Positions 1 through 64,000 of a stretch of 64,000 nucleotides of DNA are shown here, one piece after another; positions within the stretch are counted from its first letter, which is position 1, and each line of letters begins with the position of its first letter. Where the stretch lies: assembly GCA_002753735.1 (NCBI GenBank), contig PEAN01000008.1, positions 24,991 to 88,990 on the forward strand, given 5' to 3'. Both the position numbers and the translations under genes were made by a program. The stretch is from Magnetococcales bacterium DCbin4. Its GTDB lineage: Bacteria > Pseudomonadota > Magnetococcia > Magnetococcales > UBA8363. Under the pieces are notes generated by a model. That model did no database searches. It was not told the origin of the DNA and saw nothing but the letters and a program-made list of their open reading frames with translations.

Positions 1-2
1 CT

Positions 3-365
3 CACCAGGTTCGCACCGAACAGCGCATCCTTGAAATGCATGACAAACTCAACCTTGATGCGAACCAGGAAGAATTGTGGGGCAATGTCACCCAGATTTT
101 GCGCGACAATGCGAAAACCATGGATACCCTGACGCAGAACAGGGTTGATCAAGCCGATAAGATGAACGCCGTTGAAGATCTGAAATCCTACGGGGAAATT
201 GCCCAAGCCCACGCCAATGGCGTCCAGAAAATGATTCCAGCATTCTCAAACCTTTTCAAATCCATGACAGTGGACCAGCAAAAATCTGTCAATTCATTTT
301 TCCACCATGGCACGCACATGGATGCCTCCAAAAAAATGGACCATGAAAAGGGGAAGGATAAATAG
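3..365 (+). CDS. Spy/CpxP-like (LTXXQ family) periplasmic protein, 5'-partial at the window edge
   Basis: Frame is open from the window start (HQVRTEQRILEMHDKLNLDANQEELWGNV...); helical, ends ...SMTVDQQKSVNSFF, resembling an LTXXQ motif. Confidence 0.55.
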   Translation, partial: HQVRTEQRILEMHDKLNLDANQEELWGNVTQILRDNAKTMDTLTQNRVDQADKMNAVEDLKSYGEIAQAHANGVQKMIPAFSNLFKSMTVDQQKSVNSFFHHGTHMDASKKMDHEKGKDK

Positions 366-445
366 TCCAGAACCGGGTTGTCTTGTGTTTACCGTTTCAG
401 ACCAAGGCACGTTGGTATCATTACTCCAAGGAAGGGAATTATCTT

Positions 446-760
446 ATGAAATATTCAACACGTCCATCTGTACTCTTCAGCTCTTGGAGTCAAAAGACAT
501 GGATGACGTTATTCCTTGTTTGTGCAATTGGTCTTTTGTCGCTGTCCCAAGCCACCGCCAAAGATGATAAACGGGAAAATTGGGAAAGAAAGAGATATTT
601 CCACGAAAGGCGCGACGATGATAGAAGTCGAAGGAATTGGCATCGGCATGAACGTTCCTATTATCATACTCAGCCTGTCCATGCTCCCCCCCCTGTCTAT
701 TATGTTCCAAAACAGTCACCAGGAATCTCACTATTTTTTCCACTGGATTTCTATCGATAG
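446..760 (+). CDS. small secreted basic protein of unknown function
   Basis: ATG at 446 gives MKYSTRPSVLFSSWSQKTWMTLFLVCAIGLLSLSQATAKDD, a signal-peptide-like start followed by an Arg/His/Tyr-rich tail. Confidence 0.45.
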   Translation: MKYSTRPSVLFSSWSQKTWMTLFLVCAIGLLSLSQATAKDDKRENWERKRYFHERRDDDRSRRNWHRHERSYYHTQPVHAPPPVYYVPKQSPGISLFFPLDFYR

Positions 761-1155
761 TCATCTGAAGTCACAGGCGCATCGGGGTCAGGTTCTGAGC
801 TGACACCGATTATTTCAACCAACAAGGGCAAGAAAAGGACTCATCCCAAAAAGTGCGTTTCCATAGAATGGTCCCGGGACATTGATCCTGGAGGGTCTAC
901 TTCCTCCATCCCCGGAGAAGACCATCGGGGACCATGGTGACACGTCCGCTGTCTGGAGGATTGGCCCCCCTTTCCCATAACGTCAGGTGCACATGTAAAA
1001 GTTGATCCCGCAAGGCAAAAGAGGAGGGAATGGCGGCAATGGGGTTGATTCTCGGTCGGGGTGGATATTTGTAATCGAATCAAATAAAAGCGGTTACACA
1101 GGTGCCTGACAATCTCATATGTTCTCATCACAATCCAACATTGGAAACAAATACA

Positions 1156-1890
1156 ATGAAAAAATCACACAAAATTCTCAAAATATGCTCCTCGGTTCTA
1201 TTGGTTGGTTTGATCGGTTCTGAAACGGCGCAGGCGGAAGAGATGCCTGCCTGGTACTATCATTCCTGGAGGCAGTGGCATCCGCAAATTGGTAGCAGAA
1301 CATTGGGGAATGTTGGAACCCAGTTCTATTTCCCCAAGGAGGATTACGTTCCCAAGGATTCCGATGGTGATGGCGTTTATGATGAACATGATCGCTGTCC
1401 AGGTACCCCTCCTGGCGTGAAAGTAGACAAAAATGGCTGTCCACCTCATGTCGCAGAGACCATCAATCCTGATATGGACGGCGATCATGTCCTCAATGAG
1501 TCTGATGAATGTCCCACGACTCCCAAGGGTGCCGACGTGGATGTCCGTGGCTGCTGGCGTATCGGGAATATATTATTCCCCTATGACAAATCGCTGGTCA
1601 GGGATTCGTACAAGGCGGACCTGGAAAAGGTTTCCACCGTGATGCGTAGAAATCCAGGCGTCAACATGGAATTGGACGGTCATACCGACAGTGATGGATC
1701 CAATGCGTACAATCAAAAGCTTTCCGAAAGACGCAATCAGTCGGTTCGTGCCCACCTGCTGAACACAGGTGTTTCCGATGGCCAGATCAATACGAGAGCA
1801 TTTGGTGAAACCCAACCGGCGGCGGACAACAGTTCCAGTGATGGACGCGCCCGGAACCGTCGGACCGAACTGATACCGTCCGTCCGTTAA
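1156..1890 (+). CDS. OmpA-family outer membrane protein with thrombospondin type 3 (Ca-binding) repeats
   Basis: Signal peptide MKKSHKILKICSSVLLVGLIG; DSDGDGVYDEHDRCPGTPPGVKVDKNGCP and DMDGDHVLNESDECPTTPKGADVDVRGCW; C-terminal OmpA motif ELDGHTDSDGSNAYNQKLSERRNQSVRAHL. Confidence 0.88.
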   Translation: MKKSHKILKICSSVLLVGLIGSETAQAEEMPAWYYHSWRQWHPQIGSRTLGNVGTQFYFPKEDYVPKDSDGDGVYDEHDRCPGTPPGVKVDKNGCPPHVAETINPDMDGDHVLNESDECPTTPKGADVDVRGCWRIGNILFPYDKSLVRDSYKADLEKVSTVMRRNPGVNMELDGHTDSDGSNAYNQKLSERRNQSVRAHLLNTGVSDGQINTRAFGETQPAADNSSSDGRARNRRTELIPSVR

Positions 1891-2273
1891 CCTGGAGTTC
1901 CAGGCAAAGGAGTCGTTAACTGCGGCAACCGGCATGGTCATCCGGCTCGATATCCTTCCGCAGGTAACTTCTCCTGGCAAAGGTTGCCTGGTGTTACATG
2001 GAAGAAAACGGTCATTGGAGGGTTGGGGCGCTTCAAACCTGTAGTATCATGTCAATGTAATGGGTCCACACATCAACCTCAAGGATGCACTCCATGGGTG
2101 AACAGGACCATGCCGGTTGGTCAGGCGGATGACCGTTTCTCAAAAATTCCCGTGGCACCACCCATCCGTTGAAGGACTGGTTTCAGGCTTCCGGGGGAAT
2201 GGTGCGGGGTGAAGCGATGACATGGGCAGGTGCGGATATTGAGAAGTGTTTGTAACCAAAAAGATGATGTGAA

Positions 2274-3920
2274 ATGAGTGAAAAACCTTTGACCCCACCC
2301 GGTGGAAACAGGAACAACCTCTTGATCCTCATCGTGGACACGGACGATGAAACCCGTCGGGGGTTGGCAAGGTTCCTTGAAAACAGCGGGTATGGTGTCG
2401 CCGTGGCTGAGGGGGGTGTCACGGCCATGATTCAGCTCTCAGTCATCCATCCTGATATCATCATCATCGATTCCGAAAGGCCGGACATGGACGGTTTTGA
2501 GGTCAGCGCAACCATCGGACGGAAATTCCCGGAGAGGATGCATTCGATCATCATGATGGTCCCCCAGGGCTGTACCGTATCGGTCGACCGTATGTTTGCC
2601 TCCGGCGCAGAAGAGTATGTTACCAAACCCGTACATCTGATCGCACTTGGCCGTCTCATTAAAAGAAAACTTGAATATCAGGCCATGGTTCTGGCCATGC
2701 GGCTTCACCAACCCAACAAGGAGCCGCTCCCTGCGACATGGAATGGTTCCAGGGAATTGGACAGGATTAACATGGCTCTGAACGAAAGCGAAGATAAATT
2801 CAAGTGCCTGGTGGACTCTTCGCCCGATACCATTGTGATTCTTGATCAAGTGGGCTTCGTCCATTTCATCAATCACCCACCCCCGGGACAAAGCGAAAAC
2901 CTCATGGAAAAGAGACTGCTGGATATTCTGCCGGAGCAGTCCAAACCCAGATTCTTGCGAGCCATGCATGGCACGTTCACGCGGCTACAGACAGAATCAT
3001 TCCAGATTGGAGGTCCAGATGGTACGTGGTGGCATGTGCGTACGGCACCCATGAAACAACACGAAAACATTTCATTACCATGGGCCATGGTCATCGTTTC
3101 CGACCGAACGCAGCAACACAATACCGAAACCAAAGCGATGCGCAATGCCCGTTTGGCCACCATTGGTGCTCTGGTCGCCAATGTAGCCCATGAAGTGAAC
3201 AACCCCAACAACGCCATTCTTCTTCAAGCCTCCTGGCTGAAAAAAACATGGCAAAATATTTTGGTACAAGTGTCGGAAAATGAAAAAATCTATGACCCAA
3301 TCATGTTGGACGGGGAAACCTTGCGTGAAATACTCGAAAAGAGTTCCGGGTTTCTTGCAGATATCGTTGGCAACAGCAGGCGCATTGGCAGTATTGTCCG
3401 CGACATGAAACGTGTGACCAGACCTGATGATGGCATATTGCGCAATGATGTCTGCATCAAGAAGGTTCTGGATTCAGCCCTGTCCATCCTGGCCAATCCA
3501 ATCCACAAACATACCCAATCATGTTTTGCAGAGGCGGACCCGAACCTTCCAAGAGTTATTGGCAATCCACATCAACTCGAACAGGTTTTCATCAATTTAA
3601 TCCTCAATGCTTTGCAATCTTTACCGGATAGAACACGGAAGGTTCGAATTCGTGCATGGTTTGACGAAACCATACGAAAGATTGCAGTGGTGGTTGAGGA
3701 TGAGGGGGAGGGAATCACTGAGGAAAACCTTGAAAAAATCTGCTTTCCCTTTTTTACCACCAAACTTGCCAAGGGTGGAACCGGCCTCGGCCTTGCGATC
3801 TGTCGGTCCATTCTCACAAGGCATAAGAGCAGCATGGACATCAACTCTGAATCAGGTAGGGGAACGAGCATTCGGATCAATCTGACCATTTCTCCCAACC
3901 AGCCGGAAAGTGCTCCATGA
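2274..3920 (+). CDS. REC-PAS-histidine kinase (NtrB-like)
   Basis: Receiver (LILIVDTDDETRRGLARFLENSGY...IIIDSERPDMDGFE...TKPV), PAS, H-box VANVAHEVNNPNNAILL, N/G boxes [13 protein letters not shown]. The stop overlaps the start of the next gene. Confidence 0.85.
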   Translation: MSEKPLTPPGGNRNNLLILIVDTDDETRRGLARFLENSGYGVAVAEGGVTAMIQLSVIHPDIIIIDSERPDMDGFEVSATIGRKFPERMHSIIMMVPQGCTVSVDRMFASGAEEYVTKPVHLIALGRLIKRKLEYQAMVLAMRLHQPNKEPLPATWNGSRELDRINMALNESEDKFKCLVDSSPDTIVILDQVGFVHFINHPPPGQSENLMEKRLLDILPEQSKPRFLRAMHGTFTRLQTESFQIGGPDGTWWHVRTAPMKQHENISLPWAMVIVSDRTQQHNTETKAMRNARLATIGALVANVAHEVNNPNNAILLQASWLKKTWQNILVQVSENEKIYDPIMLDGETLREILEKSSGFLADIVGNSRRIGSIVRDMKRVTRPDDGILRNDVCIKKVLDSALSILANPIHKHTQSCFAEADPNLPRVIGNPHQLEQVFINLILNALQSLPDRTRKVRIRAWFDETIRKIAVVVEDEGEGITEENLEKICFPFFTTKLAKGGTGLGLAICRSILTRHKSSMDINSESGRGTSIRINLTISPNQPESAP

Positions 3921-5356
3921 ATCCGTCGATAACCCAACCCGTCACCGTTCTGTTGGTGGATGATGAACAGGGAATTCTCCTGGGTGCCCAAAGTATTCTT
4001 GTGAGTGCCGGCATCATGCACGTGGAGATTCTGGAAGACAGCAGGCGCCTGATTCCCTTTCTGGAATCCACCGAAGTGTCGATTCTCATCCTGGACCTGT
4101 TCATGCCAAACGTCTCCGGGACGGAACTTCTCCCGGAAATCCGCAGAAGATTTCCCGACATCGCCATCATCATCATGACCGCTTCCATGGAAGTGGAAAC
4201 GGCAGTGGCTTGCATAAAGGAAGGCATTTTCGACTATCTGGTCAAACCCGTGGAGATGGACCGCCTGCTCTCAATTGTGAAAAAAGCATTGGAATTGACC
4301 TCCATGCGTATGGAGGTGTTGGCTCTGAAACGCTCTCTTCTTTCTCCACAATCCGCTTCTGGTGAAGTTTTCAAGGAAATTGTCACCCAGAGCAGGAAAA
4401 TGGAGGCCCTTTTCCAATACATGACGGCCACTTCCGTTACCAATGAGCCCATTTTGATTCTGGGTGAGACCGGAGTGGGTAAAGAGATGATTGCCAATGC
4501 CATTCATGAACTCAGTGGGCGGCAGGGGAAGTTTGTGACCATCAATGTTGCCGGACTCGACGACACTGTTTTCACTGACACCTTGTTTGGACACAAAAAA
4601 GGATCCTTTACCGGCGCTGTTCAGGCAAGGGAGGGGATCATCGCAAAAGCCAGGAATGGAACCTTGTTCCTGGATGAAATTGGTGACCTTTCGGAGCTTT
4701 CCCAAGTCAAACTCCTCCGTGTTCTCCAAGAACATGAATATTATCCCATGGGGTCGGACCTGCCAATAAGGACCAATGCCCGCATCATCCTGGCAACCAA
4801 TCTCGATCTGAAGAAAAAAATCACGCAAGGGAAGTTCAGGGCTGATTTATATTACCGCCTATCGGTTCACGAAATCGAAATTCCTCCTTTGCGGGACCGA
4901 AAAGAAGACATTGTACTTTTGACGAACCACTTTTTGGAGTTGGCATCCCGAGCGATGGGAAAGCCGGTACCCACCCCTCCCAAAGAACTGTTTTCACTGC
5001 TCATGACATATCATTTCCCAGGCAATATCCGTGAGTTGCGTGCCATGGTATTTGATGCGGTGGCCCAGCATGGGTCGCGCATGATCTCCATGAAACATTT
5101 CCGCAAGCTGATCGACCGGTCACGGGGAAATAACCCATCCAATGAAGATGCATTGCAAAACGACCAGGAGACACCCTCATTTAAGAAGGTGCTGTTTCCA
5201 GGAGAATGTCCCACTCTGAAGGATGCTGAGTGGTATTTGATCCAGGAGGCCCTGCGACGTAGCAACAACAATCAAAACTTGGCGGCCAACCTTCTCGGTA
5301 TTTCCCGTCAGGCACTGAATCATCGCCTTGCCCGAAAATTCCCATTCAAGACCTGA
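3917..5356 (+). CDS. sigma-54-dependent NtrC-family response regulator
   Basis: Receiver (LLVDDEQGILLGAQ...ILDLFMPNVSG), AAA+ Walker A GETGVGKE, GSFTGA loop, Fis-type HTH NQNLAANLLGISRQALNHRL. Confidence 0.92.
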   Translation: MNPSITQPVTVLLVDDEQGILLGAQSILVSAGIMHVEILEDSRRLIPFLESTEVSILILDLFMPNVSGTELLPEIRRRFPDIAIIIMTASMEVETAVACIKEGIFDYLVKPVEMDRLLSIVKKALELTSMRMEVLALKRSLLSPQSASGEVFKEIVTQSRKMEALFQYMTATSVTNEPILILGETGVGKEMIANAIHELSGRQGKFVTINVAGLDDTVFTDTLFGHKKGSFTGAVQAREGIIAKARNGTLFLDEIGDLSELSQVKLLRVLQEHEYYPMGSDLPIRTNARIILATNLDLKKKITQGKFRADLYYRLSVHEIEIPPLRDRKEDIVLLTNHFLELASRAMGKPVPTPPKELFSLLMTYHFPGNIRELRAMVFDAVAQHGSRMISMKHFRKLIDRSRGNNPSNEDALQNDQETPSFKKVLFPGECPTLKDAEWYLIQEALRRSNNNQNLAANLLGISRQALNHRLARKFPFKT

Positions 5357-6152
5357 TTTGTCGGGATCTGTGGTTTGAAGAGATGGAACGTGAGGAACAG
5401 ATTCCATCCAGTTGGCATCGACCCCACACCAGGTCATTGAACCGACGGGGTCAAAGCCACCAATGGCATGTAGGAACTGTTGCCAGCTTGACTTCCTTTT
5501 GGAACTTTTATCCATGGTTGGGGATGATGCAAACCCTCATCATGGCCGTTGGAACCATTCCGGCTGTTTCAACTCCCCTTCATGAAATTCCTTCTCACCT
5601 GGATTCTTTTCCGTTCCATGACCTGGTCCCGAAACTGACAATGATCCCAATGGGTGTGACAAATACCCGTTCTATGGCATTCTCCAGGTATTCCATAACC
5701 AACTGTTTCAATGATCAACATGAATCCACCTTCCTGTCCTGCTGTTGGAGAACAGGTCGTTTGATTGCATGTATTGGATCCCGCAATCCCCTTACGATAA
5801 TTCATAAACTATTGTTATAACTATAAAATAAATGAAATGTGGGCCAAGGTGTGCGATATGTTGTGGCAGGAGCGTTTCGATACATTTCAGGGTATCCGGT
5901 CTTTTGGTCCGGGTTCAAATCATCCGAACTCAGTCGGCGCATATTTGATCTTGAATGATACACAAGATACTCAAGCAAGATGTCGATGTCATGATCTTTT
6001 TGATCGGTGATTTACTTCTCATCATGGGCCGATTCCATATTCTGCACTCGGGGTTGACCATGCATCGTATGGTTTGAACAAGGCTCTTCTAGCGTTAAAT
6101 GCGGGTAAACACATTATTTCACTGTGATATTATGATTTTAAATTGATTATTG

Positions 6153-6197
6153 AAAAAAAAGGGGGTCTGGGGAATTGCCCCCAGACCCCTTTTTTAT
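6153..6197. terminator. bidirectional rho-independent terminator
   Basis: A-tract + GGGGTCTGGGG-AATTG-CCCCCAGACCCC + T-tract; symmetric hairpin between genes. Confidence 0.8.
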
Positions 6198-6241
6198 TTC
6201 AATGATTTTTTGAATGTCAACACACCCTAATGAAATTTCTT

Positions 6242-6297
6242 AAAATTGGCCCCTGTCGCGTCCAAAATCGGGCCGGATGGACCAATCAGGAGGGACA
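6242..6297 (-). repeat. dispersed repeat, copy A
   Basis: About 50/56 identical to 29995-30050; minus strand starts TGTCCCTCCTGATTGGTCCATCCGGCC. Confidence 0.7.
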
Positions 6298-6337
6298 CCT
6301 CAACCCGCATCAACAAAGGAGCCAACCGTCGTCGGTG

Positions 6338-9043
6338 TCAGGTTGTTTTGGACAGCAGTGACCTGGCAGGTAGGTTCCGAACCCCTTTTCCGCAACCATC
6401 CCCGGTCTTTTGCACAACCTGGTCCAACAACCGCATCGCCAATTCCACCGCCCCTTCCAATTGTTGAACCTCCAGACGCAATTGTGCCCCATCCTTGCCC
6501 TTTGTGGCCAGTGGTCCCATTTGGCTGGCATGGCGAAAAACACCCGACAAACCGTAGCTTCCCGCCAGACCGGCAAGTTCCGCAGCAATCGCCGATACTT
6601 CAGACCAGCCCCCCATTCCCATGGCGATCCGCAACCGTTCCATGAATTGAATCATCGATCTCCTGGCCGTCTGGACAAAGTCGTTCAAATAGGCATCTCC
6701 CAAATCCTTGCGAAAATCGGCCAGACGCATTTCAGCGTGGATGATGTCGGCAAGCACCTGACTGGCGCTGACAAGCGGTTCGATCCATCGGGAAATCGCC
6801 GTAAGATCCTGATGCATGCCCCCACGTTCCAGCAGGTTGGCCAAAGCGCCAACCCGTTTGGCTCCCAATTGCAGGCTGCTGCCCTTCAAGGTATGCGCCA
6901 CCTCGGTCAACCGATCCCAATTCGCATCGGTAAATGCCTGTTGGATCGCCTGGACACGTTGCGATAGAAGATTAAGGAAACATTTGACCGTTTGCTCGAA
7001 GTCCTCTTCCAGGTCTTCACCCATGGCCAGAAACATATGACGATCAAGATCGGGTACCTGGTCGGGAGTCTCCTCGACCGACTCCGATACCTTCACCCCC
7101 CCCTCCCCCAGCCAACGCAGCAAAGCCGATTGTAAACCTTTGATCTCAATCGGTTTCGTCAGATAGTCATCCATCCCCGCTTCCAAACATTTTTCTCGAT
7201 CACCACTCATGGAAAAAGCAGTCAGGGCAACAATGGGCGTCCGTGTCCCCTTTTTTTCTCCCTGGCGAAGTTTGCGACAGGCGGAAAATCCATCCATTTC
7301 CGGCATCTGGCAATCCATGAATACCAGGTCATAATGTTTCGTCTGAAACAATTCCACCGCCTGGTGACCGTTGCACGCAAAGTCGGGATGAACCCCGAAC
7401 CGTTTCATCATCCCCTGAATGACCGCACGGTTGACCGGATCATCCTCGGCGACAAGAATGTGCCGATCTGGAGAGACGATCAGACGTTCGTCACATCGAT
7501 GCGGTTCCTCACGCGTGGACGGCAGTGCCTGACCCCTCTTCAAGGGAAGGGTGACACGAAACAATGACCCCTTCCCGGGTTGGCTTTCGACTTCGATGTT
7601 GCCGTCCATCATCCGCACCAACCGGTGGGTGATGGCCAATCCCAGGCCGGTGCCACCATATTTGCGTGCAGTGGAATGATCCGCCTGTTCGAACATGCCA
7701 AACAAACGCGAGATCTGCTCCTGGTTGATACCGATGCCGCTGTCCTGAACATGAAACCGAACCAAAGATCGGTCCCGTTCCTCCCCTGCCACCCCTGCAC
7801 TCAATGAAATCACCCCCTGAGGGGTAAACTTGACCGCATTGGACATGAGATTGAAAAGGATCTGCCGGATCCGGCTGGGATCCCCATGTACCATCTCCGG
7901 AAGCCCGGGATCCAGTTCCAGGTTCAAGGAGACCGGCCTGTCGCGCACAAACCCCCGGGCCAGGGCAAACACCTCCTCCAACAACCCCTTCAAGCCAAAA
8001 TCAATCGACTCCAATTCCAATTTTCCCGCCTCGATCCGGGAATAATCGAGAATGTCATTGATGACGGTCAGGAGGGTTTGTCCCGAAGATCGGATCACCC
8101 GGACATATCCCCGGCCCGTCTCATCCATCGGAACCTCTTCGAGAAGTTCCGCCATGCCAAGCACCCCATTGAGGGGGGTCCGGATTTCATGGCTCATGGT
8201 GGCCAGAAAGATGCTCTTGGCCTTATTGGCCCGTTCCGCCTCTTCCTTGGCCTGATACAGCCGTTCTTCGTATCGCTTCTGGCGCGTCACATCCGAAAAG
8301 GTCCATACCCGACCCGATATTGTTCCTTCCTGAATCAGTGGCAGTGATTGTCGCTCAATGATGCGACCATCCTTGAGGAAGAGCGTATCGCTACTGTTGT
8401 CGCTGACATGGTCAAACATCTTGGATTTCGACAGCAGGAGATCGACCCGTTCCACCTGCGGTGTCATGTGGTCGATCAAGGCATCGATTGTTTCAAAATG
8501 AAAATTTCCCGACGACAGCCCCCATTGCCGGGCAAAGGCGGAATTGGTATGGGTGATCATTCCATTCTTTCCGGTCACAAGGATGCCATCCCGCGTCGAT
8601 TCAAGCGTTGCCCGGAGCAGGGCCTCATCCTTCTGAATGCGCCTTCGCTGCATCTGAAGCGCCAGATGGGTCTGGATTCGTGCCTGGACGATCGCCTCAC
8701 GAATCGGTTTGGTGATGAAATCGACCGCACCAAGGGCCAGTCCTTCCGCTTCATCCGCCTCGGAATCCCGGGCGGTGATGAAGATGACGCAGACATCCCG
8801 GGTGGCCGGATCGCTGCGCAAACGTCGACACACATCGAAACCGTCCATTCCAGGCATGGTCACATCCAGCAGGACCATGTCCGGACATGGAAGGCGTCGC
8901 ATCCGTTCCAGTGCCTTTTCTCCCGAGGTGGCCACTGCGATGCGGTAACGGTCTTTCAATGCCGTCCCGAGGACGTGAATGTTGTGCCGTTCGTCATCGA
9001 CGATGAGAATTTGTGCCCGGGTTTGATCCATGGTTTCCGTCAT
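6338..9043 (-). CDS. hybrid histidine kinase REC-PAS-HisKA-HATPase-REC-Hpt
   Basis: [66 protein letters not shown]; Hpt motif [15 protein letters not shown]. Confidence 0.9.
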
Positions 9044-9132
9044 CCCTCGCAGGACAAAACGACCAAAAGGGAAATTGATCAGAGGTGTACCTTGGAAAAA
9101 AGATCAAGAAAAATCAAGCACTCGACCTGATG

Positions 9133-12100
9133 TCAATGCCTGACATCCTTCATGACCGATTTCAGGTCATGAACCAATATACGCGCCTTGTCGAACTCAA
9201 AGGAAAGAATGGCGCGTTCAATCTCAGCGTACATCTCTTCATGGCGTCCTGCCAGGGATCGGTGAATCGGGAGCAGCATGTCGATGGCGGCGTAATCTTC
9301 TTCTGCCAGGAGTTCCTCCAGATGGTCCAGATGTCGGCTCATCAGGTTTTCTTCAGGTTCAGAAGGGAGAACATCCCCTTCCAAAGTCATTGTCATTGGG
9401 GAAAGGTTTTGCAACCCCTCCATGACCTCGGCATGATCTTCCCTGAAGGTGGACATGAGCAAATCATCCCATTCCCCTTTTTTCAAAATGGACTCCAGTC
9501 CGCTCAAGGATCGATGCAACCGTTCCGCCCCCAGATTACCTGAAAGCCCCTTCAACGCATGCAATCGTTTCAATGCGCCCTCCTTTTGCCCCTTCTGCAA
9601 CTGTTCGAAAATTTCTTGCGGGGCATCCCGCCAATCCTGATGAAAGCGGACCAGGGAATGAAGCAACAGTCGACGGTCGCCGTGAACCCGCTTGAGGGCT
9701 TGCTCCAATCGGATCCCGGGAAGGTCGGTGGGAAAAATCGTCCAGGAATCCCGCTCCCGAGCAGGTTGCCTTCCTTCCGGCGGCAGAAGAAGCGGTGGTT
9801 CGGGTTTGAGCCAGCGTTCAAGTATTGTCCGCAGAAGGTCAGGATCGATGGGTTTGCTGATGAATTCATTCATTCCCGCCGCAAGGCACAACCTGCGATC
9901 TTCCTGCAGGGCATGGGCAGTCATGGCGATGATGGGAAGATCCCGGAAACGATCCTCGCGGCGTATGTTCCGAGTCGCCTCGTACCCATCCATGATCGGC
10001 ATCTGCACATCCATGAACACCAGATCCACCGCTTCCCGCCGCAACAATTCCAAGGCCAGTTGTCCATTGTCGGCCACCATGACCGTCAGGCCGACACCCT
10101 GAAGAAAACGGGTCGCCACCTCCTGGTTGATCCTATTGTCCTCGACCAGAAGAATTTTCCCTGAAAAACGCTGCGCATCGATGGCTGTCGGACCCCACCC
10201 CCCCCCGGCATGCACCGGATTAGCTGAGAGTTCCGTTGTTCCACGTAGCGCAAGGGTAATGGTATCCAAAAGATCGGAAGGAAGCACCGGCTTGTTGAGG
10301 ATTCCCGCCAAACTCAAATCCTTCGACTGTTCCATGACCTCCTCGTGGCCAAACGCGGTGACCATGATGATGGTCGGAACATGATGGGAATGTCGCGCCT
10401 TCAAACAGCGGACGGTTTCGATCCCATCCATACCGGGCATGCGCCAATCCATCAGGACGATGGCGAAAGGATCCCCGTCCGGATCGTTTTGGACCTGGGA
10501 GAACATGCGCATCGCCTCATCTCCGGATGCCGCCGTGGCTACCCGAAAGGACAAGCTTTCAAGCATGCCGGACAGGACTTCCCGGGCACACTCATTGTCA
10601 TCAACAACCAGGACGCGCAGATTACGCAACGCCTCGGAGAGAATCAGGGATTCTCCCTGCCGACCCTTTTCCCGTGCGAAGGGGAGTTCAAAAAAGAAAT
10701 GACTTCCCCGCCCCGGAACGCTTTCAACCTTGATCCACCCCCCCAGACGATCGACCAATCGTTTGCTGATCGCAAGCCCCAGTCCGGTACCACCATAGGT
10801 GCGGGTATGCGAAATATCCGCCTGGAAAAACGGTTTGAAAAGACCCTCGATCTCCACTTCATTCATGCCGATGCCGCTGTCCTTGACGGAAAATCTCAAG
10901 ATCACCTCGGTTGATGTCTCCTTGACGGGTTCCATCAATACCGAAACCTCTCCGCGTTGGGTGAACTTGATCGCATTTCCAATCAGGTTGGTCAGAATCT
11001 GACGTAAACGCACCGGATCACCCATGAGTCGCGTTTCGGGACTGAGGTGACATGAGATCACCAATTCCAACCCTTTTTCTTCCGCATTGCCGACAAGAAG
11101 CCTGACCACCTCGTCCAGGAGCGTCACCGGTTTGAATCCGATGTGCTCCAACCTCAGTTCATCCGCCTCGATCTTGGAGAAATCAAGGATGTCATTGATG
11201 ATCCCCATGAGCGCCTGAGAAGAATTGCGAATGGTACGTATATGGTTTTTCAACAGAGTGATGGAATCGGTTTCCATGGCCAGGTGGCTCATTCCGATGA
11301 TGGCATTCATCGGGGTCCTTATTTCATGACTCATATTGGCCAGGAAAAGACTTTTTGAACGATTGGCCCGATCCGCTTGTTCCTTGGCCAACAAAAGTTC
11401 ACGGGTCCGAGCTTGAACCCGTTCTTCAAGCTTTTCATTGGTCATGCGCAATGTTTCGCGAATCCGATTCTGAGTGGTTTCCTTCTCCCGTTTCATGCGG
11501 TTGATCTGATCTGCCAGAGCCAGTGAAAACAACACCGCTTCAAACCAGCTCCCTCCCCTTCCGACCCAAAGTGTCCAATCCGAGGTAACCAGAAGTGAAT
11601 GGTAGCGCAGTTGATTGACCAGATAGGATACAATGAGAACACTCCATCCAACGGCGTAGAAACGGGCCTCGCTCAATCCCTGCCTCCACAGTAGAATTCC
11701 AGCTATGGGCAGCAACAACAGCAGAAAACCGGTCATCAGTATCAAAGTGAATGCCCATTGTTTCAAACCCAAAATGGCGAACAAAATTACAATGAAATAT
11801 ACCAGGAAAAAAAATCGAATCAGCCAATCAAGGCGCGGCAACCTGGTTTTTGTGTTCAAGAAAGAACGACTGAACTGAATGCCTGTCATCGCCATGAGGC
11901 ATGGTGTAATCAATGGCAGATTTTCAGTCAAATAAGGAGAATCATGGTAAAGATAACGGTATCCCTCTCCAGGAATACTCAGTGTCGTAGTCATCAACCC
12001 GAACAAAAACATAATATACCAGAAATATGCAGGCTGCCGTGTAGACAAAAAGAGAAAGGTGCTGTAGAAAATAATAAATATGATACTCCCGTAATAGGCA

Positions 12101-12765
12101 CCTTTCACATAGCCCATGTATTCCTTGTATTCCACGAATTCGGCCGGCGTCCAAAGCCGCAATTGGGTTTCCATGGCCCCGAAGGATTCAAAAGCATAAC
12201 GGATGAACACTTCGCCCCGGGTTCCGGCGGGGAGTTCCACAGGCATGACCACGGATTCAAAAGGGATCGGGCGATCAACGAAAGGTCTGCGGTCTCCAAG
12301 GAACCAGGTGGTACGGGGTTGGGGATCCCCCTGGAGGAATAGATACAGATCCACATAATCAAGACTGGGATAAGTTGAATGGAGGATCCAGGAAACGGGC
12401 TGCTGGCCCGGATTGACCAGGGAAAGGTGGATCCAATGAGCAGCAGAAGACCGGCCCAGCAGGGTGATTTCAGAGGGATAACCCTTGAAGGCTCCCTGTG
12501 CCAACAAATCCCGGACATCCGCGAGGCTGAGGGATCGGGTGGGGTCAACCAGAATCCGGGCATGAGGGGTGGCCGCCCGCCCACCCAAAGGTTGCGTCAG
12601 ATCCAAAGGGGGAGGAGACCCCCTGGTTTCGGCAAGGGCGGACAGCGGATGAATGCCCTGGAGCATGAACCACAGGACCGTCAAACCCAGGCTGATTCGG
12701 GCACGCCACCGGGTCCGAGGGGAACCGTTGAGATCCCCATTCCTTGTTGTCAGTCGTGTTGACAT
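9133..12765 (-). CDS. 7TM-DISM hybrid histidine kinase (DISMED2-7TM-HisKA-HATPase-REC-REC-Hpt)
   Basis: Periplasmic DISMED-like N-terminus, seven hydrophobic segments, [33 protein letters not shown], two receivers ([28 protein letters not shown]), Hpt [17 protein letters not shown]. Confidence 0.9.
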
Positions 12766-13227
12766 TTGGACAAATGATCAAGAGGAAATAAAGGTTTCCG
12801 CCTCCACGGGAATGACAGGGAACTCCCCCCGGAGTTTTGCATTATTGAATTTGCTGATTTGGAAATGCAAAATATATCGTCGTCCATTTCGTTCATTTTC
12901 ATTTCGGTCATGTGCTAATGAATCATGAATGAAAGATCCCATCTCATTCATAGTGCCGAACCAGGGTCCGATGGAAGTGGAAACGGGAATTTCATTGATC
13001 GTTCATTGACAGTATTTTAATAGGGAGTCTATATTTTCGAGAAAAATTGGTATTGACCATCGATTGCCAAATAACGATTCAGATCCCCCCCCTCTTCCCA
13101 TGTCGTGTTGTGGTCTGAATTATTTAATAAATGAACGCGATCTGGAGAATCGCCCCGGACCCTTTGTTTTTTCCTTCATCAATACCAACGGGCACTGACG
13201 AGCGAATGGGGATCTGATCGGTGATGA

Positions 13228-13965
13228 TTGGGAGACTTCATGGCGGCATATGTTCTTTTGCTTGAAGATGATCCGAGCATGCGATTTTTGCTGGGATCCT
13301 ATCTGGAAAAATCGGGGTTCCGGGTGACGACCGCAGCCAATGCAGCGGATTTTTTCGCAGCCTGTGCGCGACACATGCCCGATTGCGTACTGCTGGATCT
13401 GGGGTTGCCGGATGAAGATGGATTGGTGGTTGCACGCAAGATCAGACAACGCTCGGATGTTCCCATGATCATCGTCACCTCCCGTCAAGAAGAGTCCGAC
13501 CGTCTGACCGGGCTGGAGCTGGGTGCGGATGACTATGTGGTCAAACCATTTCACCCACGCGAGTTGATCGCCCGCATCCACAACCTTCTTCAACGATCCT
13601 CACGCCGCAGTGCCACCACGGACCCGGTCCCCTCCACCCCATCCTCGGGGGTTCCCTTCGGTGAATTGTTGATCGATTTCGGCAAGCGGCAATTGGTCGT
13701 CATCAAGGACCATCAAGCGATTGTTCTGACACCGGGCGAATTCGATTGCCTTGCCGCCCTGATCCTGGCCAAGGGCAACTTTGTGACGCGCGATCAGCTC
13801 AAGGATGCCATTTCCAACCGTGAGGATCCGCCCGATGATCGTACCGTCGATTCGATCATCTGCAAGATCAGACGAAAGATCAAACAGGCAGGATGCCGTT
13901 CCGACAAGATTCGCACCGTCCGTGGTCACGGCTACCAGATCGATAGTGACGCTTTTGGTGCATGA
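13228..13965 (+). CDS. OmpR/PhoB-family response regulator (winged helix)
   Basis: YVLLLEDDPSMRFLLGSYLEKSGF...LLDLGLPDEDGL...VKPFHPRELIARI; C-terminal wHTH ending RTVRGHGYQID. Confidence 0.92.
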   Translation: MGDFMAAYVLLLEDDPSMRFLLGSYLEKSGFRVTTAANAADFFAACARHMPDCVLLDLGLPDEDGLVVARKIRQRSDVPMIIVTSRQEESDRLTGLELGADDYVVKPFHPRELIARIHNLLQRSSRRSATTDPVPSTPSSGVPFGELLIDFGKRQLVVIKDHQAIVLTPGEFDCLAALILAKGNFVTRDQLKDAISNREDPPDDRTVDSIICKIRRKIKQAGCRSDKIRTVRGHGYQIDSDAFGA

Positions 13966-13980
13966 ACGGGATCAAGAAGG

Positions 13981-14020
13981 AAAAGGGGTCTGGCGGAGTT
14001 TCCCAGGCCCCTTTTTTTTT
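13981..14020 (+). terminator. rho-independent terminator
   Basis: AAAAGGGGTCTGGCGGAGTTTCCCAGGCCCCTTTTTTTTT directly after the OmpR-type gene. Confidence 0.8.
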
Positions 14021-14085
14021 CATAAAGATTGCCCGGATCATCTCCGGTCGACCCCGATGGGAATTGCTTCAAACGTGTTGATTGA

Positions 14086-15186
14086 TTAATCCAATCCACC
14101 CGAATGATAGAAGCCCTGGGTGGTTTCGGTAGCCCCATCGGTGACACCGATCAGACAACGGGGAACCATGGGAAAGTTCGGAGTCAGATAGTAGACATAG
14201 GCTGCCGTTTCCCCACCCAGGGTCTTGAGGTCGGGATTGGTATTGGGCGCTTCATTGCACAGACCAAGGGCCGTGGTCGATGTCCCCAGGGTGCTGGGTC
14301 CGGTATAGACGAAATCACCAAGGGTCTTGTTGGCGGGCAGGGTCGCTTGGGTGAAGGTGGTTCCCGAAGTGACGAGGGTGGTCATGTCAGCCGAAAAATT
14401 GCCCAGGGCATTGGACGTATCGGTTGTGTTGGTCGTTGGCCGACCCGTCGCCGCAGCGGTGACGACCGAATAACTGGCATAGACCCCTTTTTGCACGACG
14501 ATGGGATATCCGTCCCGAGCATATCCCACGCCGGTGGCGGTGCTGGGAAGGTTGTTCCATGCGTTGGCGGAGTTCGAGGCCATGGGATTGCAGGTGATCG
14601 CCGCAGTGCCGCTACCCCAGGAAATGCCGCAGGGTATGGCATGGTAGTGATAGGCGTTGGGATTCGACTGGGAGTGGCCATTATGGGTGTCGAAGCCCAG
14701 ACGTTTGGTCGCATAGGGACTGCCGGGAGTGCTGGGATCGGTTTGCAGCCGGCCTTCCAGACGGAACGAGCATGCATTGGAAGCGGAACGGTTGGTCGTC
14801 TCACAGGTGCTGGTCAAAGGGTCGAAGGGGACCCCATCCAGGGCCACACCCAGACTGTTGGCCAGTCCAAGGGGGGTGTAGACTGGAGAAGCAGCCGTTC
14901 CCGCCAGTGTGGGAGCGCCGGGGATATAGTAGGTATTCGATACTGCGGCTGGTGTATGGGTATAGGTCCAGGTGGGGAATCCCGCTGAGTTCCCATCCCC
15001 ATAGAAAGGGGTACCATCACTGGTGACCGTGTATACGACCATCGATTTACCAGCGATTGTTTTCGTCGTCGTCGTCGATGAAACGTCTGCATCTGCATTC
15101 GCCGTCTGGCTCGCAAGCGATCCAAAAAGCCCCCCCAACAGTACAACTGTCATTGCTTGTTTACGAGTCATTATTTCGCTCCTCAA
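14086..15186 (-). CDS. YHYH domain-containing secreted protein
   Basis: Signal peptide (MTRKQAMTVVLLGGLFGSLASQTANA); HNGHSQSNPNAYHYHAIP...GVGYARDGYPI. Confidence 0.82.
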   Translation of the reverse strand: MRSEIMTRKQAMTVVLLGGLFGSLASQTANADADVSSTTTTKTIAGKSMVVYTVTSDGTPFYGDGNSAGFPTWTYTHTPAAVSNTYYIPGAPTLAGTAASPVYTPLGLANSLGVALDGVPFDPLTSTCETTNRSASNACSFRLEGRLQTDPSTPGSPYATKRLGFDTHNGHSQSNPNAYHYHAIPCGISWGSGTAAITCNPMASNSANAWNNLPSTATGVGYARDGYPIVVQKGVYASYSVVTAAATGRPTTNTTDTSNALGNFSADMTTLVTSGTTFTQATLPANKTLGDFVYTGPSTLGTSTTALGLCNEAPNTNPDLKTLGGETAAYVYYLTPNFPMVPRCLIGVTDGATETTQGFYHSGGLD

Positions 15187-16334
15187 TTCGATTATTATTT
15201 TGAAACAGGACGATCCAGAGTATATGTTCCTTCAGACGCAATGGATCAGTTGCGGCGGATTATGATCTGTAGATTGATCAAAGTCAAACAATAAAAGCGC
15301 ACAACTCCAGTAGAAATCATCAATGCTTTGAAATTGAAAAAAATAAACAATAAATAAATCAAAGTGTCATCAAGCATAACAAATTGTACACGACGTGCAT
15401 CTGAAACAAATGGACAGACACCCACAATGACAGGATGAAATGCCATAACCCAGTGACTCGCAACGGTGAATGAAATAATCGCATATCTTGACTGTAATTC
15501 CATGACATTCCATGGAGTGAACTTCAGATTGATGTTCTTTTACCAATCCTTGGGTACAGATGCCATCATTCAGTCTGTTTTAAAGTGCAAGCATGGAACG
15601 GCCCACCCCCGACTCAAAGAAATCGGAAGAAGAGAGAACAAGAGCACCTGAACGGAGCACAGAGGACAACTACCGCGTTCAACGGGTGTGTGTGGATTCT
15701 GTTACGAATGCCTCCAAAAGAATTCACTCGTGGTTGGATCATCGTCGCCTTTCCTCAACGAATCACTCAATAGACATGACAGACATATTCATAATTCCAA
15801 ATACAGGCACAATGGAAGGGGAATACGACGAATTATTGATATTTTGTTAACGGCATTTTGATGTATGATTGATTCTGCATGCTGCTACTGGCGTTATGAG
15901 CCATCCAGGCCCCATGAAACCGCTCGAATCATTATCATGTCAAATCCTTTCATGTGCGACTAAAATATCTAATTATTCCATAATATTAACCCATCATTGA
16001 TCGTGGCGGCCCGCCCAACGGGGTTCTGGGATGAAGGTTCAAACCGAATCTGAAATGAATACACCATTCCGGTGAAATCATCATCTACACAAGTTCCTTT
16101 GAACCCGTCAAAATAAGAAGTGCAAACTGGTACAGGATAAAAACGGTTCATGCAAGCACGATAAACATTCCCTTATTGCACGAAGTATGATAAACCACAG
16201 GCCCACATCATAAAGATCCGGCCATGGAAGGGTAGAGACAAGCCAGTTACGAAAAAGGCCGTCGATTGGATGTGTATTGATTTGCGGAACCCGGTGCATT
16301 TCCAATGTAATCAAAGGCGAACGATCAATTGACA

Positions 16335-18353
16335 ATGTCCATGCGGTTTAACAAGATTCTATTGGTGATTCAAAGGTTCGGTGCGTGGGCCGCGTGGTCG
16401 ATGGTATTGATGCTCCATGGATGCAATACCCCGGGTACGTTTTTCGGCGTTGAAAATTCAAAAGCGGGATCGGGCGTCATGCAGGCGGACGGAACGCGTC
16501 AAGAGGTCCGTCGCGGCGAAAAACGATTCGAAGACATGATCGCCTCACGTATGAACTCCGGTTCGGAAGCGGACCGGCTGGCGACCGAAGCGGTCAAGTT
16601 CCTGAGCGAAAAAAAATATGAAGAAGCCTCGAAGAAGATCAATCAGGCTTTGAAACTTCGGGTTGATCGCTCCTATTACCACCTGATCAACGCCATGTCC
16701 TACCACCTGATGCTTCAGGGGGGCAATGGGGGCACCATGGACCTGGCACAGCAAGGATATGAACTGGCAATCCAGTTTGATGGTGGCAATTGGATGGCCC
16801 ATTATCTGTTGGCACGACTCTACATCGACAAGGGAAACTTTGATCTGGCGGTCAAACACCTTTCCGTCGCCATCCATCTCCATCCCGACGACCCCGACCT
16901 GCTCAACAGTTTCGTGTACGCCGCCTACCGTGCGGGAAAACCCGATCTGGCGGCAGGCGGAGTGCGGGGATTGGAACAGTTGCACGCCCTGAAGAGTCCG
17001 GAGGCATTGCGCAATGCTTCCGTAGTCATGGCGGCACTGGGTTCCAGGGAGGAGGCGCGGACCTATTTTTCCCGCATGAGCGAACAAGTCAGCGATCCGC
17101 ATGTGATCAAACTGGTGGACCGCCGCATCCAGGATTGGAACAACATGTACCGGATGCAATCCCAATCCCCCCCGATTCAATTGGAACCCGCAGGCAATTT
17201 CGGCAATGCCTTTGGGGGTGGGAGCAATCCTTTTGGAGGTTCCAAGGGTGGGGGAACGAATGCTGGGAATGCCACCTCCGGGGTACTTCTGACCAATCCG
17301 GGGACGGAAGATAAGATGGTGGTAGTGGATGTTGTGCTGGTTCATACCGAAGAAAATTATTCGACGGCCAAGGGAATCAACCTCTTGAACGGCCTTCAGG
17401 TACAGTTTGGCAATTCGGCCAATGGCATTCCCGCCTTTGGCAGGGAGTGGAGCCGGAAACATGTGAAACCAACGGTGGTCACCAATCCCTCCGCCAGCGA
17501 TATCGAGGCCCCCGTACGCTTTTCATTGGACAATCCGGATGAATCGGAGCGCGCCATCACCCGAGCACTGACCATCCCGGCCATTACCTATTCCCTCAAT
17601 ATTTTCAATGCCACCAACGAACGCAACGAAATCCTCGCCCGTCCCACCCTGGTGGCCCTGGCGGGGAAGCCTTCTGAATTTTTCTCGGGCGTGCAACTGG
17701 TCGCCGCGGCGGTATCAACGGGTGCCCAAGGGGGGGAATCGGTACGCATCGAAAAAGAGATCGGGGTCAAAATGACCGTTACCCCATCGTTCATGAACGA
17801 TGGCCGCATCCGTCTTGGGATTGTTGCCGAGCGGACGTTCCTGAAAACACCGAGCAACGATGTCAACTTCACCTTCCGCATTGAAACCACGTTGAACAAG
17901 GTTGTGGCCAATGTGGTCATGCGTTATGGCGAAACCCTCATTCTCGGGGGGTTGAGTGAAAAGGAAACCGAGAATTCGCGGGATGGAACCCCGTTCCTGC
18001 AGGATGTCCCCCTGCTGCAATATGCCTTTTCACGCAACGTCTCCACCGATTTCCAAAAATCGGTTCTCATTCTGTTGACCCCCCGTCCGGCGCAATATAC
18101 CTACCAAACGGAAAAATCACGCCTCGAATACGAAAAATCGCTCGGAGAAGATGAACGGGAAGTGGATGCCCTGCGCGCACGCTATTCGGACTGGTTCAAA
18201 CCCTATCCCAACTGGGCGTCGATCTTCCATCACATGCAGGAAAACTCACTCTACCGGGAGTTCCGCACGGGAGATGTCACCCTGGAAAATTGGGCCGATC
18301 TGCGAACAACACAGGATCGGCTGCAACAGGTTCTTGATTTTCTTTATTATTGA
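16335..18353 (+). CDS. TPR-containing secretin-family lipoprotein (type II/IV secretion-like)
   Basis: Lipobox-like MVLMLHGC; TPR region (AHYLLARLYIDKGNFDLAVKHLSVAIHLHPDDPDL); secretin core (IEKEIGVKMTVTPSF...ILGGLSEKETENSRDGTPFLQDVPLLQYAFS...SVLILLTPRPAQ). Confidence 0.82.
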   Translation: MSMRFNKILLVIQRFGAWAAWSMVLMLHGCNTPGTFFGVENSKAGSGVMQADGTRQEVRRGEKRFEDMIASRMNSGSEADRLATEAVKFLSEKKYEEASKKINQALKLRVDRSYYHLINAMSYHLMLQGGNGGTMDLAQQGYELAIQFDGGNWMAHYLLARLYIDKGNFDLAVKHLSVAIHLHPDDPDLLNSFVYAAYRAGKPDLAAGGVRGLEQLHALKSPEALRNASVVMAALGSREEARTYFSRMSEQVSDPHVIKLVDRRIQDWNNMYRMQSQSPPIQLEPAGNFGNAFGGGSNPFGGSKGGGTNAGNATSGVLLTNPGTEDKMVVVDVVLVHTEENYSTAKGINLLNGLQVQFGNSANGIPAFGREWSRKHVKPTVVTNPSASDIEAPVRFSLDNPDESERAITRALTIPAITYSLNIFNATNERNEILARPTLVALAGKPSEFFSGVQLVAAAVSTGAQGGESVRIEKEIGVKMTVTPSFMNDGRIRLGIVAERTFLKTPSNDVNFTFRIETTLNKVVANVVMRYGETLILGGLSEKETENSRDGTPFLQDVPLLQYAFSRNVSTDFQKSVLILLTPRPAQYTYQTEKSRLEYEKSLGEDEREVDALRARYSDWFKPYPNWASIFHHMQENSLYREFRTGDVTLENWADLRTTQDRLQQVLDFLYY

Positions 18354-20191
18354 TGACGGGGCCACGGCAAACCATGGGATATGACACATATTGGGTTCAA
18401 CGGGGTTTTTCCGTCACAGTGCTGCTGTTATTCATGTTGACCCTGATCTCCTGTACCGCAAAAAACGCCGCCCAGTTCAAAAATGGCATGGGGTACGCCA
18501 CCTGTACCTTCTGCGATCTGCGCTATGACGATTTTTCCCGGAGGGATCTTGAGAACGCCGATTTCTCGGGGGCTTATTTGTTCGGAACCAATTTTTCCTG
18601 GTCCATCGCCAGGAATTCCCGTTTTGAATCGGCAATCATGTATCAAGGTCGCATGGAGTGGGCCGATTTTGATGGCAGTGATTTTTCCAAGGCGTCCGTG
18701 GGTGGGACTGCGCTGTTCCGTTCAAGCTTTCGTCAGGCGCAACTGCGGCTGACCGACCTGTCCCACGCCAACCTGACAGGGATCGATCTGACCCGTGCTC
18801 ACATGGTGACGGCCATTTTGGAAGGGGTTGACCTGACCGATGCCCAGATGAGCGGCGTCAACCTGCGCAGCGCCACGCTGAGGGATGCCAACCTTTCCAA
18901 TGCCCGTTTGCGCGATGCCGATCTCCAGGGGGCGGTCCTCACCCGGGCCAACCTTCAGGGAACCGATCTGAAGGGAGCCAATTTTACCGCAGCAGTCATG
19001 AACGATGCCTCCTTTGCCAATAGCTACGTGCATACGACCAATTTCCGCAAGACAAACCTCAATAATGCCGATTTCTCCAATGCGATCCTCGATGCGGTCA
19101 ATTTCCAGGGAGCACGCCTGCGCCATGCCAACTTCAAAGGGGCGACGATTAAAAACGTCATCCTTCAGGGCGCCGACCTGTGCGGGGCCATCATGCCGGA
19201 TGGACAACAGATTCCCCCCTGTCCCGAGAAGGCGACTTCGTCACTGACGACCTCGGCCGCAGTGTCACAGATGACCTCGATCCCCCCTGCCGAAACCGGT
19301 CCGGCAACGGCAGATCCCGTAGTGCTCCTCCCCCGAACAGATGCGCCATCGGACATGACCCCCGTACCGCCATCCGGGGATCGCCCGCCCATCGATGCAA
19401 CCTTGGCACCCGAGGGGAACGCCACCCTGGATCCTTCCGCCCAACCCACCCCACCGGTGATCGATGCGGCGGCGGTTCATCTCACGGTTCAGGACAACCG
19501 GAGGATGGTCGCCGTACCTGGAAACCTGTTCGCAAAAACAGAAAAAGGGATCCCAGCCGGAGTCATCGCGGAAACCCTGGATGTCATTCTCAAAAAAATG
19601 GGCTTCTCTCCCATCTACGTTTCGATGCCCATTGCCGAAATGCCGGAAGCGGTGGAAAACGGCTTTGTGGATGTTCTCGCCATGGCCCTTCCTACCGGGA
19701 AGTCGGCAGAAAAACTGCTGTTCACCGAACCGCTGATCGAAGAATTCAACACCGTTCTGGTGCGGCGGAATGAACCTTTTGCCCTTGAACGGATTGCAGA
19801 TCTCCATGAACGCAAACTTGGCGGTCGTGAGGGATATATCTACCCGTTGTTAAAGAAAGATCCCGAAATCAAGTTACAACTGTTCTCGTCCGACGGCGAA
19901 ATGATTCGTAATCTGATTCTGGGAAAACTCGATGCGGTCATCATCAGCGGAATTTCCAATCTTTATGTGCTCCGTTCAGAAGGGATCATGGCTCAGTTGG
20001 ATGTCCTGAAAAAAGCGGTGGGCATGGTCCCGATGCAAGCAGCGCTTTCCCCGGGTAAATTTTCCCGGAAGGAGCTTGAACTCTTCAACAAGTCCCTGAA
20101 GGAATTCAAACAGGGAACGGAATGGAATGCGGTATTGGAGCATAATGGTCTTTCCGATCTGGTCCGTCCTTGGGAGGTCGCGTCTCCCTGA
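18353..20191 (+). CDS. lipoprotein: pentapeptide repeats fused to a periplasmic solute-binding (SBP_bac_3-like) domain
   Basis: Lipobox LISC; long A(D/N)LXX series (LSHANLTGIDLTRAHMVTAILEGVDL...); Pro-rich linker; C-terminal SBP fold (IPAGVIAETLDVILKKMGFSPIYVSMPIAEMPEAVENGFVDVLAMALP...). Confidence 0.8.
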   Translation: MTGPRQTMGYDTYWVQRGFSVTVLLLFMLTLISCTAKNAAQFKNGMGYATCTFCDLRYDDFSRRDLENADFSGAYLFGTNFSWSIARNSRFESAIMYQGRMEWADFDGSDFSKASVGGTALFRSSFRQAQLRLTDLSHANLTGIDLTRAHMVTAILEGVDLTDAQMSGVNLRSATLRDANLSNARLRDADLQGAVLTRANLQGTDLKGANFTAAVMNDASFANSYVHTTNFRKTNLNNADFSNAILDAVNFQGARLRHANFKGATIKNVILQGADLCGAIMPDGQQIPPCPEKATSSLTTSAAVSQMTSIPPAETGPATADPVVLLPRTDAPSDMTPVPPSGDRPPIDATLAPEGNATLDPSAQPTPPVIDAAAVHLTVQDNRRMVAVPGNLFAKTEKGIPAGVIAETLDVILKKMGFSPIYVSMPIAEMPEAVENGFVDVLAMALPTGKSAEKLLFTEPLIEEFNTVLVRRNEPFALERIADLHERKLGGREGYIYPLLKKDPEIKLQLFSSDGEMIRNLILGKLDAVIISGISNLYVLRSEGIMAQLDVLKKAVGMVPMQAALSPGKFSRKELELFNKSLKEFKQGTEWNAVLEHNGLSDLVRPWEVASP

Positions 20192-20376
20192 TCTGCACGT
20201 GTAATGGTCATAATGAAAAGAGGGCTGCGGGATCGCCCCGGGACCATTATTATTTTTAATTTCATCGCTTCAAACAAGCCTTATGGGAAAGCCCCCAACG
20301 ATTTTGATTTTTATGTTCAAAGGAGCAGTCATTTAGAACTATTATTTCCTGATCAGTTCCTTGATGATATGGAGCA

Positions 20377-21834
20377 TTGATGTTTTCCGTCGTCCGAAAA
20401 GCTTGGTTCCCAACGCTTTTAATCTTTCTTTCAATTTTCCTGCTGTATCAGGAAAATGCTATTATTCATTTTTTCACCCTTCCCCCCGAAGAAGAACAAA
20501 CTTTTGCTCGTTCCTTCCATTCGATCATATGGTTGATGAACGCGCTGTGCATGATTCGTCTGGTCAACGTCCTGTTGTGGGACGGCGTGGTCGCAGGAGT
20601 TTCCGGAACCAAGGCACCCCGCTTGATCAAGCAACTCTCCAGTGTCGTCATTTTCTTCATCACCGTGGTTGGCATCGTGGGCGTTGTCCTGGAGAAGGAT
20701 GTAACCGCTCTGTGGGCGACTTCAGGCGCAGTAGGTCTGGTGATTGGTTTTGCCGTTCAGGGGATCATCCTGGATACCGTATCGGGCCTTGCCATTCATT
20801 TTGAGAATACCTTCAGTGTTGGTGATTGGGTTTTGCTCCATACCCGGGCGGGAAAATTTTTCGGCCAGGTCAAAGAGGTCAACTGGCGTGCCACCCGAAT
20901 CCTGACCCTGGATAATACCCTGGTCCTGGTACCCAATCGAACGGTCACATCGATCATTCTGACCAACCTTTCCATGACCCCGGTACAGGTCTATGAACTC
21001 AAGTTTGTCTTTGATTTTTCGGTTCCGGTTGACCGGGCATTGCGGGTGTTGACATCGGGCGTCCTCAACGCCATCGGACCGGAAGGGATTTTGGAGACGC
21101 CCCGTCCCGAAGTTCTTCTCGGAGGGATCAATGATTTGGGCGTTGAATATTGCATGCGTTACGCCATTCAGCCGGCAAAAATCCCCCCCCCTACCGCGCA
21201 ACATCTCGTATTGGTGCATGTTCTGCGACATATCGACAAATCGGGTTTGACCCTTGCGTATCCCAAACGAGACGTGTTCACAACCCAAATGCCCTGGCGA
21301 CAGAAAAACTGGGAGAGCCGCAATAAGGTTGAATTACTTGGGAAATGTGATCTTTTCTCCCAACTCCCCCCGGAAGCCCTGGAATTTATCGCAAGTCAGA
21401 TGCAATTGATCCAGTACCGGGTCCTGGACCATGTATTCCGACAGGGGGACAGTGGCGATTCAATGTTTATTCTGGCAGAGGGTCTGCTGGACGTTTTTGT
21501 GACCCGGGAGGAGCCATCCCACCGGGTACGGATCGCTCAGATCAGCCCAGGGGGTGTATTTGGGGAGATGTCGGTCCTGACAGGGGAAGAACGAACTGCG
21601 ACCGTCACCGCGGCACATAATTCATTGGTCGGTGAGATCGGCAAGGAATGCATCAAGGATTTGCTCAACCAGCATCATGAGTTTGCCTCGACCATTTCAC
21701 GATTCATTGCGGAGCGGATGTTCCAAACCCAGCAGACCCTCTCCACGCCACGGGAGGAACGGGAAAAAATCATGGCAAGCACATCACATTCGATGTTGGG
21801 GAAGATGAAGCAGTTTCTTGGCTTCGATGAGTGA
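20377..21834 (+). CDS. MscS-family mechanosensitive channel with C-terminal cyclic-nucleotide-binding domain
   Basis: MscS core (ALWATSGAVGLVIGFAVQGIILDTVSGLAI...VGDWV); CNB domain (LIQYRVLDHVFRQGDSGDSMFILAEGLLDVF...GGVFGEMSVLTGEERTATVTA). Confidence 0.9.
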   Translation: MMFSVVRKAWFPTLLIFLSIFLLYQENAIIHFFTLPPEEEQTFARSFHSIIWLMNALCMIRLVNVLLWDGVVAGVSGTKAPRLIKQLSSVVIFFITVVGIVGVVLEKDVTALWATSGAVGLVIGFAVQGIILDTVSGLAIHFENTFSVGDWVLLHTRAGKFFGQVKEVNWRATRILTLDNTLVLVPNRTVTSIILTNLSMTPVQVYELKFVFDFSVPVDRALRVLTSGVLNAIGPEGILETPRPEVLLGGINDLGVEYCMRYAIQPAKIPPPTAQHLVLVHVLRHIDKSGLTLAYPKRDVFTTQMPWRQKNWESRNKVELLGKCDLFSQLPPEALEFIASQMQLIQYRVLDHVFRQGDSGDSMFILAEGLLDVFVTREEPSHRVRIAQISPGGVFGEMSVLTGEERTATVTAAHNSLVGEIGKECIKDLLNQHHEFASTISRFIAERMFQTQQTLSTPREEREKIMASTSHSMLGKMKQFLGFDE

Positions 21835-21862
21835 CACGTTCAATTCCATCCAAGGTTACCTT

Positions 21863-24091
21863 ATGACGGATCTCCTGAAGAAATCGATCATGATGGTGCT
21901 GATTGTACCGCTTTGGACGTTCATTTCCGGCTGTGGCAGTGGCGGTGGTGGAGGCGGTGCCGACAGTAGTGGCACGACCTCCAAAATCAGCGGTACGGTC
22001 ATCGATGGTCCCGTGATTGGCGCAAGAGTCGCGCTGGTCAACAGTAATGGCAAGTCCCTGATTGCCATCAAAACCGGGACCGACGCCACCTACAGCATTT
22101 CCGTTCCAGATGGAACCACGTATCCGCTGCGCGTGAGTGTCACCGGGGGCACCGACAAGGTCACGGAAGAGGCCCCTGCGGCCATGGATTCCTTGATTCA
22201 GGACGCCAGCCAGACCACCGCCAATGTCACCCCCATGACGACGCTGATCTATCAAGCGGTGATTGCGAAGGCGGGTAATTTGGATCAGATGACCTCAACC
22301 ATGCTCGCAGATGCAAAGAAGAATGTGATCACCCAATTTGGTTTTGGCATCGATGCCGAATCCAGCACGATTGATCCCATTGCCACCCCGGTGGATTCAG
22401 GGAACGTTTCCTCCATGGTTCGTTCCTCCGAGGCCCTGGCCGAAACGGCACGGCGTGCCGTTGGCTCCGACCAAACGACCGTGGCCCAGGTACTCACACT
22501 CATGGGTGAAGATTTGGCGGATGGTTACATCGATGGCAAAAAAAATGGAGCCGATCTGGCCAATACCCTGCCGAGCGGATTTACTGCCACGACCATTGCA
22601 TCAGCGGTTGCACAACAGAAAGTGGCCGTTGGTTTGGAAGTGCTTGCCAACGACATGACCGTCACCAAATCGGACGGAACCGAACTTTCCGCCGCCACAA
22701 CCAGAACGCTGCTTTCCGAGGGGGTCAACAGGATTGTTCCAACCCTTTCTTCGAGTGCCGCATTGAGCAAAATGGATCAAATGCCGTTATCACGGAATCA
22801 GTGGACCCAAATGATGACGGACCTCGGCAATGTGATAAAAATTCAAAGTACCCTGGGAGAGAGCACCAGCACTCTGAGCGCTCTGGAATCGGAGGCCAGG
22901 AATCTGCAACCTGGTCAGCCCAGCACGGGCAAATTGAACACGACGTTGACCAGCAATGCCATCAGTGGTGTTGATACGATCACGAGCAATCTAAAAACCA
23001 GTCAATTTGCGACAACGCTGATTTCATCTGCCGCCGCTGCGGTCGGACCGCCTGGATCATTTACGATCTCAGGCGCAATTCTGGACGGACCGGTCATCGG
23101 CGCCATCATCACCATCAAGGACAGCACCGATACCACCATTCTGGGGACGACGACTTCCGGAGCAGATGCCAGATATGTGATGACCCTCCCCTCCGGGGCG
23201 AGTTTTCCGTTACATGTCAGCAGCTCGGGAGGCACCAATCAAATCTCGGGAGAGACTGCGGCATCGATGGATTCCTATGTCATCGATGCCAACCAGACGA
23301 CCGCAAATCTTTCGCCCATCACCAGTGTGATGTATCATGCCGCCCGTTCTGCTGCGGGTCGCCTGGTCAGCGTGACGGCAACGATTGCCGCACTCATAAA
23401 AACTGGAATCATCGACGAATTTGGCTTTGGTATCGATGCCCAGGACAGTACGTTTGACCCCATCACCAGTCCAATCCGTAGCGGCAATGTCGCCTCGGTC
23501 GTCAGGGCCTCGCCCGCTTTGGCAGAAACGATACGACGCGCTGCGGGTCCGGAAACGACAACCGTGAGTCAATCTTTTGCAATGCTCGGCGAAGACATGG
23601 CCGATGGCACCCTGAATGGAACCAATAACGGTGCCACCATCCTCAGTACCGCACCAACAGGATTCAACATCACCTCACTGATCACGGCAATCATGCAACA
23701 CAAAGCCATTGTCGCCGTGGAAGTGGCCAACAACAGCCTGAAAACGACCTACAGAGACGGAACACAGATCTCAGCGTCCGATGTCCTCACCGCCTTATCC
23801 AAGGCCGTCAACACCCTGGTACCCTCCGTCACAACCAGCAATGCCACGACAACCATGGCGGCGCTTCTTGTCAGTACCCGTCAAAACCTACAGATAACCG
23901 AAGATATCACCGAGGCATTGAAAGAACAATCGACCCGAGGTGTCAGTACCACCAATCTGACCGCCCTCCAAACAGCCGCCGCCAGTCTGCAATCGGCTCA
24001 AACGGGTGCGGGTGTGGTCAGCACTTCGGTGATCGATGCCGCAGCCGTTACCGCCACATCATTGACCAACAGCATCAGGAATGGCACGTGA
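21863..24091 (+). CDS. lipoprotein with two tandem homologous halves (function unknown)
   Basis: Lipobox FISGCGSGGGGGG. ISGTVIDGPVIGARVALV...FGFGIDAESSTIDPIATPVDSGNVSSMVR matches ISGAILDGPVIGAIITIK...FGFGIDAQDSTFDPITSPIRSGNVASVVR. Confidence 0.75.
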   Translation: MTDLLKKSIMMVLIVPLWTFISGCGSGGGGGGADSSGTTSKISGTVIDGPVIGARVALVNSNGKSLIAIKTGTDATYSISVPDGTTYPLRVSVTGGTDKVTEEAPAAMDSLIQDASQTTANVTPMTTLIYQAVIAKAGNLDQMTSTMLADAKKNVITQFGFGIDAESSTIDPIATPVDSGNVSSMVRSSEALAETARRAVGSDQTTVAQVLTLMGEDLADGYIDGKKNGADLANTLPSGFTATTIASAVAQQKVAVGLEVLANDMTVTKSDGTELSAATTRTLLSEGVNRIVPTLSSSAALSKMDQMPLSRNQWTQMMTDLGNVIKIQSTLGESTSTLSALESEARNLQPGQPSTGKLNTTLTSNAISGVDTITSNLKTSQFATTLISSAAAAVGPPGSFTISGAILDGPVIGAIITIKDSTDTTILGTTTSGADARYVMTLPSGASFPLHVSSSGGTNQISGETAASMDSYVIDANQTTANLSPITSVMYHAARSAAGRLVSVTATIAALIKTGIIDEFGFGIDAQDSTFDPITSPIRSGNVASVVRASPALAETIRRAAGPETTTVSQSFAMLGEDMADGTLNGTNNGATILSTAPTGFNITSLITAIMQHKAIVAVEVANNSLKTTYRDGTQISASDVLTALSKAVNTLVPSVTTSNATTTMAALLVSTRQNLQITEDITEALKEQSTRGVSTTNLTALQTAAASLQSAQTGAGVVSTSVIDAAAVTATSLTNSIRNGT

Positions 24092-24294
24092 CCCGACCAA
24101 GGTCACCAGATAGAGTTGTGGAGCGAACCGAACTGGTATCGAACCACTCTCTGTTGGAAAATCAGGAAAGAGTCAGGAAACGGAGAAATTTTTCAGGAAA
24201 ATTCTGGTAGGCGAGTATTGAAAGTTTCGGCAAAGCCGGATGTGAGACAAGAAAATTTTTCTTTAGCCGATCTTTCGCGATTCGCGATAAATCC

Positions 24295-24350
24295 GGTGAC
24301 ACCATACTCTTTTATCTCATGGCTATAAATTAAATAGGTATGGTGTCCCC
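24295..24350. repeat. imperfect inverted repeat GGTGACACCATAC/GTATGGTGTCCCC
   Basis: 12 of 13 positions complementary across a ~30 nt loop, directly upstream of the CZB gene. Confidence 0.65.
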
Positions 24351-24419
24351 TGATTTCTCTTCGGAATTGAGATTGTGGTAGGGAAATGGATATACTGTCC
24401 CGGAATTGCCGGAATTGCT

Positions 24420-24483
24420 CGGGAAGAATGGGGTCTGCGGGTATTGGACGCCCAATCCCTGGATGCGGTCTTTGCCGATAACC
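24420..24483 (+). pseudogene. short C-terminal fragment of an Rpn/DUF4351-type protein
   Basis: REEWGLRVLDAQSLDAVFADN versus EEWSLRIFDAQSLDEVFSDKT at the C-terminus of the Rpn gene at 28.4-29.4 kb. Confidence 0.65.
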
Positions 24484-24518
24484 TGACTGGATTTCAATGG
24501 ACTGAAAGGCTTGGAACC

Positions 24519-25361
24519 ATGATCAACACCCGATTGGATGTCAACATTGCCCGTTTAAGCCATCTGAAATGGGAACTTGAACTGGAAGCGACCGCCAGTG
24601 GGATGGGGCAAACCCAACGGATCCCCGGTCACCAGGATTGCGAACTGGGGAGGTGGTTGCACAGTCGCGGACAACGGCAGATCGAAAACCGGGCACTGTT
24701 GGATCAACTCATGGATTGGCACCGACAGTTCCACCATGCTGGAGAACGCATTGCCACCCATGCCCAAACCCATCGGGATATGACCCCCCAAAGGGTGAAA
24801 CTCATCGATGAACCGTTGGTACAGTTGCGCCTGGCCAGCCGCAAGATCGTCTCCCTGCTGACGCAGGCGGAACTCGATCATTACGGCAACGAATTCAAAA
24901 CCCCGAATTCGAATCAACCCATTGCAGGATTCCTCAAACGTCTGTTCCATGGACCGCACACCGCCGACCCGGAAGCGGCAGGCATTCTGGAAATCAATCA
25001 TGCCCGCCTCGTCCATTTGCGCTGGGCCAATCATCTGCCCGACACCTTTCGCAACCGTGGCCGGGATGTCTCCCTGGAACCCCCGGAGTTGTGCGCCTTG
25101 GGGGTGTGGATCCACGGCACGGGACTCAAACGTTTCAGTCAGCTCCCCGAGCTGTCCCTGTGTGATCAGGCCCACCAATCCTTTCATGCACGCGCCCTGG
25201 ACATCCTGCGTAACCTGCGCAAACACCGCGATCAACACGCCGACCGCGCCTACGCCGATGTCCTGAACTCAAGCCAGGAGATCATCTATCTGCTCAGTGT
25301 CATCGAATACCAACTGCTGGGAGATGCCGCCATCCACCGTTCCACCTCCCTCATCGACTGA
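24519..25361 (+). CDS. stand-alone tandem CZB (chemoreceptor zinc-binding) domain protein
   Basis: Two CZB signatures with H, C, H, H: LSHLKWELEL...HQDCELGRWLHS...WHRQFHHAGERI and LVHLRWANHL...PPELCALGVWIHG...AHQSFHARALDI. Start reassigned to MINTRLDV. Confidence 0.75.
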   Translation: MINTRLDVNIARLSHLKWELELEATASGMGQTQRIPGHQDCELGRWLHSRGQRQIENRALLDQLMDWHRQFHHAGERIATHAQTHRDMTPQRVKLIDEPLVQLRLASRKIVSLLTQAELDHYGNEFKTPNSNQPIAGFLKRLFHGPHTADPEAAGILEINHARLVHLRWANHLPDTFRNRGRDVSLEPPELCALGVWIHGTGLKRFSQLPELSLCDQAHQSFHARALDILRNLRKHRDQHADRAYADVLNSSQEIIYLLSVIEYQLLGDAAIHRSTSLID

Positions 25362-25480
25362 ATGGCACCATTCGAACAATTTCCGGTTAATGAAACATAT
25401 AAAAACATCTAATATCAATTAAATAGAAAAAACACCCCAAAAGAACAGACTGGATCCGGCCATCCTCTGTCAAACATGGG

Positions 25481-25557
25481 TTAACGGGGGACTAAACTGA
25501 TTTCCAGTCGCATGCCAACGGCCTGGGCATAACGTTCCAGGCTCTTGATGGAAGGTT
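25481..25557 (-). pseudogene. C-terminal remnant of an XRE-family (HigA-like) antitoxin
   Basis: Minus-strand reading KPSIKSLERYAQAVGMRLEISLVPR*; the N-terminal HTH is missing. Confidence 0.55.
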
Positions 25558-25561
25558 TGTG

Positions 25562-25730
25562 ACCTGTCCCTCCTCAAAACCTCATCCGTCCATAAAATTG
25601 GGCAAAACCGGCTGCCGTGCTGGGCACGGATGAGGAATTCGGCGACTGAAAATGCCGTGGAAGGGGATGGGTAACGGACGGTTGATCAGGATGGCGCTGG
25701 AAGGGGCCCTACCTGGCAACAGGAATCCAA
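25562..25730 (+). repeat. dispersed repeat, copy D (long form)
   Basis: TGTCCCTCCTCAAAACCTCATCCGTCC...GGCAAAACCGGCT...GGGTAACGGACGGTTGATCA collinear with the minus strand of 30065-30225. Confidence 0.6.
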
Positions 25731-25999
25731 CCAATGCACTGGAAAGTTGGTGGAAGGTGGCTTGCGGATGTGCTGTCGTGATGGATAATCATCAATGGAG
25801 ATCCGCGAATACGGATGGCAGAAAGATTTTGGACGTACAGGCTCTCATAGCTGGCTGATGGGTCGTTGGCAAAGGCAGGCGTTACAGTAACCGTTACGAT
25901 CTCCGCACCGACTGGTTTGTCCGAGGATCTTGGTAAAACTTCAGCCAATAACCCAGAAAAGTTCCTGATTTTGGACGAGAGTCCGTTACCAATAGGGAT

Positions 26000-26188
26000 G
26001 CTTCCAAACCCAGCCAACTGATTCTTGAAGAAAACGCTCCAAGTCAAATATCCCCGCCCCGGGAAGAATCGGGCGAGGTAGCGAGACACAGTTGCCTCAC
26101 TCACCTGGTATCCGAGTTTCAGCAACTCGCCATGGGTTCGAGGTGCGCCCCAAAGGAAGTTCTCGAAGGCCATCCGTTTTATAAGATC
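26000..26188 (-). pseudogene. middle fragment of an integrase-core (DDE) transposase, split by the adjacent IS3-like element
   Basis: PDLIKRMAFENFLWGAPRTHGELLKLGYQVSEATVSRYLARFFPGRGYLTWSVFFKNQLAGFGS, matching the DLIRRMSRENPLWGAPRIHGELLKLGI type. Confidence 0.8.
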
Positions 26189-26222
26189 CGGAATGTGTCA
26201 ATGAAAATGAGACACTTTCTGT

Positions 26223-27488
26223 TCAGAAATTAATGTAGCACCCAGAATTCATTAACTCCTGTTTCCGCCCTTCGGGCGGGAGTTTTTCAGGCATGGCAGG
26301 ATCTATCATCCGGTTTCCCTTGATGTTCCGTGGATTTGCGGGTGCGGAAGCGTCTCTTCCCCACCCTGTCTCACCGTCTTGATGAGTCCTGACCAGGATA
26401 TCCCTTGGTCGATTGTTCTCCAGCAGTGCCGCCTCCGTTTCTCCTGGCGTCGTCGATTGTACGCTGGTTCCGCCAGTCAGCTCCATGGAGCGGTCTTCAG
26501 TCTTGTCAGGCTGGTTGATCCACACTTCCTTTGGCGGTAACTTTGCCACCGGGCACCGGCCCTTGAACCGGTTTGGGTGTGCCTCGTACGCCGCCGCCAA
26601 TACCTTTGAACGAGCATCCACGATCCGTTCAGCCTGTCCATGGTGGAGGGCGTCGGGCGTGCGCATGGCGATTCCAGAATGACGGTGTTCCAAGTTGTAC
26701 CATTTGAAAAAGGATCGGCAGAATGTCCGGGCATCCTCAAGGGACCCAAAACGTTGTGGGAATTCGGGCGGGTATTTGAGCGTCCTGAACTGGGATTCCG
26801 AGTACGGATTATCATCGGAAACCTTTGGTCTGCCGTGGCTTTTGGTAACTCCAAGATCCGCCATGAGATCCGCTACCAGTTTTGACTTCATGCTGGCCCC
26901 TCGATCTGAATGAATCGTGAGTTGGCCCGAGACGACACCTTCCTTGATGCAGGTCTCCTCAATCAGCAGCTTGGCCAGATCCCCAGTTTCAATGGCCGCC
27001 ACGAGCCAGCCAACAACATACCGGCTGTAAATATCAAGAATCACATACAATTGATAGTATGTTCCTTTTTCTGGACCCTTTAGCTTCGTAATGTCCCACG
27101 ACCACACTTGGTTGGGTCCCTTGGCCACCAGTTCCGGTTTTGTGTATCGCGGGTGTCGGCATTGATTCCGCCGTTCACGAATTTCGTCCTCCTCCTCCAG
27201 GATCCGGTACATGGTCCGCGTTGAGCAATGATACACCCCCTCGTCAAGTAACGTGGCAACAATCTCCTGGGGAGTTCTGTCCATGAATCTCTCGGAATGG
27301 AGCACATCCAGGACAGCCTGACGTTCCTCATCCTTCAAGGACAATGGGGGCTTGCAACGTGCGACGTTGGCCACCTTCGAAAGGGTGCTTCCACGTCGCC
27401 GACGGTAAAAACTGGCTCTGCTGACTCCAAATGCGGCACAAGCTGGTTCCACTCCTACATGAGGAGCCAGTTCGGTAGCACCAATCAT
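26223..27488 (-). CDS. IS3-family transposase OrfB (integrase core)
   Basis: MIGATELAPHVGVEPACAAFGVSRASFYRRRRG...NQVWSWDITKLKGPEKGTYYQLYVILDIYSRYVVGW...TIHSDRGASMKS...DNPYSESQFRTLKY: DDE integrase core. Confidence 0.92.
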   Translation of the reverse strand: MIGATELAPHVGVEPACAAFGVSRASFYRRRRGSTLSKVANVARCKPPLSLKDEERQAVLDVLHSERFMDRTPQEIVATLLDEGVYHCSTRTMYRILEEEDEIRERRNQCRHPRYTKPELVAKGPNQVWSWDITKLKGPEKGTYYQLYVILDIYSRYVVGWLVAAIETGDLAKLLIEETCIKEGVVSGQLTIHSDRGASMKSKLVADLMADLGVTKSHGRPKVSDDNPYSESQFRTLKYPPEFPQRFGSLEDARTFCRSFFKWYNLEHRHSGIAMRTPDALHHGQAERIVDARSKVLAAAYEAHPNRFKGRCPVAKLPPKEVWINQPDKTEDRSMELTGGTSVQSTTPGETEAALLENNRPRDILVRTHQDGETGWGRDASAPANPRNIKGNRMIDPAMPEKLPPEGRKQELMNSGCYINF

Positions 27489-27531
27489 GGCTTGCTCCTT
27501 TTGCTGCCGGTTTCCATGGGTGGAACTCCCA

Positions 27532-27970
27532 TCAACGCAGAATTTTTTTTTGCACGTCAATGATCGCCATGGCCTTGTGCAGCTCCTGCCGGAGTTGGGC
27601 ATTCTCACTCTCCAGTTGAGCCACCTTTTCTGAAAGCGGATTGACTGGTTTGATCTTCCTGCCGCGTTTCTGAGGGGATAAACCGGCCAACTGGCCTTCC
27701 GCCCTTTGCTGACGCCAACTGGTCAGGTTGGAGTAATACAGCCCTTCTCTTCTCAAGCAGGGCTCCCAATTCATCAGGATTCACGCACCGATCGGATTCT
27801 TCCAAGATTCCAAGCTTATATGCTGCCGAGAACCTCCTGCGATGGGGTCTTTCCAGAACCTCTGGATCCGGCTTGGCTTCGATAACATTGGCCACTTCGG
27901 ATGTTCCAGGCACCCCGGTTTTTGATTGTTCTTCGGCTTGGCCTTTACGTTTGACTTGGATCATACCCAT
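27532..27970 (-). pseudogene. IS3-family OrfA (HTH + leucine zipper), frameshifted
   Basis: RRRFSAAYKLGILEESDRCVNPDELGALL runs into the wrong frame near 27750; the continuation LRREGLYYSNLTSWRQQRAEGQLAGLSPQKRGRK...VQKKI is in another frame. Confidence 0.75.
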
Positions 27971-28046
27971 TGGCTCAACACCTCCTCCGCCCTACTCTAA
28001 TTTATCGGGGGGTTGGTGTCTCACTTTTCATTGGCACAGAGGGATC

Positions 28047-28365
28047 TCGAATTTCTTTCTCCACCGGTGGTCGGCCACCACGGTTCTTTCGATATTTGCC
28101 AGAGACCAAGACGCGCCAACCCAGCCGGTTCTACCGTTTCACGGTTTCTGGTTGAATGATCTTCAAGCCCGCCTCCCAGTTTGACCAGAGGCGGGAGATG
28201 AGTATCCAGAGGAACCGGTCGAAAGGGCTGAACTTAAGGGTGTTTTCCTGACCGTTGGAGGACCATGACCTGATGGCGCAGGGCCAAGGCCTCCATTTGA
28301 AGGTCAGAACGGGCTCGGCATGCCGTTTGGAAGGTGTTCAGACAGGATTTCAACTTGTTTATCAT
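28047..28365 (-). pseudogene. N-terminal fragment of the transposase interrupted by the IS; also frameshifted and with an in-frame TAG
   Basis: MINKLKSCLNTFQTACRARSDLQMEALALRHQVMVLQRSGK / (frameshift) LKFSPFDRFLWILISRLWSNWEAGLKIIQPETVKR*NRLGWRVLVSGKYRKNRGGRPPVEKEIRD. Confidence 0.75.
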
Positions 28366-28395
28366 GGCAAAAAGACTATCATGAATCCTCGATAG

Positions 28396-29418
28396 ATGCT
28401 CAACTTTTTGAAGTTGAAGGTTGGTCAGATTTTGCGGAGGACCAATAAAGTGAAACAACGGCAGTTGGTCAGCTTCGACTGGGCCTTGAAACGCTTGCTG
28501 CGCAGCAAGGCCAATTTCGAAATCCTGGAAGGGTTCCTCTCCGAACTTCTTCGCGAGGATGTGCGCATCGTTGAAATCTTGGAGAGCGAAAGTAATAAGG
28601 AGACCCGCAACGATAAATTCAACCGTGTCGATCTCAAGATCAAAAACACCCGGGATGAAATGATTATCGTTGAGCTGCAATATGAGCGAGAGTGGGACTA
28701 TCTGCAGCGGTTACTCTTCAGCACTGCCAAGGCCATCACCGAACACATGACGGAAGGTAGGCCTTACGCCAGTGTTGTCAAGGTCATCACCATCAGCATT
28801 CTCTATTTTGATCTGGGGCGTGGCAGCGATTATGTCTATGTGGGCAATACCTCTTTCAGGGGGTTGCACACCCATGAAGAACTGGCCTTGGACGAGGGAC
28901 AAAAGGCTTTGTTTCGACGCCCTTCGGTAGCCGCTATTTTTCCAGAGCATTACTTGATCAAAGTGAGAAATTTCGATGATGTCGCCCGCGATACCTTGGA
29001 CGAGTGGGTCTATTTTCTGAAAAATTCTGATATCCGTGATAATTTCACAGCACGTGGCCTAAAAGAGGCCAAAGAAAAGCTCGATGTTCTGCAATTGCCA
29101 GAGACAGAGCGTAAGGCTTATGAACGCTATCAGGAAGATCTGCACGACCAGGCAAGCTTTGTACTCTCCACCTATGGTGCTGGTAAATGGGAAGGACGAC
29201 AGGAAGGACGACAGGAAGGTGAGCGGATTGGCGAACAGAGAGGCGAACAAAAAGGTGAGGCTAAAGTTCTGACGCGCCTGTTGCAACGCCGCTTCGGCAA
29301 CCTGCCCGACTGGGCCAGCGAAAAGATCGCCAAAGCGGACCTGTCATCATTGGAGGAGTGGAGCCTCCGCATCTTTGATGCCCAGTCACTGGATGAGGTT
29401 TTTTCAGACAAGACGTAA
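28396..29418 (+). CDS. Rpn-family recombination-promoting nuclease / PD-(D/E)XK transposase with DUF4351-like C-terminus (start may be GTG at 28450)
   Basis: QLVSFDWALKRLLRSKANFEILEGFLSELL...DLKIKNTRDEMIIVELQYEREWDYLQRLLFSTAKAI...; Gly/Glu/Arg-rich hinge; RLLQRRFGNLPDWASEKIAKADLSSLEEWSLRIFDAQSLDEVF. Confidence 0.85.
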   Translation: MLNFLKLKVGQILRRTNKVKQRQLVSFDWALKRLLRSKANFEILEGFLSELLREDVRIVEILESESNKETRNDKFNRVDLKIKNTRDEMIIVELQYEREWDYLQRLLFSTAKAITEHMTEGRPYASVVKVITISILYFDLGRGSDYVYVGNTSFRGLHTHEELALDEGQKALFRRPSVAAIFPEHYLIKVRNFDDVARDTLDEWVYFLKNSDIRDNFTARGLKEAKEKLDVLQLPETERKAYERYQEDLHDQASFVLSTYGAGKWEGRQEGRQEGERIGEQRGEQKGEAKVLTRLLQRRFGNLPDWASEKIAKADLSSLEEWSLRIFDAQSLDEVFSDKT

Positions 29419-29499
29419 TTGCCGTGGCGCCTGGAATTTCACATAAACGGTCGGAGGTTTCGGAAAAAATGGATCACTCGGGCGAAATGCAGAAAAACT

Positions 29500-29669
29500 G
29501 AGCTGATCTCGGCGTAGACGATTCCTCCCCGATAATGAATAATTCAGTTTCGCCAATGTCTTTCCGATATTTCGACCGGAAGCCGCTCACGCAGCAGATA
29601 TGCCGCCCTTTCTGAATCCGAGAGGAGGATCTTCAGAAAATGGTCGTAAGGGTGGGCAATCTTGCTCAT
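29500..29669 (-). pseudogene. N-terminal remnant of another Rpn-type transposase
   Basis: MSKIAHPYDHFLKILLSDSERAAYLLRERLPVEI then frame loss; a further frame reads LAKLNYSLSGRNRLRRDQLSFSA. Confidence 0.55.
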
Positions 29670-29994
29670 AAAAACGTACCAGATATATGCGACCTCACCA
29701 CAATTCACGCACCCACTTGGGCCTGAAAAAGGATTGCCCTGAACATCGGCCAATCCCGACGAGAGATTCAGGAAAGATTGTCACCATTTTGCACCTGGGC
29801 GGCTTGCATCACCAGTATCTGCGAAAAACGGCCTGAATTCGTTTCAATTTTGATTTTCAAAGAACCGATCGGGAGAAGGTGGTTCCGACGGCCATTGTCT
29901 GAAATCCGAGATTTTGGCGTAGGGCCACGCGTAAACAGTTCCTCCACACTCCGATTGTCCGGAATTTCACCATTCACGTCCACTGAAAATTTTC

Positions 29995-30050
29995 AAAATT
30001 GGCCTCTATTGCGTCCAGAATCTGGCCGGATGGACCAATCGGGAGGGACA
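29995..30050 (-). repeat. dispersed repeat, copy B
   Basis: AAAATTGGCCTCTATTGCGTCCAGAATCTGGCCGGATGGACCAATCGGGAGGGACA, about 50/56 identical to copy A. Confidence 0.7.
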
Positions 30051-30064
30051 GGGATCGTGTCGCC

Positions 30065-30225
30065 AAAAACAGACTCGTTCCGCAGTTTTCTTGATCAACC
30101 GTCTGTTACCCACGCCCTCCCCAGGGCTTTTTTCAACCGTTGGACGCTTCTTCCGTACTCAGCCCAGAAGCCGGTTTTGCCTTTTTCATGGCCGGATGGA
30201 GTTTTGAGGAGGGACAGGAACCTAT
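30065..30225 (-). repeat. dispersed repeat, copy C (long form)
   Basis: Minus strand CCTGTCCCTCCTCAAAACTCCATCCGGCCATGAAAAAGGCAAAACCGGCT...GGGTAACAGACGGTTGATCA, collinear with copy D. Confidence 0.6.
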
Positions 30226-30230
30226 TTTTT

Positions 30231-31511
30231 TTATTTTCCCGAAACATCTAAGATACGAGCGTAGTACCAAGCCCCGAGGCACAGGGTTGCGTAGCCGACG
30301 AACACGCCCCAGGCAGCTCCCATTGCGCCATACCGACCGATCAGGAGATAATCCGCCACCATAGTCACCATACCGGAAAACATGGTAATCCAGGCCAAAA
30401 CGCCTGTTTTCTTGGCATAAAAGATCGGAATCGTGAAAATGCGATAGGCCGCTCCAGCAGAATGAGCCAGTGAAAGGACCATGATGTATTCCGCCGCACC
30501 ATGAAATGCCTTTCCCACCATCAGGGACAAAAGCGGTTCTGCGACCAGCCCCAAAGCGAGTGCCAGCATAACGTAGAAGGCGGCGCAACCGTAGGTGACC
30601 AGGTAAATCTGCCTATTATCCTCGGGAGTCGCCGCCTTCAGCTTGCGATTAATCCAGGGCATCAGGCTTGTATCGATCGAACCCGCGAGGAACAGGATCA
30701 TAGAGCTAATGGCGAAGGCCACGTTGTAGACCCCCAGCACGGCGAGTTCCTCCATGGAGATCAAAAAAAACTTGTCTGCTCCGGTGATAATCAGCATGCC
30801 TAATGCGTGGGGATACATTGGCAAACTGAATTTCAGAATATCGATGAGATAATCGCGCCGAAACTGGACATGAATGCCGTCTTGCCTGAAAAGCAGGTAG
30901 AAACAGACCATGGCGGTCAGCGCCTCAACCAGGACGATGCCCCCGATCCGTCCCCGCCAATCCATCCACAAGTAGTACAACAAACCGATAGACAGGATCA
31001 GATTGGCCGCTGTACGTGTCACCTGATAAATCGAGAACTGCTTGGGCTGTTCCTGAAAGATCCACAATTTGGCTTTAATGGCATGAATAGCGGAGAAAAA
31101 AGCACTTACCCAGGTGATCCACACCAGGACGCCGACGAGATGCATCTTTACCGCAATGACTCCCGCTGCAACGAAAAAAATTGCACCAACGGCCAAAAAC
31201 AAACCAAGATTCACGATCAGGCCGTTGAATAAATACGCAGGGAAAACGATTCCTCCCGGTCCACGATCAAGCCATGCCCGCCCAATCGCTCCGGGAACTG
31301 CCATAGTGACGGCCAGCGCCACCTGCGCCTGGACCGCATTGAAGGTTCCGATGACGCCGTAATCGTCGGTGGTGAGCCACCGGGTCAACAGGGGCAGAAG
31401 CAGAAACGGCAAGGCACGGTTCAGGGTGTTACCCACCATATAGATGCTGGACAATTTCAGAAATCGCCTGAAGGCAGGGTGGCTCCAGACCTTTCCTACG
31501 GAACTCCACAT
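30231..31511 (-). CDS. polysaccharide flippase (Wzx/MATE-like)
   Basis: Polytopic membrane protein: FLKLSSIYMVGNTLNRALPFLLLPLLTRWLTTDDYGVIGTFNAV.... Confidence 0.87.
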   Translation of the reverse strand: MWSSVGKVWSHPAFRRFLKLSSIYMVGNTLNRALPFLLLPLLTRWLTTDDYGVIGTFNAVQAQVALAVTMAVPGAIGRAWLDRGPGGIVFPAYLFNGLIVNLGLFLAVGAIFFVAAGVIAVKMHLVGVLVWITWVSAFFSAIHAIKAKLWIFQEQPKQFSIYQVTRTAANLILSIGLLYYLWMDWRGRIGGIVLVEALTAMVCFYLLFRQDGIHVQFRRDYLIDILKFSLPMYPHALGMLIITGADKFFLISMEELAVLGVYNVAFAISSMILFLAGSIDTSLMPWINRKLKAATPEDNRQIYLVTYGCAAFYVMLALALGLVAEPLLSLMVGKAFHGAAEYIMVLSLAHSAGAAYRIFTIPIFYAKKTGVLAWITMFSGMVTMVADYLLIGRYGAMGAAWGVFVGYATLCLGAWYYARILDVSGK

Positions 31512-31524
31512 GTCACGCCTGGTT

Positions 31525-32613
31525 TCAAATATTTTTCCACAACGGTTCACCCGATCCATGAGTCACATCTACCCATTCCGAGTTCTCCGGGGTAAGGAGA
31601 ACCTCTTCATCCAGGTCCTGAAGCAAACGCAACGACGACGACCCGGTGAGGCGTTCAAGGGAATGGGCCACAGGCGACTCAGGACGCAGAAACAGAATAT
31701 CTTCGATACCGAACACCTCTCCCCTGTGTCCGGTGCGCAGGGTATAGGGGGAACGCCGCAGATTGGAGCGACCATAAACCTCTGCCGGAGTAATCCGTCG
31801 CGGGACCGTGCCCCACATTGCCTCCAACCGGCGAATCTCATCCACAAGACGTTTCATCTCTGCCGGAACCAGCGACAAGTCCCGATCACCAGCAGCCAAC
31901 CCGCGGTCCAGAATAAAATGTTTTTCTACGACGACAGCACCAAGGGCGGTCGCCGCCAAAGGGGCAAGAATGTCCGCCGTATGGTCAGAGTAGCCGATGG
32001 GAATGGCGTAGCGCTTGCGATAGAAGGGAATCAGGGCCAAATTGACCTGGTTGTCCGGCGTGGGATAGGATCCCACGCAGTGGAGCAGGACCGTCCGCTC
32101 CTGCGGTAACCGCTCTACAAGCCGATCCACTTCGGCCTGCTCGCACAACCCTGTGGAAACGATCATCGGTTTGCCCTTGGCCGCAGCATAATCGACCAAG
32201 GCGAAATTGGAACTGTCCCCGGAGGCGATCTTATAGGCATCTATGAGCGGGTCCAGAAACTCGGCGCTCTCGCGGTCAAACGGGGTGCAGAGAAATTGGA
32301 CGCCCAGATCTTCCGCCGCTCGCGCCAATTGCAGAAACGACTCGCGGGAGAGTGCCATGTGTTTGAACCTCTCCTTCTGGGTGCGAAAACGATTGTCCGG
32401 CACATGCTTGTAGACCGGGGTCTCCCGCGTTACCAGCTGGTCCGGGTTGAACATCTGGAACTTGACCGCATCGACCCCCGCTTCAGCCCCGGCTTGAAGC
32501 GTCTTCAGTGCCATGTCCAAATTGCCGAGGTGGTTGCTACCCACTTCGGCGATGATGAAGACATGCTCGCCAATGACATGCCCGCCGATCTTGATGGGAC
32601 TACTCATTTTCAT
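31525..32613 (-). CDS. neuB: NeuB-family nonulosonic acid synthase (NeuB/LegI/PseI) with C-terminal SAF domain
   Basis: FIIAEVGSNHLGNLDMALKTLQAGAEAGVDAVKFQMF...IPIGYSDHTADILAPLAATALGAVVVEKHFILDR; SAF region RRSPYTLRTGHRGEVF. Confidence 0.88.
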   Translation of the reverse strand: MKMSSPIKIGGHVIGEHVFIIAEVGSNHLGNLDMALKTLQAGAEAGVDAVKFQMFNPDQLVTRETPVYKHVPDNRFRTQKERFKHMALSRESFLQLARAAEDLGVQFLCTPFDRESAEFLDPLIDAYKIASGDSSNFALVDYAAAKGKPMIVSTGLCEQAEVDRLVERLPQERTVLLHCVGSYPTPDNQVNLALIPFYRKRYAIPIGYSDHTADILAPLAATALGAVVVEKHFILDRGLAAGDRDLSLVPAEMKRLVDEIRRLEAMWGTVPRRITPAEVYGRSNLRRSPYTLRTGHRGEVFGIEDILFLRPESPVAHSLERLTGSSSLRLLQDLDEEVLLTPENSEWVDVTHGSGEPLWKNI

Positions 32614-33658
32614 TTTCCATCATATTGAAATTGAGGTTCTTCTCGATGAATTCTCGTATCTCATCATAACTCAGAATTGATTGCGACCGGGAGTCAACGG
32701 AGGATTCCACCTTGAGGTTGTTGTAGCCGGAATAGGTAAAGTCGATGTCCTTATAGAGCGGGCGAAACGCGGGCAGGATTGCGTAGAGATGCTCCAACTC
32801 GATCGTCCGGTTAGCCTCTTCGCTGGTCATCAGCTCTTCGTAAAGCTTTTCCCCGGGTTTGACACCGATTTCAACGATCTCGATATTCTTGGAATCATGA
32901 CTGTAACGTGCCGCCAACATGTCAATGAGTACACGAGCCAAATCGATGACCCGAACGGTGGGCATTTTAGTCACGAACACCTCGCCACCCTTTGCGACCT
33001 TGGCAGCCGCCAAAACCAACCGGACGCTCTCTTCAATGCTCATGATGAAGCGGGTCATCCTCTTGTCAGTGACGGTGACCGGTCCTCCTTTGCGAATCTG
33101 CTTGAAAAAAGTCGAAATCACCGACCCCCGCGATCCCATTACGTTGCCAAAGCGGGTGGAGATGAACACCACGTTCATGTCCTTGGCGTAGTTGTTAGCA
33201 GCTGTGATGATCCGCTCGCCCATGAGTTTGCTGGTGCCCATCACGTTGGTGGGATTGACCGCCTTGTCAGTGCTGGTGAAAACAACGCGGGGAACTTTAT
33301 GGTGCAAGGCGGCGCGAATAATGTTTTCCACACCTTTGATGTTCGTCATCACGGCATCAAGAGGGGAGCGTTCGCAGATCGACACGTGCTTCAGCGCCGC
33401 AGCATGGAAAACGATGTCGATTCCATCCATCACATCATGCACAGTGTTCGTGTCACGTACATCGCCGACCATCACGTTGACCGCTGGAAAATCAGCAAAC
33501 AGATGATCCGTTCGGAAGACCCCTTCCTCGTTATGATCAATGACACGGAGTTCCTTCGGCGACTTCCGGCTGATCTGACGGATCATTTCGGTCCCAACTG
33601 TTCCAGCTCCTCCGGTGACTAAAACCCGTTTGCCATGGAAAAAATCATCCAACCCCAT
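32600..33658 (-). CDS. CapD/PseB/LegB-type nucleotide-sugar 4,6-dehydratase
   Basis: RVLVTGGAGTVGTEMIRQI...HAAALKHVSICERSPLDAVMTNIKGVENII...FTSTDKAVNPTNVMGTSKLMGERI. Confidence 0.88.
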   Translation of the reverse strand: MGLDDFFHGKRVLVTGGAGTVGTEMIRQISRKSPKELRVIDHNEEGVFRTDHLFADFPAVNVMVGDVRDTNTVHDVMDGIDIVFHAAALKHVSICERSPLDAVMTNIKGVENIIRAALHHKVPRVVFTSTDKAVNPTNVMGTSKLMGERIITAANNYAKDMNVVFISTRFGNVMGSRGSVISTFFKQIRKGGPVTVTDKRMTRFIMSIEESVRLVLAAAKVAKGGEVFVTKMPTVRVIDLARVLIDMLAARYSHDSKNIEIVEIGVKPGEKLYEELMTSEEANRTIELEHLYAILPAFRPLYKDIDFTYSGYNNLKVESSVDSRSQSILSYDEIREFIEKNLNFNMMENENE

Positions 33659-33676
33659 ATAGTATACTCCATATTT

Positions 33677-34993
33677 TCATGAGCGTGACAGTAAAGCTAA
33701 CGCGGCCTCAGCCAAGCGCAAAGCGAGCACGTCGTTGAGGAACAGATCCTCGGGTGGCAGTAACTCCACATATCCGCGTCCGCCACCCCCAGAAGCGTCT
33801 CCCCGTAGCGCCGTCAATCCGCCCGCCTGACGGAAAAAGGGCATGCCATTGCCATCACCGCGATAGGAGATGAGCCCTTGACTGCGCAATACCATGGTTT
33901 CCCCCACTTCTGGAGTCACGGAATCGACCCGGGTGCAATCGAACAGCAGCAAGGTGTCGAGGACTTCGGGAAGACGCTCCTGTCGAATCAGTGGAAAAAA
34001 AGGAGAGCAGAACAAGATCGGCCCCTGGCTCGGGGGTTCCCCGGACCAAGAGGCGCACAGGTCGCGCCCCATGGTGAAGGAGTGTGCTGTCCGCTGCACG
34101 CTCAGGCCGCGCAATACGCCCCACTGCGCCAATGCGTCTGTTGCGGCCACCAGGGTGATCGGTCGGAGAAACACATACTCGACCAGCTTATCGAGCAGTC
34201 GATCCAACAAGGAACGACCGTGAAGCTCCACCAGTCCCCATTCGGGCCCAAGCCTCAAGTCCACAGGCAATGTGGTATGAATCACAACCGGAACGCCCTC
34301 CGAAGGAAGCGACTTTCCCCGTCGGCGCACCGCCTCGCGTTTGACCTGTCGCCGAGCGTCTGCGCGGGGTTGCCTATTGCCCGACATCGATCCTGGTAAA
34401 CGTCGGTAATAATATAACGGATAAGGAACGCGCCTGGTCTGAAACCGCTCCGTAAACTTCAGCCAAAAATCAAAATCCTCCTGATAACGCAAGCTCTCGT
34501 TATAGCCTCCAATCTCCCTCCAGCAGGAACGGCGGTACAAACACCCCGCCGCAGGAGGAGAGAATTCATGTCCGGCCGAGGCAGGATCCTCCACCTGCCG
34601 CCCTTCCCCCACCAGATGGCCCTCGCCATCAACCACCAGATAGTCCCCATAGGTCAAGTCGACGTTCCGGGAAACGGCCGTAGCATAAAGCATTTCCAGG
34701 CACAGGGGATGCAACCAATCGTCCGCATCCAACCGGATCACCCATTCGCTCTTGATCGCAGCAATGCCGACATTAGCTGCGCTCGCCAATCCGACACCAT
34801 GCAACCGCAACGCCGTGACCCGGTCGTCCCGGTCGTAACGGGCGATGATTTCCGGGGTATCATCCGTGCTCCCATCATCCACTACCACCAAACGCCAGGT
34901 TTCACGAATCGTCTGGGCCAGAACACTTTCCAAACACTGGGATAGAAAACGGCCATAGTTATGAGCTGTAACGATGATACCGATGCGTTCCAA
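33677..34993 (-). CDS. glycosyltransferase family 2 fused to a degenerate SpsF/CMP-NeuAc-synthetase-like domain
   Basis: N-terminal GT2 (IIVTAHNYGRFLSQCLESVLAQT...VVDDGSTDDTPEI...RLDADDWLHP); C-terminal VVIHTTLPVDLRLGPEWGLVELHGRSLLDRLLDKLVEY...RLPEVLDTLLLFDCTRVDSVTPEV...LRLAEAALALL. Confidence 0.75.
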   Translation of the reverse strand: MERIGIIVTAHNYGRFLSQCLESVLAQTIRETWRLVVVDDGSTDDTPEIIARYDRDDRVTALRLHGVGLASAANVGIAAIKSEWVIRLDADDWLHPLCLEMLYATAVSRNVDLTYGDYLVVDGEGHLVGEGRQVEDPASAGHEFSPPAAGCLYRRSCWREIGGYNESLRYQEDFDFWLKFTERFQTRRVPYPLYYYRRLPGSMSGNRQPRADARRQVKREAVRRRGKSLPSEGVPVVIHTTLPVDLRLGPEWGLVELHGRSLLDRLLDKLVEYVFLRPITLVAATDALAQWGVLRGLSVQRTAHSFTMGRDLCASWSGEPPSQGPILFCSPFFPLIRQERLPEVLDTLLLFDCTRVDSVTPEVGETMVLRSQGLISYRGDGNGMPFFRQAGGLTALRGDASGGGGRGYVELLPPEDLFLNDVLALRLAEAALALLSRS

Positions 34994-35008
34994 GATGTTC
35001 GCGTCCCT

Positions 35009-36097
35009 TTAATTGACAGTCATCCCGGAGACAAGCAACGACTCCACCAGATCTACTACCGCAGCTATAGCACCACGATGACTATGATAGGCCACGTCGG
35101 AAACAATGCCCGGAAACGCCCCGAGACGCCCTCCCCAGGCGCGCCATGTTTCCGGCTGCATGAGAGAGTTCTCCGGAACCCAATCGTCCAAGCGGTCCCG
35201 GATATTGTTCACCGGTTTCCCCAGCATGGCGGCCTGCAACAGCAACATGGATGAAAGACCGTAGACCCGATCTGCGGCAGCCAGCATCATCCGGTCATCC
35301 GCCTCTCCCCATGTCACCATCCTGACAGCTCCCCCCCGGTCCCCGGATTCATTGGGATGGGGCCGCATGAGTACAACAACATCAGGGGTGTCCCGCCTCT
35401 CCTCCGCGAGTATCCCCTCCCACAGATGATCCTGGCCGGGACGTCCAAAGAAGATTCCTCGGCAACCGGATCCACAGCGTTGATGAAATTTATGGTCGTG
35501 AAGCCGTTCAGACGCCAGCAGAACCACCTTGACGTCAGCGGCAATTCCCAACCGGGCGCGAGTCTCCGATCGCAATGCCGTCCACTGCTCCGGTTCCAGA
35601 CTCATGAACTGCTCCAACCCAGGATGCCCCGTAACCCGGAGTGCCCAGGGAGGAAACCCCATCCGGTGGAGCTGGCTGGCGGAAACCTCATCCATCACAG
35701 CGACACGATCCGGCGCAAGCCCCTCGGCCAAACTTCCCTCAGGGGTGAGAAATCGATCCAACCCTTTCCAACTATCCATCAGCCCCACAGTAGGACCACG
35801 ACGGTTGATCTCAGTCCATGCGGCGGCACCATCCGGGCACCAAGTCGGGTGTCCCACCCCCCCAAGGGCGACATCCCAGACGAGCCCCCCGCATGTTTTG
35901 CTTTCCCATGGAGCCGTCTCCACGGATTCCCCGCAACGATTCCGCAACAGATCCAACCCGGGCGGCAGCGCACGGACCAAGCAGCGGTGACCACGACGAC
36001 ACAACGCCTGAACCACAGGAGCCAATGCCGCTCCAGCGCCCATTTCCCAAGCGAAGACCAGAATCGTCGCTCCACTGCTCAAGTGTGTTGCGGCCAC
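35009..36097 (-). CDS. putative GT-B-fold glycosyltransferase/epimerase-like protein
   Basis: ATILVFAWEMGAGAALAPVVQALCRRGHRCLVRALPP start; ...YGLSSMLLLQAAMLGKPVNNIRDRLDDW resembles the GT-B C-terminal domain. Confidence 0.5.
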   Translation of the reverse strand: MAATHLSSGATILVFAWEMGAGAALAPVVQALCRRGHRCLVRALPPGLDLLRNRCGESVETAPWESKTCGGLVWDVALGGVGHPTWCPDGAAAWTEINRRGPTVGLMDSWKGLDRFLTPEGSLAEGLAPDRVAVMDEVSASQLHRMGFPPWALRVTGHPGLEQFMSLEPEQWTALRSETRARLGIAADVKVVLLASERLHDHKFHQRCGSGCRGIFFGRPGQDHLWEGILAEERRDTPDVVVLMRPHPNESGDRGGAVRMVTWGEADDRMMLAAADRVYGLSSMLLLQAAMLGKPVNNIRDRLDDWVPENSLMQPETWRAWGGRLGAFPGIVSDVAYHSHRGAIAAVVDLVESLLVSGMTVN

Positions 36098-36101
36098 GGA
36101 C

Positions 36102-37250
36102 CTATTTCCATGTGACGCCTCGAAAAATAGTCTCCTTGCGAATATGTTCCCTGTAAGTCAACACGGTGCTCAACATCTTGTCCAATCTCTCTTCAGTGAG
36201 GTAATGAGGCTCCAGCCCCAAGCTCAACAGCCCAGTATGCATGGGATTGTAATAGTGATCCTCCAATTCGACACGCGGATTCGGTATCGTCTGAATGGTC
36301 ACGTTGATCCCAAGACGGGACCCGGAAGCGCACACCCTTTCCGCCAGTTGGTTGACGCTGAAGGTTTCCGTGAACTGATTGAAGATACGCAGAGATCCAT
36401 GAGGCGCTGGATTCTCCACGCACAGGCGAACGCAATTCAGGGTGTCCATGATATTCAGATAGCCGCGGGTCTGGCCGCCCTTGCCGTAAACGGTCAAGGG
36501 ATAACCGATAGCTGCCTGGACAAGGAAACGATTCAAAACAGTCCCGAAGAGTTCGTCATAATTGAAAGAAGGCCATAACGCCTGGTGTTCCCTGTTCTCC
36601 TCGGTGAAGAGGCCGTAAACAGGCCCCTGCATTAAATCGGTCACAGCCAATCCATAGACACGCACATAGAACCAAAGAAGGTCAGTATCCATGATCTTGG
36701 TTGTGTGATAGAGGGAGCCGGCTTGGCGCGGATAGAGAAACTTTTGTGTACGGCCCTTGTGTTCGATATCGATCCATCCTTCCTCGATATCAATGTTGGG
36801 AGTACCATACTCACCCATGGTCCCCAGTTTGACGATGTGGGCGTCCGGGCAGAAATCCCGCACAGCGAAAACGATGTTGAGGGTCGCCATTAGATTATTG
36901 TGCAAGGTCAGGGATGCGGCACGGCGATCCATCATTGAGTACGGGGCGGAAGGTTGCTCGGCATAGTGAATGACCGCATCCGGTTTGAAGGACTGGAACA
37001 CCTCCATGGTGAAGTCCCACTGGGTTAGATCGCCTATCCAGACGCGAATCCCATGACCGGAAATCTTCTTCCACAACGTGACCCGTTCATGCAGAGTGGG
37101 TGTCGGCATCAGGGGCGACACGTCCACGCGCCGACAGATCTCCCGCCGCAGATAGTTATCCACAACCGCCGTTTCGTGCCCAAGCGCAGAGAGTTGCATG
37201 GCCGTCGGCCATCCAAGATAACCGTCGCCGCCCAGAATCAAAATCTTCAT
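36102..37250 (-). CDS. sqdB: UDP-sulfoquinovose synthase-like NAD-dependent epimerase/dehydratase
   Basis: MKILILGGDGYLGWPTAMQLS...HYAEQPSAPYSMMDR...VKLGTMGEYGTPNIDIEEGWI...YPRQAGSLYHTTKIMD...TVYGKGGQTRGYLNI...FNQFTETFSVNQLA: characteristic SQD1/SqdB motifs. Confidence 0.85.
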   Translation of the reverse strand: MKILILGGDGYLGWPTAMQLSALGHETAVVDNYLRREICRRVDVSPLMPTPTLHERVTLWKKISGHGIRVWIGDLTQWDFTMEVFQSFKPDAVIHYAEQPSAPYSMMDRRAASLTLHNNLMATLNIVFAVRDFCPDAHIVKLGTMGEYGTPNIDIEEGWIDIEHKGRTQKFLYPRQAGSLYHTTKIMDTDLLWFYVRVYGLAVTDLMQGPVYGLFTEENREHQALWPSFNYDELFGTVLNRFLVQAAIGYPLTVYGKGGQTRGYLNIMDTLNCVRLCVENPAPHGSLRIFNQFTETFSVNQLAERVCASGSRLGINVTIQTIPNPRVELEDHYYNPMHTGLLSLGLEPHYLTEERLDKMLSTVLTYREHIRKETIFRGVTWK

Positions 37251-37254
37251 GGCC

Positions 37255-38562
37255 TCATGACCTTTCGTCCTGCCAGGTTCTCAATGCCTCCGCATGGTCA
37301 CGGATCCGGGCCAACGCACGCCCAAACTCATCAATCTCCTCCCCGGTATGAGGTTGACGGCAAATATTGGTAACGATGATGTGCCGGGTCTGCACCCGCT
37401 CCACCACGGGACAAAGCCCCCGCTGGTAATGGCAATCCCGATCATAGAGCGGAAAAACCTTGGAGAAACCCGGATCGTCCCGGTGCTGATGCCGGGCGAA
37501 TAAAGGAAGCCAGTAGAGGGGGAGAACATACTCGGCGGCATGGATCCCCTCCGCCTGCAGGGCCGCCAGCACGGTGTCGCGCGTGAGACCAAGCTCCTCC
37601 TCCTGATAAAGCATGGGATAGAGATAGTAAACGTGACTGCACCCCTCGCGCACCCGGGCTGGCTGAATGAACGGGAACGCCGCCAGGATTTCGGTCAGTT
37701 GCCCCGCCAATTGAATCCGACCTGCATTCAACTCGTCCAGCTTGGCCAATTGGGGAATAGCGACGGCTGCACTCAATTCGGTCAGCCGGTAGTTGTATCC
37801 TACCAGTTCCGCCGGTTCCTCGCGTTTCCAGTCCGAAAGGACCATCTCCCCGTGATTGCGCACCAACCGCAGGTTTTCTGCCAGCTTTTGGTCATTAGTC
37901 ACCGCCACGCCGCCTTCGCCGCATTGAATGGTTTTATGACGATTAAGGCTGAAGACACCCATATGGGCAACGGTTCCGGTAAGCTGGCCCCGATAAAGGG
38001 CACCTGGTGCTTGGGCGTTGTCTTCAATGACGCTCAGACCGTGCCGCTTTGCCAAGGTGAGAATCGGAAGGATATCCGCCGATTGGCCAAACAGATTGAC
38101 AGCCATGATGGCTTTGGTGCGCGAGGTGATGACGGCGGCGATTTTTTCAGCATCAATACAGAACATCTCAGGCTCGATGTCCACAAAAACCGGAACTGCC
38201 CGACACATCACCACCGCAGCCACCGTAGCGGACATGGTGTACGGCGGGACGATCACTTCGTCTCCGGGTCCGACACCGAGAGCGATGAGACAGCCATGCA
38301 GAGCGCTGGTTGCCGAATTAAAGGATACCGCCCAGTCACATTTGAACCGATCCCGGAAACATGCCTCCAGCTCCTGCACCGCCGGCCCCCCCAGGAACGC
38401 ATTGTTGCCCCGGGCCACGAATCCCGACAACAGACCCGTGTCAAGAACGGCCATGACCCGGCGTTTTTCCTCATCGCCGATGGTGTTATAAGGCAGGTAC
38501 GGCCGACTCCGAATCGGCACACCCCCGAGGAGGGCGGGTAGTCCGGTCATAGGGCCATCCAA
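37255..38562 (-). CDS. DegT/DnrJ/EryC1/StrS aminotransferase
   Basis: NAFLGGPAVQELEACF...AVSFNSATSALHGCLIALGVGPGDEVIVPPYT...VIEDNAQAPGALYRGQLTGTVAHMGVFSLNRHKTIQCGEGGVAVTND (PLP Lys in SLNRHKTI). Confidence 0.92.
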   Translation of the reverse strand: MDGPMTGLPALLGGVPIRSRPYLPYNTIGDEEKRRVMAVLDTGLLSGFVARGNNAFLGGPAVQELEACFRDRFKCDWAVSFNSATSALHGCLIALGVGPGDEVIVPPYTMSATVAAVVMCRAVPVFVDIEPEMFCIDAEKIAAVITSRTKAIMAVNLFGQSADILPILTLAKRHGLSVIEDNAQAPGALYRGQLTGTVAHMGVFSLNRHKTIQCGEGGVAVTNDQKLAENLRLVRNHGEMVLSDWKREEPAELVGYNYRLTELSAAVAIPQLAKLDELNAGRIQLAGQLTEILAAFPFIQPARVREGCSHVYYLYPMLYQEEELGLTRDTVLAALQAEGIHAAEYVLPLYWLPLFARHQHRDDPGFSKVFPLYDRDCHYQRGLCPVVERVQTRHIIVTNICRQPHTGEEIDEFGRALARIRDHAEALRTWQDERS

Positions 38563-38565
38563 AAA

Positions 38566-39576
38566 TTACAGTTCGCCATTATTTTTAATCCAGAAAACGG
38601 GTTGCCCGGGGGACAGGCGTTGTGCCCTGTCCAGAAGTTCTACACCGATGAGGGCGGAATCGGCTCCCGATGAGAGACGCGAAACGTCATCCATCCGAAC
38701 GGCGTCCAACAACTCGGCCAGGGCACGGGTAAAAGCTCCACGCCACTGACAGTACACGATTCGGGGGGTGGTTTCCAGGATTCGCAGGTGGGGAAACGCC
38801 TCATCCCTCCGGTCATCGCAATACTCCAGCCGACGACCGTTTTCGGTGACTCGGACCCGCGCCTCCTCGAACAGGAGTTCCAACTCAAAAATATTGTAAC
38901 GCCGACGAGGAATCGCGCGCAACACGCAGGAGGCGCCCTGACCGACCTGACCCACGATGGTAATGGGGCCGTCCCCGGAACCGTCGCGCGGCCCCTCGAG
39001 AAATAGGGTATTCGGCGTGATTCCGCCAACGAGGAAATGGACCAGATCCACCAAATGGCTACCGTTGTGAATCAACCCGTCGGCATAATAGCCATTGACC
39101 GCGTGCAGCGCACCAAAGCGCCTTTGGGCGATTTCCCCCCTCAGCGCCACCATTTCCGGAATGAACCGACGCCAGAAATTGACCTGAACGGGAATGCCGG
39201 TCTCCCAGGAGCGTTTGGCGATGGCGCGGGCTGCAGCAGCGTCCATGGCCATGGGCTTCTCGCACCAGATGCCGCGAACCCCGTCTTGACGCAACAAGTC
39301 GGACAGAATGGAATCGTGCAGGGTATCGGGCAGGCAGACACTGACGACCTGGATGGACTCATGGCGGAACATCTCCGTCATATCCTGGTACAAACGCAGA
39401 TGGGGAAAGATACCAGCGATCCACGCCCGGCGTTCGGCACCAGGTTCCACCACGGCTCGGAGGGTGACCTGCGCCTCCAGGGCGCGGTAACTCTCCAGAT
39501 GGATCATCGGCAGGGGAGAGCCGTCCGCACGTCCCAGGGCAATGGCTCCGGCACCGATGATCGCGGCGTTCATCAT
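38566..39576 (-). CDS. Gfo/Idh/MocA-family oxidoreductase
   Basis: MMNAAIIGAGAIALGRADGS...VVSVCLPDTLHDSILSDLL...GIWCEKPMAMDAAAARAIA. Confidence 0.88.
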   Translation of the reverse strand: MMNAAIIGAGAIALGRADGSPLPMIHLESYRALEAQVTLRAVVEPGAERRAWIAGIFPHLRLYQDMTEMFRHESIQVVSVCLPDTLHDSILSDLLRQDGVRGIWCEKPMAMDAAAARAIAKRSWETGIPVQVNFWRRFIPEMVALRGEIAQRRFGALHAVNGYYADGLIHNGSHLVDLVHFLVGGITPNTLFLEGPRDGSGDGPITIVGQVGQGASCVLRAIPRRRYNIFELELLFEEARVRVTENGRRLEYCDDRRDEAFPHLRILETTPRIVYCQWRGAFTRALAELLDAVRMDDVSRLSSGADSALIGVELLDRAQRLSPGQPVFWIKNNGEL

Positions 39577-40364
39577 ATGTTCTGCAATTCCTTGTTCGGC
39601 TGCACCTGGGGGATATCCTGATTGATGGCACGAAGGTCGGGCCGTTCCAGGAGCAGACGAATCGCCGCCTCAGTGGAAAAGTTGGGATCTTTGGGAACGA
39701 GTTCGGCGAAAACCCGCTCCGCCATCTCAAAGTCTTCCGGGGTGTCCACGGTCATCCGCAATTCAGGATGACGCCAACCCTCGTAGATTCCCTTGGGAGG
39801 AAAGGCTCCTTTACGGTAAGGCACGTCAGAGCGGTTGTAAATGCAGAACAGACCCAACTCCCTCATCGCCGGATCTGTCACGCTCCGATGACGTTCCAAA
39901 AGGATACCGACATCAAGCACTTGGGCCGAAATGCCCCTGGGAACCACTCGCTCGGCATCCCAGTGGTCAGCAAAGTGCATGTGGGTACTGGCCGTGTACT
40001 GATAACCACCCTCTTCATAAAACTTAATCATGTCGTCAATGAAATCCGGATCAATAAAGGGATTGTCGCCGGTCAACGACACCAGGAGATCCCCGCCATG
40101 GGCACTCACGGCCTCGGCGACACGCCCCAGGAGGTCGTCTTCGCTCCCCCGGTAACATTCCACGCCGAGGCTGAATGCCAAGGCCGCGACCGGATCATCC
40201 CGTTCCAGAACCGTGGTCGCAACGATGATGGCGTCCAGCCGCCGGGAGCGTTTGACTCGCTTGATCAGGCGCTCAAGCATGGGTTCTCCGAACAACGGTT
40301 TCAGTACCTTGCCGTACAGACGGGTGGATCCCATACGGGCTTCGATGGTGGCAACGATTTTCAT
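39573..40364 (-). CDS. SpsF-like cytidylyltransferase
   Basis: MKIVATIEARMGSTRLYGKVLKPLFGEPMLERLIKRVKRSRRLDAIIVATT...DLLVSLTGDNPFIDPDFID. Confidence 0.88.
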   Translation of the reverse strand: MKIVATIEARMGSTRLYGKVLKPLFGEPMLERLIKRVKRSRRLDAIIVATTVLERDDPVAALAFSLGVECYRGSEDDLLGRVAEAVSAHGGDLLVSLTGDNPFIDPDFIDDMIKFYEEGGYQYTASTHMHFADHWDAERVVPRGISAQVLDVGILLERHRSVTDPAMRELGLFCIYNRSDVPYRKGAFPPKGIYEGWRHPELRMTVDTPEDFEMAERVFAELVPKDPNFSTEAAIRLLLERPDLRAINQDIPQVQPNKELQNI

Positions 40365-40379
40365 GCAAGACTTGCTCCG

Positions 40380-40946
40380 TCAATAAGGACTGATCAGCGA
40401 CATGTTGATCACATTGTAGTATGTTCCTCCACTCAGGAAGACATCCCGAAGACAACCCTCCTCTTGGAATCCGGCCTTGGCGTAGGCGCGCCGGGCCGGG
40501 GTGTTGTCCTCCCTCACGCCCAGATGGATACGATGCAGATTCAACCGCTTGAAAGCATGCCCCGTCACCAGTCGGACGGCCTCGGCCCCACGTCCTCCGC
40601 CGCGCATATCCTTCTCACCGACAATAATTGCCAATTTCGCGTGGCGATGCTGCCAGTTGATGTCATGCAGACCGATATTGCCGATATGACGATGGCTGGC
40701 CTTGTCGATGATGGCCAGAACCAAGTCGGAGCGCCCGTCAGCAACCTTGTCGAAAAACGCCCTCATCTTTTTCTGTGAGTTGGGCCAAACCGCGTGATTG
40801 GTGAAAACGTCAGACTCCTGATCGTTGAACCATTGAAAGTAGGAGCCAACCAGATCCTGCTCCTCCAATCCACGCAGGTAAATGATCTCACCGACCAGAA
40901 ATGGGTGGTATAAATCCTTCATGGTGAATGCTTCCGGCTTGTGCAA
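40380..40946 (-). CDS. GNAT N-acetyltransferase (RimJ/PseH-like)
   Basis: IIYLRGLEEQDLVGSYFQWFNDQE...ASHRHIGNIGLHDINWQHRHAKLAIIVGEKDMRGGGRGAEAVRLVTGHAFKRLNLHRI. Confidence 0.88.
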   Translation of the reverse strand: MHKPEAFTMKDLYHPFLVGEIIYLRGLEEQDLVGSYFQWFNDQESDVFTNHAVWPNSQKKMRAFFDKVADGRSDLVLAIIDKASHRHIGNIGLHDINWQHRHAKLAIIVGEKDMRGGGRGAEAVRLVTGHAFKRLNLHRIHLGVREDNTPARRAYAKAGFQEEGCLRDVFLSGGTYYNVINMSLISPY

Positions 40947-40966
40947 AGTGATGGACGTTCATCTTT

Positions 40967-42325
40967 TCACTGGATTTTCGGAATCGACGCCACAGGAATC
41001 ACCTCGGTGCGTCGCAAATACTCAATGAATCCCAAAAGAACGTTATCCCCATACTTGTGACTGGCGACCTGGATGCCGAACGGCAGATCCTTGGGACCGC
41101 GGAACGCCGGGATGTTGATCGTAGGAACCCCGCACATGGTGCAGATCAAACAGGCGTCCCTGATGGGACTCTCTTCCCGTCCTTCGGGAGCGACACCGTT
41201 GGATGAAAGCATCAATCCCACATCGACCCCCTGTTCCAGGAAAAATCGCTCCAGCGCATGATTCAACTCCGTCTGCTCCTGGAGGGCAACTCGGTAATCC
41301 GCCGGCGGCAATTCCATTCCACGTTCGATGATCTCCCGCAGAATAGGACTGAGACGCTCCGGGGACTCCGCCATTTCCCTGCGAAAATAATAGGAAAGAT
41401 CGGAGTCGTAGATACGACCGTGAATATCGTGTGCCCGGTCAAATTCCCTGGGCAGGTCCAATTCAACCAGTGTGACTCGTGGGTCGGCAGCCAACGTTCG
41501 GGCGAACTCCTCCAGCGCCTTGAGGGCGTAATCGGGGGCCTCCTTCGTCACATGGCTTTGCACCAGAGCGACCTTCCAGCGCTCCTTCTCCGGATGTTTC
41601 GCCAAGTTCTCATCCTTCAGGATGTGGTCACGCCCGCGCACGCGCATCACCTCGAACATTTCACGCAGGTCTTCAGGATACCGGGAGTAGAATCCAATCT
41701 GGTCAAGGGTGTCGGTGGTTTTCAGGACACCGGTCCGGGGAAGCCAACCGAAGGTCGGCTTGAATGCGTACACACCGCAAAAACTGGCGGGACGGATCAG
41801 GGAACCCGCCGTCTGGGTACCCAAGGCCACCGGGACCATACCCGCAGCCACAGCCGCCGCCGAACCACTGGACGAAGTTCCCGGAGTGCAGGTCAAACAG
41901 TGGGGATTGGAGGTGGGACCAGGTTCATGCACGGCGAATTCGGCAGTGACGGTTTTGCCGAAGACGATGGCATCTTCCCAACAGGCATGGGCCACGATCC
42001 GGGCATCATTGCCCGCTTTGTGGGTCTCCCAAATGCAACTGCCCATCTTGGTGGGCAGTACCCGGGTGTTGATCACATCCTTCACACCCATGGGCACGCC
42101 AGCCATGCGACCGCGAGAACGACCTGTGTTCCATTGTCGCTCCAACGTCACCGCCTGCTCCAAGGCGTAATCGGGATCCAACGTCTCCCATGCCTTGATG
42201 ATGGGTTCCACCTCCCGGCACCGCCCCAAAAAGGCCTGAACCGCATCGACCGGGCGCAAACGCCCCATCCTGACACGCGCGGCAATCTCCTTGCCGCCAA
42301 GCATCCAAACTTCAGAAGGTTCCAT
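40967..42325 (-). CDS. amidase signature family hydrolase (GatA-like)
   Basis: MAGVPMGVKDVINTR...CTPGTSSSGSAAAVAAGMVPVALGTQTAGSLIRPASFCGVYAFKPTFGWLP; Ser-cisSer-Lys residues present. Start chosen at MEPSEVW. Confidence 0.88.
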   Translation of the reverse strand: MEPSEVWMLGGKEIAARVRMGRLRPVDAVQAFLGRCREVEPIIKAWETLDPDYALEQAVTLERQWNTGRSRGRMAGVPMGVKDVINTRVLPTKMGSCIWETHKAGNDARIVAHACWEDAIVFGKTVTAEFAVHEPGPTSNPHCLTCTPGTSSSGSAAAVAAGMVPVALGTQTAGSLIRPASFCGVYAFKPTFGWLPRTGVLKTTDTLDQIGFYSRYPEDLREMFEVMRVRGRDHILKDENLAKHPEKERWKVALVQSHVTKEAPDYALKALEEFARTLAADPRVTLVELDLPREFDRAHDIHGRIYDSDLSYYFRREMAESPERLSPILREIIERGMELPPADYRVALQEQTELNHALERFFLEQGVDVGLMLSSNGVAPEGREESPIRDACLICTMCGVPTINIPAFRGPKDLPFGIQVASHKYGDNVLLGFIEYLRRTEVIPVASIPKIQ

Positions 42326-42828
42326 CCTTTTCGTCCCATCGTATGCGAGCATCCCCTGACCCGATCAACCCGGATCATCCATTAGGCAATGTCGCGGTTA
42401 TCGTTCGCTGATCCAAGGGGTTGTCCATAAAGCATATTTCGGGTACCGCTCAAGGAACCGATGTTATCGCCACCGTTCTTCGGCCATGCCCTTTGAGACC
42501 ACAGACCATCCCTGGGAATGTGCAGGAACTGTTGAGTTTCTATATTGTTGGGAGTAGATGACAGTCAATCCACCAAGGAAAAATTTGCCGCCATGAACAT
42601 GATGCCCTTCGAGCAAAAAGCCAACAACAAAATCAAAGACAACGGCAACATCTGGATTCCGCATCTTCCCTGGAAGGAAACCTGACACTCCCCATCCCTC
42701 CAGTTGAAGTCCCTTCCGGAGTCACCATGATCTGTTACACTCCTGGCCCATGGAAACAGTTCGCAATGGCCCATTTAATGGATGATGGGAACCTTATTTT
42801 TTATTTTTCCGAAACATCTAACCTACCT

Positions 42829-43521
42829 TTAGCAACGCCCTCCATGTGCTTGTTGGGCCGAGAAGATACGATAGACTTCAAAAGCTTCAACCAAACCCAG
42901 AAAACCTGCATCCAAAGCACGAACGTAGGCTAGAGACTCAAGGGCCTTATGATCGAAATAATAACGCGTGGTAAATTCAGAATAACAGTTCAGAGCGGCT
43001 ACTTTGGCCTGGATATCCCCTGAATTCAGTTCTACAAACGCATTGGGACGGAAGTTTCTATTGTGCTTCGGGACTTCATAGCCGTAGATATCGTAGTTGC
43101 CCCGCAAAACTCTTACCGCTTCTTCACCCACAGCTCGGTGATCCTGCATGGTCTCATTGACACTAGGGACAAAAACAACCGTGGGTTCAAAGGTCTTCAC
43201 ACAATGTGACAGCACCTGACGAATCCGCGCACGGTGATCTTCCTGTGCAAAATACTGAATGGCAACGCGCTGGAACGATTTGTCTTTACCGGGTAATTGA
43301 TCGATAAAAAAAACATTCTCTGGGGGGACCCCCAACAACTCCGCTGCTCGCAGTTGATCACGCTCATTATGCTTTTCGCCGCGGGTACTATTGCGATCAC
43401 TGAAAACGACAATGTAGCATGTGACCATATCTCTGTAACGATTCAGCAAACCACCTAAACCAAACTCAACATCATCAGGGTGTGGAGAAAAGCAAAGAAG
43501 TTTTGCGTCTTTGTAAATCAT
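42829..43521 (-). CDS. PIG-L family deacetylase
   Basis: AKLLCFSPHPDDVEFGLGGLLNRY...VFVPSVNETMQDHRAVGEEAVR (HPDD and DHR motifs). Confidence 0.88.
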   Translation of the reverse strand: MIYKDAKLLCFSPHPDDVEFGLGGLLNRYRDMVTCYIVVFSDRNSTRGEKHNERDQLRAAELLGVPPENVFFIDQLPGKDKSFQRVAIQYFAQEDHRARIRQVLSHCVKTFEPTVVFVPSVNETMQDHRAVGEEAVRVLRGNYDIYGYEVPKHNRNFRPNAFVELNSGDIQAKVAALNCYSEFTTRYYFDHKALESLAYVRALDAGFLGLVEAFEVYRIFSAQQAHGGRC

Positions 43522-44390
43522 CGTAAGGAGATCTCAAAAAGGGTGATACGTTTGTTCAAAATTAGAAACTGACCGCTTTCGCTTGCTATCAAACGCTCAA
43601 TGTTCGCCATGATCCATTCATGGTTGGTTTGATCCACATGATCGGTGAAAAGGCGTGTTTTCAAATAGTAGTTGGCAAACTCTCGCTCTGACTCAAACTG
43701 GATCCTGTTTTCATAATGTTCTTCTCGAACAGTCATACCTTGTTGTGAAAAATAACGCCTCACGCCCAACTCGAACCGTTCACGACCAACGCTGGCTGAG
43801 ACTTCAAGACCGATTGATCTATGAAAATCGAAAATTTCCTGATTATTAAGCGATGAGGGTCCCGTCAAGATGATCCTTCCCAAAGGAGCCAAGACCCGTA
43901 CCATTTGGCTTAATGCTCCATCCATATCTTCAAAATGATACAAGGCATAGTTACAAGTTACCACATCGAAAGCGTTATCCTCGAACGGTAACGGGTCCGC
44001 AAAAGCAACTTGATAGCGCAGGTCAAGCTCCTCCTGTCGGGCGGCCTTGATGGCATCTTGAATAAGGGATGCAGATTGATCAATACCGACGATGGTGCCC
44101 TTATTGCCAATTTTCTTGGCGTATAATCGTGTATGATGACCATTACCGCAAGCTACATCAAGCAAACGCATACCTTGCTTAGGACTCACATACTGTAACA
44201 AAACGGAATCCAGATCGAAGTTACCGCATTTCCAATTAATCGCCTGCCGATCCGCCAGGGCATAATCCCCAACATTCCTATTATCGATCACCTGCTTCAC
44301 CTTTATTCCAAACATGATGCCCACCTTCGGTGGGCAATTTTTTTCAATCTCATCGGCTTTGGTATAATCCCATTCCATCATGAAATCCAT
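43518..44390 (-). CDS. class I SAM-dependent methyltransferase
   Basis: MRLLDVACGNGHHTRLYAKKIGNKGTIVGIDQSASLI...FDVVTCNYALYHFEDMDGALSQMVRVLAPLGRIILTGPS. Confidence 0.87.
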   Translation of the reverse strand: MDFMMEWDYTKADEIEKNCPPKVGIMFGIKVKQVIDNRNVGDYALADRQAINWKCGNFDLDSVLLQYVSPKQGMRLLDVACGNGHHTRLYAKKIGNKGTIVGIDQSASLIQDAIKAARQEELDLRYQVAFADPLPFEDNAFDVVTCNYALYHFEDMDGALSQMVRVLAPLGRIILTGPSSLNNQEIFDFHRSIGLEVSASVGRERFELGVRRYFSQQGMTVREEHYENRIQFESEREFANYYLKTRLFTDHVDQTNHEWIMANIERLIASESGQFLILNKRITLFEISLR

Positions 44391-44444
44391 CAGCCAAAGG
44401 CCGATTTATCCCAAATCACAAAGATTCTCATGGAAATTCTGGAT

Positions 44445-45530
44445 TCAGTCCAGTTCGCAAGCCCGACCCTTACGCAACGCTTTGATGGTTCGTTCTACTT
44501 CCTCTTCTTCCAAACCGGTAATCCCAAGATAATAATCCATGCAGTCGGGACGCTTGGAATCGTATCTCTTCACCAACTCAAAACCCTCTTCCCGGGTCAG
44601 AATGCCAGCCCGGACATCGCGTGTTGCATGATCGGTAGCACGTCCAAAACCGCGTTTGAGATATTTCAGGTAATCGTGCATACCTGCCATGCGACACTCC
44701 ACGCTTTTATAGCCCTTGTACGTTCCCTCGACGTTGTCTTCCCTCCAGCCAATCTCCCTTTTAAGGAACTCAACGCAGCGCTCGTCATCCCAAAAAACAT
44801 AGTTGCCCAAATGGATTCCCTCAATACCGGCGGCCTGCATGTCTTTGGAAGTGGGAAAACGAAACATCCACAATTCTTCGGGAGTGATGTCATCTACCGC
44901 CATTTCTTCAATGCTGGCTTTAGCGGAAATCCTCTGAAAATACTGTTCGTCAAACAGGATCGGCTTGGCGTAATCCGCTTTGGTGCCGTTCTCCGCCGCC
45001 GACTCGCCCCAGACGAGTAGTTTGATCCCAAAGCGGATCGCCACCTGAAGCGAAAACGCCCCCACACCAGCGTGGCAATGCCAGCAACTGTCCCCAATGG
45101 TGTAGAGTGACCGTTTGGCCAAACGATTCACCAAGCTGCGCTTTGGAGTGAACATGATGTGGTCGATGTCGAATTTTTCCAGGGCGTTCTCGAGATTCCA
45201 TCGCCCTGTTTCTCCGAACCAACTGTGACTGAAGGTCACCGCCAGGACCCGCATGCCGTAGACCCGTGTCATCATGTAAAGCTGATAGCAGCTATCCTTG
45301 CCGCCGCTGATGGGCACGATACAGTGATAGCCGTCACCGGCGATGCTCTTATAATACTCCAGCTTTTCCCTCAGCGTCCGTTCACGCTCCTCCCAGTTGA
45401 TGCGCATTTTTTGCTCGGAGCTATTGCATCCGTTGCACAGTCCTCGTTCATCGAAGGTGATGCCCTCGACGGTTTCGGGCAGGCAGCATCGTACGCAGTA
45501 CTTTAATTGTGGAAACGGTTCATTGCTCAT
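44445..45530 (-). CDS. N-acetyl sugar amidotransferase (WbpG/PseA-like)
   Basis: LKYCVRCCLPETVEGITFDERGLCNGC...ISGGKDSCYQLYMM (PP-loop)...CWHCHAGVGAFSLQVAIRFGIKLLVWGESAAENG. Confidence 0.87.
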   Translation of the reverse strand: MSNEPFPQLKYCVRCCLPETVEGITFDERGLCNGCNSSEQKMRINWEERERTLREKLEYYKSIAGDGYHCIVPISGGKDSCYQLYMMTRVYGMRVLAVTFSHSWFGETGRWNLENALEKFDIDHIMFTPKRSLVNRLAKRSLYTIGDSCWHCHAGVGAFSLQVAIRFGIKLLVWGESAAENGTKADYAKPILFDEQYFQRISAKASIEEMAVDDITPEELWMFRFPTSKDMQAAGIEGIHLGNYVFWDDERCVEFLKREIGWREDNVEGTYKGYKSVECRMAGMHDYLKYLKRGFGRATDHATRDVRAGILTREEGFELVKRYDSKRPDCMDYYLGITGLEEEEVERTIKALRKGRACELD

Positions 45531-45703
45531 CTTTACGGTCTTTCTGCTCTGTGGAGCCAAATCAACGCAACGGTTTTCGGCGGCAACCATTTGGCGCAAG
45601 ACACCCATGTCGGTCAAGCTCAATCACCAGGAGAAGGGGGAGAATGAGTAGCACGGGCCTGGGATGCCGCATCCAGTCTGCCGTATTGTCGCGGTTCTTG
45701 AAG

Positions 45704-47899
45704 TCACAGCCGATTCGCTTCTGTGGCGGTCCTTTCCCCCGCATCCGCTTCAAATGTTCCCGGTTTCGTGCGCAATAATGCCTCGAAACTGCCTGTGGAA
45801 TACTCCCCCCAGCGTTCGCGGTAGGCCGCCATCGCCGCTTGAATGGCCCGATCCGACTCGCTCCCAAGAGCCAGCTCGCGTCGCAAGCTCTCCAGGAAAA
45901 ATCCCATGCGATCCCCTGCATGGATATCTCCGAACGGATTGATTTGCGGTGCAAAGGCCCGGCAATCACCGAACTCGGGCATCTCTCCCCGAAGATAGCA
46001 CCGCAGGTTGGCGATCAGTATATCCATATCAGCATAAATTGCAATATCCTTCAGGCCCTGTTCGTACAAAAAAGTATAGATGCTCTGAAAAGGGTTGAAA
46101 ATGGCCGTCGGCTTGCCCAATATCATGGTATCGAACATGGCGGTTGATGGCATACTGATGGCCAGATCCACCACAGAGGCAGCGCATGACGCCGAACAGT
46201 GCGGATCCATGAAAAACAAATCTCCAGATACGGCCAAAGCATTGATCCGCTTCCCGTAACGGGCCACCATGGCGTTGACGAACAGCTTTTTCTTGGATTT
46301 GACGAGAAGCCGGAAGGTTCGGCTTTGTTCCAACTCGCGCAGCATGGCGTCGTAGAACGTGAACACCATCTCCATGGAATGGATTATTCCGGCCTCATCA
46401 ATCAACAGCACCAGGGGTTTATCGGGCGAGAGTGATCGGCGAATGTCCTCCGGGGTCCGTTGCAGCAGATCCCGCGAAAGCGGGTCGGAAGGAAACCCGG
46501 TCAACACCACATGACGCTTGGTCTCTGGTCGAACGCTTTGCTTCAGCCCATGGATCCCTGCCATGAAATAGACGTCCGCGATTCGCTCCGCATCAATCTG
46601 TTCATGGTCGTATTCTTGACTGCGCTCGGTGCTGACGACCAGGCAACCGGTGCGCGCGGCCGCCAGGGCGTGTACGGCGGCACTGGATCCATAGTAATCC
46701 TCTACCAATATGCGAATCCGCCTCTCGCTGAGGAATGCCTGCCACCACAGCAAAGAAGGAACCAAGAACGCATATTGGATCAATTGCCAGCGCAACCGGG
46801 CAGCCGAGGGATTCAACGCCGCCAAGCCGTAACGAACGAGGTGCCATGCCTCTTCCAGGAAGAGGGCGACATGAAGCCGCCAGGAAGGGTTCCACAACGG
46901 CAATCGATTCAACTCGGGGCACGAGGTCGATGTTGTTCTCCGTAGAAGAGTGGTACCAAAACCATGCAACGCTGTCTGTTCTTCCAGATTGATGGGGAAC
47001 GAAAGCAAAGAGTCGGCGACCAATGAAACCGAAGCCCGATTCAACCATGGGCTCCAGTACCACTTGGTCCCGCACCGCCAACGCGGGTCGATCGTGTCAC
47101 ACAGAGAGATGCAAATCCCGGGGATGGTCTCCCCACCTTCGGAATGAGAACTGGGAAGAACAGATAACGGTTCATATTCGGGGATAAAATAATCGAATGT
47201 TCCGAGATGCTCGCTAACGCTGACGATTTCGGGAACGAACCTGACCGTTCTGCCGCTCACTCTTCTGACGAGACGCCACACCAGATGCTCAAGGTACCCA
47301 CCAAATATCGCCGAATGCGTATCCACCCCCATGTTCGACAATTCTGCGCTCACCGCCTTGTTCCACCATCGTTTCGGCAGCAGCAACAGCGGACGACTCC
47401 CATTCCCTTCGTCACCCCCGGTGCGCTCCCGCACAGCGAGCAGACGAAATGCGACGAACAGGCAGTCAAACATCTCTTCGTTAATCGCCTGCTGTTCGAA
47501 ATGCAATTCGAGAATTTGTCTACTCTTAGCACAAAAATGCGCCGAACCGGACAGCCCCCGGTCGGTTCCAAACTCATCCCGGAGCCGCCGCAGGATCGAC
47601 GAAGCCATCCAATTGATCGTCCGGCGCGGATTGCCGGGGCAGTGCCTTCCGATCAAGGTATCGGCAGGCAGCCATACGGGAGAAACATCGAAGGGCAACA
47701 TCGAAAGCCTTTCACCAACAGTGGCGCGTAACGCCTTCAGCGCCAATAACGCTGGTCGACTGGCGATATGGAAAAAAAGGTCAACCCGACCCCCGGAAAG
47801 CAGCACGGAAAGCACAGGAAACAGCATCGGCAGCGAAAACCGAACGCAACCGATGCAACGCGGATTCATTCGACCCGACATTTCGCACCCCTGGAACAC
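45704..47899 (-). CDS. putative surface-carbohydrate transferase (LIC12162-like), function uncertain
   Basis: 731 aa single ORF inside the glycan operon; C-terminal VDLAISMPSTAMFDTMILGKPTAIFNPFQSIYTFLYEQGLKDIAIYADMDIL resembles GT-B/capsule-type proteins. Confidence 0.45.
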   Translation of the reverse strand: MFQGCEMSGRMNPRCIGCVRFSLPMLFPVLSVLLSGGRVDLFFHIASRPALLALKALRATVGERLSMLPFDVSPVWLPADTLIGRHCPGNPRRTINWMASSILRRLRDEFGTDRGLSGSAHFCAKSRQILELHFEQQAINEEMFDCLFVAFRLLAVRERTGGDEGNGSRPLLLLPKRWWNKAVSAELSNMGVDTHSAIFGGYLEHLVWRLVRRVSGRTVRFVPEIVSVSEHLGTFDYFIPEYEPLSVLPSSHSEGGETIPGICISLCDTIDPRWRCGTKWYWSPWLNRASVSLVADSLLSFPINLEEQTALHGFGTTLLRRTTSTSCPELNRLPLWNPSWRLHVALFLEEAWHLVRYGLAALNPSAARLRWQLIQYAFLVPSLLWWQAFLSERRIRILVEDYYGSSAAVHALAAARTGCLVVSTERSQEYDHEQIDAERIADVYFMAGIHGLKQSVRPETKRHVVLTGFPSDPLSRDLLQRTPEDIRRSLSPDKPLVLLIDEAGIIHSMEMVFTFYDAMLRELEQSRTFRLLVKSKKKLFVNAMVARYGKRINALAVSGDLFFMDPHCSASCAASVVDLAISMPSTAMFDTMILGKPTAIFNPFQSIYTFLYEQGLKDIAIYADMDILIANLRCYLRGEMPEFGDCRAFAPQINPFGDIHAGDRMGFFLESLRRELALGSESDRAIQAAMAAYRERWGEYSTGSFEALLRTKPGTFEADAGERTATEANRL

Positions 47900-47911
47900 G
47901 CTTTTTGGAAT

Positions 47912-48973
47912 TTACCTCACGCAACTCACATGCTCGTCGTCAGGGGTAGCAGCTCTGCCATGACCGCCAGTGGACAATTGGGAGGGACAGTTCAAAATCC
48001 AACGCCATGCCGTCTCTATGATCTCGGCAAGATCATCATGGCGGAGCACCCACCCCAATTCACGCTTGGCCTTTCCCGGATCTGCAATCAGCCTGGAGGG
48101 ATCACCGGGACGGCGCGGTCCAATCTTCACAGAAATGTCACGACCGGTCACCCTCCGGGCGACCTCAATAACCTCAAGCACCGAAAAACCGCGTCCATTG
48201 CCCAGATTATAGACCGCCGACCCCTTACCGGACGTCAATGCCCCGAGCGCCAACATATGTGCTTCGATCAAGTCCGTCACATGGACGTAGTCGCGAATGC
48301 AGGACCCATCTGGTGTCGCATAATCGTTACCAAACAGCGTAATATGCGGTCGTACTCCCAAAGCGACCTGGAGCACGAGTGGAATCAGATGACTTTCCGG
48401 CGTGTGATCCTCGCCACAATCGCCCTCGGGGTCCGCACCGGCGGCGTTAAAATAGCGTAAGGTTACATGGCGCAGGCCGTAGGCGCGGGAAAAATCCTCC
48501 AGGATGCGTTCGACCATGAATTTCGATGTCCCGTAGGGATTGATCGGGGCCAAGGGGTGGTTTTCCGTGATTGGAACTTGTAGTGGGTCCCCATAGACGG
48601 CAGCGGTGCTGGAAAAAATCAGTCGCTCCAGGCCATGATCGCGCATGGCACGAAGCAACGAAAGCGCATGGCACGTGTTGTTCATATAATATTTTCCTGG
48701 ATCTACGACCGATTCCCCCGCTTCTATGAATGCCGCAAAATGCATGACTGCAAAAGGCCGGTGCGCCTGGATGACCTCATCCAACCGCGTGCGGTCGCCC
48801 AGGCTCCCCTCTTCCAACTGCCCCCACCGGACCGCGCTACGATGCCCGGTGGAAAAATCGTCATAAACCACAGGAAGATATCCCGCACGCGCCAATGCCT
48901 TACAGGCATGACTGCCGATGTATCCAGCACCGCCAGTCACGAGAATCTTATTGTTTTTTTCAGTCGTATTCAT
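47912..48973 (-). CDS. galE: UDP-glucose 4-epimerase
   Basis: ILVTGGAGYIGSHACKALARAGYLPVVYDDFSTGHRSAV...FSSTAAVYGDPLQVPITENHPLAPINPYGTSKFMVERIL...PRRPGDPSRLIADPGKAKRELGW. Confidence 0.93.
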   Translation of the reverse strand: MNTTEKNNKILVTGGAGYIGSHACKALARAGYLPVVYDDFSTGHRSAVRWGQLEEGSLGDRTRLDEVIQAHRPFAVMHFAAFIEAGESVVDPGKYYMNNTCHALSLLRAMRDHGLERLIFSSTAAVYGDPLQVPITENHPLAPINPYGTSKFMVERILEDFSRAYGLRHVTLRYFNAAGADPEGDCGEDHTPESHLIPLVLQVALGVRPHITLFGNDYATPDGSCIRDYVHVTDLIEAHMLALGALTSGKGSAVYNLGNGRGFSVLEVIEVARRVTGRDISVKIGPRRPGDPSRLIADPGKAKRELGWVLRHDDLAEIIETAWRWILNCPSQLSTGGHGRAATPDDEHVSCVR

Positions 48974-50182
48974 TCAGATCACCTGATCCCCGCAAGACAC
49001 GCCAGAGCGTTTTATGGCGCGCGCCACCCGGAGAAACGTTACCCCTCCCAAACCAACGAAGCCGGCCAGGGACGCCCCACCAAAAGAACCCGCCGCATCC
49101 GTAGTCACAACAGCAGCCAAGCATAGAAGCGCCGTCAACGGGGCCAGCGTCCGCTGCACGCCATGCACCCACCATCCCATGAAGCCGATCCACAACAAGC
49201 CCGCAGCAACCCATTCCAGAAGCATCAGCACCAAACCACCGCCGTCATCGATCGTCGTAACGCCATTCCCCCATGGCACGTCCACACCCAAGGACACCCC
49301 CAGAACAATGGCAGCCCCAACACCAAAAACGGCTGCGGCATGCCGAGGCAGATGACTCTTGAGCAGTGCATGCATGATCAAGGCTGCAACCAATAAAGCC
49401 AGGGCCGAGGCGCGACCAGCCTCCAGGTTCAAAAAAAGCGGAAACAGGCACAGAGACCCGGGTACCAACCACCATGGCAATGGAAATGTCCGCCCTTCAA
49501 GCCACATAAATGCCAACAAAGGTAACAGCAATGCTCCCGGCAACGGAGCTGCAGCACCGAGCAAACCCGGCGTGACGGCTCCGACAACAATGAGCATTTC
49601 CTCAAATCGACTGAGATGTTCCTGCAAATGGGATGTGGAGAACCCGTCCATTAAAACAAGTGCCAGGGCTCCAGCCAGAATGCTCCACAGAGTCGCCCAC
49701 GCATCCCCGGTCATTCCGAACACCAGACCGCCTGCAACCACGATGATGGCCATCCGATTCCAAAACAGGAAGGAGCGCCCCTCCCTCCGGACTTCAGGCA
49801 CCGGGGGTGTCATTCCCAGGAACGTCCCTGCTGAAGCAAACACCAAGTCCGGAACTGAGAGGTGATTAAGAATCTCTCGCCAAACCAACCCCGCTTCCCG
49901 CCAATTGTGCTCGCGGTAATTCAGACGGTCGCCCCGACGTTTGATTGCGGCGGTGGTATCACCGCGCACAAAAAACTGAAATCGCTTCTTATCCAGTAGC
50001 AGAAACTTATCTTCTGACGTATCGTCTCTCTTCCATTCGAGCCGAAACCCCTCTGGAGTGGAGTAAACAGTCAGTGTGCTTATGATTCCGTCCAGCACGC
50101 ATCTGTTTGCGGGGTCAAAACCCTGCCGCAAAGCCCGCCCGTAATCAAGCAACAGGTGGTAGAGGGCTAATTCGAGCTTCAT
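48974..50182 (-). CDS. hypothetical multi-pass membrane protein
   Basis: Soluble N-terminus followed by about 8-10 hydrophobic segments; stop/start overlap with neighbours. Confidence 0.5.
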   Translation of the reverse strand: MKLELALYHLLLDYGRALRQGFDPANRCVLDGIISTLTVYSTPEGFRLEWKRDDTSEDKFLLLDKKRFQFFVRGDTTAAIKRRGDRLNYREHNWREAGLVWREILNHLSVPDLVFASAGTFLGMTPPVPEVRREGRSFLFWNRMAIIVVAGGLVFGMTGDAWATLWSILAGALALVLMDGFSTSHLQEHLSRFEEMLIVVGAVTPGLLGAAAPLPGALLLPLLAFMWLEGRTFPLPWWLVPGSLCLFPLFLNLEAGRASALALLVAALIMHALLKSHLPRHAAAVFGVGAAIVLGVSLGVDVPWGNGVTTIDDGGGLVLMLLEWVAAGLLWIGFMGWWVHGVQRTLAPLTALLCLAAVVTTDAAGSFGGASLAGFVGLGGVTFLRVARAIKRSGVSCGDQVI

Positions 50183-51348
50183 GGAGCTGCCTCTCGCCGA
50201 GTTCCCTGAACGATCTCCCCGGCGATGCGCACCAGATCCTGTTTCGAGTGGGGCTTCAGGACACGGTCCGAACCGCCCTCAAACAAAAACAACCGGGCGC
50301 GGCGCAGCATGGGAGTGAAAAAACGGGCGGAAATGGAAATTTCCGGGAAACTGCCGTACATGCACCCGGAACAACGCGATGTGACGGCATGTGCCTGCAT
50401 GCGCATGCGTTCGCTCTGGAACCATGCGGGAAACCTGGGATCCATCACCGGATAGGATTCCGGCAGTCGGTAATCGCAGCAAACCGCCATGTCACCATTG
50501 GGTTGAACAACAAAATAAAGATTGGGACTGTCACAGACACCTCCGTTGCGCCGACGCCATCGAATGGGTTCATCGCAGATCTTGCGATAGATGTCATCAA
50601 GATATTCGTCAGAGTCGTACACATTGTGGCCGCTATTGCGCATCTGCTTGACCTGTTCCAGGATTTCGCGCACCCGTGGCAGCTGATCCCGTGAAAACCG
50701 CAGGGAGGGATCGAACGTGCTGAAATTGCGCGGTTCGGCAGGAACCGTGACATGGGCCGGAACCAGGGAGACCCACCAACCGATCTCGTCGGCAAAGCGG
50801 ATCACATCGGGAATATCCTCCAAGTTGCGCGGGGTGATGACGCAACCGAGAGCGGCGAAGCCATCCCGGGGAAAGATTTCATTGATCAGGGAAATGGCGT
50901 TCATGGCTTCGTCCCAGGAGCGGTCGAAGCCGCCATTGAGGCGATTCTGAACGGCGGGACGCAACGAATCCAGGGAGACGGAGACATCCCGCACTCCGGT
51001 CGCCGCCACGGCCTCCAACTGATCGCGCTTGGCAAACCCGTTGGTCTGAATGCGGGGATGGATGCGATGCGCCATAAAGGCGCGACATATCTCCGGGAGA
51101 TCCTTGCGCATGAAAGGTTCGCCTCCGGTCAACAATACCACCGAAGTCCCGATTTTTGCCAGATTCTTGGCAATATCCCAACACGCTTCGGTGGAAACCT
51201 CCTCCTGATCAGCATTGGCGTAAATGATATTGCACTGCTCGCATGCCAGATTGCAGCGGGACGTGACGTAGAACTGCACATAAGCAGGCGTATTTTTGGT
51301 GATGACCGAGGACGCCAGACGGGCCACCCCCCCTTCGAAGAAACTCAT
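50179..51348 (-). CDS. radical SAM protein (SPASM-like C-terminus)
   Basis: VQFYVTSRCNLACEQCNIIYANAD (CxxxCxxC) and a C-terminal Cys cluster (VCDSPNLYFVVQPNGDMAVCCDYR...RCSGCMYG). Confidence 0.9.
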   Translation of the reverse strand: MSFFEGGVARLASSVITKNTPAYVQFYVTSRCNLACEQCNIIYANADQEEVSTEACWDIAKNLAKIGTSVVLLTGGEPFMRKDLPEICRAFMAHRIHPRIQTNGFAKRDQLEAVAATGVRDVSVSLDSLRPAVQNRLNGGFDRSWDEAMNAISLINEIFPRDGFAALGCVITPRNLEDIPDVIRFADEIGWWVSLVPAHVTVPAEPRNFSTFDPSLRFSRDQLPRVREILEQVKQMRNSGHNVYDSDEYLDDIYRKICDEPIRWRRRNGGVCDSPNLYFVVQPNGDMAVCCDYRLPESYPVMDPRFPAWFQSERMRMQAHAVTSRCSGCMYGSFPEISISARFFTPMLRRARLFLFEGGSDRVLKPHSKQDLVRIAGEIVQGTRREAAP

Positions 51349-51351
51349 GGA

Positions 51352-52191
51352 TTACTCTTCCTCTTTCCAGACCACGATGCCGATATTCCAACACATCCAA
51401 CCAAGAATCGGCATGACACCCAAGACGATCCGATCCAGAAACGCTAAAGGTTTGTACCATGCACGCAATTCGGCTTCGTGAGTGAGGATTCGTTTCCAAT
51501 AGCGATCTTCATTGGGATGGACCCGATCAATCAGATAAAACTTGACGAAAATAAGAAGAGCGCTGAGCCAAAAAAACCGCACCTCCACGCGGGGAAAGCG
51601 CGCCCGGAACCAGCCGAATTGACTGTAACGTATGGGGTGCTCGTCGATGGTACGCACGCCCGAGGCCATCCTGCGGTAAATGTTGATGACCGGATTGTGC
51701 GCCACGGGATCCCAGAAAGCCGCCATCCCTCCCGGTTTCAGGACCCTCTTCACCTGATCAAGACACTGCTCAATGTCCACATGGTGGAGAAGATTCGCGG
51801 CATAGACGAAGTCGAATGAGGCTGCGGGTAAGACCGAAAGATCGTCCGCCGAACAGGTCTGAGTTTCCACGGAAACGCCGTGATGCCTCGCTACATTTTT
51901 CACCAATTCAAGCATTTTCGGCGAAATGTCCGTCGCAACGACGCTGGCACCTTGCTTGGCGAAAAAGACCGCTCCCTCACCCGCGCCGCTGCCCAACTCC
52001 AGCAGACGCTTTCCGCGCACGTCTCCCATGCGACGCCAGATCCATTGCGGCTCCGGAGAGGTGCAGGCGGAAAACGTTTCATCGACCAGCACAGTAGCGG
52101 GATCGATCACTTCGGACCAGTCGTCATGAAACGCACGTTCTCGATCATTGCGTTCCGCTTGATCGTAAGGCAAGACGGACATCGGTTTCAA
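51352..52191 (-). CDS. class I SAM-dependent methyltransferase
   Basis: GKRLLELGSGAGEGAVFFAKQGASVVATDISPKMLELV...FDFVYAANLLHHVDIEQCLDQVKRVLKPGG. Confidence 0.87.
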   Translation of the reverse strand: MKPMSVLPYDQAERNDRERAFHDDWSEVIDPATVLVDETFSACTSPEPQWIWRRMGDVRGKRLLELGSGAGEGAVFFAKQGASVVATDISPKMLELVKNVARHHGVSVETQTCSADDLSVLPAASFDFVYAANLLHHVDIEQCLDQVKRVLKPGGMAAFWDPVAHNPVINIYRRMASGVRTIDEHPIRYSQFGWFRARFPRVEVRFFWLSALLIFVKFYLIDRVHPNEDRYWKRILTHEAELRAWYKPLAFLDRIVLGVMPILGWMCWNIGIVVWKEEE

Positions 52192-53186
52192 CCATCCTTT
52201 TCCGTATCGGTTGTCTCAGCGGGCAAGAAAGATTCTGCGCTGATCACTTCGTGAATGATATAGTGGGGACGACCCTGGACATTGATAAAGACGCGGCCGA
52301 GATACTCACCAAGGACCCCTAAGCAAAGGAAGTTGACCCCGAACAAGAACCACACAGTCACCAGAATGGAAACCACACCATGAACAAAGAGGTGGGGAAA
52401 GGCCAGCCTGAGGATCACCCAGATGATCGCGGCAACGATCCCAAAAAACGTCATGCCGAAGCCCAGAATCGACATCCAGTGCAGCGGTTTGGTGGAAAAA
52501 GAAAAGATGGCGTCCAGAGAGAATGCGATCATTTTTTTTAAGGGATATTTGGTCTCCCCATCCACCCTGGGATCCCGATCATACAAAAAAGGCTCCTGCC
52601 GATACCCCAGCCACGCAACCATCCCTCGCAGGAAACGATGCTGTTCCGGCATGTTGTTCAGCGCCAGCACCAGACGGCGGTCCATGATGCGGAAATCACC
52701 CGTGTTTCTAGGAATATTCGTCGTCGTCATCTTGGAGAGGAAGCGATAGAACAAAGACGCTGTGATCAACTTGAATCTGGTTTCTCCCTTTCTTTCCCGG
52801 CGTTGTCCGTAAACCACGTCCACCCCGTCACGCCAGCGCTCCAGCATCGGCATCAGGAGTTCTGGAGGATCCTGCAAGTCGGCGTCGATAATGGCGACAA
52901 CATCGCCACGTACCAGGGAAAGCGCGGCGGAAACCGCCATCTGATGTCCGAAATTGCGACTCAGGTTGATCACCCGGTAAACCGGATTGCGTTGGACTTG
53001 TGCAGTAGCGATCTCCAGGGTCCGATCACGGGAACCGTCATTGACCAGAACCACTTCCACTCTGACCGGTAGTGACTGAACCACCAAATCCAGGCGTTCA
53101 AACAACTTCCCCAAAACAGGCTCTTCGTTGTACATGGGGATGACAAGAGACAACAGTGTCTCATGTGATAAAACTCTGTTGGCCAT
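52188..53186 (-). CDS. GtrB/CsbB-type polyprenyl-phosphate glycosyltransferase (GT2, two C-terminal TM segments)
   Basis: LSLVIPMYNEEPVLGKLFERLD...VLVNDGSRDRT...RNFGHQMAVSAALSLVRGDVVAIIDADLQDPPELL; two C-terminal TM segments and GEYLGRVFINVQGRPHYII. Confidence 0.9.
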   Translation of the reverse strand: MANRVLSHETLLSLVIPMYNEEPVLGKLFERLDLVVQSLPVRVEVVLVNDGSRDRTLEIATAQVQRNPVYRVINLSRNFGHQMAVSAALSLVRGDVVAIIDADLQDPPELLMPMLERWRDGVDVVYGQRRERKGETRFKLITASLFYRFLSKMTTTNIPRNTGDFRIMDRRLVLALNNMPEQHRFLRGMVAWLGYRQEPFLYDRDPRVDGETKYPLKKMIAFSLDAIFSFSTKPLHWMSILGFGMTFFGIVAAIIWVILRLAFPHLFVHGVVSILVTVWFLFGVNFLCLGVLGEYLGRVFINVQGRPHYIIHEVISAESFLPAETTDTEKDG

Positions 53187-53290
53187 GAATCCTCCGGTTT
53201 GACAAAGGACGGAAAGCGTCGATTTGTGTTTTCAATGCGCTTCACCAAGTCGTCACATGCATCATGCGCCTGGTGCCGTGAAACGCGGTT

Positions 53291-54874
53291 CTATTCCGCA
53301 GACACTTTCATTACGGGTACCGGCATCTGCTTCCATTTAGAATTCGATGCCTTGGGTGCCGGATGACATGATCGTAGCGTTTTCGGGTCGATCTTCAACG
53401 GCTCCCATTGTTCCTTGTAACGAAAATTCTCTTTGCCCACCTCACCGCTACCATGAATCAGCAGCCACAAGAACCGGATGCCATAATAGACGAGCCAGAA
53501 AAACTCACCCGATCTGATACCACGCCAGATATTTCGAAATATATATTCAGGGTTCTTATAATAGAGGTCTATATATGCCTTTCTATAATATTTCGTAATC
53601 ATCGCCGAGGATAGCGTCGGATGGTCGAAGATGGCATTCGCCTCGTTATATACGTTATAGTCATCCCAATTAAACGTCTTGATGCGTCCTTGTTCGCGCA
53701 ACATGTCGAACATTGGCGTCCCGGGGAAGGGAACGGTCATGCCGAATTTCATCACATCTACCTTGGTTCGGCGAGCGTAACGGATGGTGTCGTTCATCGT
53801 TTTTTCTGTATCGGAAGAGAGACCAAACATATACATGCCCCAGGTCTCCAACCCGGCCTTACGGGCCAGAGCGACCGCCTTGATCCCTTCCTCCAAGGTC
53901 GCCCTCCCGCTTTTGCCGAACGCCTTGAGTACCTCGTCGTTGCCGCTTTCAAAACCGAAATGAACCCGGTAGCATCCGGCGCGCTTCATGACATCGAACA
54001 GTTCGAGATTAGCGCTCTCTACCCGGATGCCATTGCTGCATGTCCAGGCAATATTCAAATTCCTTCTGATAATCGCCTCGCATACCTGGATCGCCCATTT
54101 GTTGTCGCTGGTAAAAATATCATCAGCGAGATGGAATTCCCGGTAGCCCAGTTTCATCAGGTAGGCCACCTCCTCGGCGCATCGTTCTGGCGACTTCTTC
54201 CGATATCCAAGCCCCATGGAGTTCTTGCTGGCGCAAAAGTCGCATTTGAAAATGCAGCCTCGGGAAAATTCGGCGGTGATGAGCGGCGCATGGCGGGCCA
54301 TGATTTTCGAAATGCGCTTTTCATACTCTTCGATCGGATAAAGATCCCATGACGGCATGGCCAGTTCATCCAGATATTCAACCAATGGCCGATCACCGTT
54401 GGCCACCACCTCCCCGTCATGACGCCAATAAATGCCGGGAATATCTGCGGCGGGCTTGCCATCCAGGATATCGACCACCGTTCGGTCCCCCTCTCCCACG
54501 ACCACCATGTCCAGAGCGGACTCTCTGATGGTTTCGGACGGCAGGGCAGAGGCGTGAATGCCACCGCCGACAACCAGAATGTCCTTCGAAATGTCCTTTA
54601 CCAAAAAGGATATATCACGCATCTGGTTAATCAATGGAGTGGTTGCGGTAATCCCAACCACATCAGGCCGCAACCGCAGGATCTCGGCACGAACATATTC
54701 GGGGTCGTAGGAGCGATAGGAGAGATCCATGATCGCAGCTTCGTGTCCACCGATCCTCGCGGCACCGCCAAGCACTGCCAAGCTGAGAACCGGATAGACC
54801 GGATTGGCAATGCCAGCCTGCGTGGAGCCGTACACGTTGTAATAGGAAGGGTTGATCAACAAAATCTTAGACAT
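53291..54874 (-). CDS. B12-binding domain radical SAM protein
   Basis: N-terminal cobalamin-binding-like domain (ILLINPSYYNVYGS...VVGGGIHASALPSETI), then EFSRGCIFKCDFCASKNSMG (CxxxCxxC). Confidence 0.9.
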   Translation of the reverse strand: MSKILLINPSYYNVYGSTQAGIANPVYPVLSLAVLGGAARIGGHEAAIMDLSYRSYDPEYVRAEILRLRPDVVGITATTPLINQMRDISFLVKDISKDILVVGGGIHASALPSETIRESALDMVVVGEGDRTVVDILDGKPAADIPGIYWRHDGEVVANGDRPLVEYLDELAMPSWDLYPIEEYEKRISKIMARHAPLITAEFSRGCIFKCDFCASKNSMGLGYRKKSPERCAEEVAYLMKLGYREFHLADDIFTSDNKWAIQVCEAIIRRNLNIAWTCSNGIRVESANLELFDVMKRAGCYRVHFGFESGNDEVLKAFGKSGRATLEEGIKAVALARKAGLETWGMYMFGLSSDTEKTMNDTIRYARRTKVDVMKFGMTVPFPGTPMFDMLREQGRIKTFNWDDYNVYNEANAIFDHPTLSSAMITKYYRKAYIDLYYKNPEYIFRNIWRGIRSGEFFWLVYYGIRFLWLLIHGSGEVGKENFRYKEQWEPLKIDPKTLRSCHPAPKASNSKWKQMPVPVMKVSAE

Positions 54875-54911
54875 AGACCTGACTTATCCCCATGGTGGCT
54901 ATTGCGGCGGG

Positions 54912-56633
54912 TCAGCGTAACATTCCCATCAATCGTTTCCAGAGACGAACACGCATCCTGCGGGGTAGTAAACGTGCGATGAAATCCATACCTTTGGAAC
55001 GGATGCCAACTTTCAATACAGGCCCTTGCTTCCGTTTTACCGCCAATAAAATTGCATCCGCCACGGTTTCCGGAGTATCCAGGCGTTCGTTCGGCAGAAC
55101 CAACACCCCCGCACGTTCCTGGAAACGGGTACTCATGCCGCCAGGACAGACAGTCAATACCTCGACTCCACTCCCTTCCATCTCTCCCCACAAAGCTTCG
55201 CCAAAAGAGAGCAGCGCCGCATTGGAGGCCGCATAGGCAGCCATATATGGCAACGCCTGATAGGCAGATGACGAACTGATGAGCACGATGCGCCCAAAAG
55301 AACGCGAGGTCATGACCAGAGCCGCATGGTGGCACAGACGGACCCGGGAAACCAGGTTGACGAGAAAAATATTCACCTGAGTTATCCCGTTCAATTGCGT
55401 CACCGGCCCCCGGGCACCGAACCCTGCGCAGGCGAACACCTCGTCGATACCCTCACCGCCCCAGATTGGAGATGTCAACAACCGGTTGAGTTCATCGTCC
55501 CGGCTGAGGTCACACACCACGCGCTTGACGACGGCAGGGTGACCGGAAAGCATGGCGGCGAGTCCATCCTCATCCTTGTCCACCAAAATCAGGCGTCGGT
55601 TCATGTCGGCCAATTTGACAGCAAGAGCCGCACCCAACCCGGAAGCAGCACCGGTAAGCAATGTCAACCCAGCAGGTGGAAAATAAAAGTCGGACCGGCG
55701 CCGTTCCGCCTGGATCACCTCTTCCACGCTCTCCCGGGGGCCATGCCGTGGAGACCAGCCCAATCCTTGCAAAGCCGCGTCGGAGGCGGTCAGGGCATCA
55801 TACAGCAGGGCCCTGGCTTGGAACGGAAGCCAACGCATGACGGGACGCAACAGGTCGGCGGCCCAAGCCAGGGGAACCCGGACTGCGTTCGGGGCAGCCC
55901 AGGCGAATACCTGCCCCAGGGCGATGGGATGACCCGCCGCAAAAAAGATCCGATTCACTGCCTCCGGATGAGTCGATGTGAGAATCAGTGCCTCCACGAG
56001 ATCGTCCACATGCAGAAAGGAAAATCGTCCCGGAAAGGCAAACCGGGACAAAAGACCGCCGGACATTGCGCTACGTACGAAGACCGCCAGATGTGAGCGC
56101 AGCTTCATTTCCGCACCGACCACAGGAGTCGGACGCACGATGCACCAGGGCAGACTGCTCTCTCGAACCGCAACTTCGGCCTCCCATTTGGAACGGCCGT
56201 AATCCGTGCACGGATGTGACGGGTACGTTTCGTCGACCGGCTCTCGGCAAAGATCAGTCGGGGCACGATCCACCGCGCCAAACGTACTGACGAACACAAA
56301 GCGGGAAAGCCCGGGAACCTGATCTTTCACCGCCGCCAATAACGCAGTGGTAGCCAAAAAGTTGGATTGCCTGAATTGAGGACCGTTTCCGAACTTGGCT
56401 TCCCCGGCAAGATGGATGACCACGTCGCTTCCCGATAAAGCGGACGCATAGGTCTTGGGACTTCCCAGGTCACCCGCAACCAGGATCAACCCCGGCAGCG
56501 TGGAACCTACTTTCTCGGTTGAGCGGACGAGTGCTCGGACCTCGGCACCTTGTGCCACCAAGCGGGTACACAGGCGGCGGCCTATGAATCCCGAAGCCCC
56601 GGTGATGAAATAAATGCGACGTCCAAGGCTCAT
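54912..56633 (-). CDS. bidomain protein: NAD-dependent epimerase/dehydratase + classical SDR
   Basis: YFITGASGFIGRRLCTRLVAQGAEVRALVR...YGRSKWEAE; second Rossmann domain LTLLTGAASGLGAALAVKLADMNRRLILVDKD...YMAAYAASNAALLSFGEAL. Confidence 0.87.
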   Translation of the reverse strand: MSLGRRIYFITGASGFIGRRLCTRLVAQGAEVRALVRSTEKVGSTLPGLILVAGDLGSPKTYASALSGSDVVIHLAGEAKFGNGPQFRQSNFLATTALLAAVKDQVPGLSRFVFVSTFGAVDRAPTDLCREPVDETYPSHPCTDYGRSKWEAEVAVRESSLPWCIVRPTPVVGAEMKLRSHLAVFVRSAMSGGLLSRFAFPGRFSFLHVDDLVEALILTSTHPEAVNRIFFAAGHPIALGQVFAWAAPNAVRVPLAWAADLLRPVMRWLPFQARALLYDALTASDAALQGLGWSPRHGPRESVEEVIQAERRRSDFYFPPAGLTLLTGAASGLGAALAVKLADMNRRLILVDKDEDGLAAMLSGHPAVVKRVVCDLSRDDELNRLLTSPIWGGEGIDEVFACAGFGARGPVTQLNGITQVNIFLVNLVSRVRLCHHAALVMTSRSFGRIVLISSSSAYQALPYMAAYAASNAALLSFGEALWGEMEGSGVEVLTVCPGGMSTRFQERAGVLVLPNERLDTPETVADAILLAVKRKQGPVLKVGIRSKGMDFIARLLPRRMRVRLWKRLMGMLR

Positions 56634-57583
56634 GCCGAGCCTCCAGACCGGTCAGAAATCCGCTCTTCCTGCGGTGTCAGTGTGAAGGTCAAAACACCCC
56701 CCTGGGAAGGAGGAACGATCAGAGATAAAATCCACGCCATAGGCAACAACAGACCGCTCAACACAAGCGCCGCCATGCGCCCGCCGACACCGGGAATGTT
56801 TTTCTTCAAACGGCTGTGAACGAAATTGGCCGACCGGGTCATACCGCCCGCCAGGGTATCCACCCAACCAAAGATCTCGTATTCAAAATTCCGCCCTCGG
56901 AGGAACTCCACCCGATCTTTCCGCCAGTGTGCACGTAACACGGTAATGAGTACGGAATCCCAGTACCACACATGCCTGCCATAATCGAGAAACGAAGCGT
57001 AGCGACCGAAGAGTCGGGGCTGCCCACCGCCCTGATTGGGAATGCTGACGATGATTGTTCCTCCGGGGGCCAATTTGGTACGCAAGGCACCTAGAAATGC
57101 CAGCGGTGCGTTCACATGTTCCAGGACATGCCACAGAAAGATGACGTCGAATCGCCCTGCGGGCAACTCATCCATTTCAGCGACTACAGCAACGCCCCGC
57201 TGTACAGCATTGGCACGGCGGGCAGACTCCGGTTCCAATCCCATTACCTTTGCGTAACCCTGGTGGCGCAGAAATACCAGAAACTGGCCATCTCCACATC
57301 CCATATCCAGAATGCGGACGGATCGGTCCCGCAACATGGGGAGCTGCGCCGTGAGCCAGCGCCAGCGAAGCTGGAACAGGGCATCCATGACCCGGGAATC
57401 GCCCTTCTGGATATCCGTCTCCACACTTGCCTTGATTTGGCGCATCGGTGGCAGGCGCAAAGCTTTACATTGATCGCATCGCAAAAAGGACAAGCCGACG
57501 TCCCAGACTTCAGCGAGTCCCCGCAGACCCGCGTCGGCAGACTCGTCACAGGCGGGACACGTCATCGGCATGGTTCCGTGCAT
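56630..57583 (-). CDS. methyltransferase with N-terminal zinc-ribbon-like CxxC motifs
   Basis: MTCPACDESADAG...LRCDQCKALRLPP; SAM motif RILDMGCGDGQFLVFLRHQGYAKVMGLEP...FDVIFLWHVLEHVNAPLAFLGALRTKLAPGGTIIVSIPN. Confidence 0.87.
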   Translation of the reverse strand: MHGTMPMTCPACDESADAGLRGLAEVWDVGLSFLRCDQCKALRLPPMRQIKASVETDIQKGDSRVMDALFQLRWRWLTAQLPMLRDRSVRILDMGCGDGQFLVFLRHQGYAKVMGLEPESARRANAVQRGVAVVAEMDELPAGRFDVIFLWHVLEHVNAPLAFLGALRTKLAPGGTIIVSIPNQGGGQPRLFGRYASFLDYGRHVWYWDSVLITVLRAHWRKDRVEFLRGRNFEYEIFGWVDTLAGGMTRSANFVHSRLKKNIPGVGGRMAALVLSGLLLPMAWILSLIVPPSQGGVLTFTLTPQEERISDRSGGSA

Positions 57584-57588
57584 GGACG

Positions 57589-60075
57589 CTACGTACTCCC
57601 CTTTTCTGCGACGACCGCCCATTTCCGACACGCGCTCATCAGCCAGAAAAATCCCGCAAGGGCGATCCCCGAAAGCGGTAGCCAGACCTTATAGTGAGAT
57701 AAATCATAGTGAACGGTCATTCCGCCCCCTTCCAGGACAAGATCGGAAATGCGGAAGGGAACCGCGGTCAAGGGGAAGGGGATCGTCTTCCCGGCGGCGA
57801 CCGTCAGCGTCCATTTCCCTTCCAGTGGCAACCCGAAAACCGGAACGACCCGGTCAGTATAATACTCCAGGGGATGGTTCATGAACAACGCCCCACGAAT
57901 GCCCACCAGATCCTCGGGAGCCGAGATCTGCCACATCAGATTGGACACCCGGGCCGCCGACAACTCACGCCGCACGCCATTCAACCGGTCGAAGGCAGCA
58001 ATGCTTTCCGGCGCGCCTCTGGCCAAACCGTTTAGCATATCGTTGATATCCTGCGTCGTACCCCCTGGAAAGAAGGAGACGTCGCTCCAACTATCAGACA
58101 ACGCATAAGCCCGCAAATCTCCGACACGTTGAACCAGCTCGACGTCTGGCCTGCCGATCTCACGATCCGTGAACAGGTAGCGTATTCCCAACGAATTGAA
58201 CAACCGCGCCGCCGCAGGACTCAAGGCACCCGTTTCCGCCTCGATGACATATTCGGCGCAGATCCATAACACCTCGAAAAGATTGGCACCTTCCCGATTG
58301 TACTGTTCCACATGATTCAGGGGATACCAGAACTGCCGGGTCTTGATGAACAGTCCGGTGTCGAGGGGGCCGTCCAGGGTACGGAATCCGGCGTTCGTTG
58401 CCTCGAACCGGTAAAAGGAACTGTTTTCAGATGTGCAGGTTTCCAAGGTCAACGCCCGTGCTCCAGGGGTCAGCCCCGCGAAAATAGGATGAGAAGCCGG
58501 ATCTTGCGCCGTCGGCAGGTTGGGGTAATGAAACTGATAAATGCCGACATAGCAAACACCCACGAGAAACGCCAGCGCCAAAGGCCGCGCACCACGGTGC
58601 TCCTGGGTGGTATGGTGCCAAAAGAGAAAGAACAACACAACAATGACCACCCCCACCAGGGCGGCTCCCCAACGATCCGGGGTCTGAAACAGATGGACCA
58701 AGTCGACGAGCTTTCCTGTCATGAGTTTTTCAGGCACGACGGCCCCGAGCGGGGCCAACGCCACAGCCAAAAGATTTGCAAAAAACAGTATAAGGATGAA
58801 TCCATGCGCCCCCCACTTCCAGAACCTTGTCAGAAGGTTGGCCCTGGAAACGCTTTCCGCCAGCCAAGCCAGAAGCAGCATGGCGAACAGGTTACCGAAA
58901 AAAAGCATGCGCATGGGTGCGTTGTGGGAATACTTCATACCCGGGAACCATTCGCGAAACAACATATTAACGCTCAGGAAACCATTCACGAGGATCACGA
59001 ACAGAGTGATGGACAAAAGCCCCCAGACCACCGCCGGTGTCGCCACCAAGGCGCGTCGTCCCCGTCCGAACCATGCTGCCAACAGGAGGGGAAGCAAAAT
59101 CATGAATGGCAGGTAGATCCCCAACCAGAGCTGAGAAACGAGAAATGCATCCAATAAGCTTCCCAATCCCGTCCACGGCGCGAACAGGGGATAGGCCAGA
59201 GCCACCGGCTCACGCACCATACGGGACTCAAGCAGAATGGGAGCCAGAAAAAAGATCATCGTCATGACGGCCAGGAGAAACGCCGCCACACCGAAGAGTG
59301 TTCCCTTTGCAACCCGAGACCGCTCCCCTTGGGCATGAATGAAATGGCCGAGGGCGACAATCGCCAGAAATATGCCGATGAACAACAAAATGGAAATGAA
59401 GTTGATCGCCACCGCCATAACGACCAACCCAAAGAAAATGAGGAGGAAACGTGGTTTGGCGGTTTCGATGAAACGATGAAAAGCAGCAAGAATACAGAGG
59501 CCACCGTAATACAGGCCTGGTTGATGGGTATGGGCGAGAAAATGCAAAGCCAATGGCGTCAGCGTTCCGAAGATGGCGACCATGAGGCTCCATTCCGGCG
59601 ACAACCGTAGAATCCGAGCCCACCAGAAAAAACCGAAGGCACCAAAATTGAGGAGCAGGAACATCTGCACCCCTTTTGCGACTTTTTCGTTCTTGATGAG
59701 CAGCCACGGAAGATGGAATGGGGAGAGATAGCTGTACACCATGGAATCTTCTTGAGACATACCACCGAAAACGCGTTCATTCCAAAAGGGAAGTTCCAGA
59801 TTGAGTAGACTCTCCCGATAAAAACTGAGAAAATTCCTTTCCTGATTGATGAAATCCGCCTGCCCATATTGATCCCGGGCGGTCAGGGGAGCCTCTGAAA
59901 GATGGGCAGAAGCGAACGTCCCCTGCCCCAGAACAGCACGTGGGGCATAGATCATCCGTCCCGACAAATAGGGCCAAACGGTTGCCAGGAACAGCAGTTC
60001 CAACAGAAAGAATGCCAGCAGAAACTTCCTTGATGAGGGTGCCACCGCTTCGCCCATCGGGGAAGGTGTATTCAT
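57589..60075 (-). CDS. YfhO-family membrane protein (putative GT-C glycosyltransferase)
   Basis: 828 aa, polytopic with an early loop QADFINQERNFLSFYRESLLNLELPFWNERVFGGMSQEDSMVYSYLSPFHLP (YfhO-like) and a C-terminal soluble region. Confidence 0.72.
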   Translation of the reverse strand: MNTPSPMGEAVAPSSRKFLLAFFLLELLFLATVWPYLSGRMIYAPRAVLGQGTFASAHLSEAPLTARDQYGQADFINQERNFLSFYRESLLNLELPFWNERVFGGMSQEDSMVYSYLSPFHLPWLLIKNEKVAKGVQMFLLLNFGAFGFFWWARILRLSPEWSLMVAIFGTLTPLALHFLAHTHQPGLYYGGLCILAAFHRFIETAKPRFLLIFFGLVVMAVAINFISILLFIGIFLAIVALGHFIHAQGERSRVAKGTLFGVAAFLLAVMTMIFFLAPILLESRMVREPVALAYPLFAPWTGLGSLLDAFLVSQLWLGIYLPFMILLPLLLAAWFGRGRRALVATPAVVWGLLSITLFVILVNGFLSVNMLFREWFPGMKYSHNAPMRMLFFGNLFAMLLLAWLAESVSRANLLTRFWKWGAHGFILILFFANLLAVALAPLGAVVPEKLMTGKLVDLVHLFQTPDRWGAALVGVVIVVLFFLFWHHTTQEHRGARPLALAFLVGVCYVGIYQFHYPNLPTAQDPASHPIFAGLTPGARALTLETCTSENSSFYRFEATNAGFRTLDGPLDTGLFIKTRQFWYPLNHVEQYNREGANLFEVLWICAEYVIEAETGALSPAAARLFNSLGIRYLFTDREIGRPDVELVQRVGDLRAYALSDSWSDVSFFPGGTTQDINDMLNGLARGAPESIAAFDRLNGVRRELSAARVSNLMWQISAPEDLVGIRGALFMNHPLEYYTDRVVPVFGLPLEGKWTLTVAAGKTIPFPLTAVPFRISDLVLEGGGMTVHYDLSHYKVWLPLSGIALAGFFWLMSACRKWAVVAEKGST

Positions 60076-60087
60076 GAAACAATCCCC

Positions 60088-61500
60088 TCAATGCCGACTG
60101 GAAAGAAACACGGATTTGACCTTGGAAAGCAATGCGCTCACTCCCCCTTTTTTGGAAACGAACTCCTTGATCAGCCGTTTCATGGGCTTTGGGCGCAGGT
60201 AGAAGCGTCGGTACGCCAAACGCTGCAACTGACGCAATCGTTCGCTAGCCAGACCGGGCCGTTCGAATACGGCCCGGTCCGGCTTCATTTCGTCCCAGTT
60301 GATCTCCTCCAGGGACAAATAACCACCGGCCACCAAGTCATTGAAGGATTCAGTCCCTGGCAGGGGCATGAAAATGGAAAAGTTGGTTTTATCGATGTCC
60401 AGGTCGATCGCGAACTGGATGGTCTTCAAAATCTGCTCCTCGGTCTCTCCCGGAAAGCCAATCATGAACAACCCCTGGGGTATGACCTTTGATTGATGCA
60501 CCAAAGCGACGCGTTCCCGGATGGTCTGGGTGGTGATCTTCTTTTTGACCCGTTCCAACACCTCGTCGTTGGCGCTTTCGATGCCCACCGCAATGTAACG
60601 GCAACCCGCCCGGTACATGAGGTCCAGGATCACTTCATTCATGGTGTCCAGACGGACGCCGTTGGAACACTCCCACTGTATTCCCAAATCGCTTGCAATT
60701 AACTTCTCGCACAACTCCTTGAAATAACGAGGATTCAATGTCAACTCATCATCGCTGAAATTGATGCCGGTCACACCTTTGGTCTCTTTCAGGAAACGGA
60801 GTTCGGCAATCACGTTGTCCACAGAGCGGTAACGCATTTTCCGTCCGACGATGTTGGGGGTAGCGCAATAGGTGCATGAAAACGGGCATCCCCTGGTCGC
60901 CATCACTGGAATGAACGGCAGCGAGGTCATGAAATCGGGATACTCGTCCAGATCGACATCTTCCCAGCGAATACGGGGCAATTGATCCAGTTCCTCCACG
61001 ATCCGCGTCGGATTGCTGCGAACCTGATCGTCGATCCGATACGACAGCGAGGGAACATCATGCGGCGAGTGCCCGTTCAAAACGCGCTTGCAGAACATGG
61101 GAAAGCCGATCTCGCCCTCACCCTTAAAGACGTAATCCACTTCCGGCATCTTCTGTAAAATGTATTCGGGCAAACTGGAAGCGTGGGGACCGCCGACGAT
61201 GACGACGCACTCCGGTAGAATCCTCTTGCAGGCGGCGGCCATCTTCCTGACTGCATTATGATCTGGACTGTAAGCCTTCAATCCGATGATTTTGAGATGC
61301 GAATTCGCGGCGAGAATCTGCTCCCACTGATCCTCAAGGATGCCATCCTTGGGACAATGCAGAATCACAGAGTCGATCCCGTGGTCTTTAAGGGCGCTGT
61401 ACAAATACAGCAGTCCCAGATCCAGAACGATTCCCGAATACCCATGGCGAATGGGAATGGTCAGCAAAATACTTGCACTGATTTTCATGGAGTGGCCCAT
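60088..61500 (-). CDS. B12-binding domain radical SAM protein
   Basis: Cobalamin-binding-like N-domain (IIGLKAYSPDHNAVRKMAAACKRILPECVVIVGGPHASSLPEYIL); ATRGCPFSCTYCATPNIVG (CxxxCxxC). Confidence 0.9.
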   Translation of the reverse strand: MGHSMKISASILLTIPIRHGYSGIVLDLGLLYLYSALKDHGIDSVILHCPKDGILEDQWEQILAANSHLKIIGLKAYSPDHNAVRKMAAACKRILPECVVIVGGPHASSLPEYILQKMPEVDYVFKGEGEIGFPMFCKRVLNGHSPHDVPSLSYRIDDQVRSNPTRIVEELDQLPRIRWEDVDLDEYPDFMTSLPFIPVMATRGCPFSCTYCATPNIVGRKMRYRSVDNVIAELRFLKETKGVTGINFSDDELTLNPRYFKELCEKLIASDLGIQWECSNGVRLDTMNEVILDLMYRAGCRYIAVGIESANDEVLERVKKKITTQTIRERVALVHQSKVIPQGLFMIGFPGETEEQILKTIQFAIDLDIDKTNFSIFMPLPGTESFNDLVAGGYLSLEEINWDEMKPDRAVFERPGLASERLRQLQRLAYRRFYLRPKPMKRLIKEFVSKKGGVSALLSKVKSVFLSSRH

Positions 61501-61542
61501 TGGATTTCAAGGAAATGCGTCAACATGGAACACGTCTGCCCC

Positions 61543-62478
61543 TCATGTGCGCCCTGCATTCTTAAACCAACGCCACGTCGCACACACCCCCTCCTTGACA
61601 GTGACGGACGGCGCAAAGCCAAGAACCTTTCTGGCCAATGAGATATCACTGTAATTCCTGATGATCTCTCCATTGCGCGCGGGTTGGTGCACCACCGTCA
61701 GCCTCCTGCCGATATCGGGTTCCACCTCAGCTCGCAGCAAGGCGACCAAGCGGTTGACGGACGTTTCCACCCCCGATCCCAAACAAAAAACAGCGCCCCC
61801 TTGTTCCACACGCAGGGCACGCACAATACCATCAACGAGGTCGTCGATGTAGACGAAATCCCGTGTCTGCTCGCCGTCTCCGAAGACGATGAGTTCTTCC
61901 CCATTGATGACATGCTTGAGGTATTTGGCTACCACGCTGCCTTTGCGAACCGATCCCGGCCCATAGACATTGGCGAAGCGCAGGCTCACTGATTGGAGTC
62001 CATAAAGGGCGTGATAAGCGCGGCTGTAATACTCCCCCATCAGTTTGGTACAGCCATAAGGAGAAAGCGGAATGGGCAGCATCTTCTCATGCATCGGCGG
62101 TTCCCGTTCCCCGACCACACCGTTCGACGAGGCGAACACGAAGCGGTTCACACGACACCGGCGGGCAGCCTCCAGCAGGTTGAGCGTGCCGCGCACGTTG
62201 ATCTCCATATCCTCCATGGGATGCTCGATGGAATGCAGCACATTGGTTTGGCCCGCCAAATGGACGATTCCATCCATCCCGGCGGCGACCGCATCACAAA
62301 GTTCCCGGTTTCGAATATCCCCTTCGATGAAGTCACACCCCAACGTAAGCAGGGATTCCGGATTCACAGCGGCATTGCTCAAATTGTCCAGAATCCGAAC
62401 CTGTGCGCCATCTCCAACCAACCGGCGCACCAGCGTATGGCCGATAAACCCCAGGCCGCCGGTGATAAGTATTTTCAC
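61543..62478 (-). CDS. NAD-dependent epimerase/dehydratase (UDP-glucose 4-epimerase-like)
   Basis: MKILITGGLGFIGHTLVRRLVGDGAQVRILDNLS...FASSNGVVGEREPPMHEKMLPIPLSPYGCTKLMGEYYSRAY. Confidence 0.9.
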   Translation of the reverse strand: MKILITGGLGFIGHTLVRRLVGDGAQVRILDNLSNAAVNPESLLTLGCDFIEGDIRNRELCDAVAAGMDGIVHLAGQTNVLHSIEHPMEDMEINVRGTLNLLEAARRCRVNRFVFASSNGVVGEREPPMHEKMLPIPLSPYGCTKLMGEYYSRAYHALYGLQSVSLRFANVYGPGSVRKGSVVAKYLKHVINGEELIVFGDGEQTRDFVYIDDLVDGIVRALRVEQGGAVFCLGSGVETSVNRLVALLRAEVEPDIGRRLTVVHQPARNGEIIRNYSDISLARKVLGFAPSVTVKEGVCATWRWFKNAGRT

Positions 62479-63404
62479 GAAACGCCACCACCCTTTCCCT
62501 GTTGTTTAATTTTCAAAGGCAACCCCGCTTGGTCATCTCGATGAAATGCTTGTAGAGACTCCATTGAAGTCGGCATGGAATGTCCGCCCAGGGCTTGTTC
62601 CAGTTTGCCGACATCCAGGCTCAAATCCTTGCCCCGTTGGGCCGTAAAAGGGACATCATCCAGAGACCCTGCGTGAACGCACCCGGGGTCCAGTCGAAAA
62701 ATCCTGGCGAGTTCCTGCCCAAAACGATATTTAGACCATGCATCGCGGGTGGCCAAATTGTAAAGACCTGAAATATTTCTTGATAGACAAAGATCAAGAA
62801 TCTCCGCGAAACTGAACGTATAGAGGGTGGAACAAATGGCGTCGGTGAATCCTGTAACGGTGTTCCCGGCGCGCAGATTGGCCAAGAACCATTCTCCAAG
62901 GCTTAACTTGTCCTGGATGTTCCACCCGAAAATGTTGGTGCGCAATATGAGGGATCCGGGCCGGGCGGCGACCAGTCTCTCCGCCTCCAATTTGGTGTGG
63001 CCATACCAATTTCTTGGATCCGTCGCATCCTCTTCTCCATACGGTCCCCTGGAGCCGGAATAGACCGAATCGGTCGAAATGAAAACGACTTTGGTGGAAG
63101 CCTCCCTCAACGATTCCAACAACGCATCGGTGGTGAGAACATTGGAGCGTTGTGCCCCCTCCCGATCCTTCTCCTGTCCATCAATGTCAGTGCGGGCGGC
63201 GCAATGAACGAGCACGTCCGGTTCAAGTCGGGCCATGACTTGGTGCGTTCGAGAATGATCCTGCAGATCGAAGCCCAGGACCTCCACCCCTGGAATGGTG
63301 ACAGCATGAACGTTGAACAGCCCAACGACGTCGGCTTTTTCCCGGAAATACCATGCCAGATTGCTGCCAAGCAAACCACTAACTCCGGTTACGACGATCT
63401 TCAA
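62475..63404 (-). CDS. SDR-family sugar reductase (RmlD-like)
   Basis: MKIVVTGVSGLLGSNLAWYFREKADVVGLF...VFISTDSVYSGSRGPYGEEDATDPRNWYGHTKLEAERLV. Confidence 0.87.
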   Translation of the reverse strand: MKIVVTGVSGLLGSNLAWYFREKADVVGLFNVHAVTIPGVEVLGFDLQDHSRTHQVMARLEPDVLVHCAARTDIDGQEKDREGAQRSNVLTTDALLESLREASTKVVFISTDSVYSGSRGPYGEEDATDPRNWYGHTKLEAERLVAARPGSLILRTNIFGWNIQDKLSLGEWFLANLRAGNTVTGFTDAICSTLYTFSFAEILDLCLSRNISGLYNLATRDAWSKYRFGQELARIFRLDPGCVHAGSLDDVPFTAQRGKDLSLDVGKLEQALGGHSMPTSMESLQAFHRDDQAGLPLKIKQQGKGGGVS

Positions 63405-64000
63405 TGCAGGGACCCCCTTTAGATCGGTGTTTGTCCGCGTTTGCTGGCAGGACTATCTGCAGGAATGGAATAGAAGGATATCTTGCCTCATGACACGGAA
63501 TTTGTCAATCACAGCCCGACTTTCGCGATTCGCCACTCTGGAAAGTAAGTTCTTGCTGATCAAAATCGTGAAAAATATTCACGTTTTCTTGTGGCTCCTG
63601 AATCAGGGCAAATGCTTGCGACAATTGTGAAAATCCTTGGTTTATGAGTCGGTAACCTTCCTCAATTTCTGAGGGTTGCTCCGCGAGCCTTTCGGCATCA
63701 TCTTTAAGGCATTGAAATAATTACAACAGATAAACCACCGGCTTTGCCGGTGAACTAAACAAGGCTAAGCCGTTCCATCGTGCAAGCTTTACCCCATTAG
63801 AAGCGGAGTCTTAACCCGAGTTTAACATGGCATTTTATATTTTAATAATAATCAAGTAGATGCATGATGATTTTTTTTGGAGTGGCACTACAAACGCATC
63901 ATTCTTTGATTGGACTGAGCGGCTTCGCCGCAGCTGGGGACACTCTGATGCCCCAATTTATTTTCATCCTTGCTATACTTCTTCCCGATCAGCCGACATC

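Follow-up and report, generated by a model that had tools for sequence, protein, structure and literature searches.

Radical-SAM enzymes, methyltransferases and a GtrB-type glycosyltransferase in one gene run of a Magnetococcales genome: a possible route to an unusual surface-glycan sugar

The window analysed here, a stretch of 64,000 nucleotides from Magnetococcales bacterium DCbin4, holds a tightly packed run of minus-strand genes that spans 63404 to 45704 or beyond, with intergenic gaps of -43 to +104 bp and with 4-bp overlaps between genes. An earlier note, made from the sequence alone, had placed an operon between 63.4 and 49 kb; a single run is indeed present, but it is longer than proposed. 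A frame listing of the window has open frames at the coordinates of the cluster genes, and the gene list of that note was right overall, except that the YfhO identity and the SPASM-like label are weaker than claimed. The features are as follows.

62475..63404, minus strand: RmlD-like SDR, first gene of the run (Pfam RmlD_sub_bind, 3.5e-37)
61543..62478, minus strand: GalE2, a GalE-like NAD-dependent epimerase/dehydratase (Pfam Epimerase, 4.6e-61)
60088..61500, minus strand: rSAM_A, B12-binding and radical SAM (Pfam PF02310 and PF04055)
57589..60075, minus strand: YfhO-like polytopic membrane protein, putative periplasmic GT-C glycosyltransferase (10 hydrophobic segments)
56630..57631, minus strand: MT1, class I methyltransferase (Pfam Methyltransf_23, 4.1e-25)
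54912..56633, minus strand: SDR fusion, an extended SDR joined to a classical SDR (Pfam Epimerase and adh_short)
53291..54874, minus strand: rSAM_B, B12-binding and radical SAM (Pfam PF02310 and PF04055)
52188..53186, minus strand: GtrB/CsbB-type polyprenyl-phosphate glycosyltransferase (Pfam Glycos_transf_2)
51352..52191, minus strand: MT2, class I methyltransferase (Pfam Methyltransf_11, 3.7e-22)
50179..51348, minus strand: SPASM-like radical SAM enzyme (Pfam Radical_SAM, 9.9e-24; no B12-binding domain)
48974..50182, minus strand: memU, membrane protein (soluble N-terminus and about 7 hydrophobic segments)
47912..48973, minus strand: GalE, UDP-glucose 4-epimerase, part of the run (TIGR01179)
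30231..31559: Wzx-type protein, candidate flippase

Pfam confirmed the methyltransferases, the SDR fusion and the RmlD-like and GalE-like SDRs that had been proposed. The RmlD-like SDR reached 127 bits against the rmlD equivalog, under the cut-off of 224, while GalE exceeded its cut-off of 262 with 432 bits and GalE2 matched the PDB UDP-glucose 4-epimerase 4zrm (E=1e-51). In the second domain of the SDR fusion, YAASN replaces YxxxK. MT1 has Cys pairs at its N-terminus and a hydrophobic segment at its C-terminus, and MT2, which is distantly UbiE/UbiG-like, has two hydrophobic segments at its C-terminus. Surface-glycan genes lie nearby (NeuB, PseB, a cytidylyltransferase, WbuX and the Wzx-type flippase). 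Within the run we saw no small 4-TM ORF of the GtrA/GtcA flippase type, and no hpn gene.

The GtrB/CsbB-type assignment of the glycosyltransferase was borne out, with a nearly full-length phmmer match to the structure-proven Synechocystis GtrB 5EKP (E=2.9e-88), 242 bits against PgfS and two TM segments at the C-terminus. The YfhO assignment is more remote: 57589-60075 had no Pfam match, PF09586 included, up to E 10, did not reach the YfhO gathering score and was absent from the PF09586 matches of its own genome, leaving a 37.5-bit match to a custom HMM of PF09586-positive relatives (profile positions 23-598, motif ESLLNLELPFWNERVFGG) by which we call it YfhO-like, and its GT-C role is putative. 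Its single-sequence structure model (pLDDT 41) was unusable. Adjacency of the radical-SAM genes to YfhO is not conserved. Searches of 60 relatives, of GTDB contigs, of PLSDB and of 9 genomes bearing an rSAM_B ortholog gave no homolog of the YfhO-like protein, apart from a 74-residue match (E=0.0034) in one of these 9. For memU there was no Pfam or NCBIfam match, and a pairwise comparison with the gene at the equivalent place in another genome of the order, G028, gave a weak similarity (28%, E=5e-5); it may be a flippase or a scaffold. Polytopic proteins stand near rSAM_B at 8 of 11 loci and near other B12-rSAM genes at 12 of 21, which is no clear difference, so a specific tie of rSAM_B to GT-C proteins was rejected and this association is not used as evidence.

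Two of the three radical-SAM enzymes had been thought to be of the cobalamin type, in agreement with the Pfam domains of rSAM_A and rSAM_B. In both, a B12-binding domain precedes a CxxxCxxC radical SAM domain, the architecture of the superfamily, and the three Cys are invariant across rSAM_B orthologs. By these sequence features they are members of the B12-binding radical SAM superfamily, with cobalamin binding and methylation as predictions; AprD4-like members may not use cobalamin. HpnJ (TIGR03471, cut-off 577.6) was the best NCBIfam match of rSAM_A, at 208.2 bits, and the second of rSAM_B, at 182.6 bits. The pair reached 167 and 185 bits against BchE (TIGR02026, cut-off 481) and 70.9 and 99.2 bits against the AprD4 family (NF033070, cut-off 500), and both were also far under the HpnR cut-off. 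Because the scores lie so far under the HpnJ, BchE and HpnR cut-offs, the hopanoid and bacteriochlorophyll pathways were rejected, and with them the known hopanoid pathway that the earlier note had named as a possible refutation.

Orthologs of rSAM_B (about 47-58% identity) form a monophyletic clade (support 100) with BchE references outside it, and are scattered over Alphaproteobacteria, 'Deltaproteobacteria', Planctomycetota, Lentisphaerota and Nitrospinota. The 30-35% homologs in genomes of the same phylum are not orthologs and have different contexts; on PLSDB plasmids the relatives were only BchE-like and generic rSAMs (26-29% among the matches listed), and a family-wide, alignment-based motif scan gave, among the matches listed, generic paralogs and no cluster. 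The predicted structure of rSAM_B (pLDDT 84.7) matched the folds of TsrM, MgmA, TokK and CysS (TM about 0.6, identity 13-22%), its nearest structures being a mix of methylases and AprD4, and the best solved-structure relative of its profile was AprD4 (6fd2, E=6.7e-37). Among enzymes whose chemistry is known, HpnJ, BchE and AprD4, a 1,2-diol dehydratase, come closest by sequence. Relatedness to HpnJ, BchE, AprD4 and TsrM does not settle methylation versus dehydration, and the C-methylation suggested earlier stands as one option that these mixed relatives do not single out. The third enzyme is a radical-SAM protein by Pfam, but the SPASM Pfam domain had no match on 50179-51348, and its label comes from a C-terminal Cys pattern kept in three orthologs and from weak SPASM-type family matches.

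The gene set is rare, yet real. A Lentisphaerae MAG (L166/L207) carries, contiguously at 489-11285, homologs of GtrB (42.5% identity), MT1, MT2 (43%), the SDR fusion (36%), the SPASM-like enzyme (42%) and rSAM_B, together with a second B12-rSAM and a 9-TM protein that looks unrelated to the YfhO-like protein and stands in its stead. At 36-56%, its identities to the window genes argue against the contig having been misbinned from an organism closely related to that of the window. The MT1 homologs are weak (27%) and adjoin rSAM_B orthologs in L166 and L171, and in L164 a GtrB-like gene (36.6%) lies near an rSAM_B ortholog. Within the same order, G028 keeps the order rSAM_A-MT2-SPASM-memU in one operon, where the rSAM_A ortholog (65-66%) adjoins the MT2 (67%) and SPASM (57-58%) homologs and the trio stands without GtrB on a 6.4-kb contig, and G008 keeps MT2 (61%) and the SDR fusion (49-50%, full length) at contig ends. 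The next best matches fall to 68 bits for the SPASM-like enzyme and 69 bits for the SDR fusion, and across 2.64 Mb of loci both families exceed 69 bits solely in the window, L166 and G028/G008 clusters; PLSDB holds no homolog of either. The SPASM-like enzyme, SDR fusion, MT2 and rSAM_B are each absent from almost all of the 200-400 relatives searched, and rSAM_B orthologs, in many and varied contexts, are often without MT2, SDR fusion or SPASM. Conservation extends to the set with GtrB in Lentisphaerae and to subsets in two genomes of the order, without the YfhO-like gene, and the earlier concern that no relative would have the radical-SAM genes next to GtrB is answered by L166/L207, which has them within 11 kb. 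This recurrence of rSAMs, methyltransferases and SDR fusion across phyla suggests an undescribed route to an unusual surface sugar; in the literature we found nothing on rSAMs combined with YfhO/GtrB or polyprenyl systems.

We propose, with about an even chance of being right, that the run encodes GtrB/GT-C periplasmic glycosylation with mobile cytoplasmic tailoring enzymes, yielding an unusual surface-glycan sugar. GalE, GalE2 and the RmlD-like SDR would supply the nucleotide sugar, and GtrB would transfer the sugar to polyprenyl phosphate at the cytoplasmic face. There rSAM_B, rSAM_A, the SPASM-like rSAM, the SDR fusion, MT1 and MT2 would remodel it ahead of export, presumably while it is polyprenyl-linked rather than nucleotide-linked. 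In the order we infer, a radical step at carbon (deoxygenation of the AprD4 plus reductase type, C-methylation, or HpnJ/BchE-like bond rearrangement) would come before reduction and O-methylation. Flipping of the donor may then fall to memU or to the Wzx-type protein, after which the YfhO-like GT-C protein would place it in the periplasm on a surface glycan, the presumed acceptor. The product would be a deoxy, C-methyl or rearranged sugar, also O-methylated. This pathway is favoured by the 4-bp overlaps, the L166/L207 block, the G028/G008 subsets, the confinement of SPASM and SDR-fusion scores above 69 bits to these clusters, the match to structure-proven GtrB, the surface-glycan neighbours and the published precedents given below. 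It is weakened because the YfhO-like gene does not travel with the set and clusters differ in their GT-C partner, because no GtrA/GtcA-type small flippase gene was seen in the run, because polytopic proteins are not clearly commoner near rSAM_B than near other B12-rSAM genes, because rSAM_B orthologs often lack their partners and because the G028 trio occurs without GtrB on its contig. We regard as rather doubtful the more specific claim of a horizontally spread module in which B12-type and SPASM-type rSAMs reshape a sugar's carbon skeleton on polyprenyl phosphate before its export and surface-glycan placement.

The tailoring enzymes may instead make an unusual NDP-sugar for an ordinary Wzx/Wzy-type repeat unit, with GtrB and the YfhO-like protein as an interleaved, separate side-branch. 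The Wzx-type flippase and nonulosonic-acid genes of the locus are consistent with this, as are the G028 trio without GtrB on its short contig and an rSAM/YfhO adjacency not found elsewhere, but in Lentisphaerae GtrB lies inside the same 11-kb block, L164 has its GtrB-like gene near an rSAM_B ortholog, and both methyltransferases carry hydrophobic C-terminal segments; we consider it somewhat unlikely. The C-terminal hydrophobic segments of MT2 and its distant UbiE/UbiG-like character could also fit a modified membrane glycolipid, as in the hopanoid cyclitol-ether branch (the glycosyltransferase HpnI, then the B12-rSAM HpnJ), with the surrounding glycan genes incidental. HpnJ, which ranks so high among the NCBIfam matches of both rSAMs, uses a lipid-linked amino sugar (PMC12583986). 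Against this improbable reading are rSAM scores far under the HpnJ cut-off, a run free of hpn genes, a GT2 that is GtrB-type (5EKP) rather than HpnI, and surface-glycan genes flanking the set in both phyla.

Chance interleaving of common, shuffled polysaccharide-locus genes with no pathway in common is already unlikely, and we give it very little weight. Glycan loci in general often carry B12-rSAMs of this subfamily, with 17 matches in the window's own genome, and the contexts of rSAM_B differ widely; yet the rare SPASM-like, SDR-fusion, MT2 and rSAM_B families co-occur in the window and in the Lentisphaerae MAG. Two more genomes repeat two or three genes of the set, while almost all of the relatives searched lack each of these families.

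Radical-SAM genes are common, without explanation, in environmental polysaccharide loci. A gene set that recurs across unrelated phyla makes a defined, testable unit, with a lipid-linked-sugar GtrB and few enzymes to assay. If the chemistry takes place on polyprenyl-phosphate sugars, on-carrier sugar editing of the DprE1/E2 type would take in radical carbon chemistry besides epimerisation, with a prospect of surface sugars that may be missing from current glycan databases.

Among known systems, the class B B12-rSAM C-methylases (TsrM, MgmA, TokK, CysS, GenK) have the same domain order as rSAM_B, but identity is low (13-22%) and the substrate context is not in common. Hopanoid HpnJ (cyclitol ether) shares the B12-binding and rSAM architecture and a lipid-linked sugar as possible substrate, whereas the run scores 208 and 183 bits against it and is without hopanoid genes. 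AprD4/AprD3, an rSAM 1,2-diol dehydratase with an NADPH-dependent reductase, is similar in that AprD4 acts on a sugar and rSAM_B adjoins a reductase-type SDR fusion, though the rSAMs reach only 71 and 99 bits. The three-component CsbB(GtrB)/GtcA/YfhO systems of Bacillus, Listeria and Staphylococcus offer a precedent (PMC7389260) for a GtrB/CsbB-type glycosyltransferase and a YfhO-like protein in one operon; the run differs in that its YfhO similarity is remote and no GtcA-type gene was seen in it, and its three rSAMs, the methyltransferase pair and the SDR fusion are additions. The epimerases DprE1/E2 and ORF13 are considered to use polyprenyl-linked sugars as substrates (PMC11127046), and three-component pentofuranose systems (PPPRS / MATE flippase / GT136), like mycobacterial DprE1/E2, provide a precedent for SDRs that tailor a sugar on polyprenyl phosphate in the cytoplasm ahead of its GT-C transfer. 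In the run, by contrast, the donor would come from GtrB rather than from a phosphoribosyltransferase, and the tailoring would be radical-SAM based.

We found every gene frame claimed by the earlier note, all on the minus strand, and Pfam agrees with its two B12-binding and one further radical-SAM enzymes, methyltransferases, SDR fusion and glycosyltransferase. Those central to the argument are:

60088-61500, minus strand: rSAM_A, B12-binding and radical-SAM domains
57589-60075, minus strand: YfhO-like membrane protein
56630-57631, minus strand: methyltransferase MT1
54912-56633, minus strand: SDR fusion
53291-54874, minus strand: rSAM_B, B12-binding and radical-SAM domains
52188-53186, minus strand: GtrB
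51352-52191, minus strand: methyltransferase MT2
50179-51348, minus strand: third, SPASM-like radical-SAM protein (SPASM), radical-SAM domain
48974-50182, minus strand: membrane protein memU

Beyond the radical-SAM proteins, the Pfam-backed members are two class I methyltransferases, the two-domain SDR, a family 2 glycosyltransferase and two epimerase-type SDRs. Gaps along the run, from 63404 down to 45704, are -4, 42, 12, -43, -4, 37, 104, -4, 3, -4, 0 and 12 bp, and this packing is operon-like. The glycosyltransferase is beyond reasonable doubt GtrB-type, as had been claimed, matching Synechocystis GtrB 5EKP at E=2.9e-88. The 'SPASM-like' label is based on a Cys pattern kept in three orthologs and on weak matches to SPASM-type families. 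The contig ends with the window (C77, 88990), ~600 bp ahead of the run's first gene, so additional genes upstream are possible. Upstream of the window on the same contig, a reading frame for a giant protein stays open for 3488 codons or more and reaches the end of the stretch covered (L041, 9535-19999).

Downstream, 45-30 kb is a surface-glycan locus carrying nonulosonic-acid genes: WbuX amidotransferase, methyltransferase, PIG-L deacetylase, amidase, GNAT, cytidylyltransferase, oxidoreductase, PLP aminotransferase, UDP-sulfoquinovose-synthase-like protein, GT2, PseB, NeuB and Wzx-type flippase. The nonulosonic-acid-type genes (PseB, PseC-like aminotransferase, NeuB, cytidylyltransferase, WbuX) and the flippase share one run at 30231-45623. 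The UDP-sulfoquinovose-synthase-like gene (36102-37250) scores 444 bits, below the 575 cut-off, and a 66% homolog in a same-order genome (L037, 5646-6788) sits ~2.3 kb upstream of another B12-rSAM gene. The downstream edge of the glycan locus (26223-29418) carries transposase-type genes, of the integrase-core (rve) and PD-(D/E)XK families.

Among relatives the run is rare. A search of 398 other genomes of the phylum turned up nothing close to rSAM_B, and its best match in 200 relatives has 35% identity, in other gene contexts. Two same-order genomes, G028 and G008, hold portions: rSAM_A was detected in one of 278 relatives (G028, 66%), SPASM in one of 199 (G028, 58%), the SDR fusion in one of 199 apart from its own genome (G008, 50%) and MT2 in two of 318 (G028 67%, G008 61%). 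A G028 contig (C147) carries, in order, rSAM_A, MT2, SPASM and a protein in memU's place with weak similarity to it (28%, E=5e-5) before ending, and G008 has its MT2 and SDR-fusion homologs at two contig ends.

A scan of 84,980 GTDB genomes yielded 13 clear rSAM_B orthologs (61-73% identity over a 210-residue fragment, one cut by a contig end; about 47-58% at full length) from Alphaproteobacteria, 'Deltaproteobacteria', Planctomycetota, Lentisphaerae, a Pelagibacter bin, and Nitrospinaceae and Thiotrichales MAGs. In a quick tree search with long outside branches flagged, rSAM_B and 12 orthologs formed a single clade against paralogs and BchE (support 100). On Lentisphaerae contig VGWI01000006.1 (L166; L207, 489-11285) the ortholog lies within a block of homologs: a second B12-rSAM (37% to rSAM_B), SPASM (42%), MT2 (43%), GtrB (42.5%), the SDR fusion (36% across both domains), a weak MT1 (27%) and a 9-TM protein, adjoined by an asparagine-synthase-type amidotransferase. 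Across all 2.64 Mb of collected loci, G028, G008 and this contig alone gave SPASM and SDR-fusion matches of 230-506 bits; elsewhere neither query exceeded 69 bits. Four rare families could not plausibly have met by chance in two phyla; rSAM_B is missing from 288 other sampled genomes of the Lentisphaerae genome's phylum, so horizontal spread is likely. Most rSAM_B orthologs have no MT2, SDR fusion or SPASM close by, which limits the near-full set to two genomes, with portions in two more. At the catalytic YxxxK site of its second domain, the SDR fusion has YAASN in both the window and G008 (L209 and L207 compared) and YGASK in the Lentisphaerae homolog, suggesting that this domain may be altered, inactive or re-purposed in the window lineage.

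Neighbours of the closest rSAM_B ortholog (58%; L163, 9356-15092), all within ~4 kb, include a UbiA-type prenyltransferase and a GT87 protein, which recall polyprenyl-phosphopentose systems. One Nitrospinaceae MAG holds two very similar neighbourhoods on two contigs (L171, L172), with NuoF-like, MT1-like methyltransferase, rSAM_B and PMT-type membrane protein genes. Polytopic proteins near orthologs include PMT_2, DUF6044 and GT87 types; a specific tie was rejected, as they occur at 8 of 11 rSAM_B loci and at 12 of 21 control loci of other B12-rSAMs.

The set fits no known pathway, hopanoid synthesis included: the NCBIfam models nearest rSAM_A and rSAM_B (HpnJ, BchE, Sden_1168, ApyD) score 120-208 bits against cut-offs of 480-750. 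Profile search of solved structures placed the 1,2-diol dehydratase AprD4 (6fd2, E=6.7e-37) nearest rSAM_B, then MgmA and TsrM, and a good structure model (pLDDT 84.7) resembles TsrM, AprD4, MgmA, TokK and CysS. These include C-methylases and a dehydratase, so the reaction cannot be read from homology. AprD4 is partnered by the NADPH-dependent reductase AprD3 (PMC5461906), and rSAM_B adjoins the SDR fusion, so by analogy deoxygenation would be as plausible as methylation. The own genome (4.5 Mb) holds 17 B12-rSAM-like matches to rSAM_B, at least some in glycan-type neighbourhoods.

The protein called 'YfhO' in the earlier note has no Pfam match; what stands is a remote likeness, 37.5 bits (profile positions 23-598) to a custom HMM built from frames of PF09586-positive proteins of its own genome and relatives. 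The alignment includes an N-terminal motif (ESLLNLELPFWNERVFGG in the window, esllefelplWnPynsgG in the consensus); nearly all other polytopic neighbours scored ~0 bits, one 17. Its single-sequence structure model is unusable (pLDDT 41), and we regard the protein as a candidate GT-C with remote likeness to YfhO. The proposed gene set is real and unusual, and stronger for the radical-SAM, MT2, SDR, SPASM and GtrB core, which recurs, than for the YfhO link, with no homolog of that protein in 60 relatives.

In three-component systems, GtrB/CsbB loads polyprenyl phosphate with sugar, which is flipped and transferred by a GT-C such as YfhO (PMC7389260), and the SDR epimerases of related systems (DprE1/E2, ORF13) are considered to work on a sugar already attached to the lipid (PMC11127046). 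With gene identities and linkage established, we infer the individual activities and all steps past GtrB loading: SDRs would provide a nucleotide sugar, GtrB would load it onto polyprenyl phosphate, rSAM_B, rSAM_A and SPASM would carry out radical steps, the SDR fusion would reduce, MT1 and MT2 would methylate, and flipping and transfer via the YfhO-like protein would follow. Hydrophobic C-terminal segments (one in MT1, two in MT2) are compatible with work at the membrane. The set is best filed as a GtrB/GT-C glycan decoration variant bearing a radical-SAM tailoring module, following the logic of three-component systems with a larger tailoring set.
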